Source of the DNA: a virus
Length of the DNA stretch: 30,455 nucleotides
Virus record (IMG/VR): IMGVR_UViG_3300005340_000065
Location: 1 to 30,455 of that record
Direction: 5' to 3' (one strand)
Position numbers and translations under genes: made by a program. Within the stretch, counting starts at the first letter, position 1. Each line of letters begins with the position of its first letter. A model generated the notes under the pieces. The model ran no database searches. It was not told where the DNA came from and was given only the letters and a program-made list of their open reading frames with translations. Below, one piece after another: positions 1-30,455 of this stretch.

Positions 1-10
1 AATTTTGGAA

Positions 11-136
11 TCACAGCTTCCAACGATCTTTCATTTCATGCGGCTTGTAGTCGTCTCCGAATAAAGCGTAGACGAGACAACCGATCATCAACGCACCGAA
101 GCCAAGTGCTGAGATTACGAAGATGTATTTGTCCAT
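11..136 (-). CDS. Single-pass membrane miniprotein (41 aa)
   Basis: Short ORF starting MDKYIFVISALG and ending DRWKL. Residues 4 to 26 form one hydrophobic segment rich in Ile, Leu, Gly and Ala, followed by a short charged tail (DDYKPHEMKDR). A GGGAG ribosome site lies a few bases before the ATG and overlaps the end of the upstream gene, whose stop at 138-140 nearly touches this start. This fits translational coupling in the leftward operon. No family is recognised. It resembles several other one-helix miniproteins in this arm only in its general build. Confidence 0.6.
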   Translation of the reverse strand: MDKYIFVISALGFGALMIGCLVYALFGDDYKPHEMKDRWKL

Positions 137-137
137 T

Positions 138-308
138 TTATTTCTCCCGTTCAGCGCTAGTCTCAGTCACCCGCCCGTATCCGTCACACACGTCACACCG
201 TTTTACTACTTCCACCGATCCATCTGTGGCTTTATAGAATGGTAGGATTGATCCATCGGACATAATGACGATTGATCCAGACCCCTCGCACTTTTTGCAT
301 TCAGGCAT
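138..308 (-). CDS. CxxCxGxG zinc-knuckle protein (56 aa)
   Basis: Starts MPECKKCEGSGS and carries two CxxC pairs, CKKCEGSG and CDVCDGYG. They resemble half of a DnaJ-type zinc domain and should bind one zinc ion. A longer reading upstream to position 350 is unlikely, because that stretch is the 3' end of the frameshifted gene at 313-535, whose stop lies 4 bases before this ATG. The block from MPECKKCEG to CDGYG recurs almost unchanged inside the 199-aa protein at 6706-7305, so the module was copied within this genome. The function is unknown. Confidence 0.7.
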   Translation of the reverse strand: MPECKKCEGSGSIVIMSDGSILPFYKATDGSVEVVKRCDVCDGYGRVTETSAEREK

Positions 309-312
309 CTCA

Positions 313-535
313 TTAGACCAATTCCCGCGCCCGCTTGGCGGCGTCACCATAGGTGTGTGGGCTAGGCAGTGTTACTAGCTGTTCCCACTTTGAGATATAA
401 CGCATCTGCGTATAGTCCTCTCCGCGTTCCGCAAAGAATTGCTGGATTGGACAATTGAACCGCTCCATCCAGTTGTAGCCTAGGTCGGCCCGGTTGGCGT
501 TCGAGAAAGTTAGCGAAGGCTTTTGTATTAAGCAT
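313..535 (-). pseudogene. Frameshifted hypothetical gene
   Basis: The gene starts at ATG 535 behind an AGGAG ribosome site and reads MLNTKAFANFLERQ in frame 0. After that, the protein-like frame is +1: ADLGYNWMERFNC, then FFAERGEDYTQMRYISKW, ending RARELV with a TAA at 313-315, four bases before the next gene. The +1 frame has a stop just upstream of the ATG and no start of its own, so the two halves belong together. One extra base in the CCC run at 489-491 (plus strand) would explain it. It may be a true mutation, a sequencing error or programmed +1 frameshifting. No family is recognised. Confidence 0.55.
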
Positions 536-575
536 TTTTAGGTTCTCCTGTTTAGGTGTAGTTCCACGTGGAAGA

Positions 576-803
576 TCAGCCATGTTCGCGCCATCGTTCG
601 CGTTGCTTCGCGGGCGTTAGCAACTGACGACCGGCCGCAGTCAAGAATATGCTCGGCCCGACTGTGTCGATCAGCATTGGATCGTGAAAGATCAGGTCGG
701 TAAGTTGTTCGCGCATCCAATCGGACATAGTTTCGTCAAGCGCGATTTTATTGTCGCCAATGTCCCGTAGGAGTCCTAATTGCTGTTGCGTGAGTTGCTG
801 CAT
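576..803 (-). CDS. Hypothetical protein (75 aa)
   Basis: Begins MQQLTQQQLGLLRDI behind an AAGGA ribosome site and ends KQRERWREHG. The composition is that of a small soluble helical protein with an acidic, hydrophobic middle and a basic C-terminus. The stretch SIFLTAAGRQLL resembles the end of a small winged-helix domain, but this is too weak for a call. Its start overlaps the stop of the upstream gene in a repeated stop-RBS-start junction (801-822) shared with position 2313-2334. No family is recognised. Confidence 0.6.
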   Translation of the reverse strand: MQQLTQQQLGLLRDIGDNKIALDETMSDWMREQLTDLIFHDPMLIDTVGPSIFLTAAGRQLLTPAKQRERWREHG

Positions 804-1156
804 TATCTGTCCTTCTCGGGCGAACGCGGCGGTCCAATTATTGTGTTTAGCCTCGGATCATCTTTTGGCACGTACCCTATTTCGTCGCGGTGTTTATCAA
901 TATCATTAACGCTTCTGCCGTGATAGATGAGGCCGCCGTAGCGTTTTGCCATCTTGGCTAGCGCGGCTCTTGCTGCCTTACCCGGCATTGGCCTGTTGTA
1001 TTCGCTTCCCTTGGCGCGGCTAAAGTCATCGGCAAATTTGCCGCATGGTCGGTCAAATAGGAACGCCACGGCATGATAGGAATCCTCCCGCGCATACATG
1101 ACGAGTGCGTCCATCGCGATACCGAGAGCCTTCCTGTATTTTTCCAACTCAGTCAT
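803..1156 (-). CDS. Hypothetical protein with DDPRLNTIIGPPR tail (117 aa)
   Basis: Start chosen at MTELEKYRKALG (1156), which has GGAA six bases upstream. The longer reading begins at a TTG inside the stop of the upstream gene. The N-terminal half is helical (ALGIAMDALVMYARED), and the middle is basic with repeated Ala (KAARAALAKMAKRYGG). The C-terminus GYVPKDDPRLNTIIGPPR followed by SPEKDR is shared with the protein at 1965-2315, and 41 bp of that shared region are identical. No function can be assigned. The tail is the most conserved part and may be a binding peptide or a recombination scar. Confidence 0.6.
   Translation of the reverse strand: MTELEKYRKALGIAMDALVMYAREDSYHAVAFLFDRPCGKFADDFSRAKGSEYNRPMPGKAARAALAKMAKRYGGLIYHGRSVNDIDKHRDEIGYVPKDDPRLNTIIGPPRSPEKDR
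837..877. repeat. 41-bp direct repeat, copy A
   Basis: These 41 bp are identical to 2092-2132. The repeat lies inside the 3' part of one small gene and encodes, on the minus strand, most of the peptide GYVPKDDPRLNTIIG. The DNA stays alike at the protein level on both sides. Confidence 0.9.
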
Positions 1157-1185
1157 CGTTGTTCCGGCGTTTATCGGGCGTGTGT

Positions 1186-1413
1186 TCAATCATTACTTCC
1201 GGTAATCAGAACAACTTTAGTTCCCCGCACACCCTTGGCAGCGAGGTCATGAGGTCCGTAGTACCATTCGGAATTCACGTTAAATAATACCTCGATAGTT
1301 CTTGGTTTCCCGCAGTCGTGATAGCCGCCCTCGTAGCCATTAGTCACCACCTGCGTATCGGACGGCAGTTCACTTAATTCTTGCATTAGGTCTGCGACAG
1401 TCTTTGCGGTCAT
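1186..1413 (-). CDS. Hypothetical protein (75 aa)
   Basis: Reads MTAKTVADLMQELSELPSD and ends VVLITGSND. The ATG at 1413 has a GGGGGGA ribosome site and overlaps the stop of the upstream gene; a second ATG three bases earlier is possible. The pattern is an N-terminal helix, then a Gly/Tyr-rich beta region (NGYEGGYHDCG), then a final strand KVVLITG. Small phage proteins with a similar outline (MTVGELIEELKKLPQD followed by a short beta sheet) are common, but their role is unknown. Confidence 0.65.
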   Translation of the reverse strand: MTAKTVADLMQELSELPSDTQVVTNGYEGGYHDCGKPRTIEVLFNVNSEWYYGPHDLAAKGVRGTKVVLITGSND

Positions 1414-1682
1414 CATTCCCCCCGGCGTTTATCTGGAGCGATGTCCGTTGCCCACGGCCCCGTGGTGGTGACGTCGCGTTGTTTATCGGGCGTTAGCGTC
1501 GCCAATGCTTTCAGCGCCCGAGCCGCCGCCTCGATCTGCTCTTGTGTCGGTTCCTGAGTTGTTTGTAGCTTCTTCTCGGGCGTTAGCGCCGCAGCGGCTT
1601 TCTCGTCTCCGTTGATGTCGGTCATGTGCTCAAAGGTTGCCCGAGCCGCCGCATCGATTTGTTCTGGTGTTGGTTCCGGCAT
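1413..1682 (-). CDS. Repeat-containing hypothetical protein (89 aa)
   Basis: The protein contains two copies of one unit. The first is PTPEQIDAAARA followed by LTPEKK; the second is PTQEQIEAAARA followed by LTPDKQ. It is acidic, Ala-rich and probably helical in each unit. The TPEKK and TPDK strings match the C-terminal tails of several neighbouring small proteins, so the tail-encoding DNA seems to have been fused in tandem here. The start sits in the repeated junction at 1680-1705 with an AAGGA ribosome site. No family is recognised. Confidence 0.6.
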   Translation of the reverse strand: MPEPTPEQIDAAARATFEHMTDINGDEKAAAALTPEKKLQTTQEPTQEQIEAAARALKALATLTPDKQRDVTTTGPWATDIAPDKRRGE

Positions 1683-1685
1683 TAT

Positions 1686-1868
1686 CTAGTCCTTCTTCTC
1701 GGGCGGTACTGCCGCAACTCCGCAATCGTATGCGAGGCGGTACACCTTCTGCGCCACTTGCTCGACGTACCGCTTTAGCGCCCGCTCCTGTCTTTCCGTC
1801 AGGGTGCGGAGTAGCGGGGGCGGCTTGCCCCACACGTCGAATATGTCCGCCTTACTTGCTCGCGGCAT
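1686..1868 (-). CDS. Hypothetical basic protein (60 aa)
   Basis: Starts MPRASKADIFDVWGK and ends GVAAVPPEKKD. A central helix (TERQERALKRYVEQVAQKVYRLAYDCG) is rich in Arg, Glu and Gln. The PPEKKD end is the tail shared across this gene cluster. Its ATG lies three bases after the stop of the miniprotein gene at 1872-1961, again in a TAG-ATA-ATG junction. No family is recognised. Confidence 0.6.
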   Translation of the reverse strand: MPRASKADIFDVWGKPPPLLRTLTERQERALKRYVEQVAQKVYRLAYDCGVAAVPPEKKD

Positions 1869-1871
1869 TAT

Positions 1872-1961
1872 CTAGTCCCTATAGCGCATAAGCACGATTG
1901 CTGAATTTACGAACAGCAGAACGCACATCGAGATAAACAGCCATGTTGGCACTTCGATCAT
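1872..1961 (-). CDS. 29-aa membrane miniprotein
   Basis: ATG at 1961 with AGAAGGA seven bases upstream opens a 29-codon ORF. It starts MIEVPTWLFISM and ends VLMRYRD, and almost the whole length is one hydrophobic helix with a positively charged end. It fills exactly the gap between two genes and uses the same stop-RBS-start junctions on both sides as its neighbours. This is strong evidence that it is translated despite its size. The role is unknown. Confidence 0.6.
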   Translation of the reverse strand: MIEVPTWLFISMCVLLFVNSAIVLMRYRD

Positions 1962-1964
1962 TAT

Positions 1965-2315
1965 CTAGTCCTTCTTCTCGGGCGTATACGCCGCATCCTT
2001 GGCGTACTCGTTCATGCGCTTGATGTCGTCGGTTGATACTTCGGCGTAGCTGGTGTCGGTCGGTTGCTGCTCGGGCGTGCGCGGCGGCCCGATTATTGTG
2101 TTTAGCCTCGGATCATCTTTTGGCACGTACCCCAATTCATCCCTGCGTTTGTCGGCTGGCGTTAGCAACGCAGATATTTTCCAGCCATATTTTTTCAGTT
2201 CATCACGAAGCTCGCCGGCTGAATTGTCCTCGGCGCAGTCACCATACTTTTCGTGTAGAAAAATCTCCACGATGGCCCAAGGATTGCGCCTTAGATAGTT
2301 TTCCTTTCTCGTCAT
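1965..2315 (-). CDS. Hypothetical protein with DDPRLNTIIGPPR motif (116 aa)
   Basis: Start taken at MTRKENYLRRNP (2315), behind GAGAAGGA and overlapping the upstream stop as TAATG. The longer reading to 2411 overlaps a real gene in another frame. An N-terminal helical part (PWAIVEIFLHEKYGD, ELRDELKKYGW) leads into RDELGYVPKDDPRLNTIIG, shared with the protein at 803-1156. After it comes an extra acidic segment ending AAYTPEKKD. The two proteins share only this module, which points to module exchange and not whole-gene duplication. Confidence 0.65.
   Translation of the reverse strand: MTRKENYLRRNPWAIVEIFLHEKYGDCAEDNSAGELRDELKKYGWKISALLTPADKRRDELGYVPKDDPRLNTIIGPPRTPEQQPTDTSYAEVSTDDIKRMNEYAKDAAYTPEKKD
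2092..2132. repeat. 41-bp direct repeat, copy B
   Basis: Identical to 837-877. It encodes the same peptide in the gene at 1965-2315 on the minus strand. Confidence 0.9.
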
Positions 2316-2500
2316 TATCTGTCCTTCTCGGGCGTTAAGGCGCGTGGATGCAGAACTTCGTCTATGACTCGCCACACTGGTTTCTTCCCGATGCCGCCGC
2401 ATTGCGAACACGGCATTTTGTTTCCGTATGGATCATGCATCAATGAACCGAAGCCATCGCAGTGCGGACAGATAACGTCTTGCCTTTCGAGTTCCGGCAT
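2315..2500 (-). CDS. CxxCxGxG zinc-knuckle protein (61 aa)
   Basis: Reads MPELERQDVICPHCDGFGS and carries two CxxCxGxG motifs, CPHCDGFG and CSQCGGIG, spaced as in a DnaJ-type zinc hairpin. One zinc ion is expected. The C-terminus ALTPEKDR is the shared tail of this cluster and its codons form part of the ribosome site of the next gene. The ATG at 2500 has AGGA nearby in a TAG-ATA-ATG junction. Such proteins are common in phage accessory regions; the target is unknown. Confidence 0.7.
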   Translation of the reverse strand: MPELERQDVICPHCDGFGSLMHDPYGNKMPCSQCGGIGKKPVWRVIDEVLHPRALTPEKDR

Positions 2501-2522
2501 TATCTAGTCCTGAACGCCGCGA

Positions 2523-2744
2523 TCATTTGCAAAAACCCGGCCATCGTCTTTCCTTTTTGTGCCATGCATAAGCCGCCAAGATTGCAGCCCGCGCCTCGCC
2601 TCTAAACGTCTCCCAATAGATGCAGCGCCTTGCACCGTTCGGCAGTTTGTCGCAACAAGAGCAGGCCAAAAGCTGCGTATCTGGATCGTGATATATTGAT
2701 CGACCAGCGGCCTCGCATAATGCTTTTGCTACTTGATCGACCAT
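2523..2744 (-). CDS. Cys-rich hypothetical protein (73 aa)
   Basis: Reads MVDQVAKALCEAAGRSIYHD and contains CSCC and further Cys residues (ALCEA, RRCIYWE, PGFCK), so it may bind zinc, although no standard knuckle is seen. AAILAAYAWHKKER looks like a C-terminal helix. The ribosome site is weak. The sequence just before the ATG is a 21-bp copy of a stretch inside the upstream gene (2940-2960), so the start region was probably copied from there. No family is recognised. Confidence 0.5.
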   Translation of the reverse strand: MVDQVAKALCEAAGRSIYHDPDTQLLACSCCDKLPNGARRCIYWETFRGEARAAILAAYAWHKKERRWPGFCK

Positions 2745-2765
2745 CGCGTTCTTAACCCGTGGTTC

Positions 2766-3293
2766 CTAGTCCTGAACGTCTAGTGCGCTATCTATCGCCT
2801 CTAATAAAGAGGCGGAGTGTCTGACTGTTTCGCTGTCCTCGTCGTTGCCGGCATCGGCCACATATTGCCGCGCCTCACGCAATAGATGTGCAAGTCTCTT
2901 TTCCATGGGAACCTCGTCTAAATAGTCTGCGTATGCGCTCATCGCGTTCTTAACCCGTGGGTTTTTAGTCCGTAAGGCTTTGCTTTGCTCTATGTTCATC
3001 TTTTCAAGTTCTTCAATAAGAAGCTTGAGAACCCTGCGTTCATCAAACTCTTCGTTAAAACGATATTCACAATTTTTGTAGTGAGTGATCGGAGCTGTAT
3101 TGATCGGAGACGTGATCGGTGCCCAGTGCGATGGATAGATTGTGCCCTCGTGGACCATGCTCCAAAATCCGTCGTTGTGCGACCAGCCCATATCAATAAA
3201 GAACATGTGCTTGTCCACGAAAGGATCGCTCTCAGTGCCGAGAAGAATGATCGTGTCCTTCGGTGCCGTTGCTATCGGATGCCAGTCTGTCAT
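2766..3293 (-). CDS. DUF551-domain phage protein (175 aa)
   Basis: The N-terminal 60 residues match DUF551: MTDWHPIATAPKDTIILLG, then HNDGFWSM and a final SHWAPI. These are the WxPIxTAPKD and HWxPL signatures common in phage and plasmid accessory proteins of unknown role. Residues 80 to 175 are helical (RVLKLLIEELEKMNIEQSKA, then LAHLLREARQYVAD) and may be a separate module. An internal Met (2942) is preceded by the same 21 bp that precede the start at 2744, so the C-terminal part may once have been, or still be, a separate gene. The start overlaps the upstream stop as ATGA. Confidence 0.65.
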   Translation of the reverse strand: MTDWHPIATAPKDTIILLGTESDPFVDKHMFFIDMGWSHNDGFWSMVHEGTIYPSHWAPITSPINTAPITHYKNCEYRFNEEFDERRVLKLLIEELEKMNIEQSKALRTKNPRVKNAMSAYADYLDEVPMEKRLAHLLREARQYVADAGNDEDSETVRHSASLLEAIDSALDVQD

Positions 3294-3424
3294 CCCTCTA
3301 TCTCAATTGGTTTAGACTTTATGTACCACCGCATGTCGAGGCCAGCCGTCTCCACCACTTCGTATAGCGACGGCGTTAGGATTATAGCACAGTAACGGCG
3401 TCTGAATAGCTTCAAGGTTGCCAT
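3290..3424 (-). CDS. 44-aa hypothetical protein
   Basis: Start at MATLKLFRRRYCAII (3424), which has a strong GGAGGT site formed by the last codons of the RlpA-like gene. The longer reading to 3661 runs antiparallel to real coding sequence and is rejected. The product is a small basic protein ending KPIEIEG. Its stop overlaps the DUF551 gene start (ATGA). No family is recognised. Confidence 0.5.
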   Translation of the reverse strand: MATLKLFRRRYCAIILTPSLYEVVETAGLDMRWYIKSKPIEIEG

Positions 3425-3750
3425 GCGACCTCCACCGGTCTCTCGCGCGGAAGAGGAACGGCGACACGCACACGAGCGACGCCAGCGTGTACCATGCCGA
3501 GTGCACGCGCCGCTCCCACCGTCAAGTCGAGGTCTCGTCCACGGATAAAAGGACCTCTGTCGTTGACCACGACGGCCAAACATTTCCGGCCGAAACAAAC
3601 ATTCAGGATTGTTCCGAAAGGCAACGTCTTGTGCGCTGCTGCGTGAGCTTTCGGATCGCACCTGCGACCTTGGGCCGTTAACGTTCCTCCTTCTCCCGGA
3701 GCGTTAGAGCAAAAGTAAAGACTAGCAATCATGAACGAAGTGAGTATCAT
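3412..3750 (-). CDS. RlpA-like double-psi beta-barrel protein
   Basis: Residues 30 to 105 carry the RlpA/DPBB pattern: AHAAAHKTLPFGTILNV, then VVVNDRGPFIRGRDLDL, AARALGM and GVARVRVAV. The conserved Asp of NDRGPF, essential in RlpA-type lytic transglycosylases, is present. The first 20 residues are hydrophobic (MILTSFMIASLYFC) and act as a likely signal peptide or anchor, so the protein probably works in the periplasm on peptidoglycan. At 112 aa it is a minimal DPBB without SPOR domain. RlpA cleaves denuded glycan strands at division sites. In a phage it could serve lysis, wall remodelling or superinfection control; this is inference. Confidence 0.8.
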   Translation of the reverse strand: MILTSFMIASLYFCSNAPGEGGTLTAQGRRCDPKAHAAAHKTLPFGTILNVCFGRKCLAVVVNDRGPFIRGRDLDLTVGAARALGMVHAGVARVRVAVPLPRERPVEVAWQP

Positions 3751-3920
3751 TTATCTTCCCCTTTGTTGCACCTGTTGTACTCTCTCATGATGTCTATTGG
3801 AGCGGTCTCCTGAACTGTTATTGTACTCATGACCGTCTCTCCAGTATCAATCTTCTGTAGCTCGTATCTATAAAGAAGCGGGTCTTTTTGGTGGACGTAT
3901 TTCATTATGACATAGTTCAA
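3747..3920 (-). CDS. Hypothetical protein (57 aa), probable TTG start
   Basis: A clean frame runs between two real genes: KYVHQKDPLLYRYELQKI, then TVMSTITVQETAPIDIM, ending NKGEDK. The ATG at 3905 has no ribosome site, whereas TTG at 3920 has AGGA five bases upstream and adds NYVI. TTG is therefore preferred. The stop overlaps the RlpA-like start as ATGA. The pattern of strand, turn and strand suggests a small beta domain. No family is recognised. Confidence 0.55.
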   Translation of the reverse strand: MNYVIMKYVHQKDPLLYRYELQKIDTGETVMSTITVQETAPIDIMREYNRCNKGEDK

Positions 3921-3922
3921 GT

Positions 3923-4165
3923 TTATCCTATTCCCCTTTCCAATTTAAACCTTTGAAGTGGCGTCAGCCTTCCGTGTACAGGATACTGGCGCGGTGCCTC
4001 GACGAAGTCGCATCTCTTTGGAAGCCAGTATCCTTTAAACTTATCTGGATGCAAACCTTTGAACGCTCCACAGCTCGCGCAGTACTGGCGCTTGATGCAG
4101 TTCTTCGTATGAAGACGATGCGTCTTCTTCGTTCTGGTCGGTGTTCCGCACCAAGCGCATCTCAT
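3923..4165 (-). CDS. Zinc-ribbon hypothetical protein (80 aa)
   Basis: Begins MRCAWCGTPTRTKKTH and continues KNCIKRQYCASCGAFKG, giving CxxC and CxxC pairs separated by a basic linker with His and Cys. This is a plausible zinc ribbon. The C-terminal half is basic and aromatic (KFKGYWLPKRC, LQRFKLERGIG). The positive charge would suit nucleic-acid binding, but no family is recognised. The start overlaps the upstream stop as ATGA. Confidence 0.65.
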   Translation of the reverse strand: MRCAWCGTPTRTKKTHRLHTKNCIKRQYCASCGAFKGLHPDKFKGYWLPKRCDFVEAPRQYPVHGRLTPLQRFKLERGIG

Positions 4166-4401
4166 GGTTTGTGACCCTGAGTCATCTTGTCTCGCACGTA
4201 TTGAAGAACGATGCCGATGTCGCCATCAGCGAAGAGAAGTTTCTTTGCAAATCCCATCTCAAAATTGTTGTCCTCGTAGACTATGAAACCTCCGTCTTGA
4301 ATTTTCATTATCGTCAGAGCGGCGAATTGTTGTTTCTGCCACCACTCACCTTCTGATATTGGTGCTGTCGCCATTTGTTTTCTCCATCCTAGTATGTTCA
4401 T
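4162..4401 (-). CDS. Hypothetical protein (79 aa)
   Basis: Reads MNILGWRKQMATAPISEGEW and continues ALTIMKIQDGGFIVYEDNN, ending VRDKMTQGHKP. The alternation of short strands and one amphipathic helix (GDIGIVLQYVRDKM) suggests a compact alpha/beta fold. A GGTGA site precedes the ATG, and the gene overlaps both neighbours by four bases. No family is recognised. Confidence 0.6.
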   Translation of the reverse strand: MNILGWRKQMATAPISEGEWWQKQQFAALTIMKIQDGGFIVYEDNNFEMGFAKKLLFADGDIGIVLQYVRDKMTQGHKP

Positions 4402-5579
4402 ATTGGTTTCACCAGTTCACCTTTGTATCCCTTAGCTCGCAGGTTCTTTTCTATCTCGTCGAAGATATGCCACGAGAAGACGATTGCGGCTTCTGGCTGC
4501 TCGTCGATTAGTCGCTGCTCGTCGACAACAGGGATGCGTGTACCCGGCATGTAGCGTCCTATCTTCAGTGAGCCGGTTCGTTCGACCACATAGTCAATCT
4601 GGTCGATGTCTAGCCGGCAATAATTGATGACGACGCTCGCACGGCTTGGTGCTCCTACGCCGACCACGCGCCCTAGTCCCTTAAGTTGCTGGACTGTGAA
4701 GACGAGGTCGCGGCGTGAGCGAAGAACTTGCTCCTTGAAGATGTAATAGGCGTGGCCTTCGTCTATGGCACACTTCTCGCTCTCGGTAAAATCATAAACT
4801 TCGCTAGCATTGAGGCCGCTCTTCATAGAAGCATAGACGCGAATGGAACCGCCGTGCGTCGGTATTTTTTTGACGGCGTCGATCAGAAATCCATGTCGGT
4901 CGAACAAATTCTGAAGGCTCGTCACCGAGTAGTATCGCAAGTGCTCGTGATAGATCGTGTCATACTGACAACTATCAAGCAGCCCCATCAGATAGTGACT
5001 CTCTGACAGGAACGTTCCACCCGGCTTGAGCAGCATCTTAATTGACTCAACAATCTCATTCGGTTCAGGCATGTGTGCAAAGCAATTACAGCAGGTTATC
5101 AAGCTGGCTTTCTGCATAATGCGGCTAGCCGTTATTTTGTTAAAAAATCTTTTAAGAGTTGGGATGCCTTTTTTGATTGCAACGTCGGCAACGTCTGTTG
5201 GCTCGATGCCGATAACCTTCATACCTCGTTCTTTATACTTCGATAGCAGCGTGCCGTCATTTGATCCGATGTCAATCACGAGGTCTCCGGGTTGAAGATC
5301 GAGAAGCTTGATGGCCTCGTCAGCTTGCTGCGCGAAGTTGTCGACTAGCAATCTTGTCGATCCGGATGTGTACGGATAGTGTGGAGGAAAGGTCCACTCT
5401 TGTCCGGGAATGAACCCCAATTGGACAAGCTCGCATCTTGGACAACACATAAGGTCTGTCGGCATCCACACTGAGCCGTGCGGTTCGTGGTCGACAGGGA
5501 CCATCCAATTGACGGGCGGCATGTAGCCGAGAGAGATTATTCGCTCCAGCTTCTCGTTGTCGCAGACTTGGCATTTCAT
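4398..5579 (-). CDS. TylC3/EvaC-like sugar C-methyltransferase
   Basis: This is a full-length (393 aa) three-domain enzyme. Residues 1 to 60 form the N-terminal zinc domain (CQVCDNEKLERI and MCCPRCELVQL). A class I SAM domain follows with motif I VIDIGSNDGTLL and acidic strand VIGIEP. The family signature YDTIYHEHLRYYS holds the Tyr/His catalytic residues, and IPTHGGSIRVYA follows. The C-terminal domain has GAPSRASVVINYC and PGTRIPVV. Relatives such as TcaB9 and EvaC methylate C3 of dTDP-4-keto-6-deoxy sugars. Its presence in a phage small-gene operon is unusual, and no glycosyltransferase is visible nearby, so the acceptor is unknown. Confidence 0.9.
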   Translation of the reverse strand: MKCQVCDNEKLERIISLGYMPPVNWMVPVDHEPHGSVWMPTDLMCCPRCELVQLGFIPGQEWTFPPHYPYTSGSTRLLVDNFAQQADEAIKLLDLQPGDLVIDIGSNDGTLLSKYKERGMKVIGIEPTDVADVAIKKGIPTLKRFFNKITASRIMQKASLITCCNCFAHMPEPNEIVESIKMLLKPGGTFLSESHYLMGLLDSCQYDTIYHEHLRYYSVTSLQNLFDRHGFLIDAVKKIPTHGGSIRVYASMKSGLNASEVYDFTESEKCAIDEGHAYYIFKEQVLRSRRDLVFTVQQLKGLGRVVGVGAPSRASVVINYCRLDIDQIDYVVERTGSLKIGRYMPGTRIPVVDEQRLIDEQPEAAIVFSWHIFDEIEKNLRAKGYKGELVKPI

Positions 5580-5941
5580 GGCCGTAACCTTTCAAACTCT
5601 TCGCCGTTCTGGGCGCAATAAGAAGCGTAGGCTGACATCGTCATGACCTTGAACTGAAAAGTGAAGGTCATCAGAAACATTATCAGGAACATAAGCGCCG
5701 CACCGAAGAGGAAGCCAAAGGTGACGAGCTTAAACGTTCCGTGTTTCGTCGGCCATTCCCACTGTTCTCTCAGTCTGGCGTTTTGCTTATCGACGCGAGC
5801 GCGGAGGGCCAAGATTTCATTCTTGGCTTTGATGAGATATTCGTACTGCTCTAGTGGGTCAATGCACCCTTCCATTGCCAAGTCGTAAGAACCTTGCAGC
5901 GTATCAACGATGTCTCTTTTGTCGTCGCCCATGTCGATCAT
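5576..5941 (-). CDS. Membrane-anchored coiled-coil protein (121 aa)
   Basis: Residues 30 to 60 are a charged helix (YLIKAKNEILALRARVDKQ) likely to form a coiled coil. Residues 72 to 95 form one transmembrane segment (LFGAALMFLIMFLMTFTF). A strong AGGAGG site sits upstream of ATG 5941. The tail ends GEEFERLRP. The build recalls spanins or membrane-tethered adaptors, but no Cys lipobox is present and no lysis neighbours are identified. The function is unknown. Confidence 0.6.
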   Translation of the reverse strand: MIDMGDDKRDIVDTLQGSYDLAMEGCIDPLEQYEYLIKAKNEILALRARVDKQNARLREQWEWPTKHGTFKLVTFGFLFGAALMFLIMFLMTFTFQFKVMTMSAYASYCAQNGEEFERLRP

Positions 5942-5950
5942 TTATCCCTC

Positions 5951-6058
5951 CTATTTGCAAATCATTCTCATCCAGCACATCGGTAGTCCCATCGTCAGAC
6001 CTCCGATCAAGAGCGTAGCCGCGAAGAAGAGAAGACCCATTGTCAGTTTGTTTGGCAT
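5951..6058 (-). CDS. 35-aa membrane miniprotein
   Basis: Start at ATG 6058 (MPNKLTMGLLFFAATLLIG), with AGAGG seven bases upstream and a TAATG overlap with the zinc-finger gene before it. Almost the whole product is one transmembrane helix ending CWMRMICK. The longer reading to 6163 is the wrong frame of the upstream zinc-finger gene. The role is unknown. Confidence 0.55.
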   Translation of the reverse strand: MPNKLTMGLLFFAATLLIGGLTMGLPMCWMRMICK

Positions 6059-6174
6059 TAGGGGCCTCTGAAGTAAAGATAGAGGAAGCGCCAGAAGCCG
6101 ACCTTCCCGAGTTTGCGGCACCAGTCGCAGCGACGAGCGAACGTTGAATTGCAGAACTGACATTTTTCAGTCAT
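6058..6174 (-). CDS. 38-aa CxxC zinc-finger miniprotein
   Basis: ATG at 6174 with AAGGA upstream opens a frame reading MTEKCQFCNSTFARRCDWCR and ending YLYFRGP. The two CxxC pairs are nine residues apart and fit a single zinc site. Its ATG overlaps the upstream stop (ATGA) and its TAA overlaps the next ATG (TAATG). It is therefore the true coding frame here, although a longer ORF in another frame hides it. Confidence 0.65.
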   Translation of the reverse strand: MTEKCQFCNSTFARRCDWCRKLGKVGFWRFLYLYFRGP

Positions 6175-6482
6175 GACTTGTCCTTTAGGGCGCGGATGGC
6201 CGAGGCAATCTCTAGACATTCCTGCCACAGTGCATTTTCTTGATTATTGTGTTGGTGGTCATAGCGTGCCGCTCTCGTTTCCGCCACCTGTGCGCAGCGT
6301 TCGATGGCGGCGTGAGCCATTAGAATGTAACGCTGCACTTGGGCCTCATGCCGTTCTTTATCCTTTACTACGTGACCGTCAATTATGTCTGCCCACTTGG
6401 CAAAGTCATTGTCATGCCCGTTGGCGATCTTCCTAAATGTGTCGCGCAAGGTTGCGAGTTCTTCTTGTGTTGGTGGTGTCAC
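6171..6482 (-). CDS. Hypothetical helical protein (103 aa), GTG start
   Basis: Start chosen at GTG 6482 (reading TPPTQEELATLRDTFRK), because it has a strong GGAGGG site and overlaps the upstream stop as GTGA. The ATG at 6533 has no such site. The protein is helical and soluble (HEAQVQRYILMAHAAIERCA, then LWQECLEIASAIRALKDKS). No family is recognised. Confidence 0.6.
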   Translation of the reverse strand: MTPPTQEELATLRDTFRKIANGHDNDFAKWADIIDGHVVKDKERHEAQVQRYILMAHAAIERCAQVAETRAARYDHQHNNQENALWQECLEIASAIRALKDKS

Positions 6483-6709
6483 AGATCCCTCCTGTATCCC
6501 GCTGCGTATCGTGCTGGATTGCTTAAAGCCCATAGCTTGTCTTTCAGTAGACCGTTTTCCTTTTCCAACTCGGCAATGCGAGCGCGGAGCGGTCCTTGCA
6601 TAACTCGCTCAATATACTCAAGTTGGAATTCGTTAAAATATAGTTGTGTCATGGGCGAATGATCGCGCTTATAATTCTCGATTAGCTTTTGTGTTTCTTT
6701 GGTTGTCAT
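6479..6709 (-). CDS. Coiled-coil hypothetical protein (76 aa)
   Basis: Reads MTTKETQKLIENYKRD and contains ARIAELEKENGLLKDKLWAL, a clear leucine-heptad coiled coil. The RIAELE string and its DNA recur three times in the neighbouring 199-aa protein. The start overlaps the stop of that protein as ATGA. Its role is unknown; oligomerisation with the neighbour through the shared heptads is possible. Confidence 0.6.
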   Translation of the reverse strand: MTTKETQKLIENYKRDHSPMTQLYFNEFQLEYIERVMQGPLRARIAELEKENGLLKDKLWALSNPARYAAGYRRDL

Positions 6710-7305
6710 GGGGCTAGCCTTTCACATAGTTTCTTCCATGCCTTCCACGTTGGCTCGTGCCGCTGCATCGCAAGCGACGGCCCATCTTTCATGCTGGTGG
6801 CTTTGCTGAATTCTGTTATCGCTGCCTCCAACTCGGCAATGAGGGCCTCTAGCTCAATGATGCGGTCCCGATACAGCGGACCCATCAGTGACCAGTCAGT
6901 TGCATCGTCATGTGTCGGTGTCATGGAGCTAGCCTCTCCGTTCCGATGTTTGCTCCATTCATGTTTCCGCGCGTCAGTCACGTGACCGTATCCATCGCAT
7001 TCGTCACAGCGTTTTTCCTCCCCGACATTTTCCGGCGCTCTATAAAATGGCAGGATTGACCCGTCTGACATAATGACGACAGAACCGGCTCCTTCGCATT
7101 TTTTGCACTCGGGCATCTGAGCCTCCAACTCGGCAATGCGCTTTTCTGCGGCGACGAGCTTGAACATTGTTTCTTCGCCCATGACCTGTAACTCGGCAAT
7201 GCGGGCGCGAACATCATTCGCCATTAGCTTGCATACTCCACAACCATCTGGGCACGCAGCGATGTGTTCTAGTTTTTCCATAGCTGTTAATGGTGTCAGT
7301 GCCAT
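6706..7305 (-). CDS. Mosaic protein: coiled coils flanking a zinc knuckle (199 aa)
   Basis: Start at MALTPLTAMEKLEH (7305), behind GGAGGT. An earlier in-frame codon runs into the upstream gene. Order of parts: CPDGCGVC near residue 20; coiled coil with RIAEL repeats at about 35 to 63; the MPECKKCEGAGS zinc module at about 64 to 110, nearly identical to the free-standing protein at 138-308; then a second helical part with RIIELEALIAELEAAI and a C-terminal KAWKKLCERLAP. It looks like a fusion of small modules that also exist alone in this genome. The function is unknown. Confidence 0.65.
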   Translation of the reverse strand: MALTPLTAMEKLEHIAACPDGCGVCKLMANDVRARIAELQVMGEETMFKLVAAEKRIAELEAQMPECKKCEGAGSVVIMSDGSILPFYRAPENVGEEKRCDECDGYGHVTDARKHEWSKHRNGEASSMTPTHDDATDWSLMGPLYRDRIIELEALIAELEAAITEFSKATSMKDGPSLAMQRHEPTWKAWKKLCERLAP

Positions 7306-7309
7306 TGGT

Positions 7310-7468
7310 CTAACCTCCGAGAAAGATTGCACCGGGTATCACCAGCAGCAGCCAAAATCCGTTGTCTGTGTAGAATGCCATGCCGAGACCGACCACGACG
7401 CAGATTGCGCAGGTGATCAGCAGCGGCGGAACCCACCATGCGTCTTCCTCTTTCGGTGTCATGGGCAT
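7310..7468 (-). CDS. Two-helix membrane protein (52 aa)
   Basis: Starts MPMTPKEEDAWWVPP (7468; 7462 is also possible), with AAAGG just upstream. Two hydrophobic stretches, LLITCAICVVVGLGMAF and FWLLLVIPGAIFLGG, flank a short polar turn. It overlaps the end of the probable lipoprotein gene upstream. No family is recognised. Confidence 0.6.
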   Translation of the reverse strand: MPMTPKEEDAWWVPPLLITCAICVVVGLGMAFYTDNGFWLLLVIPGAIFLGG

Positions 7469-7737
7469 TGCGCCTTTGTTCGCGCATAGTATCCGCCGCC
7501 GCAATTATATTTACCTTGCGCGACTGGACTAGCCCACGGGCATTGCGCCTTTGTCGGCGCATACCATCCTTCGCCACAGTCAAAACGATTTCGATCATCC
7601 CTCGGATTGCTGCTGCAACCGCTAAACATAAGGAAGAGAAAGACTATCACGGTCGCTGTAGAGACGACGGCGCAGAAGGCGACGAGGCCACCGCCACCAA
7701 TTTCCATAGGCTCGCTTGGTTGAGGGTCTGGTATCAT
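7459..7737 (-). CDS. Probable lipoprotein with Cys-repeat (92 aa)
   Basis: The N-terminus has a long hydrophobic segment ending FLFLMFSGCSSN, a reasonable lipobox with Cys41. The exported part holds two copies of one motif, CGEGWYAPTKAQCP and CGGGYYARTKAQCP, each with a Cys pair likely to form a disulfide. The DNA of the two units is also similar, so this is a recent tandem duplication. An envelope location is inferred. The function is unknown. Confidence 0.6.
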   Translation of the reverse strand: MIPDPQPSEPMEIGGGGLVAFCAVVSTATVIVFLFLMFSGCSSNPRDDRNRFDCGEGWYAPTKAQCPWASPVAQGKYNCGGGYYARTKAQCP

Positions 7738-7874
7738 GTTGCGTTCCTGTGACTGACTTCCTTGAGTATCTCCTTCAACAAGTCGCGAATTTCTTCTAGG
7801 AGTTCTTGATTGGTTTGTTTCTGATTTGCGCGCATGTACAAGTCGGATGGTCTGCTATCGCGTGTCTGTGTCAT
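7734..7874 (-). CDS. 46-aa coiled-coil miniprotein
   Basis: ATG 7874 overlaps the upstream stop as ATGA and is preceded by GAAGAAG. The product reads MTQTRDSRPSDLYMRANQ and ends in a heptad-rich helix, LLEEIRDLLKEILKEVSHR. Its TGA overlaps the start of the lipoprotein gene. A small oligomeric helix is likely; the role is unknown. Confidence 0.6.
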   Translation of the reverse strand: MTQTRDSRPSDLYMRANQKQTNQELLEEIRDLLKEILKEVSHRNAT

Positions 7875-8065
7875 ATCTTCTTCTTTCTAGCCGCCACAAC
7901 ATCTGGGTTTAACTTCGAGTTGTACTCGTCGTATCCGTAGTTATTGGACGCATCATACTTCTGGCTGTTGATGCGAGGGTCCTTGCCGGTTGCGAATGCA
8001 ATGCCAACTTCCTTGACAGTTTCTGCCCACGCTACTATGCCAACTTCCAACAATCGTAAGATCAT
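7871..8065 (-). CDS. Hypothetical protein (64 aa)
   Basis: Starts MILRLLEVGIVAWAETVK behind AGGAGG. The first 25 residues are moderately hydrophobic. The rest is polar and Asn/Tyr-rich (YDASNNYGYDEYNSK) and ends AARKKKI. It may be a small anchored protein, but no family is recognised. Confidence 0.55.
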   Translation of the reverse strand: MILRLLEVGIVAWAETVKEVGIAFATGKDPRINSQKYDASNNYGYDEYNSKLNPDVVAARKKKI

Positions 8066-8265
8066 GGCTTGTCCTCCTTCTTTATTAAAGCGAGCGCGTT
8101 CTGCGCTGCCTTGGTGATAATCTTAACGCTGTCGACGCAGACCGATGAAGCCTGCATGGTTATCTTACTTAGCTCTAGTTGTCTGTCTCCGGTTTCTCTT
8201 AACAGATGCGCCATGTAAAGCTGCATCAGCAAGAGACCGATGATCGTAAGACGTTCGGCGCTCAT
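8062..8265 (-). CDS. Hypothetical helical protein (67 aa)
   Basis: Start at MSAERLTIIGLLLMQLYM (8265), where GAGGA and an ATGA overlap support it. ATGs further upstream lie inside the preceding gene. It has an N-terminal hydrophobic helix, then an amphipathic helical region ending ALALIKKEDKP. It may be membrane-associated. Confidence 0.55.
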   Translation of the reverse strand: MSAERLTIIGLLLMQLYMAHLLRETGDRQLELSKITMQASSVCVDSVKIITKAAQNALALIKKEDKP

Positions 8266-8513
8266 GCTGCTGTCCTCGGACATTTGCACGGCCAGTAATG
8301 ACAGACGGGACAGTTAGCGGTGTTAAATTGATTTTTTATAGATGCAACCTTGTCTCTGACACCTTGGTCACGCTTCCAAGCCGCCTCACACAGGTCTGTG
8401 ACTGCGCGACCAAGCGGAGTGCAACCTGCTTTGCGCGCACCAATTGCACCCTCGATTGCAACGACCAAGTCCCAGAGCGCTTGGCCGGTGAATTCGGTGT
8501 CGGCCAATTTCAT
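8262..8513 (-). CDS. Hypothetical protein with C-terminal CxxC/CxC (83 aa)
   Basis: Start at MKLADTEFTGQALWDL (8513), with GGAG and an overlap with the upstream stop. The longer reading to 8636 lies over another real gene in a different frame. The body is helical (VVAIEGAIGARKAG, LCEAAWKRDQGVRDK). The end CPVCHYWPCKCP carries four Cys residues and a His, probably a zinc site. No family is recognised. Confidence 0.6.
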   Translation of the reverse strand: MKLADTEFTGQALWDLVVAIEGAIGARKAGCTPLGRAVTDLCEAAWKRDQGVRDKVASIKNQFNTANCPVCHYWPCKCPRTAA

Positions 8514-8665
8514 CGACCTATCTCCGTTCCGATCACTAGATATATGTCGAAGTCTCTCAGCTTGAGGTTGCCAGTCGCGTTCTCCATGACCCACGTCTTG
8601 GCCTCGTTGCTCGTCTTGAAAGGTCCATAGCACCACTCACTCTTAAGAGTCACTACCCACATCAT
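8510..8665 (-). CDS. 51-aa hypothetical protein
   Basis: ATG 8665 behind GGAGG opens a frame starting MMWVVTLKSEWCYGPFKTS and ending LVIGTEIGR. The pattern of strand, helix (NEAKTWVMENA) and strand is that of a small alpha/beta domain seen in many phage miniproteins. Both ends overlap neighbours by four bases. A longer ORF in another frame hides this one. Confidence 0.65.
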   Translation of the reverse strand: MMWVVTLKSEWCYGPFKTSNEAKTWVMENATGNLKLRDFDIYLVIGTEIGR

Positions 8666-8787
8666 GGCCTCCATCCCGGTTGGATCAGCATCCTAACAAT
8701 CGAGTAGACCGCGCTGGCGGCGCACATGGCAAGCACAGCATAAAATATATGATAGAGGTGAATGACCATGAACCTTTTCCATTTCAT
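8662..8787 (-). CDS. 41-aa membrane miniprotein
   Basis: Starts MKWKRFMVIHLYHIFYAV behind AGGAG and ends IQPGWRP. One transmembrane helix of about 20 residues follows a basic N-terminus, suggesting that the N-terminus stays in the cytoplasm. It overlaps the stop of the epimerase gene and the start of the next gene by four bases each. Confidence 0.65.
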   Translation of the reverse strand: MKWKRFMVIHLYHIFYAVLAMCAASAVYSIVRMLIQPGWRP

Positions 8788-9704
8788 CTCGGGTTCTCCT
8801 GATACCATTTCATAGTTCGCTGCAATCCTTCTCGCAGCGATACCTTCGGCAAGAAGCCTAGCTTTCTAATCTTCGTTATGTCCGGGCAGCGGCGAACGGT
8901 CCCGCCGTCAAACATGTGGGAGGACGAGTTAAATTGTAAGTTGTGATCGGACAGAAGCATAATTTTATGAGCTAGATAATCTATTCTTATTTCATCATCA
9001 TTGCCAAGGTTGTAGATATTTTTGTGTTCGCCTTTCTCTCGCAGCAGCATCAATCCATCGACAGCATCGTCGATATAACAGAAGGCTCGCGTCTCGTTTC
9101 CAGCATGGAAGTTATCTGAGTTGCGCATGAGCCGGGGAATGATGTGCTCCTCTCCGGCATCAGGTCCATAGATGTTATGTGGACGGACGATGATAAGATT
9201 GTCGAAGTGTTTGGCGTTGTGGATGGCTACCATCTCTGACGCGATCTTCTGCACTGCGTAAGAGTAGCGCGGATTGAAAGGATCAGGGACAGAGTAAGGC
9301 ACCGTCTCGTCGGTTGGTATCTTCGGCGGAGTTTGGTAGACCTCTGACGACGAGATGACCATGAGTTTTTTAACGCGATGGTCTATGCAGGAAGTAACTA
9401 CATTACATATGCCGCGCAGTCCAACGTCGAGGACTTCAGCAGGTTTTTCATAAAAGTTCTTTGTGCCGTTGACAGAGGCCATGTGGATAACCTCGTCCAT
9501 TCCAAGGACTACTGATCTAACCTCGTGGTCTACTCTGACGTCGCCTATCATGCGTCTGTCTAGAATGACGGCATCCTGCACTCTGCAATAATTTCCCCTC
9601 GACGCATTGTCTAGAACGAATACATCCTCACCAGCCGCAACTAGTCGCTTGACGAGCGCTGCTCCGATAAAGCCGCAACCACCTGTGACGAGGACCCTCG
9701 ACAT
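8784..9704 (-). CDS. NAD-dependent sugar epimerase/dehydratase (SDR family)
   Basis: At 306 aa this is an extended SDR. The Rossmann motif VLVTGGCGFIG starts at residue 4. The Ser of SSSEVY and the catalytic YSYAVQK (YxxxK) are present, as are IVRPHNIYGP and a C-terminal substrate domain. Relatives act on NDP-sugars (UDP-glucose 4-epimerase, dTDP-glucose 4,6-dehydratase, GDP-sugar enzymes); the exact reaction cannot be told from sequence alone. ATG 9704 follows AAGGAG and overlaps the upstream stop. It shares the operon with the sugar C-methyltransferase and the TylF-like enzyme, so all three may build one modified sugar. Confidence 0.88.
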   Translation of the reverse strand: MSRVLVTGGCGFIGAALVKRLVAAGEDVFVLDNASRGNYCRVQDAVILDRRMIGDVRVDHEVRSVVLGMDEVIHMASVNGTKNFYEKPAEVLDVGLRGICNVVTSCIDHRVKKLMVISSSEVYQTPPKIPTDETVPYSVPDPFNPRYSYAVQKIASEMVAIHNAKHFDNLIIVRPHNIYGPDAGEEHIIPRLMRNSDNFHAGNETRAFCYIDDAVDGLMLLREKGEHKNIYNLGNDDEIRIDYLAHKIMLLSDHNLQFNSSSHMFDGGTVRRCPDITKIRKLGFLPKVSLREGLQRTMKWYQENPR

Positions 9705-9940
9705 CACTCCTTCTCCTTGGTCAGTCTGTCGACAATCTGGTTGACCGTCTCGCGGACGCAGAAGCCGTGAATCTGCGTCTCGATATAAGCGTTGGCTACA
9801 TACGAGAACATGGTGGTGTTCTCACATCTTCCTTTAATGCCCGTCACTGAAATGATTTGCGAAGTTACTAGCCAGACTGGATCGCCGTTTGATCCGGTCA
9901 GCTGGATGAAGGTCAAGGTTGCGATAAGGAGATTTTTCAT
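9704..9940 (-). CDS. Secreted hypothetical protein (78 aa)
   Basis: A signal peptide is likely: MKNLLIATLTFIQLTGS. The mature part has short strands (PVWLVTSQIISVTGIKG) and two Cys residues (GRCENT and GFCVRE) that could form a disulfide, then a C-terminal helix IVDRLTKEKE. An AAAGG site precedes the ATG. A periplasmic location is inferred. No family is recognised. Confidence 0.6.
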   Translation of the reverse strand: MKNLLIATLTFIQLTGSNGDPVWLVTSQIISVTGIKGRCENTTMFSYVANAYIETQIHGFCVRETVNQIVDRLTKEKE

Positions 9941-10116
9941 TTGCCTTTACTCTTGAAGAAGTCTGCCAATATTTTTTCAAATGCTTTGCTGCAATCAAAA
10001 CACAAGTCGTATTTCCCAGCATCAGGCCAAAAGGATGAATGTGGGAATATTGCCCATCCTGACCACTTCTTAGTAAGTTCTTTTCCACAGGCGTCGCAGA
10101 AGTTCTTCGTGCTCAT
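9937..10116 (-). CDS. Zinc-finger hypothetical protein (59 aa)
   Basis: Start at MSTKNFCDACGKELTKKW (10116), with a strong GGAGGAG site. The longer reading to 10221 is antiparallel to no real gene but lies in the wrong frame of the upstream gene. CDAC and CFDC pairs about 30 residues apart suggest a treble-clef or ribbon-type zinc site. The C-terminus is a basic helix (FEKILADFFKSKGK). Confidence 0.65.
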   Translation of the reverse strand: MSTKNFCDACGKELTKKWSGWAIFPHSSFWPDAGKYDLCFDCSKAFEKILADFFKSKGK

Positions 10117-10394
10117 TTTATCTCCTCCTCGATGCGCATGGCGTCGATGTACGTCGTGCCGTCGACTATCATCGTGTGGACATGAATGGTGCCTGTGGTC
10201 TTGAACCATCCTCCGTCGCACTGCTCCCAGCAGCCAGAGGCTAACTCTATTCCGTCATAGACTGCGGACTGTTTTTGTTGTTGTTGTTGTTGTTTACGTC
10301 CTTCGTCTAGCCAGACAGAAATGAAGAGAAGTCCGAGTAGAATAAATGCGCAAACAAGACCGAGAGTGACCCACATTAAATTTGGCATGCCCAT
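10113..10394 (-). CDS. Membrane protein with poly-Gln linker (93 aa)
   Basis: Residues 5 to 28 form a transmembrane helix (LMWVTLGLVCAFILLGLLF). A charged turn and a run of six Gln follow, encoded by CAA repeats, and then a domain of short strands with two Cys residues (SGCWEQCDGG, IHVHTMIVDGTTYID). GGGAG precedes the ATG. The poly-Gln run probably acts as a flexible linker. Repeat-length changes here would stay in frame. The function is unknown. Confidence 0.6.
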   Translation of the reverse strand: MGMPNLMWVTLGLVCAFILLGLLFISVWLDEGRKQQQQQQKQSAVYDGIELASGCWEQCDGGWFKTTGTIHVHTMIVDGTTYIDAMRIEEEIK

Positions 10395-10618
10395 TATTCT
10401 CTCCCAAGTATCTTTATGTGACTGTCGCCGTATTTGCCGAGAAACCTTATCTGAATTTGATGTTGCTCCAGACCGTATTCATTTATTCGCATGTGCTCGT
10501 TCGCGCAGTTCCAGCAGCAGAACACGCGGCGACGTTCGGGGAATTGCGGCGATAGCATCTCCGTGTGCATCGGTCCGCTCGACGCGTCCGCTCGTCCGCA
10601 GTGGTAGCACGTGGTCAT
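10394..10618 (-). CDS. Zinc-binding hypothetical protein (74 aa)
   Basis: Reads MTTCYHCGRADASSG and then VFCCWNCANEHMR, giving CxxC and CxxC pairs about 30 residues apart, as in MYM- or FCS-like treble-clef fingers. The C-terminal part is beta-rich (QIQIRFLGKYGD). It joins its neighbours by a TAATG and an ATGA overlap. The partner is unknown. Confidence 0.65.
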   Translation of the reverse strand: MTTCYHCGRADASSGPMHTEMLSPQFPERRRVFCCWNCANEHMRINEYGLEQHQIQIRFLGKYGDSHIKILGRE

Positions 10619-10986
10619 GTCTTCTTCTCGGTTGTGAGCTGAAGTCCGAACAGCTCTATGCTTTTGAAATCTCCTTCGACGCGAAGGTCATCGAGAAATG
10701 TATGTTTATAATCCGGATCGACCTTAGCCCAGTAGCTAATCCAAGCTTCATCATTCCCTTTAACTTCTGGAAGGATCGACGCCTGAATCGTGCTTTGGTT
10801 ATCATCGTCGATACAGTCGATGATAATTTTCTTAATCTTTCCGCCTGCGACGTGAATTTGATAATTATGCCAGAGGTTATCTAACGCAACAGTCTTCTCA
10901 GCGACGCTCTCCGCTACCGCAGCAGGAACGCTCGCTGCGACGAGCGCGGCGGTTAAGCCTTTGATGAAGTCGCGACGAGAGGTCAT
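10615..10986 (-). CDS. Protein with twin-arginine (Tat) signal (123 aa)
   Basis: Start at MTSRRDFIKGLTAALVAAS (10986), behind AGGAA. The SRRDFIKG motif, an Ala-rich hydrophobic core and a PAAVAES cleavage region form a textbook Tat signal, so the protein should be exported folded. The mature part (about 95 aa) is acidic and beta-rich: YQIHVAGGKIKKIIIDCIDDD, then EAWISYWAKVDPD. No cofactor motif is recognised. The longer reading to 11121 is the wrong frame over the gene at 10983-11147. Confidence 0.7.
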   Translation of the reverse strand: MTSRRDFIKGLTAALVAASVPAAVAESVAEKTVALDNLWHNYQIHVAGGKIKKIIIDCIDDDNQSTIQASILPEVKGNDEAWISYWAKVDPDYKHTFLDDLRVEGDFKSIELFGLQLTTEKKT

Positions 10987-11147
10987 GCGTTCGTTCCTAT
11001 CGCGATAAGTGATCCGCCGACCATTCCTAAACCTGTAGAAAATATCGGCGTGATATCGGACGGGAGAAACCAAGCTAGCGCCATGCCAGCGGTAATGACG
11101 AGAGCACCGCCGAATATCCAAACGAACCTATCTGCTGAGTCCATCAT
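10983..11147 (-). CDS. Two-helix membrane miniprotein (54 aa)
   Basis: Opens MMDSADRFVWIFGGALV and ends SLIAIGTNA. Two hydrophobic segments, one at about residues 9 to 28 and one at about 36 to 52, are joined by a short polar turn with Pro. The AGAGGA site, the ATGA overlap with the preceding gene and the overlap with the Tat-protein start support this frame over the longer ORF in another frame. Confidence 0.65.
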   Translation of the reverse strand: MMDSADRFVWIFGGALVITAGMALAWFLPSDITPIFSTGLGMVGGSLIAIGTNA

Positions 11148-11323
11148 TGCGTCCTCTCTCCTTCGAACCTGGTGATGCGCAATTCCGGGTTGAACCTTAT
11201 CTCAGGCTTGCCATCCTTCTTTCGAAAATAAATTCTCATCTCGCGCCACTCTTCGTCAGTCGCGCCAAGTGCCAGCTCTTTCATCTTCTCTAGGTTTAGA
11301 ACCTCTTCAGGCTTTTTGATCAT
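11144..11323 (-). CDS. Hypothetical protein (59 aa)
   Basis: ATG 11323 behind AGGTGA starts MIKKPEEVLNLEKMKELAL. A helical N-terminus is followed by strands (EMRIYFRKKDGKPEIRFN) and a basic tail ending FEGERTQ. It fills the gap between two genes and overlaps the next by four bases. No family is recognised. Confidence 0.65.
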   Translation of the reverse strand: MIKKPEEVLNLEKMKELALGATDEEWREMRIYFRKKDGKPEIRFNPELRITRFEGERTQ

Positions 11324-11330
11324 GGATCAC

Positions 11331-11543
11331 CTATGGTCGATGTGGACAATTAAATGAAGCGCACTTCCAGTTTGGTATTGAGTAAATCCTGTCCCCACAA
11401 AATTCGCAAACACCCAAGGCTTCAAACTTGGTAGGTGGCAATACTGCTAGACCGTAAACCTTGGCTCTTTCTTTAGCTTCACGCTTTCTACGCTCTATGC
11501 CCTCACGTTCCGTTCTCTCGTATTGTTCGTCATAGTGTCCCAT
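11331..11543 (-). CDS. Zinc-ribbon protein, possibly DksA/TraR-like (70 aa)
   Basis: A charged N-terminal helix (YERTEREGIERRKREAKER) precedes CEFCGDRI and a further CASFNC pair. Small phage TraR/DksA proteins have such a helix followed by CxxCGxxI and a second CxxC. Here the second pair is CxxxxC and DksA tip residues are not clear, so the assignment is weak. The start may be ATG 11543 or the GTG at 11552 that overlaps the upstream stop. Confidence 0.55.
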   Translation of the reverse strand: MGHYDEQYERTEREGIERRKREAKERAKVYGLAVLPPTKFEALGVCEFCGDRIYSIPNWKCASFNCPHRP

Positions 11544-11548
11544 GTCGT

Positions 11549-11848
11549 TCACCAGCTATTTCGAAAGATGATTGACACGACGCTCTCTGGAAGCTTGGCA
11601 ATTTCGACGACGTAATCAAGAGAGCCGTCGCCTTCTCTCTCTTGCACGATTTCACTTAAGTCAACTTCCAGAGCCTGCTCAGCGATGTATTCCGGATTAT
11701 CATAGCCGTTGCAGTGCTCGCCAAAATAGTCGCTGACTTCTTTCGGTGGTTCTATGCCTGCTTGTTGGCAAGATTTAAGGACAGCAAAATATTTTTTGAA
11801 TGCATCGTCTCTGGCCCGTTGGCCGATGACACTAGTGCTCATACTCAT
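11549..11848 (-). CDS. Hypothetical protein (99 aa)
   Basis: Starts MSMSTSVIGQRARDDAFK behind GGAGGG. It is helical and acidic (YFAVLKSCQQAGIEPPKE, YIAEQALEVDLSEIVQE), and the C-terminus is hydrophobic, ending SIIFRNSW. It was not recognised, though soluble and likely a compact helical fold. Confidence 0.6.
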   Translation of the reverse strand: MSMSTSVIGQRARDDAFKKYFAVLKSCQQAGIEPPKEVSDYFGEHCNGYDNPEYIAEQALEVDLSEIVQEREGDGSLDYVVEIAKLPESVVSIIFRNSW

Positions 11849-11866
11849 GTCGCCCTCCTTCGCCTC

Positions 11867-12526
11867 TTACGGCTTGATCATCATGACCCCAGTCTGGTCG
11901 ATAGGCTTTAGCAGAGTGTTGTATGCTATTCCCTTCTTGTTAAAGTATTCCTGACACGCTTCACGACTTCCGCGCCAGTGGCCGTAGTCATCGACGATGA
12001 GAACTCCTCCCTTAACCAATCTCGGATAGAGGACCTGCAATTCAATCTTCGTCGATTCATACCAGTCGGTGTCGAGACGGAGCAGAGCGATCTTTTCCGG
12101 AACATTATTTTTTAAAGTCTCTTCAACTTTACCCTGAACCATGATGCACTTTGTCACGTCCCAAACTCCTTCAGCGCGAAGATTGCCTTGAACTTCTTCG
12201 ACCGAAGCCGCAGCCCACTTATGTCCGTTTGCGGTTTTGGCGCGCCATGTTTCTATTGCTCGTCGTCCCTTGTCGTGGACTTTCACGTCGCGGTCCGTTG
12301 GCTCTGGCATACCGTCGAAGGTGTCGAACAGCCAGCAAACACGTGATGGACATATCCATCTGGCAAGAATGATATGGCCACCCTGCCACACCCCGCACTC
12401 GACGATGTCTCCCGGAAGTTGGCACTCGTCTATCCTCCTGCAAGCGTCGATCATGGCCTGAAGTCGTTTCCGGCTGGCTTTCGAATAGTGGCCGTACACC
12501 CGGTCGATCATTTCGCTGTCATTCAT
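11867..12526 (-). CDS. TylF/MycF-like O-methyltransferase
   Basis: At 219 aa it matches the macrocin O-methyltransferase family. GDIVECGVWQGG is the SAM-binding start, then LFDTFDGMPEPTD with the metal-binding region, RLDTDWYESTKIEL, and GGVLIVDDYGHWRGSREA. TylF and MycF are metal- and SAM-dependent enzymes that methylate sugar hydroxyls; many homologues occur in surface-polysaccharide clusters. No good ribosome site precedes the ATG. Together with the sugar C-methyltransferase and the epimerase it suggests a methylated deoxysugar, but the acceptor is not visible here. Confidence 0.88.
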   Translation of the reverse strand: MNDSEMIDRVYGHYSKASRKRLQAMIDACRRIDECQLPGDIVECGVWQGGHIILARWICPSRVCWLFDTFDGMPEPTDRDVKVHDKGRRAIETWRAKTANGHKWAAASVEEVQGNLRAEGVWDVTKCIMVQGKVEETLKNNVPEKIALLRLDTDWYESTKIELQVLYPRLVKGGVLIVDDYGHWRGSREACQEYFNKKGIAYNTLLKPIDQTGVMMIKP

Positions 12527-12528
12527 TT

Positions 12529-12822
12529 TTATGGGCGCGCTGGTTTGTTAGCCGGACCAGCGGGAACTGACGACGTCGGTTGCTCGTTCTTAAACTTGTA
12601 AATGGCCGGAACTTCCATGACCCGCTTGTTACTCAGCTTGGTTAGGCGAGATGAGTCGAACCAGTGGCCGTTCTCGATCTTGCCGTCCTTATCCAGCTTT
12701 TGGCTGCGAATGCAGTACTGAACGCAGCCGTAGAGGTCGAAGCATACGCTGTCGCAGACGCCCTCGTAGTTAGTGATGACGTCCCTGTATCGGTGGCCGA
12801 GAACTTCCAGATGCTTTTCCAT
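12529..12822 (-). CDS. Conserved phage-type protein (97 aa)
   Basis: The pattern MEKHLEVLGHRYRDVITNYEG, then SVCFDLYGCVQYCI, DKDGK and GHWFDSSRL is that of a small beta-barrel protein which I recall from many phage genomes as a hypothetical. In such proteins a GxxVxDxxTxxxG strand opens the barrel. The last 20 residues are Pro/Ala-rich and probably disordered. GGAG precedes the ATG. The role is unknown. Confidence 0.6.
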   Translation of the reverse strand: MEKHLEVLGHRYRDVITNYEGVCDSVCFDLYGCVQYCIRSQKLDKDGKIENGHWFDSSRLTKLSNKRVMEVPAIYKFKNEQPTSSVPAGPANKPARP

Positions 12823-12849
12823 TTTGTCGCTCCGTTGTTTAAAAACCTA

Positions 12850-13167
12850 TTACCCGTATCTAGCTGCCCGTTCAGGATGCATTAAACGAAGTCTAGTAAG
12901 CAATTCATCTTCACCAACGCTGCATTCGTAAGGCGTAAAATTTATCTTTTTATCCGTGTCTTTATCTGGTGGTATCCCTGCGCTATGAACGTTTGCCGAT
13001 CGCACGCGCTTTTTTAAAGCAACACCTAATTTGCTTGCACGATTTTGAATAGTAGGCCACATTCTTTTTATTAATCGTTCTAAGCCTCTTACAGAAATAA
13101 CAAGCTCGCCCGACGCGTAACGTCTTATTATATCATCTTCCAGCTCAGTAAATTCCCTTATTGCCAT
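12850..13167 (-). CDS. Small helix-turn-helix (SANT/Myb-like) protein (105 aa)
   Basis: Residues 1 to 50 (AIREFTELEDDIIRRYASGE, then TIQNRASKLGVALKKR) resemble the bacterial SANT/Myb-like HTH: an acidic first helix and a final recognition helix with xxxNRASKLGV. The rest is polar and ends LMHPERAARYG. It overlaps the end of the gcrA-like gene by 10 bases, so the two regulators should be made together. DNA binding is inferred. Confidence 0.6.
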   Translation of the reverse strand: MAIREFTELEDDIIRRYASGELVISVRGLERLIKRMWPTIQNRASKLGVALKKRVRSANVHSAGIPPDKDTDKKINFTPYECSVGEDELLTRLRLMHPERAARYG

Positions 13168-13607
13168 TGGTCGGGTTTCCTACGCGAAACATCATAGTGA
13201 GTGTAGCAGTACGGTGTGCCTTCCAAGATTTTTCGACCGCAAAAATAAATATCTGTTTCACCAAAAGGCCAACGGCAATGGTTGTGTTCCAACTCAACCA
13301 GTGTTTTGCCATCATTACGAGACACGTCAATATTTTCAAGCGGCAATTGTTTGTAGTTAACAGACTGAATTTTAATTTTTCGGTTAAGCATCAATTGCTT
13401 TTTAGGTCTTTCTTTGCGTTCGCCATTAAGATGTGCCACTCTTCTTCCGCCACTGCTGTTTGTCATTGGCACATGCATTCGATGCAATTTTCCAATAATA
13501 GCGTTACGGCTTTTTGTTTCTATTACGGCTGACATTTCAGTTGCACTCAGACCATCCTTGTTAAGTGTTAACAACAATGATACTTCGTCTTCTGTCCAGT
13601 TCATCAT
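13158..13607 (-). CDS. gcrA: GcrA-family cell-cycle regulator
   Basis: The N-terminal helix-turn-helix reads MNWTEDEVSLLLTLNKDGLS and then SRNAIIGKLHRM, the GcrA signature. The C-terminal domain has HCRWPFGETDIYFCG and GTPYCYTHY, the conserved sigma-70-contact region with its Cys/His pattern. GcrA is an alphaproteobacterial factor that binds RNA polymerase sigma-70 and DNA methylated by CcrM at GANTC. At 149 aa it has usual family length but a longer basic linker. A GGGGAAG site precedes ATG 13607 (or 13604). A phage copy could redirect host cell-cycle promoters or regulate phage promoters carrying GANTC. Confidence 0.9.
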   Translation of the reverse strand: MMNWTEDEVSLLLTLNKDGLSATEMSAVIETKSRNAIIGKLHRMHVPMTNSSGGRRVAHLNGERKERPKKQLMLNRKIKIQSVNYKQLPLENIDVSRNDGKTLVELEHNHCRWPFGETDIYFCGRKILEGTPYCYTHYDVSRRKPDQWQ

Positions 13608-13635
13608 GTTACTTCCCCTATTTAATTTTTAAAGT

Positions 13636-13678
13636 GTCGACCCATTGTATTGCAGGAATTTTAGAACAATGGGCCGAC
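13636..13678. promoter_or_regulatory. Inverted repeat upstream of gcrA
   Basis: Arms at 13636-13648 and 13666-13678 match in 12 of 13 positions (GTCGACCCATTGT and its near complement), with a 17-nt loop. The repeat lies 29 bases upstream of the gcrA-like start and 44 bases downstream of the GIY-YIG stop. It has no proper U-tract in either direction, so an operator or leader hairpin is as likely as a terminator. The whole spacer 13608-13721 holds no convincing gene. Confidence 0.6.
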
Positions 13679-13721
13679 GTTTCTTTCTCAGAACGGATTT
13701 AGTCGATGGGTGCTGCACCTC

Positions 13722-14087
13722 CTATGGTGGTGACCTTTCTGCAGGACAGGTGGTTCCAGAAGGGTCAATGTCGCGAACCGGCGACTCCTGCAATTTCATG
13801 TTTTTTACGAATGGGATTGGTCTTGAGTTTACTTTACAAATTGGGCAGTAACGTGTAGCACCACCATAAGTCTTAAGATATTTTTCAAATTCTTTTGGTG
13901 TCTCTGGCCAAACGTGAGCGAGCTCTACCCTGCTGCCATTTAATATAGCGTACTTTGGTAACACACCGCCTGTGCCATTTTGATGACGACGGACTCGTTC
14001 TTTTAATTGTCTTTCGTCCCGCGCATAGCCGATATAATGTCGGCTATGTCTTAATGGTGGTTCTAGGTGTAGAAGATAAACAGCCAC
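13722..14087 (-). CDS. GIY-YIG-like nuclease domain protein (121 aa)
   Basis: The N-terminus AVYLLHLEPPLRHSRHYIGYA matches a known GIY-YIG variant (VYLLHF, then HYIGxT), followed by RQLKERVRRHQNGTG with the conserved Arg and His, then LAHVWPETPKEFEKYLK with the catalytic-type Glu. A CPIC motif and a polar tail follow. It starts at GTG 14087 with AGGAG upstream. Relatives are small predicted endonucleases in phages and actinobacteria. Its role may be DNA processing or homing; there is no intron or broken gene nearby. Confidence 0.7.
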   Translation of the reverse strand: MAVYLLHLEPPLRHSRHYIGYARDERQLKERVRRHQNGTGGVLPKYAILNGSRVELAHVWPETPKEFEKYLKTYGGATRYCPICKVNSRPIPFVKNMKLQESPVRDIDPSGTTCPAERSPP

Positions 14088-14091
14088 TGCC

Positions 14092-14331
14092 TTACGCTCC
14101 TGCGAACCGTTCTAAATTTTTATTTCTTTTTCGCATGTCATTAAGGAAGCGCATCGAGGCCATTGCTTTTACTGCCTCGAAATTTGGTTCGATTACTGAA
14201 GCAGGCCAGCGCGCACAAACTAGCGTCGTGGCGATGCGGATATCGTCCGCGTAAAGTGGGTTGACATTTTTGTTGTATAACGTTCTTGCCATCATGACGA
14301 TATCTTCGTTTTGTATTTTATTGTTCAGCAT
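14092..14331 (-). CDS. Hypothetical protein (79 aa)
   Basis: Reads MLNNKIQNEDIVMMARTLYN and ends NKNLERFAGA. It is mostly helical; the segment DDIRIATTLVCARW is followed by VKAMASMRFLNDMRKR, a basic helix. It overlaps the 3' end of the next upstream gene by 14 bases. No family is recognised. Confidence 0.6.
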   Translation of the reverse strand: MLNNKIQNEDIVMMARTLYNKNVNPLYADDIRIATTLVCARWPASVIEPNFEAVKAMASMRFLNDMRKRNKNLERFAGA

Positions 14332-14794
14332 GATTTTTCCCCTTTTGAAAATTGTTGCGTATGATTAAGAACGCATCGAGTTTTTTACTTCCCAGCATTG
14401 AATCATCAAATGGAGGCAATTTTAGGGCCTGTCTTAATTTGATAATTTGTTTGTCAATTAATTGTAAAACGAGCAAACGAATTTCTGGAGGAGCTTCGAG
14501 CCAAGGACCCGCATTTACAAAAGCAATTAATTTATTTTCCTGAGTAAGTTTGTAACGTTCTAAAAAAGCAATAAGCTTCTTCACTTCATTTTCATACTTG
14601 CCTGCCAACAATTCGTCAAAGGTTTCCTTACGCCAACGCTTCCAAAGTTTCCATAAAAGGTCTCGTTCGATTAACGCTTTCTGAACAGCCTTTTCCTGCG
14701 CGCGATGTTTAAAGCGCTTCTCATTCGCTTGCATGCGGCGTTTAACCGGTGCAGCAATCGCTTTGTCCGCGTAAGCTAAGAATGGATTAGTCAT
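14318..14794 (-). CDS. Basic helical hypothetical protein (158 aa)
   Basis: Starts MTNPFLAYADKAIAAPVK and is rich in Lys and Arg throughout. KRRMQANEKRFKHRAQEK looks like a charged helix, and two similar segments, KKLIAFLERYKLTQ and NKLIAFVNAGPWLE, may be a weak internal repeat. The high positive charge suits binding of DNA or RNA. It overlaps the RuvC stop by four bases (ATGA), suggesting coupling with recombination functions. No family is recognised. Confidence 0.6.
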   Translation of the reverse strand: MTNPFLAYADKAIAAPVKRRMQANEKRFKHRAQEKAVQKALIERDLLWKLWKRWRKETFDELLAGKYENEVKKLIAFLERYKLTQENKLIAFVNAGPWLEAPPEIRLLVLQLIDKQIIKLRQALKLPPFDDSMLGSKKLDAFLIIRNNFQKGKNHAEQ

Positions 14795-15225
14795 TTAATT
14801 TTTTCCAAATTAGCCATCGCGTAGTGCAGCAGCCCGACTGCGTCAGCCTCGTGCTCATTTTTAACAGGAAAGCCTTTCTTCTTAGCAGCCTTAATCATGT
14901 CTTCTTTTGAAGCCCGTCCATTGCCCGTGACAAACTTCTTAACCGTAGGCACTGCAATATTAAGAACGGGTAAGCTTTTCTCAGTAACGATCGCTTCCAG
15001 GATACCCGCGATGCCCCAAAGAGAACGGGTAGCGTCTTGTCCACGACCTAAAGGCGTTTCATAAATTACTACGCTGTAGGGTTCCCAATAGAGTTCAGTT
15101 AACCAGCGTTTAATTTGACAAAATCGTTCAACTCGCACTCCTTTAAATATTTTATGCCCACAGGAGTTGTTGTGGTTAGTTGCGAAACCCATCGTCGCAC
15201 CTAAATCGAAAGCAATGATTTTCAT
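14791..15225 (-). CDS. ruvC: RuvC-like Holliday-junction resolvase
   Basis: At 144 aa, with start at MKIIAFDLGATMGFA (15225), it overlaps the upstream stop as ATGA. The RNase H-like fold of RuvC is clear: the first acidic residue lies in FDLG, the Glu in VVIYETPLG, and the last acidic pair in NEHEADAVGLL. KKFVTGNGRASKEDM matches the DNA-contact segment of RuvC. Such phage resolvases cut four-way junctions made during replication and packaging. The gene sits in the left arm, apart from the replication genes in the right arm. Confidence 0.88.
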   Translation of the reverse strand: MKIIAFDLGATMGFATNHNNSCGHKIFKGVRVERFCQIKRWLTELYWEPYSVVIYETPLGRGQDATRSLWGIAGILEAIVTEKSLPVLNIAVPTVKKFVTGNGRASKEDMIKAAKKKGFPVKNEHEADAVGLLHYAMANLEKIK

Positions 15226-15506
15226 TCGACCCACCACTCCACCGGTCTCGGTCCAGAAAGTTGTGAACGTTTTAATTGAATGGGAGCTTTGTTAAATTCC
15301 AATTTACGGCGCAGAGAAGTTAAGGCTGCGTTCACGGTTTCCCGGGCATGGAAGTGTTCTGAGATCGTGTCTTTGTAAAATTTTTGAATGAGTTCGGTGC
15401 TGTTGAGGCGTTTGCCAGAGGAGAGAAATTTAAATAGCGTTCGCTCCATGGGCGAGTAAGAAACTTTGCCCGGAGGTAATTCTTTCATGCGGGTAGTTGT
15501 GTTCAT
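15222..15506 (-). CDS. Winged-helix DNA-binding protein (94 aa)
   Basis: SYSPMERTLFKFLSSGKR, then NSTELIQKFY and TVNAALTSLRRKLEF resemble a winged helix of the OmpR C-terminal type: an opening helix, the TELI helix and a recognition helix with SLRRKL, then a hairpin wing ending GPRPVEWWV. A regulatory or DNA-binding role is inferred. No ribosome site is visible; the ATG lies 8 bases after the strong hairpin at 15515-15541, so initiation may be unusual or regulated. Confidence 0.6.
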   Translation of the reverse strand: MNTTTRMKELPPGKVSYSPMERTLFKFLSSGKRLNSTELIQKFYKDTISEHFHARETVNAALTSLRRKLEFNKAPIQLKRSQLSGPRPVEWWVE

Positions 15507-15514
15507 TAAATAAG

Positions 15515-15541
15515 CGGCACCGAGTTATTAGCTCGGTGCCG
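15515..15541 (-). terminator. Strong GC hairpin between two leftward genes
   Basis: Perfect 10-bp stem (CGGCACCGAG at 15515-15524 with 15532-15541) and a 7-nt loop. It lies 11 bases after the stop of the 225-aa gene and 8 bases before the next ATG. On the minus strand it is followed by CTTATTTAATG, a weak U-tract, so it may terminate partly or act as a leader structure for the winged-helix gene. Confidence 0.5.
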
Positions 15542-15552
15542 TTTCCTGTGAG

Positions 15553-16230
15553 TTAACTTACTTTAACCATCCCATGTGAGATGTACCAACGCAGATAATT
15601 GCCAGCTCGCTCCTTAGCGACCTTCTTCCAATCGGCAACAGTCATGCCGGATTTAATCTTTTCGAATAGATCGTGACTGTAGGTACCTTTCCGGCCGACG
15701 TTCTGTTTCTGCAACTTCGTGATAACAGAGTCGTTAGCAAGAATATGTTTTCCCGATCCATTGGTCGCACGCTTTTTAGTTTTCTTCGCCATGACACTTT
15801 CATCCTTTTTACTAGGTGGATTGAGTTCCTGCGAAGGATTAGCTTTCTCTTCATCAGTCTCGGCTAAATCCTTTGCAATGGCTTTACGTATTTTTTCCGG
15901 AGTGACGAATGGCTCGACAACTTTTAAGCCGTGGTCATCAGGCTTATTGCGCTTGGCATACTTCATGCGGCGGTTTTCTGCCTGCTCCGGGGTCTCGGTA
16001 CGCTTCAAGAAGTCTGGTATGTCACTTTCAGTTTCCTCAGGTGCCTTACTCATCGATTTGGCTTTTTCTTGGATAAGCCCGTGCAGATGTGCGCAACGCT
16101 TGCGCCCAGTTGCTGCATCGGCAAATCGTTTTACCGGCTTAAACTCCTCGCAGTTAAGATCGTGCGCGGTGAGTAGCATTTCGTTCCAAGCTGCGACTAG
16201 CTGTGGTCCAGTCATACTCGTAAAGTCCAT
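15553..16230 (-). CDS. Hypothetical DNA-associated protein (225 aa)
   Basis: Three parts are seen. The N-terminus (residues 6 to 55) reads SMTGPQLVAAWNEMLLTAHD, then KRFADAATGRKRCAHLHGLI, a small helical domain I have seen in phage proteins. The middle is a long charged linker rich in Glu, Lys and Pro. The C-terminus (GRKGTYSHDLFEKIKSG, then YLRWYISHGMVKV) looks like a winged-helix or histone-like module. The ribosome site sits in the loop of a hairpin (16233-16264), which suggests translational control. The function is unknown. Confidence 0.6.
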   Translation of the reverse strand: MDFTSMTGPQLVAAWNEMLLTAHDLNCEEFKPVKRFADAATGRKRCAHLHGLIQEKAKSMSKAPEETESDIPDFLKRTETPEQAENRRMKYAKRNKPDDHGLKVVEPFVTPEKIRKAIAKDLAETDEEKANPSQELNPPSKKDESVMAKKTKKRATNGSGKHILANDSVITKLQKQNVGRKGTYSHDLFEKIKSGMTVADWKKVAKERAGNYLRWYISHGMVKVS

Positions 16231-16232
16231 CG

Positions 16233-16264
16233 GGCAGTTCTCCTTCTTTCAAGATTAAACTGCC
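16233..16264 (-). promoter_or_regulatory. Leader hairpin with ribosome site in the loop
   Basis: GGCAGTT (16233-16239) pairs with AACTGCC (16258-16264) across an 18-nt loop. The loop contains the complement of the AAGGAG ribosome site of the gene starting at 16230. Folding in the mRNA would place the site next to the stem, so access could be tuned. A 7-bp stem is modest, so chance is not excluded. Confidence 0.4.
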
Positions 16265-16334
16265 TACCCTGACCTAGCGCCCTTACTATACCTGAACGGG
16301 ATACTAAAGGAAAGGGGGGTAAGCCTGCTCACTT

Positions 16335-16375
16335 CAAATTACCAAACGTCCGGGCTTTTAAACCCGGACAATAAC
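16335..16375 (-). repeat. Covarying intercistronic hairpin, copy 1
   Basis: Stem GTCCGGG (16348-16354) with CCCGGAC (16363-16369) and an 8-nt loop. It is flanked on the plus strand by CCAAACG before and AATAA after, as in copies 2 to 4. It lies directly downstream of the stop of the gene at 16376-16582. The rest of the spacer 16265-16334 has an AT/GC mix with a weak TATAGT on the minus strand and no gene. Confidence 0.75.
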
Positions 16376-16582
16376 TTATTTCGAACGCTCGACAAGCTCC
16401 ATCGCTTGGCCTCGAAAATTACGAGTGCCAATAAGTTTTTCATCAACGTAAGCATCGTATTGAACGCGAAAGCGGATAAATCTTACGATCACTTTTCCGC
16501 GTCCATCCTCAGTCCTGTATTCCAGTGAGCCGACTTCATGCTGCCAGCCCGGAGGGCCGTTCCATTGCCTACCTTTTCTCAT
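16376..16582 (-). CDS. Hypothetical protein (68 aa)
   Basis: Start at MRKGRQWNGPPGWQHEVG (16582), with AAGGA upstream and an overlap with the preceding stop. An earlier in-frame TTG is less likely. Alternating strands (GKVIVRFIRFRVQYDAYVD) suggest a small beta sheet, and a helix ends QAMELVERSK. No family is recognised. Confidence 0.6.
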   Translation of the reverse strand: MRKGRQWNGPPGWQHEVGSLEYRTEDGRGKVIVRFIRFRVQYDAYVDEKLIGTRNFRGQAMELVERSK

Positions 16583-16758
16583 ATAAGCTGTCCTTCCTGA
16601 TACCAATTAAATTGCCACGGCGTTGGCGCTGGAACAGTTGTTAGTGGCAGGTTATAGTCCTTAGTTGTTTTAGATCGTCGGCTTTGATCCTTTGGTTTTT
16701 CCGTTAACCAAGTTATCAATCCAGCGATGACGAGCGCAAAGGTTATTGCTTTCCACAT
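16579..16758 (-). CDS. Small exported or membrane protein (59 aa)
   Basis: Start at MWKAITFALVIAGLITWL (16758), eight bases after AAGGG. A GTG nine bases earlier overlaps that site and is not favoured. The N-terminal hydrophobic helix is either an anchor or a signal. The remainder is basic, then Pro/Thr-rich (LPLTTVPAPTPWQF). It is similar in build to spanin-like or phage membrane peptides, but no lysis role is shown. Confidence 0.6.
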   Translation of the reverse strand: MWKAITFALVIAGLITWLTEKPKDQSRRSKTTKDYNLPLTTVPAPTPWQFNWYQEGQLI

Positions 16759-16774
16759 CTTAGTCACCCTTCGT

Positions 16775-16813
16775 TAAATTTCCAAACGTCTGGCCTTTCG
16801 ACCAGACAAGAAG
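16775..16813 (-). repeat. Covarying intercistronic hairpin, copy 2
   Basis: Stem GTCTGG (16788-16793) with CCAGAC (16802-16807) and an 8-nt loop. The plus-strand left flank TTTCCAAACG equals that of copy 3; the right side is AAGAAGTT in place of AATAAAGTT. It lies in the spacer 16759-16876 between two leftward genes. Nothing else is recognised there. Confidence 0.7.
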
Positions 16814-16876
16814 TTTTAACTATAATAACCTACGCTAACTCTTTTAATTTTTCCCTCTTTTTCTAATTGCGAAAGC

Positions 16877-17098
16877 TTACTGCTTATGCTTCCGGCGAAC
16901 CCATTCGCTGCTACTTACACGACTCTTACCGGGTTCAGTAGCTCTGCGGAGTTTGGTTTCTTGTTTGGCAGGTTTTTCTTCAGCTTCATCCAGATAGATA
17001 ACACGAAAACCAGTAACCTCACCTTTTAGCAAATACCGAATAACCGAGAGTTGATTTTCGTATACTGTAAACACGATTTTTATTTTAGACATACCCAT
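16877..17098 (-). CDS. Hypothetical basic protein (73 aa)
   Basis: Reads MGMSKIKIVFTVYENQLSV and continues GFRVIYLDEAEEKPAKQ, ending SEWVRRKHKQ. It has a short alpha/beta N-terminus and a long, Lys/Arg-rich, probably disordered tail suited to nucleic-acid binding. An AAGGAG site lies 10 bases before ATG 17098; a second ATG at 17092 is possible. No family is recognised. Confidence 0.6.
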   Translation of the reverse strand: MGMSKIKIVFTVYENQLSVIRYLLKGEVTGFRVIYLDEAEEKPAKQETKLRRATEPGKSRVSSSEWVRRKHKQ

Positions 17099-17130
17099 GG
17101 TTCGTCGCTCCTTTCATGCTTGCTGCTTTC

Positions 17131-17170
17131 AAAATTTCCAAACGCCCGGTCTTCTTCAACCGGGCAATAA
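17131..17170 (-). repeat. Covarying intercistronic hairpin, copy 3
   Basis: Stem GCCCGGT (17144-17150) with ACCGGGC (17159-17165), an 8-nt loop, and conserved flanks TTTCCAAAC and AATAAAGTTAG. It lies immediately downstream of the stop of the DUF932 gene and upstream of the next start. Confidence 0.8.
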
Positions 17171-17172
17171 AG

Positions 17173-18009
17173 TTAGGCTTTTAATTCAGCCATCTTTTGA
17201 GTAAGCTGCCACAAAGCGCGGTTCAGCTTTAGGTCAGTGTCGATTCCATTCACGGCGCGCGTTGTCTGGCGTCGTGGACGATTGTTAGCATCGGTGCCAA
17301 AACCAGTCAGGCCACCGCGCAACATGTTTTCCTGGACAACATTAAACGTTGACCAGAGATCGGTACCGGTGTCTTCCCGCCGACGAACCTTCAGCATCTG
17401 CGAAGGCTCAATTGACGTGTTGACGTTGCCTTCTGCATCCGCAAACCGAATGGTGTGTGCGGACTCAGCGTAGGCGATCTGTTCATCGTGGCTGAGGTTA
17501 ATCGCACCCCAAACCTTTGGCGCTTCCAGCAAACGTTGAGCGGAGTCCATAACCGTATATGTACCCTCGATCACTTTATTCATTACGTCGCCAGAATGCC
17601 GAACCTTTACCGAACCGATCGCCTTATCGTTGGCAACGGCACCGTTCATGCAAATCGCGCGGAAGAGGCCACCGAACAGGTCATAGATTGATGTCCCGTC
17701 GTTGGCATTCTTCAGCAGGATTTCGAAGAACGTGTCACCAACCTGTTGAACCGCGTCAACCTTGCGCATGCGCAGAAGGTGCTTGGCGAAAGGCTTGCGG
17801 GAAGCATCGCGGCAGGTCATCTGCCGCGCACTGAAAACCTCGAAGCCTTCCTTGCGAAGACCCCGAAGGATTTCAATGGTAGGGATTGGTGCAAATCGTT
17901 CGCTCCGCTCTGGGTGAGCAGTGCGGGCGAAGACGCTCGGCACCAAAGTCTGCAACTGGTCTTCCGAAAGTGGACGACCATGAAAACCACCAGAATTTTG
18001 TTGATACAT
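17173..18009 (-). CDS. DUF932 family phage/plasmid protein (278 aa)
   Basis: Start at MYQQNSGGFHGRPLSED (18009) with AAGGAG; the longer reading to 18144 lies over the next gene's 3' region. DUF932 traits are seen: an N-terminal segment TLVPSVFARTAHPERSERFAPI, then GLRKEGFEVFSARQ, a central FRAICMNGAVA with SVKVRHSGDV, and a C-terminal part with WGAINLSHDEQIAYAESA. DUF932 proteins are common on phages and plasmids and have no proven role; some are thought to act in DNA metabolism. Hairpin repeats lie on both sides of the gene. Confidence 0.8.
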   Translation of the reverse strand: MYQQNSGGFHGRPLSEDQLQTLVPSVFARTAHPERSERFAPIPTIEILRGLRKEGFEVFSARQMTCRDASRKPFAKHLLRMRKVDAVQQVGDTFFEILLKNANDGTSIYDLFGGLFRAICMNGAVANDKAIGSVKVRHSGDVMNKVIEGTYTVMDSAQRLLEAPKVWGAINLSHDEQIAYAESAHTIRFADAEGNVNTSIEPSQMLKVRRREDTGTDLWSTFNVVQENMLRGGLTGFGTDANNRPRRQTTRAVNGIDTDLKLNRALWQLTQKMAELKA

Positions 18010-18030
18010 TTTCCTAACTCCTTCTAGGCA

Positions 18031-18067
18031 AAATTGCCAAACGCCGGTCGAAAGACCGGCAATAAAT
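18031..18067 (-). repeat. Covarying intercistronic hairpin, copy 4
   Basis: Stem GCCGGTC (18043-18049) with GACCGGC (18054-18060) closed by a GAAA loop, the most stable of the set. Flanks are TTGCCAAAC and AATAAATTTA. It lies directly downstream of the stop at 18068 and upstream of the DUF932 ribosome site. Confidence 0.8.
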
Positions 18068-18340
18068 TTAAAGCCAACAATCAGAAGCGCACACAACAGT
18101 GTGCGTAGCATAGCGCAGATATTCACCACCGAAACCGTTTTCATTTACTAGAACCAGTTCGGGATCGTTTGAACCGCTGTAAAAATTACGACGCGGTGTA
18201 ATCTTTTGAATTCGACCACTCTGCTCATAATCTGATTTGAAGCAGACATAGTCGCCGACTTTACATTCGACCAGTTTGTAGCAGCTCGGGTCGTCTGCAC
18301 TGCCGGACTTGATGAACTTCTTAATGGTGCAGGTTGTCAT
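18068..18340 (-). CDS. Hypothetical protein (90 aa), possible small beta barrel
   Basis: Starts MTTCTIKKFIKSGSAD behind AGGAG. The segment CYKLVECKVGDYVCFKSDYE, then SGRIQKITPRRN is a beta pattern seen in small SH3-like or KOW-like barrels. ELVLVNENGFGGEYLRYATH follows. Four Cys residues are spread without a zinc pattern. A nucleic-acid role is conceivable, but no family is recognised. Confidence 0.6.
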   Translation of the reverse strand: MTTCTIKKFIKSGSADDPSCYKLVECKVGDYVCFKSDYEQSGRIQKITPRRNFYSGSNDPELVLVNENGFGGEYLRYATHTVVCASDCWL

Positions 18341-18363
18341 TGTCGTCTCCTGTTGTGGAAGTT

Positions 18364-18395
18364 TAAATTTTCAAACGGGTCGAAACCCAAATTTA
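18364..18395 (-). repeat. Possible degenerate fifth hairpin copy
   Basis: TTTTCAAACGGGTCGAAACCC keeps the CAAACG left flank but has only a 4-bp stem (18377-18380 with 18385-18388), and the right flank differs (AAATTTATAA). It is placed like the others, after a leftward gene (stop 18413). Confidence 0.4.
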
Positions 18396-18412
18396 TAAAA
18401 ATAAGCGGCGCA

Positions 18413-18598
18413 TTAGCGCGCCACCTCTTTGCATTCCATCTTAGCAAGTTTCGCAGCGCAGCGGCTGCAGATTTGTGGCCAACGATCTTTGTCTGCGATC
18501 GAGGCCACGATGTGTGCTCGCCGTGATTTGCAAAGTGGCTGTCCGCCAGCTTGCCGACTCAGGTGAGCAATTAAAGAATTTTTTACATTGCTTGTCAT
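18413..18598 (-). CDS. Small Cys-containing protein (61 aa)
   Basis: Reads MTSNVKNSLIAHLSRQAG, then PLCKSRRAHIVASI and PQICSRCAAKLAKMECK. CSRC plus the earlier Cys and a His could hold a zinc ion. It is the first gene of the leftward arm, next to the divergent control region, with GAGAG just upstream of the ATG. An early regulatory role is possible but unproven. Confidence 0.55.
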   Translation of the reverse strand: MTSNVKNSLIAHLSRQAGGQPLCKSRRAHIVASIADKDRWPQICSRCAAKLAKMECKEVAR

Positions 18599-18897
18599 AT
18601 CTCTCTCCTCTGCCCGTTACCGCCGATCCTTGGCCACTGTGTGAAATTCCCCGGTCCGCTCTGTTATGATTAGTATGCCCTATCCCACAGGAAAGTAAAG
18701 AGGGTTGGAACGATGATCGTTAATAAGTCATATCAAACAGAGGGTTATTCTGTGCTAAAATACGCAATAAAATTGCTAAGAAAAATTAGGGTCCAAAACC
18801 CCTTCTTTCCTTTGCTGCCCGGTCGGGTGGAGTTGCGCCTGTGGATTTTTTCGGCTAGGCTGCCCTTCCCCGCGATGGGATTTAGGAAAAGGTTAAA
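18599..18897. promoter_or_regulatory. Divergent control region between the two arms
   Basis: All genes to the left run leftward and all to the right run rightward, so promoters for both arms must lie here or close by. The centre (18725-18790) is AT-rich. A TAAAAT box near 18755 on the plus strand, and TTTACT with a poor -10 on the minus strand, are possible sigma-70 elements, but none is convincing. A 64-codon frame at 18713-18907 has a weak ribosome site and is not called. Confidence 0.6.
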
Positions 18898-19698
18898 ATG
18901 CAAGTAGAGCCTTTCTTCGCGTTTGCACGCGAACGACACAAAATATATCTGGCACGCAAAGCAGGAAAACCTGCACCTTGGACTGCCGATTCAATCTTAC
19001 AAAAATATCGCTTTACGAATGTTTTTCGTGAACTGGATGCAACCACAATCTGGTTTCGGCAAAATCTTCGCGACCCGTTAAAAAACTTAATTGAAGTCCT
19101 TCCGGCTACCGTCGTCTTCCGCTGGTTCAACCGGATAACGACCGGTGAAGTAATAATGCGAAACCGAAATTATCTTAACCCGAAAAAATTACGATTGGCG
19201 ATTGAAAAAATTCCGCCGCCATACGTAACCGGTGCGTACATGATTTATACAACTTGTCTCGGCGCGCCAAACAAGCAGGAAGGCGTGCTGCAGGCAATTG
19301 AAATCTGGTATAACACCCATAAGGATTGGCGTAAATTTAAATTTGATAAATTACAGACGGCAGCGGAATGGATGAGTTCAACTTGTCTTGGCGGTTTTAT
19401 GACCTACGAGATTGTAAGCGACCTGCGGCATACTTCTCTCTTACGCAACGCGACCGACATAAACACTTGGGCACATTTTGGACCCGGCGGTCAGCGCGGA
19501 CTCGAGCGGGTCGCTGGTAAAGGTGCCGATTTAAAAGCAGCACAAGAGTTACTAGCTATGTCACGTAACAGTAAGTTCTGGCCCGCGCAATGGCCCGCTT
19601 GGGAAATGCGAGAAGTCGAGCACACCTGCTGCGAATATCTGAAATATACGAAAGTACAAAACGGCGAAGGCCACCCGAAAGGATTGTTCAAATGCTAA
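18898..19698 (+). CDS. Thymine-hypermodification enzyme (aGPT-PPlase / HMUDK helical superfamily)
   Basis: The 266-aa all-helical protein carries the family signatures: YRFTNVFRELDATTIWFR at residues 37 to 54, AYMIYTTCLGAP, SSTCLGGFMTYEI, HFGPGGQRGLERV and the final EVEHTCCEYLKYTKVQNGEG. This superfamily holds alpha-glutamyl/putrescinylthymine pyrophosphorylases and the helical domain of 5-hmdU DNA kinases. No Walker A loop is present, so it is closer to the stand-alone pyrophosphorylase type, which acts on 5-hydroxymethyl-dU pyrophosphate in DNA. It is the first gene of the rightward arm. Its presence suggests that this phage replaces part of its thymine with a modified base. Confidence 0.82.
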   Translation: MQVEPFFAFARERHKIYLARKAGKPAPWTADSILQKYRFTNVFRELDATTIWFRQNLRDPLKNLIEVLPATVVFRWFNRITTGEVIMRNRNYLNPKKLRLAIEKIPPPYVTGAYMIYTTCLGAPNKQEGVLQAIEIWYNTHKDWRKFKFDKLQTAAEWMSSTCLGGFMTYEIVSDLRHTSLLRNATDINTWAHFGPGGQRGLERVAGKGADLKAAQELLAMSRNSKFWPAQWPAWEMREVEHTCCEYLKYTKVQNGEGHPKGLFKC

Positions 19699-20402
19699 AG
19701 CAGGGGCGATTTGGTAAGGATAAGATCAAGGCTTGGTATCGACCGGGCACGACCGACGAAAATGCTCTTATTGAAGTACTGGATAAACGTGCCTACCGCA
19801 GAGCTTCCGCTAAGTTTGATGTCGAAGCTGGGGAACATTGGCTCGATCTTGGTGCCAACATAGGGGCGTTCGCCTTATACTGTAAATCCAAAGGGGCAAA
19901 AGTAATTAGTATTGAACCGATGCAAGATTGCTTCGATATATTAATTAAAAATACAGAACCTAAGCGGTGCCTCCAAACGGCCGTAACTAATATCGATGCA
20001 CCTTTTATTCAATTTTGGACTGCAAAAAACTCAACTGATCACTATCGCGGCACAATATTGCCACGTAGAGCTGCAAATGCGCCGATTATGGTAAAAAATA
20101 TTTACGGAGAGTATCTTTTTCCAGGTGAAAAATTTGACGGTATAAAAATGGATATTGAAGGTGCAGAATTTGGTTTAATTGATGATTGGCTATTACCAAA
20201 ATCAAATAAACTAGTATTCGAATATCATCTGAGTCGTGACAATTCCCTGCAAAATTTAGCGAAACGTTTTCGTATTCTGCGCAAGCATTATAAGAACGTT
20301 GTCGCTTGTCCAGAACTAATGCGTCTTGTCAAAAAGGGCACCGGCACCGGACGGACTTACTTCGATCGATGTGTTTATTGTTGGGGGTTAAAAAATGCCT
20401 AG
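19692..20402 (+). CDS. FkbM-family methyltransferase
   Basis: Start at MLKQGRFGKDKIKAWYRP (19692), behind AAGGA and overlapping the upstream stop by seven bases. The longer reading to 19590 lies inside the previous gene. The 236-aa protein has the FkbM pattern: WLDLGANIGAFALYCKSKG for SAM binding, VISIEPMQDCFDIL, and DGIKMDIEGAEFGLIDD. FkbM enzymes are O-methyltransferases of sugars or small molecules. Placed between the hypermodification gene and the thymidylate synthase homologue, it may methylate the base adduct. This is inference. Confidence 0.85.
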   Translation: MLKQGRFGKDKIKAWYRPGTTDENALIEVLDKRAYRRASAKFDVEAGEHWLDLGANIGAFALYCKSKGAKVISIEPMQDCFDILIKNTEPKRCLQTAVTNIDAPFIQFWTAKNSTDHYRGTILPRRAANAPIMVKNIYGEYLFPGEKFDGIKMDIEGAEFGLIDDWLLPKSNKLVFEYHLSRDNSLQNLAKRFRILRKHYKNVVACPELMRLVKKGTGTGRTYFDRCVYCWGLKNA

Positions 20403-21117
20403 ATCTGGTCTTGACTTTACAAAACATTTTCTCTGCGCTCCAGCGAAACTTCTGTTGGGCGATGAAACACGCCAGCGCGGATATCCTGACTTTAGTAAAG
20501 CTGCGGAGCGACGTGCACTGCAGCATGTCGGTGATCGTCTTCCTGATTCACATCAATTTATGAAAGAATTTATCCAAGACGACGATCGCCTAGCAGCTAT
20601 CTTAGTCCGACGTGCAGAAGCGTGCCTAACGCCTGAACAACATGCGAATGGCAAAAATGAGCTTGTCAGGTTTGAGCGTCCTGATTTTTCTGTCACATAT
20701 AACGCTGTCGTCAAATCAACAGAACGCTTAACGGTTTCGCGGTTACAAGAGTTACAGGAACGACAAATATTAATCAAAGCAGCTGTTGGACCTGCACTTT
20801 ACATTCGATATAACCCAGAAATGCCCCGATACATTTATGTAGGCACAACGCTTGATGTTAACAGTCGAAATAATGGTCACTGTAACTCTGGGCTTTATCT
20901 GTGGGATGTATTTAGCCTTCCAAATTTAACTACCGCGTTAGGTGTAGAAAATAAAACACATACATGGTTACAAACGATTGGTGAATCTGCGAGGGAAAAT
21001 ACCAGAGGGTTATTTATCGTAAATAAAGATTTAGGAAATGCACGTAGTCTGGTGCGAAACTTTTTGCGGACAACTTATGACTTCCTGTTCCATAATTCCG
21101 CGCATGGTGTGGACTGA
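20395..21117 (+). CDS. Uncharacterised protein, possible divergent GIY-YIG fold (240 aa)
   Basis: No family is recognised with confidence. The N-terminal 100 residues are polar and helical (YPDFSKAAERRALQHVGDRL, DDRLAAILVRRAEA). From about residue 136, ALYIRYNP, then RYIYVGTTLDVNSRNNGH recalls the GIY, YIG and Arg/His elements of GIY-YIG nucleases, but the catalytic Glu is not clear. ENTRGLFIVNKDLGNARSLV follows near the end. GGGGG before ATG 20395 and an overlap with FkbM place it in the hypermodification operon, so it may be an accessory enzyme of that pathway. Confidence 0.6.
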   Translation: MPRSGLDFTKHFLCAPAKLLLGDETRQRGYPDFSKAAERRALQHVGDRLPDSHQFMKEFIQDDDRLAAILVRRAEACLTPEQHANGKNELVRFERPDFSVTYNAVVKSTERLTVSRLQELQERQILIKAAVGPALYIRYNPEMPRYIYVGTTLDVNSRNNGHCNSGLYLWDVFSLPNLTTALGVENKTHTWLQTIGESARENTRGLFIVNKDLGNARSLVRNFLRTTYDFLFHNSAHGVD

Positions 21118-21156
21118 AATCAAAATGCGCGCATATCACAGCAAGGCGAAAACTAA

Positions 21157-21357
21157 ATGACACCCGAACAAGCAACAGCTCGTGGCTGGAAACGGGAACG
21201 GTGTCCCTGCTGCAATGGCGCTGGCATGGAAAGCGACTACGGCAATGGCGAGGATTTTTACGGACCAAAAGAATGTGGTTGCTGCTACGGCAATGGCAGT
21301 TATTGGCTTACGCCCAAAGGTCGACACGTTGTTTGGCCCGGTGGACCGTTCTGCTAA
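21157..21357 (+). CDS. CxxCxGxG zinc-knuckle protein (66 aa)
   Basis: Reads MTPEQATARGWKRERCPCCN and has two knuckles, CPCCNGAG and CGCCYGNG, typical of DnaJ-like zinc hairpins. The Gly/Tyr-rich middle (ESDYGNGEDFYGPKE) is flexible. It is the only member of this class in the rightward arm, next to the nucleotide-modification genes. AAGG precedes the start. The function is unknown. Confidence 0.65.
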   Translation: MTPEQATARGWKRERCPCCNGAGMESDYGNGEDFYGPKECGCCYGNGSYWLTPKGRHVVWPGGPFC

Positions 21358-21370
21358 AGGAATTAAATAA

Positions 21371-21547
21371 ATGAAACGCATCTACCGTGGCTTCGCAATC
21401 GAGTACCCGCCAAGTATGAAGCAGTTCTTCGTTTGTGAAACGAACGGTAAAGTCCTCGCTACAACAAACTCCTATAACGAAGCTTGCTCTTGGATCGATT
21501 TTGAAATCCGCCGTCAACGACTGGAAGTTTTCCCGGAGGATAAATAA
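21371..21547 (+). CDS. 58-aa hypothetical protein
   Basis: A frame between two genes starts MKRIYRGFAIEYPPSMKQF and ends RLEVFPEDK, with AAAGGA before the ATG. It has a strand-strand-helix outline (FFVCETNGKVLATTNSYNEA, CSWIDFEIRRQ) common to small phage proteins. Its TAA shares one base with the ATG of the thymidylate synthase homologue (TAATG), which suggests translational coupling. Confidence 0.65.
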   Translation: MKRIYRGFAIEYPPSMKQFFVCETNGKVLATTNSYNEACSWIDFEIRRQRLEVFPEDK

Positions 21548-22509
21548 TGCTTACTATTTATGCAGTAAATGTGCGCGATGCCTTACCGCAGGGGATCAGA
21601 CTTCTCAAAGAAGTCGGCGAACTCGAACAAAGTCGCAACGGTACTGTGCTGGTTGCACCGTGCCCCGTTATGACCGTTTATGAACGCCCAACGGAGCGAG
21701 TACTGTTTTCTGCGGAACGGGACGCTAATCCCTTTTTCCATTTGGCTGAAGCTTTGTGGATGTTAGCGGGCAGAAGGGATGCAGAATTCTTAAACCAGTT
21801 CATCAAGGATTTTGGCGAACGTTTTGCGCAACCGGACGGCAGACTTCATGGCGCGTATGGTTATCGCTGGCGCGTCCATTTTATAAAGGATCAGCTCGAA
21901 GAAATCATTATGATGTTATTACGCGACCCAACAACCAGACATGCTGTGCTGACCATGTGGGACCCGGTTGTTGATTTAGGAGTTTTATCACATCTTAAGG
22001 ATCGCCCTTGCAACACACAAGCTTATTTTCGCATCAATAAAAACGCCTTAGACATGACAGTACTTTGTCGCTCCAACGATATTATCTGGGGGTTATACGG
22101 TGCCAACGCTGTACATTTTTCTGTTCTCCAAGAATACATGGCAGCTCAGCTCGAGCTTCCGGTTGGCGTTTATTACCACCTAAGTAATAATTTTCATGCC
22201 TATCAAACCGAACTAGAAAAACGTTCAGGCACGATGGAAGATGCTCGGGAAATATCAACGCAGCCATTAGTCGACGCACCAGCTTATTTCGATGAAGAAC
22301 TCGCCGCTTTATTGCAGGGTGCTGAACCAGATTTTCACAACCTTTTCTTAAGCGACACAGCATTTCCTATGTTTGACGCCTATCGAGCATGGAGAAAAAA
22401 GGAATTTGTCAGAGCTCGCTTAATTCTTTCGGAAGTAAGGGCAGACGATTGGCGTACGGCTTGTCAGGAATGGCTCTGGCGGAGGACAAAACATGTCGTC
22501 GCTGCGTGA
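21547..22509 (+). CDS. Thymidylate synthase / dUMP hydroxymethylase homologue
   Basis: The 320-aa protein keeps the ThyA-fold active site: E68 (FFHLAEALWML), W108 (GYRWRVHF), the nucleophile C155 in RPCNT, R175-S176-N177-D178, N187 in GLYGAN and H217/Y219 in NNFHAYQ. The residue after the Cys is Asn where ThyA has His. The Asn at 187, not Asp, points to dUMP as substrate and argues against a dCMP hydroxymethylase. Whether the product is dTMP or 5-hydroxymethyl-dUMP cannot be told by eye; the nearby hypermodification gene favours 5-hmdUMP. It overlaps the HD gene by 17 bases. Confidence 0.85.
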   Translation: MLTIYAVNVRDALPQGIRLLKEVGELEQSRNGTVLVAPCPVMTVYERPTERVLFSAERDANPFFHLAEALWMLAGRRDAEFLNQFIKDFGERFAQPDGRLHGAYGYRWRVHFIKDQLEEIIMMLLRDPTTRHAVLTMWDPVVDLGVLSHLKDRPCNTQAYFRINKNALDMTVLCRSNDIIWGLYGANAVHFSVLQEYMAAQLELPVGVYYHLSNNFHAYQTELEKRSGTMEDAREISTQPLVDAPAYFDEELAALLQGAEPDFHNLFLSDTAFPMFDAYRAWRKKEFVRARLILSEVRADDWRTACQEWLWRRTKHVVAA

Positions 22510-23011
22510 TAGAATTTACAGTTCTCCGGTTATGGCAGCGCGGTTAAAGCGCTACCACGCTTGGCCAGTCTTACATCAACAAACGGTCGGCGAACATTGT
22601 GCACGAGTGGCTAACATCTATTGTGAAATCTTCGGTATGCCCAGCGCTAACGTTTTTTATTATATGCTCAACCACGACGCCGGAGAACTGTTAGCCGGGG
22701 ATGTGCCCTTTGGTGGCAAGGACCACGTTAAGGAATTACGAGCAGCCATTCAGGAAGCGGAAGAAATTGGACGAACCTTATTAAAGATCGATTTGCCGCG
22801 CTTATCCCTAGATGAACAAAGCAAAGTCAAGATCGCAGACTTACTGGAAATGTACGAATTCGGTTGTCTGGAAGAGCTGATGGGCAACCGATTGGCTGCA
22901 CCCGTTACGGACGAAACCTTATCCGCTGCGCTGAAGATTGCTGATAAAATCTTTGTGCGCGAACCCGTTCTACGTTGGATCAAACAACAGGAGTTATCTC
23001 ATGACCGCTAA
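22493..23011 (+). CDS. HD-domain deoxynucleotidase (YfbR/DatZ-like)
   Basis: The 172-aa protein has the metal site of YfbR-type HD phosphohydrolases: RYHAWPVLHQQTVGEHCARV with H35, then MLNHDAGELLAGDVPFG with H61 and D62. YfbR removes phosphate from dNMPs; the phage relative DatZ removes dATP in 2-aminoadenine phages. Here it lies between the thymidylate synthase homologue and PolA, so it may deplete a canonical dNTP such as dTTP or dATP. A GGAGG site precedes ATG 22493. No purZ is present in the window. Confidence 0.8.
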   Translation: MSSLRDRIYSSPVMAARLKRYHAWPVLHQQTVGEHCARVANIYCEIFGMPSANVFYYMLNHDAGELLAGDVPFGGKDHVKELRAAIQEAEEIGRTLLKIDLPRLSLDEQSKVKIADLLEMYEFGCLEELMGNRLAAPVTDETLSAALKIADKIFVREPVLRWIKQQELSHDR

Positions 23012-23453
23012 CAATTACCAGATCGGTGGCACGCATTATAAAAGCAAGTATGAGCACTGGGACCTTGTAGCCGATACGGAAATGGGTTATCTGGAAGGCT
23101 GCGTTACAAAATATATTTCCCGCCATAAAAAGAAGCATGGGTTAATTGATCTGCAAAAGGCCAAACATTATTTAACAAAATTAATTGAAACCTGTGAATA
23201 TCACAGAGCGCACCGAAAAAATATCTACGTTGGCGCAGCGTTCGGCAACGTCGATTATTTTTGTCAGGTAAACAAGATTGGTAACGACGAACGCAGAGTC
23301 ATGAAACTCGTCGCGGCTTGGCAATTAAAAAACGATTTAGAACAAGCCTTGGATGCACTGCAGCAACTAATCGAAATATATGAACCGGTGCTGCCTTTCC
23401 CTGAACAATTTCGTCCCGGCACTCCGGAAGACGGCGGACACCATGCAGCCTAG
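23001..23453 (+). CDS. DUF3310 domain protein (150 aa)
   Basis: Start at ATG 23001 (MTANNYQIGGTHYKSKYE) with AGGAG; the earlier in-frame start lies deep in the HD gene. The DUF3310 pattern is clear: QIGGTHYKS, EHWDLV, GYLEGCVTKYISRHKKKHG and LIDLQKAKHYLTKLIE. The family is common in phage nucleotide-metabolism regions, and related domains are sometimes fused to nucleotide kinases, but it has no proven activity. The C-terminal 60 residues are a separate helical extension. The gene overlaps both neighbours. Confidence 0.82.
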   Translation: MTANNYQIGGTHYKSKYEHWDLVADTEMGYLEGCVTKYISRHKKKHGLIDLQKAKHYLTKLIETCEYHRAHRKNIYVGAAFGNVDYFCQVNKIGNDERRVMKLVAAWQLKNDLEQALDALQQLIEIYEPVLPFPEQFRPGTPEDGGHHAA

Positions 23454-25290
23454 CTTTCCGTCATTGAAATCGGCCAAGCTGATTTCTATCGACTGCGAAA
23501 CTAAAGATGAACAATTGAAGACACACGGTCCCGGTTATCACCGTGACGGTGCGATCGCTGGCGTTGCTATCGCTGTTGACGGCTTTAGCGAGTACTACCC
23601 CGTTGCCCATGAAGGAGGTGGCAATCTCGACAAGGCAAAAGTATATGCTTGGTTAAGGGAGCAGCTACGAGGCGACCAGCCCAAACTATTCGCACATGCT
23701 GCATACGATCTAGGCTTTTTGAATAGCGCAGCGATTAAAGTCAACGGGCCAATTTATGATGTACAAATTGCTGAACCGTTGTTAAACGAAAGTCGTCGTT
23801 CATATTCGCTAGAAACCTTGTCGCAACATTATCTGAAACGCGGCAAGAAAAAGAATGAACTAAATGAATGGATCGGACAAAAGTTTGGTAAGACAGGTCA
23901 ACGCACTCCAGGAAATTTTATTTGGCGTGCGCCCGGTTCTATCGTACGCGATTACGCCATCGAAGATACACAACTCCCGTTGGAAATCTTCCCTATCCAG
24001 AAAAGAGCGCTTGAAGCAGAAAATTTGTGGGACTTATTCTTGTTAGAAAGCCGTCTTATTCCGATGCTGGTTGCTATGCGGATGCGTGGCGTGCAAATCG
24101 ACCTCGCAGCAGCCGAACGACTTTACGAAACGATGACCAAAAAGCAGAAACAGCTCGGCAAGAAGATTGGCGATACCGGTCCGGAAACGTTTGTTTGGTT
24201 AACCGCACCGGTCGCAGCCTTGTTTGACAAGGAAGGTATCGAGTATCCGAGAACTCCAAAGACTAACCGCCCGTCGTTTACAAAGGAATGGCTCGCGGCT
24301 TGCCAGCACCCCATTGGAAAACTAGTACAGGAAATCCGGCACTTGGATCGGATGCGTAATACGTTTGTTAAAGGCGTTGTTTTGGAAGGGCACCACAAAG
24401 GCCGGTTGCACGCCTCGTTTAACCAATTGCGCAGCGATGCCACCGGCACAGTGAGTGGCCGCTTTAGCTCCTCGCAGCCGAACCTGCAGCAAATCCCGGT
24501 GCGCACCGAATTGAGTAAACCAATCCGCAGTCTTTTCTTGCCCGACAAAGGCCAGGATTTTGGTACAACGGATTTTAGCCAAATCGAGTTTCGTTTGTTA
24601 GCATTGGCAGCAGCCGAACAAGGTTTAAGAAGCGGTAATAAATTCATGGAGGCGTACAACAAGGATCGTAATACAGATTTTCATCAAGTCGTTGCGGACA
24701 TGACCGGGCTACCCCGAAATTACGCAAAGACAATAACGTTCGCAGCAGCATATGGTGCTGGCCCAGCTAAGATCGCAATGCAGCTTGGCATGGACGAAGC
24801 CAAAGGCATGAAGCTGTTAAACGAATACCATCGACGCGCGCCGTTCATTAAACCGTTGAGCGGGATTTATCAGGATCAAGCAGAAGAACACGGTGAAATT
24901 ACAACGCTACTCGGCCGCAAGCGGCGGTTCAACAAATGGCAGGTCAAAGGAGTAGTCGATAAGCAAGGTATCCCAATTTTATTTGACAAGCGGGTGGCTA
25001 ATTCACAACGTGCATTTACCTACCGTGCGCTCAACGCCTATATCCAAGGTTCGGCAGCCGATGTCCTTAAGCAAGCCATGGTGCTGCTCTGGGAAGGTGG
25101 AGTATGTGACGTACTCGGAGCTCCGCATTTGACCGTACACGATGAACTCGACGTCAGCGTACCAAAGAATAAAGTGGGCCGGGAGGCTTTTAAGGAAATG
25201 GTTCATACGATGGAAACAGCAGTTGATCTGGCCATTCCGTTACTGGTTGATCACGGGCTTGGTAAAAACTGGGGTGAAGCAAAAGGATAA
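23443..25290 (+). CDS. polA: Family A DNA polymerase with 3'-5' exonuclease
   Basis: Start at ATG 23443 (MQPSFPSLKSAKLISID), overlapping DUF3310; an earlier in-frame start would add 21 residues. The proofreading domain has Exo I ISIDCETKD (D17, E19), Exo II HAAYDLGFL and Exo III YAIEDTQLPL. The polymerase domain has motif A TDFSQIEFRLLA, motif B RNYAKTITFAAAYGAG and motif C LTVHDELDVSV. Motif B has Thr for the usual Asn and Ala for Gly, and keeps the Phe. At 615 aa it lacks a 5'-3' nuclease domain, as usual for phage replicases. Confidence 0.95.
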   Translation: MQPSFPSLKSAKLISIDCETKDEQLKTHGPGYHRDGAIAGVAIAVDGFSEYYPVAHEGGGNLDKAKVYAWLREQLRGDQPKLFAHAAYDLGFLNSAAIKVNGPIYDVQIAEPLLNESRRSYSLETLSQHYLKRGKKKNELNEWIGQKFGKTGQRTPGNFIWRAPGSIVRDYAIEDTQLPLEIFPIQKRALEAENLWDLFLLESRLIPMLVAMRMRGVQIDLAAAERLYETMTKKQKQLGKKIGDTGPETFVWLTAPVAALFDKEGIEYPRTPKTNRPSFTKEWLAACQHPIGKLVQEIRHLDRMRNTFVKGVVLEGHHKGRLHASFNQLRSDATGTVSGRFSSSQPNLQQIPVRTELSKPIRSLFLPDKGQDFGTTDFSQIEFRLLALAAAEQGLRSGNKFMEAYNKDRNTDFHQVVADMTGLPRNYAKTITFAAAYGAGPAKIAMQLGMDEAKGMKLLNEYHRRAPFIKPLSGIYQDQAEEHGEITTLLGRKRRFNKWQVKGVVDKQGIPILFDKRVANSQRAFTYRALNAYIQGSAADVLKQAMVLLWEGGVCDVLGAPHLTVHDELDVSVPKNKVGREAFKEMVHTMETAVDLAIPLLVDHGLGKNWGEAKG

Positions 25291-25295
25291 TAACA

Positions 25296-26339
25296 ATGCT
25301 TATGCAAATTCTCACGGATTACGTTGCCAAGAAAACCAAAACTTGGAAGCACGATCGCATGGTCACCGTCGGCGCATCCGAAATCGGTGCTTGCGAGCGG
25401 AGAACGTATTATCTCAAATCGTCTGAACGCGCGGACAAGGATCACCTCGCACGGTGGGGTGCAACGCATCGCGGCGATCTTATTGAGCAGTATTTAGTCG
25501 TGCCAGCCTTGCGGCAACGGTTCGGTAAGAAGTTGCTCTGGTCAGGCAAGGCGCAAAAAACACTTATCGACAAGTTTCTCAGCGCCACTCCAGATGGGCT
25601 TATTGTTAACGCCCCACGAAATATGCTACGCCATTTAGGGATAAAGGATATCGAAAGCGATTGCCTGTTAACCGAAATCAAATCGATCGACCCGCGCGCC
25701 AATCTGGAAAAAGAAAAACACCAACACCGGTTGCAGGCGATAACACAATTAGGATTGGTCCGAACCAAAACCAAATACCGGCCGATGTACGTTCTGATCA
25801 TGTACGTCGACGCCAGTTTTCATGACGAAATTAAAGAATTTGTTGTTCGTTATGATCCGGACGTTTTTCTTACACTACAAAAGCGCGCACAGAAAATCCT
25901 GTCAGCCGCTGGCGCGCAGGAGCTAAAGCCGGAAGGTTGGATTGCTGGAGGACAGGAATGCGAAACCTGTCCTTGGAAGGATGCCTGCGGCATTGAGCGG
26001 CATGCGTTACCTTCGGAAAAGTTTAAAGGCGAACCTATTGACCCGCAGCGCACTGCTGAAATTACCGATATGGTGCGCGAATACCGGGATAAGCAACATT
26101 CGCGGGATGCTTTAGACGCGCAAGCCAAGGAGCTGAGCGAAGCTATCAAATCGCGGCTACGTGATTGGCAGATACGCAAGGTACCCGGCGTTGTAACCAT
26201 GAGCCAAGTAAAAGGCCGGGAGAGCTATGACCTCAGCGCCCTTAAGGCAGCAGCCGAAGAAAAGGGTATCGACACTGAACCGTTCAAACGAATAGGCGAC
26301 GCTTATAGTCGTCTAACTGTCTCGCTCCCTGAGGAGTGA
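25296..26339 (+). CDS. Cas4/RecB-like PD-(D/E)XK nuclease with Fe-S cysteines
   Basis: In 347 aa the Cas4/RecB nuclease order is seen: GASEIGACERRTYYL with C33, HRGDLIEQYLV with E64, SATPDGLIV with D100, LTEIKSID with E127 and K129, and HQHRLQAITQLGLV with the QxxxY-like Gln. A C-terminal CETCPWKDACG triplet with C33 can hold a 4Fe-4S cluster. The last 80 residues are an extra helical domain. The gene starts five bases after polA. Phage members take part in recombination or DNA end processing. No CRISPR array or cas1/cas2 is nearby. Confidence 0.85.
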   Translation: MLMQILTDYVAKKTKTWKHDRMVTVGASEIGACERRTYYLKSSERADKDHLARWGATHRGDLIEQYLVVPALRQRFGKKLLWSGKAQKTLIDKFLSATPDGLIVNAPRNMLRHLGIKDIESDCLLTEIKSIDPRANLEKEKHQHRLQAITQLGLVRTKTKYRPMYVLIMYVDASFHDEIKEFVVRYDPDVFLTLQKRAQKILSAAGAQELKPEGWIAGGQECETCPWKDACGIERHALPSEKFKGEPIDPQRTAEITDMVREYRDKQHSRDALDAQAKELSEAIKSRLRDWQIRKVPGVVTMSQVKGRESYDLSALKAAAEEKGIDTEPFKRIGDAYSRLTVSLPEE

Positions 26340-26366
26340 GTTCTCGAGCAAAAGGAAAAGAGAAAA

Positions 26367-27050
26367 ATGGCAAAAGGAAAAGCACTAGCAAAAATCGAAC
26401 CAAAGAAAACACATGTAGCAGATGTCCAGGAAAGTAACTTTTTCACCGAATACTCCAAGGTAGCCGGTGCAACAGGTTCTATCATCGGATTGCTATTAAA
26501 ATTTTCTAAGGGTGAGTTTGTTGCTGGGCAAGATAACGATGAAGTTGAAGAAGGTACGCAACTCGTTGCCAATATGGACCAGTTATTAGTCGGCTGGCAA
26601 CGCTGGGAAGACGCCCGCCCCGCAGAGCAGATCATGGGGCCATTAAGTGAAGGGTTCACCCCTCCACAGCGTAGCGAACTTAGTTTCGACGATCCAAAGG
26701 ATTGGGAAATCGACGAAGCAACAGGCAAGCCTCGAGACCCATGGGTGTTGACGCATATCCTACTGCTGAAAGAACCCGGCAAGAAAGGCCAGCTCTATAC
26801 GTTTTCGACAAACTCTGCTGGTGGTAAGAACGCTATGGGCAGACTTTGCGGTGAATATGGCAAGGAAATGCGGGAGCATCCCGACGAATACCCAGTCGTT
26901 GCGCTGGAAGTCGGTAGTTACTTGCACTCCAACCCGGCTTACGGCAAGATCAAATTCCCAATCTTTAAGATCGTGGATTGGGCCGATAAATCAGAATTTA
27001 CTGAAGCTGCCGACGAACCAGCAACGCAATCACGTAAGAAAATCCGTTAG
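26367..27050 (+). CDS. Conserved phage protein of the replication module (227 aa)
   Basis: I recognise a type seen in many phages by ATGSIIGLLLKFSKGEFVAG, then LVANMDQLLVGWQRWED, PRDPWVLTH and YGKIKFPIFKIVDW. No activity is established to my knowledge. It is acidic overall, with a basic N-terminus and a Lys/Arg end (SRKKIR). Position between the Cas4-like nuclease and the primase-helicase suggests an accessory DNA-binding role, perhaps like an SSB, but no OB-fold motif is evident. An AAGG-rich leader precedes the ATG. Confidence 0.6.
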   Translation: MAKGKALAKIEPKKTHVADVQESNFFTEYSKVAGATGSIIGLLLKFSKGEFVAGQDNDEVEEGTQLVANMDQLLVGWQRWEDARPAEQIMGPLSEGFTPPQRSELSFDDPKDWEIDEATGKPRDPWVLTHILLLKEPGKKGQLYTFSTNSAGGKNAMGRLCGEYGKEMREHPDEYPVVALEVGSYLHSNPAYGKIKFPIFKIVDWADKSEFTEAADEPATQSRKKIR

Positions 27051-27066
27051 CGGTTAGTCGCGCGTA

Positions 27067-27100
27067 GAAAGGAGGCGCGGTTTCGGCTGCGTCTCCTTTC
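27067..27100 (+). terminator. 14-bp hairpin between replication genes
   Basis: GAAAGGAGGCGCGG (27067-27080) pairs with 27087-27100 over 14 bp, including two G-T pairs, with loop TTTCGG. The right arm ends CTCCTTTC and is followed by ATCACCC, so the U-tract lies inside the stem. It may terminate weakly, protect the 3' end or separate expression of the primase-helicase gene, which starts 29 bases later. Confidence 0.55.
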
Positions 27101-27129
27101 ATCACCCTAAAAGAATAAGAGGGAAGGGA

Positions 27130-29340
27130 ATGGTAAACCGTGTCGAAACAGAAAAATTCTTAAAACTTCTCGAACCCAAAGGAGATCAATTTACCTTTCA
27201 AACCTTCGACGATAACAACGAACGCAAAAGCAAATCCTTAGTGCACGTGCTACACGGTACGCTGGACCAGCATTACGAACAGTTGTGTCGGCTTAACAAG
27301 GCCGGTGCCGGGATTTATATAACCGTTAACGAAACTGATCTTAAGGGGCGCAAGGCGCAAAACATTACGCGGGTGCGCGCAGTATTTGCGGACCTAGACG
27401 GTGCACCGCTTAAACCCGCGTTACAAAAACCGCTGCCGCAGATCGTTGTTGAAAGCTCGCCGAAGCGCTGGCATTGCTACTGGCTGGTCAAGGATATGCC
27501 GGTTGATGCCAAAATATTTCGTAATGCGCAGAAGAATATTATCAAGCGGTTGAAAAGCGACCCGGCGGTTGTCGACCTACCGAGGGTCTTGAGACTACCG
27601 GGCTTCGTTCACCAAAAAGGCAAACACTTTAACGTTCGAGTAACCACCGCAAACACAGGAATAAAACCCTATAAGGCAAAAACGTTTATCGTTGCAGAAG
27701 AAACTAAACCTGCAACAGCCCAGCAGCCGTCAGACGAAGAACCTGTTAATATTCAGGCTATAAAAATTGCGCTGGAAATCATTCCGGCAGACGATTATAA
27801 AATCTGGTTTGAAATCGGTTGTGCGCTGGCGCACGAATTAAAGGATAGCGGATTTGAAATCTTTGACCGCTGGTCCAGAAAATCTGACAAGTACAGCAAG
27901 GATAAATGCGAACTGAAATGGGAAGAATGTAAGAAAATAACCAAATTTACTGCTGCGACGATCTACTTTTACGCAACGGAAATCGACCCGCATTGGCGAG
28001 AAGTCGGCGGTATCCCGATCCATGCAGCCATTGAAGATTTTGTCGCGTTCTTACCGCAACACAATTATATCTATCTACCTACAGGCCAATCCTGGCCCAA
28101 AGGATCGGTTAACGCCAGATTGGCGAAAGTACAAGTTGGCGCTAAGCGTATGCTGGCCTCTGATTGGCTCGACCGGTACCAAAAAGCAGAAGGAATTACA
28201 TGGTCGCCTGCAGACCCGGAAATCATCTCTGATCGCGTTACTCGCGAACAAGGCGGCTGGATTGAAAAACCTGGAACGCAATGTCTCAACCTTTATTACC
28301 CGCCAACGATTGTGCTGGGCTCTCGGTATAAAGCGCAGCGCTGGATTGAACTGGTTGAAACGCTTTTTCCTAATGACGCAACGCACATCATTGACTTCAT
28401 GGCGCATCGCGTGCAGTTTCCCGGCGTTAAGATTAACCATGCGCTGCTGCTTGGCGGAGAACAGGGCATTGGCAAGGATACGCTACTGGAACCGGTTAAG
28501 CAGGCCATTGGTCCTTGGAATTTTGTAGAAATTTCGCCGAAAGACGTGGTCAGCCGATTTAACGCGCACATTAAATCTGTGATCTGTCGTATATCGGAAG
28601 CACGCGACACCGGAGAAACTAATCGCTACGATTTTTATGAAACAATGAAAACTTTATGTGCCTCGCCACCAGACGTTCTTCAATGCGAAGAAAAACATAT
28701 GAAAAAATATGCGATCGCAAACGTGACAGCCATCGTTATTACCACTAACCACAAAACTGGAGGTATCTATCTGCCACCCGGTGACAGACGAACTTACGTT
28801 GCTTGGAGTAACGTACCAAAAGACAGCCTTGACCAAAAATACTGGGACGGAATGTGGATGTGGTATAACCAAACTGGTTACGCTGATATCGCTGCTTTCC
28901 TTAAGCATAGAGATTTGACAAACTTTAACCCAAAAGCCCCACCGAAGCAGACAGAAGCCTTTAAGGATATCGTCGAAGCAAACCTGCCAATGGAGGATGC
29001 AGAATTCGCTACTACACTGAACTTACTAAACAGGCCAAAGGCTGTGACCATACCTATGCTGATCGAAATTACACCTTCCCACAGCTTTGCAAGCTGGCTC
29101 GAGGAGCGTAGAAACCACCGATTGATACCTCACCGGCTGGAAGCCTGCGGTTATGTAGCCGTAAGAAATCCTGACAATGGTCATAATCGATGGCGTTACC
29201 GGCTTCGGAAGGCGATGAACGGGCACGTTTTGAGCCAGCAATTTGACACTGCGGTATACGTTTTGAAGGACCTGCCGGAAGGTGCCCGCATAAGTGCTGC
29301 AAGGGGTTTAATCTCGCAATTACAGGCAGCTAGTTTATGA
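27130..29340 (+). CDS. Primase-helicase (RepB-type primase, PriCT_2, SF3-like ATPase)
   Basis: The 736-aa protein has three parts. Residues 40 to 190 form a RepB-like primase domain of the archaeo-eukaryotic fold, with the metal motif VFADLDG (D88, D90) and later VESSPKRWHCYW and PRVLRLPGF. Residues 215 to 285 resemble PriCT_2 (DDYKIWFEIGCALAHELKDS). From about 420 on, a DUF5906/D5-like ATPase has Walker A LLLGGEQGIGKDT, then ICRISEARDTGE and AIVITTNHKTG. Such proteins prime and unwind phage DNA. Its stop is followed by the large palindrome at 29353-29451. Confidence 0.88.
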   Translation: MVNRVETEKFLKLLEPKGDQFTFQTFDDNNERKSKSLVHVLHGTLDQHYEQLCRLNKAGAGIYITVNETDLKGRKAQNITRVRAVFADLDGAPLKPALQKPLPQIVVESSPKRWHCYWLVKDMPVDAKIFRNAQKNIIKRLKSDPAVVDLPRVLRLPGFVHQKGKHFNVRVTTANTGIKPYKAKTFIVAEETKPATAQQPSDEEPVNIQAIKIALEIIPADDYKIWFEIGCALAHELKDSGFEIFDRWSRKSDKYSKDKCELKWEECKKITKFTAATIYFYATEIDPHWREVGGIPIHAAIEDFVAFLPQHNYIYLPTGQSWPKGSVNARLAKVQVGAKRMLASDWLDRYQKAEGITWSPADPEIISDRVTREQGGWIEKPGTQCLNLYYPPTIVLGSRYKAQRWIELVETLFPNDATHIIDFMAHRVQFPGVKINHALLLGGEQGIGKDTLLEPVKQAIGPWNFVEISPKDVVSRFNAHIKSVICRISEARDTGETNRYDFYETMKTLCASPPDVLQCEEKHMKKYAIANVTAIVITTNHKTGGIYLPPGDRRTYVAWSNVPKDSLDQKYWDGMWMWYNQTGYADIAAFLKHRDLTNFNPKAPPKQTEAFKDIVEANLPMEDAEFATTLNLLNRPKAVTIPMLIEITPSHSFASWLEERRNHRLIPHRLEACGYVAVRNPDNGHNRWRYRLRKAMNGHVLSQQFDTAVYVLKDLPEGARISAARGLISQLQAASL

Positions 29341-29352
29341 ATGGAACTTCCT

Positions 29353-29451
29353 CCGAGTGATGTGAGTGATGGTAAAAGATAACTTTATAAATGAGAGAGG
29401 TAAGGGACTACATTTGCAAAGTTGTAAAAAACCATCACTCACATCACTCGG
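29353..29451. repeat. 99-nt near-palindrome with perfect 21-bp arms
   Basis: Outer arms 29353-29373 and 29431-29451 are perfect 21-bp complements. Inside lie symmetric 7-nt unpaired stretches, then inner arms 29381-29393 and 29411-29423 that pair in 11 of 13 positions, and a 17-nt loop. Each outer arm is itself two copies of a 9-mer, GAGTGATGT and GAGTGATGG. The element sits between the primase-helicase and the RfaH-like gene and could be an origin, an operator or a large RNA hairpin. The remaining spacer to 29549 contains a small GGCTG-CAGCC hairpin and no gene. Confidence 0.85.
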
Positions 29452-29549
29452 CTGTGCAGCCTTGTTCTGGACGTTTTTGGATTTTGACTTGCGACTAATA
29501 TTCAAATCAGCTATAGCTCTACGTCTCTGCATGTTTAAGGGGCGCGAGG

Positions 29550-30035
29550 ATGCCTTACTGGGCAGTTATTCGGACAAAGGCGAATTCTGAAAAACGTGCA
29601 TGCGAGAATCTGAAAAGACAGAATTTTAATTTTTATTTCCCGCGATTTAAAAAATTAGTTGGATCGCGAGAATTTATTTGTGCGTTGTTTCCAAGGTACA
29701 TGTTTTTATTTGTTGTTGATCAATGGCGATCGGTTATGTCGACGTTTGGTGTTGAAAAGGTTTTGTTGCGGACTGATGGAGAACCTTACAGGATTTCTGA
29801 AGAGGTTATTTCTTCTTTGCGGAAAAGAGAAGAAAACGGGTTGATTAAATTGCCTGAGCAACAAGTCGGTCGGTTTAAGAAGGGTCAAGAGTTGGTAGTG
29901 ACAGGTGGTATCTTCTTCGGGGAGAAGGTGATCTACCAAAGCTCTACTTCTCAAGATAGAGAATTAGTGTTGTTGTCTATGTTAGGTAGACTAACTACGT
30001 TTAAGATTGAAAGTAGTAATCTTTCTCCTGTTTGA
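29550..30035 (+). CDS. RfaH/NusG-like transcription antiterminator
   Basis: At 161 aa it is almost the length of E. coli RfaH (162). The NGN domain (about 1 to 95) reads YWAVIRTKANSEKRACENLK, then NFYFPRFKKLVGSRE and ALFPRYMFLFV, a good match to NusG/RfaH. The C-terminal domain (about 108 to 161) has GRFKKGQELVVTGGIFFGEK, the KOW strand pattern. RfaH binds RNA polymerase paused at ops, blocks pausing and Rho action, and recruits ribosomes. An ops-like site lies 39 bases after the stop. GCGAGG precedes ATG 29550. A NusG-type regulator of phage late genes is inferred. Confidence 0.88.
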   Translation: MPYWAVIRTKANSEKRACENLKRQNFNFYFPRFKKLVGSREFICALFPRYMFLFVVDQWRSVMSTFGVEKVLLRTDGEPYRISEEVISSLRKREENGLIKLPEQQVGRFKKGQELVVTGGIFFGEKVIYQSSTSQDRELVLLSMLGRLTTFKIESSNLSPV

Positions 30036-30073
30036 TATTTATTATATTTTTATAAAATAGTTTTAAAAAGTAT

Positions 30074-30085
30074 GGCGGTAGCATG
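30074..30085 (+). promoter_or_regulatory. ops-like element (RfaH recruitment site)
   Basis: GGCGGTAGCATG matches the E. coli ops core GGCGGTAGCGTG at 11 of 12 positions. The only change is at position 10. The pause-consensus bases (G2, T11, G12) are kept. It directly follows the RfaH-like gene and an AT-rich spacer, and its last three bases are the HNH start codon, so GGCGG may also act as the ribosome site. Function is inferred from the pairing with the RfaH-like gene. Confidence 0.7.
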
Positions 30086-30406
30086 ACTACTTCTTGGAAA
30101 TGGCTGTACAAAACTGGTACTTGGTCAGCGCTAAGAGCATCACAGCTTAGGCAGCAACCACTGTGCGAAACTTGTTTAGCTAGCAACAGAATTGTAGCGG
30201 CTATAGTAGCACATCATATTGTTCCACACAAAGGTGACAAGAACAAGTTTTATAATGGTAAACTAAAGTCGCTTTGTAAAAAGTGTCATGACTCTATTGA
30301 GCAGAGCTACGAGAAGCTAGGTTACTATAAGGAGATAGGAAAAGATGGATGGCCTATCGATATTACCCACCCTGTGTACCTACCTGTAGTTTCCAGAAAA
30401 AAATAA
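30083..30406 (+). CDS. HNH endonuclease (107 aa)
   Basis: The HNH motif is complete: LCETC (C28, C31), AHHIVPHKGD (H44, H45), an Asn in FYNGKL and SLCKKCHD (C65, C68, H69). The two CxxC pairs bind a structural zinc and the His residues a catalytic metal. Small HNH proteins of this type often lie just upstream of the terminase genes and help the terminase in cos cutting. The next start, at 30439, may be that operon. The DNA around is more AT-rich than the replication genes. Confidence 0.85.
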   Translation: MTTSWKWLYKTGTWSALRASQLRQQPLCETCLASNRIVAAIVAHHIVPHKGDKNKFYNGKLKSLCKKCHDSIEQSYEKLGYYKEIGKDGWPIDITHPVYLPVVSRKK

Positions 30407-30438
30407 AAATTATTAAAAATCTCCGGGGGGATCAAAAA

Positions 30439-30455
30439 ATGTTTTTGGCGCTTCG
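30439..30455 (+). CDS. Start of a next gene, cut by the window end
   Basis: ATG at 30439 follows a GGGGGG run at a workable distance (about 8 bases). Only five codons (MFLAL) are visible. A small terminase subunit is common at this place after HNH, but nothing here proves it. Confidence 0.35.

Follow-up and report, generated by a model that had tools for sequence, protein, structure and literature searches.

The locus described here raises two linked questions: whether a GcrA-type protein encoded by a phage steers RNA polymerase at promoters of the phage or of its host, and whether it does so together with the product of the gene that overlaps its own. GcrA is described in a review as riding on the sigma-70 holoenzyme and recruiting it to methylated promoters (PMC7403470). 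GcrA is encoded by several phage groups, and in the portions of the literature available here its role at phage versus host promoters is only guessed. A conserved partner found only in phages would offer a handle on whether phages copied the host cell-cycle switch or rebuilt it, the rebuilt alternative being a two-part polymerase-steering device.

Records and loci compared

The whole stretch of DNA analysed, here called the window, is an entire IMG/VR record, a viral one 30,455 bases long. The same phage is represented there once more, by record G001, as window positions 1711-15000 match it at 99% (first 15,000 bases compared), and it continues about 8.6 kb past the left end of the window. The search for close relatives of the window's polymerase gene returned two records only, each identical in that gene. 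The distant relatives are IMG/VR records G007, G008 and G009, which correspond to gcrA loci L024, L025 and L026; L024 and L025 are near-copies across much of their length, leaving two lineages besides the window's (L024/L025 and L026). G009 is a 25-kb record, and the virus records searched may be fragments.

The alignment query returned 69 GcrA loci from IMG/VR, one of them G001 itself, and a Caulobacter GcrA query returned 34 GenBank phage records. Removal of L023, which is the window's own phage, left 68 viral loci, and the counts from these retain the near-duplicates L024/L025, L035/L036 and L068/L069. The bacterial comparison comprises the 80 best matches, which are not a random sample. 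Features of the window are collected in Table 1.

Table 1. Positions in the window of gcrA, its partner and associated features
Feature	Position	Strand	Basis or remark
gcrA, GcrA-family sigma-70 cofactor, 149 aa	13158..13607	-	Pfam GcrA, PDB 7ye1 and NCBIfam scores
N-terminal DNA-binding domain of GcrA, residues 2-46	13470..13604	-	5yiu match; conservation table
Linker of GcrA, residues 47-110	13278..13469	-	length ordinary
Sigma-interacting domain of GcrA, residues 100-142	13182..13310	-	5yix match; conserved core
Partner, 105 aa, overlapping gcrA by 10 bases	12850..13167	-	homologs right behind gcrA in L024, L025 and L026
First 50 residues of the partner, DNA-binding-like domain of three helices (predicted)	13018..13167	-	pLDDT 78-91 (blocks of ten)
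Conserved peptide in the C-terminal part of the partner (residues 79-97), PY...D.LL.RL...H	12877..12933	-	comparison of homologs
Inverted repeat in the gcrA leader, 13-bp stem, 17-nt loop; hairpin or operator	13636..13678	-	
Winged-helix-like protein, 94 aa	15222..15506	-	weak Trans_reg_C match; lies upstream of gcrA both in the window and in its distant relatives
RfaH/NusG-like antitermination protein	29550..30035	+	
HNH endonuclease	30083..30406	+	adjoins the RfaH-like gene here and in G007/G008

A divergent GcrA with a retained core

The open reading frame that the preliminary description assigned to GcrA lies at exactly the given position, and the clear family signature claimed for both domains is confirmed. 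Against the Pfam GcrA model (PF07750) the protein scores 97 bits (E 1.9e-27, residues 2-144, cut-off 26.9), a match that spans both domains, and it matches full-length, two-domain Caulobacter GcrA in the PDB (7ye1, E 5e-13), and each domain also matches by itself, 5yiu covering the DNA-binding part (E 2e-6) and 5yix the sigma-interacting part (E 9e-4); domain limits follow the review cited above (PMC7403470). Five matches of 161-208 bits were obtained with the same Pfam model on four bacterial genomes. The window protein reaches 64 bits against the NCBIfam GcrA equivalog model (NF050816), below its cut-off of 280, and at the sequence level it is a divergent family member rather than a host-type orthologue. 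The quick GcrA tree groups it with seven viral rows (support 83, unstarred). As a side observation, the Pfam GcrA model also scores above its cut-off in the control genome of Sulfolobus acidocaldarius, an archaeon.

Conservation was assessed in an alignment of 80 bacterial and 67 of the 68 viral proteins, in which the bacterial sequences show at least 80% uniformity in 60 columns. Of these, the window protein retains 31 (52%; viral median 60%) and differs in 29. Retained positions include W4, the recognition block R34, N35, A36, G39, K40, H42 and R43, and the core of the sigma domain, namely C111, W113, P114, G116, F122, C123, G124, Y133, C134 and H137; lost are W16 (replaced by N) and the proline of the GDP loop. 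The loop after WPFG(E/D) (GDP loop) is shorter in the window protein and its nearest relatives than in bacterial GcrA. Loss of sigma-70-binding residues had been named beforehand as an observation that would count against a GcrA role; at the level of conserved residues, which is what the alignment addresses, such a loss is not seen. Judging from the residues kept, the protein would most likely bind region 2 of sigma-70 and most likely read methylated GANTC.

The linker between the domains had been called longer and more basic than usual, a view that the measurements do not bear out. From residue 47 to the first Cys (Cys111 in the window), a measure obtained for 65 of the 68 viral and 77 of the 80 bacterial loci, it spans 64 residues in the window and 71 in Caulobacter GcrA, with medians of 67 among viral (n=65) and 60 among bacterial proteins (n=77). 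Its length falls in the middle of the range (43rd percentile among viral and 60th among bacterial GcrA), and its share of K+R, 0.20, is the same as the viral median and high only in relation to bacterial GcrA (90th percentile). The linker is ordinary for a phage GcrA.

The overlapping partner gene

As previously noted, gcrA overlaps a small neighbouring gene, with which it shares 10 bases. Although the product of this gene had been termed SANT/Myb-like, sequence libraries lend the term no support: no Pfam, PHROG or NCBIfam model, including Myb/SANT and other HTH models, matched above its cut-off, the sequence found nothing significant in the PDB, and named phages contained no match at E 1. AlphaFold prediction from a single sequence was poor and matched nothing; prediction with three sequences improved residues 1-50 only, giving three helices there with good confidence and leaving the remainder mostly unordered. 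Structural comparison of residues 1-49 returned, with Z values of 4.5-5.3 that the tool rates as common, chains from homeodomain, transposase and Myb-like proteins, and Foldseek with the predicted structure returned none at E ≤0.001. The model therefore supports a generic, DNA-binding-like three-helix fold for the N-terminal half of the partner, without family assignment. Kinship between the partner and the DNA-binding domain of GcrA was considered and set aside: BLASTP found none, and the profile comparison was weak (E 0.09 and 0.14; probability <1%), which does not establish a shared ancestry for them.

The suggestion that the overlapping genes act together gains support from distant phages. 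A phmmer search with the partner against the open reading frames of GcrA loci (68 viral, 80 bacterial and 10 from named phages) found exactly three relatives, in L024, L025 and L026 (E 6e-7 to 8e-7), each lying immediately after gcrA and sharing 4 bases with it (mechanical ORF calls). These records are also the three closest viral GcrA records, with identities to the window of 34-35% for the partner and 36-38% for GcrA. A profile built from three sequences recovered the partner in all four of G001, G007, G008 and G009 as a positive control, and had no hit in 32 other virus records with GcrA or in 385 genomes from the class of a Hyphomicrobium genome (an alphaproteobacterial class). When genes lying right behind viral gcrA were clustered (an ORF was present for 42 of 67), only the proteins of L024, L025 and L026 joined the partner. 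Between G007 and G008, the partner has five synonymous and no amino-acid changes, and gcrA has four synonymous and eight amino-acid changes. Other candidates were rejected: the match in L004 is a chance one, its frame being antisense to a longer ORF, and in phages JY13 (Microcystis) and JY42 (Synechococcus) the proteins following gcrA have no likeness to the partner visible by eye.

The open reading frames common to the window and G007, G008 or G009 (E 1e-4) are those of gcrA, the partner and the winged-helix-like, RfaH-like and HNH proteins, besides one short antisense-type match in G007 only, whereas the window's polymerase, primase and exonuclease have no match in these three records at this threshold. 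The genes in common, as far as their sequences tell, are thus mostly regulators. Because relatives of the partner lie right behind gcrA in otherwise largely unrelated viruses (three records, two lineages), the two proteins probably act together, and they may interact physically. No mention of the gcrA-partner pairing was found in the accessible portions of the open-access literature on phage GcrA, in which an unnamed partner is not directly searchable by name; this steady pairing is the new part of the findings and does not appear to have been described before.

GANTC sites and methylation

The preliminary description proposed that GcrA might tie phage promoters to the host cell cycle through GANTC, and that these sites be counted and mapped near such promoters. 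The count is 30 in the window against about 122 expected, which makes GANTC the rarest of the 16 split palindromes there, at 0.24 of the first-order expectation. The corresponding ratio is 0.29 in the 68 viral GcrA loci and 0.37 in the 80 bacterial loci, and it ranges from 0.33 to 0.96 in eight control phages (15-kb slices, not randomly chosen), none of which is as low as the window. Such scarcity is typical of GcrA phages and Alphaproteobacteria. It was rejected as proof of a CcrM-bearing host, given that Pseudomonas (0.42) and Pseudanabaena (0.41) phages among the controls are also low.

Alphaproteobacterial genomes are reported to be poor in GANTC overall, with an excess in intergenic DNA (PMC3973325, seen in part). 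This pattern recurs in the bacterial loci, where 110 of 663 sites are non-coding (79.6 expected, p 0.0003), whereas in the 68 viral GcrA loci 61 of 424 are (57.0 expected, p 0.30). The window together with the remainder of G001 has 8 of 47 sites in non-coding DNA (5.2 expected, p 0.14), a slight and non-significant excess, and under another gene model the window has 3 of 30 (2.5 expected). A published scan of alphaproteobacterial phages likewise saw no positional bias of GcrA sites, according to the part of that report available here (PMC9437464). Clear clustering of phage sites in non-coding DNA did not emerge from the mapping, and a link between GANTC and phage promoters is not supported, since the window is depleted and viral non-coding DNA is not enriched while the bacterial control is. 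An N6-adenine methyltransferase of the PF01555 type was found in none of five virus records (G000, G001, G007, G008 and G009, possibly fragments), with a positive Caulobacter control; methylation would accordingly come from the host.

Other features of the window

The inverted repeat in the gcrA leader has a folding energy of -21.3 kcal/mol (z -5.15); weaker copies of one of its arms, near chance level, lie near 5983, 6031 and 12826. The RfaH-like gene was not found in the 25-kb record G009, and RfaH as a constant companion of GcrA was rejected: PF02357 occurs in only seven of 49 records searched, comprising three of four with gcrA and partner, four of 32 other IMG/VR GcrA records, none of five named GcrA phages (one nevertheless annotated with an RfaH factor) and none of eight control phages. 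The phage RNA polymerase model PF00940 gave no match in five records, and its controls were silent too, so that absence is not shown.

Candidate pyrimidine-modification genes lie at 18898-19698 and 21547-22509. The window contains a match to the helical domain of 5-hydroxymethyl-dU DNA kinase (PF18723, E 1.5e-39; absent from G007, G008 and G009) and a homolog of thymidylate synthase that finds its best PDB match in CMP 5-hydroxymethylase, and from these matches the phage may carry hypermodified pyrimidines. Three hairpins on the minus strand (16336-16357, 16776-16797 and 17132-17153) occupy three successive intergenic gaps; their stems differ yet remain self-complementary, and they are followed by a common sequence, GTTTGG(A/T)AATTT. 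The set recurs in G001 and was not seen in the scanned stretches of G007 or G009; it could represent an RNA element or an operator present in several copies. At 29353-29451, separating the primase gene from that of the RfaH-like protein, is an inverted repeat with 41-nt arms (80% complementary). Several genes of sugar or small-molecule type, found at 11867-12526, 8784-9707, 4398-5579 and 19590-20402, encode methyltransferases resembling TylF and FkbM, a C-methyltransferase and an NAD-dependent epimerase.

Host promoters or phage promoters

The best explanation as a whole, to which a probability of roughly 0.4 is assigned, is that phage GcrA and its partner steer host polymerase mainly at CcrM-methylated host promoters. 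The two overlapping genes would yield a GcrA-type sigma-70 cofactor made together with a small helix-turn-helix-like protein. The C-terminal domain of GcrA would most likely dock onto region 2 of the host housekeeping sigma factor, and its N-terminal domain would most likely still read methylated GANTC, acting mainly at host promoters methylated by host CcrM, on the assumption of a host with CcrM and GcrA. The partner would most likely add a second DNA contact or adjust the GcrA step, the RfaH-like factor would act later, on elongating polymerase, and the replication-phase programme of the host would be held on through infection. A protein that keeps its recognition block while the genome encoding it has shed GANTC fits one aimed mainly at host promoters, and scarce sites in the window with no enrichment in viral non-coding DNA favour host targets. 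The same lack of clear concentration in non-coding phage DNA argues against GANTC-coded phage promoters and mildly for host promoters. Against this explanation stand the remoteness of the protein from its bacterial counterparts (64 bits where the equivalog model requires 280, 29 of 60 conserved columns changed) and the slight, non-significant non-coding excess in the window; possible modified pyrimidines could also alter how CcrM or GcrA sees phage DNA.

The strongest alternative, itself rather doubtful, is that GcrA and the partner recognise phage promoters and redirect host RNA polymerase to phage genes, with the partner supplying or changing DNA recognition and GANTC methylation unnecessary. 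Such a role would suit a partner found only with the window's GcrA subgroup, a set of genes common to distant phages that consists mostly of regulators (gcrA, partner, winged helix and RfaH-like), and the unconcentrated GANTC, which fits a non-GANTC site; however, no common phage promoter motif was found, and the GANTC-type recognition block is intact. Joint function might also be absent altogether, gcrA and the partner being inherited merely as neighbours, as could happen in phages that have a few other genes in common and when only two lineages besides the window's are available. This is unlikely, because the region's other open reading frames, bar the winged helix, have no match in G007 or G009 (E 1e-4; one antisense-type exception in G007), and gcrA and the partner stay joined despite these unmatched surroundings. 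That phage GcrA instead occupies host sigma-70, blocks host GcrA and shuts off host cell-cycle genes would accord with a sigma-domain core kept while the remainder diverges and with the shorter sigma-domain loop of the window's subgroup, but it is quite improbable, as the DNA-binding recognition block, needless for a pure competitor, is kept.

A bolder proposal, and a long shot, is that the two proteins make up a new type of sigma cofactor, in which GcrA would grip host sigma-70 and the partner would serve as a phage-specific, CcrM-independent DNA address. If true, the pair would join the winged-helix protein and the factor resembling RfaH in a portable set with which a phage takes over host RNA polymerase at both initiation and elongation, on phage DNA that may be hypermodified.

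Comparison with known GcrA systems

GcrA of Caulobacter crescentus (7ye1, 5yiu, 5yix) resembles the window protein in domain order, recognition block, the Cys/Trp/His core of the sigma domain and linker length. In contrast, the window protein is phage-borne and 149 aa long, about half of its strongly conserved columns are changed, its sigma-domain loop is shorter, and its gene is coupled to that of a partner.

Among phages, a GcrA was already published in 2012 as gp222 of phiCbK, a precedent that the preliminary description missed, and, in the available part of that report, was proposed to alter the replicative state of the host (PMC3556154), a proposal of the same kind as the preferred, host-directed explanation given here. 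Both proteins are phage-encoded members of PF07750, whereas phiCbK is a 215-kb phage, gp222 is only 24% identical to the window GcrA, and annotation of the gene following it points to a DNA polymerase palm fragment rather than a partner. Phage GcrA is also mentioned, in sources seen in part, for a coral-associated phage and for Sinorhizobium prophages. Cyanophage Pam5 gp57, annotated as GcrA-like (PMC9382816), and ORF4 and ORF5 of brucellaphage Y17, two successive GcrA-like proteins (PMC11836647), are likened to the window protein by annotation only. Separately, a protein of Phaeobacter phage MD18 (L018 2001-2375) has a host-like GcrA DNA-binding domain without the sigma-interacting domain, and one small protein, whose GcrA-like DNA-binding domain is weak, occurs near gcrA both in L028, a virus contig (3410-3781), and in L171 (2054-2425), a contig of 3.5 kb that is listed as a Nitrospiraceae genome and is probably phage DNA that was binned with it.

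The nearest parallels are G007, G008 and G009, which have a partner homolog overlapping gcrA and a winged helix upstream, with RfaH-like and HNH genes also present in G007/G008, and which differ from the window in their replication genes and gene neighbours. A phage-borne gcrA is a known kind of gene; its conserved, phage-only partner lifts the present finding a little above that.

Follow-up and report, generated by a model that had tools for sequence, protein, structure and literature searches.

Gene content of the locus

The window analysed here is a 30,455-nucleotide stretch of viral DNA, whose record is itself a genome fragment. Positions 18898-22509 encode HMUDK_hel, an FkbM methyltransferase, three small non-conserved genes and a thymidylate synthase (TS)-like gene; a YfbR-like phosphatase and DNA polymerase A follow. 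The original prediction had listed an HMUDK-helical protein, an FkbM methyltransferase, a 240-aa protein, two small proteins and a TS homologue in one operon, and all of these are present, in a single tightly packed run on the + strand:

18898..19698, + strand: HMUDK_hel, helical protein; proposed 5-hmdU DNA recognition/base-presenting module (PF18723, E 1.5e-39)
19692..20402, + strand: FkbM-family SAM methyltransferase; proposed O-methyltransferase of 5-hmdU in DNA (PF05050, E 5.5e-08)
20395..21117, + strand: 240-aa protein with a faint GIY-YIG-like signal (PF01541, E 0.028, below cut-off)
21157..21357, + strand: 66-aa Cys-rich (CxxC) small protein (weak Anti-TRAP/zinc-ribbon matches only)
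21371..21547, + strand: 58-aa small protein, no family in profile searches
21547..22509, + strand: TS-like dUMP hydroxymethylase, predicted to make 5-hmdUMP (PHROG 5131, E 3.3e-98; PF00303, E 3.7e-21)
22493..23011, + strand: YfbR-like HD 5'-deoxynucleotidase (PF12917, E 8.9e-07)
23001..23453, + strand: DUF3310 protein, linked operon gene (PF11753, E 6.4e-08)
23443..25290 (start at 23380 or 23443 possible), + strand: family A DNA polymerase, same operon (PF00476, E 2.6e-63)

Promoter matches in the window are at chance level and terminator matches at about twice chance.

The first gene matched PF18723 with a score of 136.5 (cut-off 25 bits) and PHROG 2396 with an E-value of 6.8e-52, and therefore the original prediction, which hinged on this gene matching the family in a profile search, holds on that point. 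Every invariant residue of the family is kept in the protein. Its AF2 model (pLDDT 95.1) was compared with known structures using Foldseek: the best match is the 5-PmdU glycinyltransferase PUGT (PDB 8z2n; probability 0.97, TM 0.45-0.48, at a weak E-value of 0.19), and the model also lies near HhH-GPD glycosylases such as 3n0u (TM 0.40-0.48, likewise weak, with E-values of 0.19 or more). The second gene most likely starts at the ATG at 19692, overlapping the stop of the first, and not at 19590. Its match to PF05050 is over the cut-off, its AF2 model (pLDDT 91) has a class I methyltransferase fold, and the Foldseek matches are class I methyltransferases.

The TS-like protein is 47% identical to YuA gp17, annotated as a putative deoxyuridylate hydroxymethyltransferase, and retains the PCN and GAN motifs. 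An alternative is that this gene is an ordinary thymidylate synthase, in a phage that modifies nothing and carries HMUDK_hel as a relic. The protein does belong to the PF00303 fold family, but it is closest to PHROG 5131 and YuA gp17, its best PDB match is a CMP 5-hydroxymethylase, and the neighbouring HMUDK_hel is intact, all of which makes this explanation highly improbable. The gene is thus predicted to encode a dUMP hydroxymethylase making 5-hmdUMP and, together with the identity of HMUDK_hel, it supports the proposal that the locus would make 5-hmdUMP and then modify it. The adjacent gene for a YfbR-like 5'-deoxynucleotidase keeps its place beside TS in YuA and in most of the loci, and the enzyme may remove competing dTMP.

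The intervening genes fared differently. The HMUDK_hel-FkbM-TS-YfbR-PolA order is kept in 71%-identical relatives, which lack the 240-aa gene and the two small genes. Outside copies of the same phage, no relative of the 240-aa protein was seen in the loci fetched, and other genes occupy its position in L003 and L013; its GIY-YIG signal is sub-threshold. With no conserved relative, the 240-aa protein was rejected as a pathway enzyme, and it is probably an inserted accessory gene. Neither small ORF was found in relatives, the 66-aa protein occurring only in copies of this phage. Thus, the original interpretation stands as regards a modification locus and a methyltransferase that departs from known pathways, but not as regards the 240-aa and small proteins as pathway members.

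Absence of the kinase and of the amino-acid branch

The P-loop 5-hmdU kinase (PF18748) was searched for with a 31-sequence profile (A7), to which the positive controls YuA, Ab18 and L028 respond. The window record gave no match, and neither did G001, a record 99.6% identical to it, or the relatives, in agreement with the original observation that no hmdU kinase was visible. G002 is a complete relative of 51.6 kb, with contig G005 running across its junction. Neither the kinase nor the ADDT (PF18724) profile matched in G002, nor in G003, G006, G007 and G011. Across the window and its clade, kinase, ADDT and TAGT are all lacking, again with responding controls. The TAGT profile was silent in the window and G001-G005, Glycos_transf_1 in G002, G003 and G011, and TET/JBP (PF12851) in the window and G002; PALP and radical SAM homologues were not found in the ORFs of the window, G001 and G002. 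Truncation of the window record does not account for the missing kinase, which is lacking even in G002, whose completeness the closing contig demonstrates. Pattern and profile searches of the window and G002 for P-loop kinases yielded a UvrD helicase alone, its motif being the one P-loop-like motif found in any recognisable gene of G002.

Comparison with two of the closest known systems places these absences in context. The 5-(2-aminoethyl)-dU locus of Pseudomonas phages M6/YuA (Mesyanzhinovviridae) shares with the window the order HMUDK_hel, TS-like, YfbR-like, PolA; it has the P-loop kinase, ADDT, PALP, radical SAM and Nmad5, whereas the window has none of these and carries FkbM instead. In the Ab18/PaMx11 locus, the source of PUGT, HMUDK_hel is 44-45% identical to that of the window over its full length and a TS-like gene is likewise a neighbour, but Ab18 has kinase and ADDT while the window has neither.

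The phage could also have a kinase/amino-acid pathway that depends on an unrelated gene or one that escaped detection, FkbM then methylating a downstream intermediate such as an amine or a carboxylate. Such an arrangement would fit the fragmentary state of the window record and the locus L094, where kinase, ADDT and a putative FAD lyase accompany an FkbM of the window's clade. However, the silence of the kinase and ADDT profiles in complete G002 and in the four other relatives, and the assignment to UvrD of the sole P-loop-like motif in a recognisable G002 gene, make it quite unlikely.

Exchange of partners around HMUDK_hel and FkbM

We then considered 83 HMUDK_hel genes and their neighbours. 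The kinase is in the locus of 47, an adjacent FkbM in that of 13, and none of the 83 has both (Fisher p 5e-6 for 74 distinct sequences, with kinship ignored). This exclusion is not strict, as L094, a later locus outside the 83, demonstrates; given its combination of FkbM, kinase and ADDT, the substrate of FkbM may be a different 5-substituted base, or 5-hmdU left over by the kinase route, a point against the reading favoured below. The HMUDK_hel-FkbM adjacency is conserved in relatives of the window, and L095 and L199 are further pairs. In the HMUDK_hel tree, FkbM pairing requires three changes, and it has had at least three origins. In these loci, an FkbM methyltransferase repeatedly occupies the usual place of the kinase. 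Loci with neither pairing mostly have glycosyltransferases or another methyltransferase, such as the Methyltransf_23 beside HMUDK_hel in L061-L086, where the records tested contain no kinase, TAGT or Glycos_transf_1.

The invariant HMUDK_hel residues are common to members paired with kinases, FkbM, glycosyltransferases (GTs) and methyltransferases, and no fusion of HMUDK_hel with FkbM or kinase was found among the loci examined. On the best reading, HMUDK_hel would be a shared module presenting 5-hmdU DNA, with a weakly HhH-glycosylase-like fold. What has been called a "kinase helical domain" may be re-read as a recognition module independent of its partner.

FkbM enzymes are otherwise known mainly as sugar O-methyltransferases. 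This counts against direct methylation of 5-hmdU, as does the presence of GTs in several FkbM loci. FkbM could instead methylate a sugar placed on 5-hmdU by a phage or host glycosyltransferase, giving O-methyl-glycosyl-5-hmdU. Loci L030-L049, L057, L192 and L199 indeed combine FkbM and HMUDK_hel with a GT-B or TAGT, and L188 carries that GT-B but lacks FkbM. The window also encodes an epimerase, a C-methyltransferase and TylF. Against this, TAGT and Glycos_transf_1 are missing from complete G002 and from G003. Furthermore, in the FkbM tree, for which loci were picked by similarity to the FkbM of the window (long or unassigned rows being left out of a cleaner version), GT-linked and GT-free proteins split cleanly (100/98), with the window's FkbM on the GT-free side. 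The TAGT/GT-B loci resemble the window in having HMUDK_hel and a TS-like hydroxymethylase without kinase, but their partner is a glycosyltransferase and any FkbM falls in the GT-linked set, unlike that of the window. Overall, we consider a sugar substrate unlikely.

On its side of the tree, the window's FkbM groups with those of ParB-FkbM-TET/JBP cassettes, more than 50 further loci in which FkbM lies beside TET/JBP and ParB. Pfam searches verified TET/JBP in 16 of the 17 cassette records, and a C5-MTase is absent from 13 of 14 such records, which favours thymine as the oxidised base. In cassettes such as those of HTVC112P and MED4-117, a source of hydroxymethyl-pyrimidine adjoins an FkbM of the window's clade, and as in the window clade the records tested show no TAGT or Glycos_transf_1. 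Unlike in the window, TET/JBP generates the hydroxymethyl group directly on DNA, and neither HMUDK_hel nor a TS-like hydroxymethylase was detected there. The window-type FkbM clade is therefore linked to hydroxymethyl-producing genes without glycosyltransferases.

FkbM might finally be a hitch-hiker acting on, for example, host glycans or virion proteins, leaving unmodified 5-hmdU in virion DNA. Some phage contigs do have FkbM-family matches with no recognised modification gene nearby (such as L155, L159-L163), but in every one of the 13 FkbM loci among the 83 the gene abuts HMUDK_hel, with three or more origins, and FkbM recurs beside TET/JBP and ParB in the cassettes. We regard a hitch-hiker as very unlikely.

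A candidate route to 5-methoxymethyl-deoxyuridine

We favour, with a modest degree of confidence, the view that this is a phage 5-hmdU thymine-modification locus of a type that works without the kinase. In this scheme 5-hmdUMP would be synthesised by the TS-like enzyme for incorporation by the phage polymerase; in duplex DNA, HMUDK_hel would recognise and present 5-hmdU, presumably by base flipping; and the adjacent FkbM would use SAM to methylate the 5-hydroxymethyl oxygen, yielding 5-methoxymethyl-dU. Gene order, conservation, absence of the kinase and amino-acid branch, partner exchange and the GT-free FkbM clade support this kinase-free scheme. The missing kinase and the methyltransferase in its place suggest a simpler, apparently undescribed base, in keeping with the earlier proposal that the methyltransferase lies outside known pathways and that the end product may be new. 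Full-text searches, whose coverage excluded Iyer 2013, Lee 2018, Lee 2022 and Wen 2024, turned up no paper that connects FkbM to hydroxymethyl-pyrimidines in DNA.

A methyl ether would cap 5-hmdU with a minimal group and without charge; it could protect against restriction and could also deny the hydroxyl to glycosyl- or kinase-type enzymes. More broadly, and tentatively, at close to even chances, 5-methoxymethyl-deoxyuridine may be natural in many uncultured phages through two routes, dUMP hydroxymethylase with HMUDK_hel and FkbM, or TET/JBP with FkbM, and HMUDK_hel may be a general 5-hmdU-DNA adaptor for exchangeable kinases, methyltransferases and glycosyltransferases. The scheme offers a concrete, checkable structure for a phage DNA base. 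Among 50,697 phage records, none from a cultured phage combined HMUDK_hel with a close FkbM. The cultured phages HTVC112P, MED4-117, MED4-184 and P-HS2 would allow a direct test of the FkbM prediction, although HTVC112P has one annotated glycosyltransferase, located by its tail genes, which counts against the scheme.

Genes and predicted proteins of the operon

The genes named earlier at 18898-22509 are all present, on the plus strand and in one overlapping run, whose further members encode a YfbR-like phosphatase, a DUF3310 protein and DNA polymerase A. The profile searches assign three of them:

18898-19698, + strand: HMUDK_hel helical protein (PF18723, E 1.5e-39; PHROG 2396, E 6.8e-52), the family proposed earlier for the first gene
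19692-20402, + strand: FkbM methyltransferase (PF05050, E 5.5e-08)
21547-22509, + strand: thymidylate synthase (TS) homologue (PF00303, E 3.7e-21; PHROG 5131, E 3.3e-98)

The TS-like protein is 47% identical to gp17 of phage YuA, with the PCN nucleophile and GAN motifs preserved, and has a CMP 5-hydroxymethylase as its top PDB match. The FkbM model (pLDDT 91) has the class I methyltransferase fold. The top PDB match of the HMUDK_hel model (pLDDT 95.1, pTM 0.91) is the 5-PmdU glycinyltransferase PUGT (8z2n), a weak match (prob 0.97, TM 0.45-0.48, E 0.19), and the next include HhH-GPD glycosylases, e.g. 3n0u (TM 0.40-0.48); the predicted fold may, tentatively, be compatible with a base-presenting DNA-binding fold. 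The 240-aa ORF gave a GIY-YIG signal alone, below threshold (Pfam, E 0.028). Like the two small ORFs, it matched nothing in the loci compared beyond copies of the same phage. Genes judged by eye to be GIY-YIG-like adjoin HMUDK_hel in L016 (10861-11274), L031 (10878-11498) and L094 (6554-7165), near the position of the window's 240-aa protein.

Modification enzymes sought in the window and its relatives

The window record is a linear IMG/VR fragment (30,455 bases), an incomplete virus sequence. Its relative G002 (51,561 bases) is complete, since contig G005 spans its junction: G005 1-13450 aligns with G002 38131-51561 and from 13455 runs on into G002 1-4517. Those of the larger G002 genes that were checked serve replication or encode portal, head, terminase and tail proteins. 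No P-loop 5-hmdU kinase had been visible in the window, and a 31-sequence kinase profile, to which YuA, Ab18, L028 and L094 all respond, is silent there too, as it is in G001 (99.6% identical) and the relatives' records, including L003, L012, L013 and L093. These four, 65-71% relatives, retain the order HMUDK_hel-FkbM-TS-YfbR-PolA, and different genes occupy the place of the 240-aa ORF. The amino-acid:DNA transferase (ADDT) profile gave the same pattern of silence and response. The window, G001 and G002 showed no PALP or radical SAM homologue; the TAGT glycosyltransferase profile is silent across the window clade, and that of Glycos_transf_1 in G002, G003 and G011.

Three further window genes stand without an evident glycosyltransferase:

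4398-5579, - strand: sugar C-methyltransferase-like (Methyltransf_14)
8784-9707, - strand: NAD-dependent epimerase
11867-12526, - strand: TylF O-methyltransferase

A GcrA cell-cycle regulator homologue lies at 13158-13607 (- strand; PF07750, E 1.9e-27). GcrA is typical of Alphaproteobacteria, and its homologue therefore hints at an alphaproteobacterial host. Two G002 (locus L006) proteins (18815-19477 and 19499-20098) carry a PEP-CTERM-like sorting tail, a hydrophobic stretch followed by a basic end. Comparison of the two near-identical phage records showed a repeated segment and rearranged end (window 1-314 and 6974-7118; G001 24831-25144).

Matches to HMUDK_hel were found by tblastn in 128 phage records (top identity 44-45%). 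In Ab18 and YuA, HMUDK_hel is placed in the same early region. Pfam identifies YuA gp10 as ADDT, gp11 as PALP, gp12 as radical SAM, gp13 as P-loop kinase, gp14 as HMUDK_hel, gp15 as Nmad5, gp17 as TS-like hydroxymethylase and gp18 as YfbR-like; Yuavirus genes of this type have been described as leading to 5-(2-aminoethyl)-dU (2025; PMC11946847).

Partners of HMUDK_hel and of FkbM

Among 83 HMUDK_hel rows (74 distinct), a kinase lies within the locus in 47, mostly as the adjacent gene (some kilobases away in L016-L031), FkbM is adjacent in 13, and both occur together in none. Most rows with neither have TAGT or GT-B nearby. Further loci have FkbM adjacent (L095, L199) or with GT-B in between (L192), and L094 alone combines FkbM, kinase and ADDT, so that the exclusion is strong yet not absolute. 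The FkbM label changes at least three times on the maximum-likelihood HMUDK_hel tree (window clade, marine clade, L057), and across 65 proteins that cover every partner type, residues including R44, E45, D47, E171, D175, D187, W191, E241 and K249 do not vary.

A Methyltransf_23 enzyme accompanies HMUDK_hel in L061-L086, upstream of HMUDK_hel and TS in L061, L063, L064, L077, L078 and L084-L086; no kinase, TAGT or Glycos_transf_1 was found in the tested records of these loci. Might a second family of methyltransferases play the same role here? In L129, L165 and L166, FkbM clusters with glycosyltransferase-like, inositol-phosphate-synthase-like and small phosphatase-like proteins and a distant HMUDK_hel. 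An HMUDK_hel and TS-like pair with no other partner found occurs in L193, L194, L195, L196 and L202; in L194 (5860-7907; Hyphomicrobium sp. CS1BSMeth3, 2.7-Mb contig) its neighbours are recA and a uracil-DNA-glycosylase-like gene.

FkbM loci were gathered from 2.9 million viral contigs by similarity to the window's FkbM. The closest relatives lie in thymine-modification loci (L091-L095), and most of the next, in more than 50 loci, in a ParB-FkbM-dioxygenase cassette. This three-gene ParB-FkbM-TET/JBP arrangement is seen again and again, in over 50 phage contigs (L099-L158 and others), and Pfam confirmed Tet_JBP in 16 of 17 cassette records. Cultured Pelagibacter phage HTVC112P has gp17 ParB, gp18 Tet_JBP (E 1.1e-29) and gp19 FkbM, and one annotated glycosyltransferase, adjoining tail genes; gp18 (L203 5085-5993, MN698246.1) is annotated as a DnaJ/SNF2 protein, yet is a Tet_JBP dioxygenase. 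Prochlorococcus phage MED4-117 gave a weak Tet_JBP match (Pfam). No cytosine-C5 methyltransferase was found in 13 of 14 cassette records, the HTVC112P and MED4-117 genomes included, which makes it more likely that thymine is the base oxidised. In a tree of FkbM proteins without long or unassigned rows, a branch with 100/98 support parts glycosyltransferase-linked proteins from glycosyltransferase-free ones, namely the TET cassette, the window clade, L094 and L095. The larger tree retaining those rows agrees, placing the window within a TET-rich group (98/84) with no glycosyltransferase row.

Proposed mechanism and product

One FkbM clade is common to two unrelated 5-hydroxymethyl-pyrimidine sources, the TS-like hydroxymethylase and TET/JBP, and is the only recognisable further enzyme in both routes. 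The simplest reading is that this FkbM methylates the hydroxymethyl oxygen, which would give 5-methoxymethyl-dU; base flipping, like this chemistry and product, is what we infer from the genomic facts. In the TS-like route HMUDK_hel would recognise 5-hmdU in DNA, presumably as it does for the kinase and, elsewhere, for glycosyltransferases. To our knowledge 5-methoxymethyl-dU is not among the DNA bases known from nature, and full-text searches returned nothing on it as such; the main pathway papers may possibly have mentioned FkbM in such operons earlier. A possible role of the YfbR-like phosphatase is to reduce dTMP and so let hmdUTP be used, comparable to the dTTPase that has been reported in phage phiW-14 (PMC5977210).
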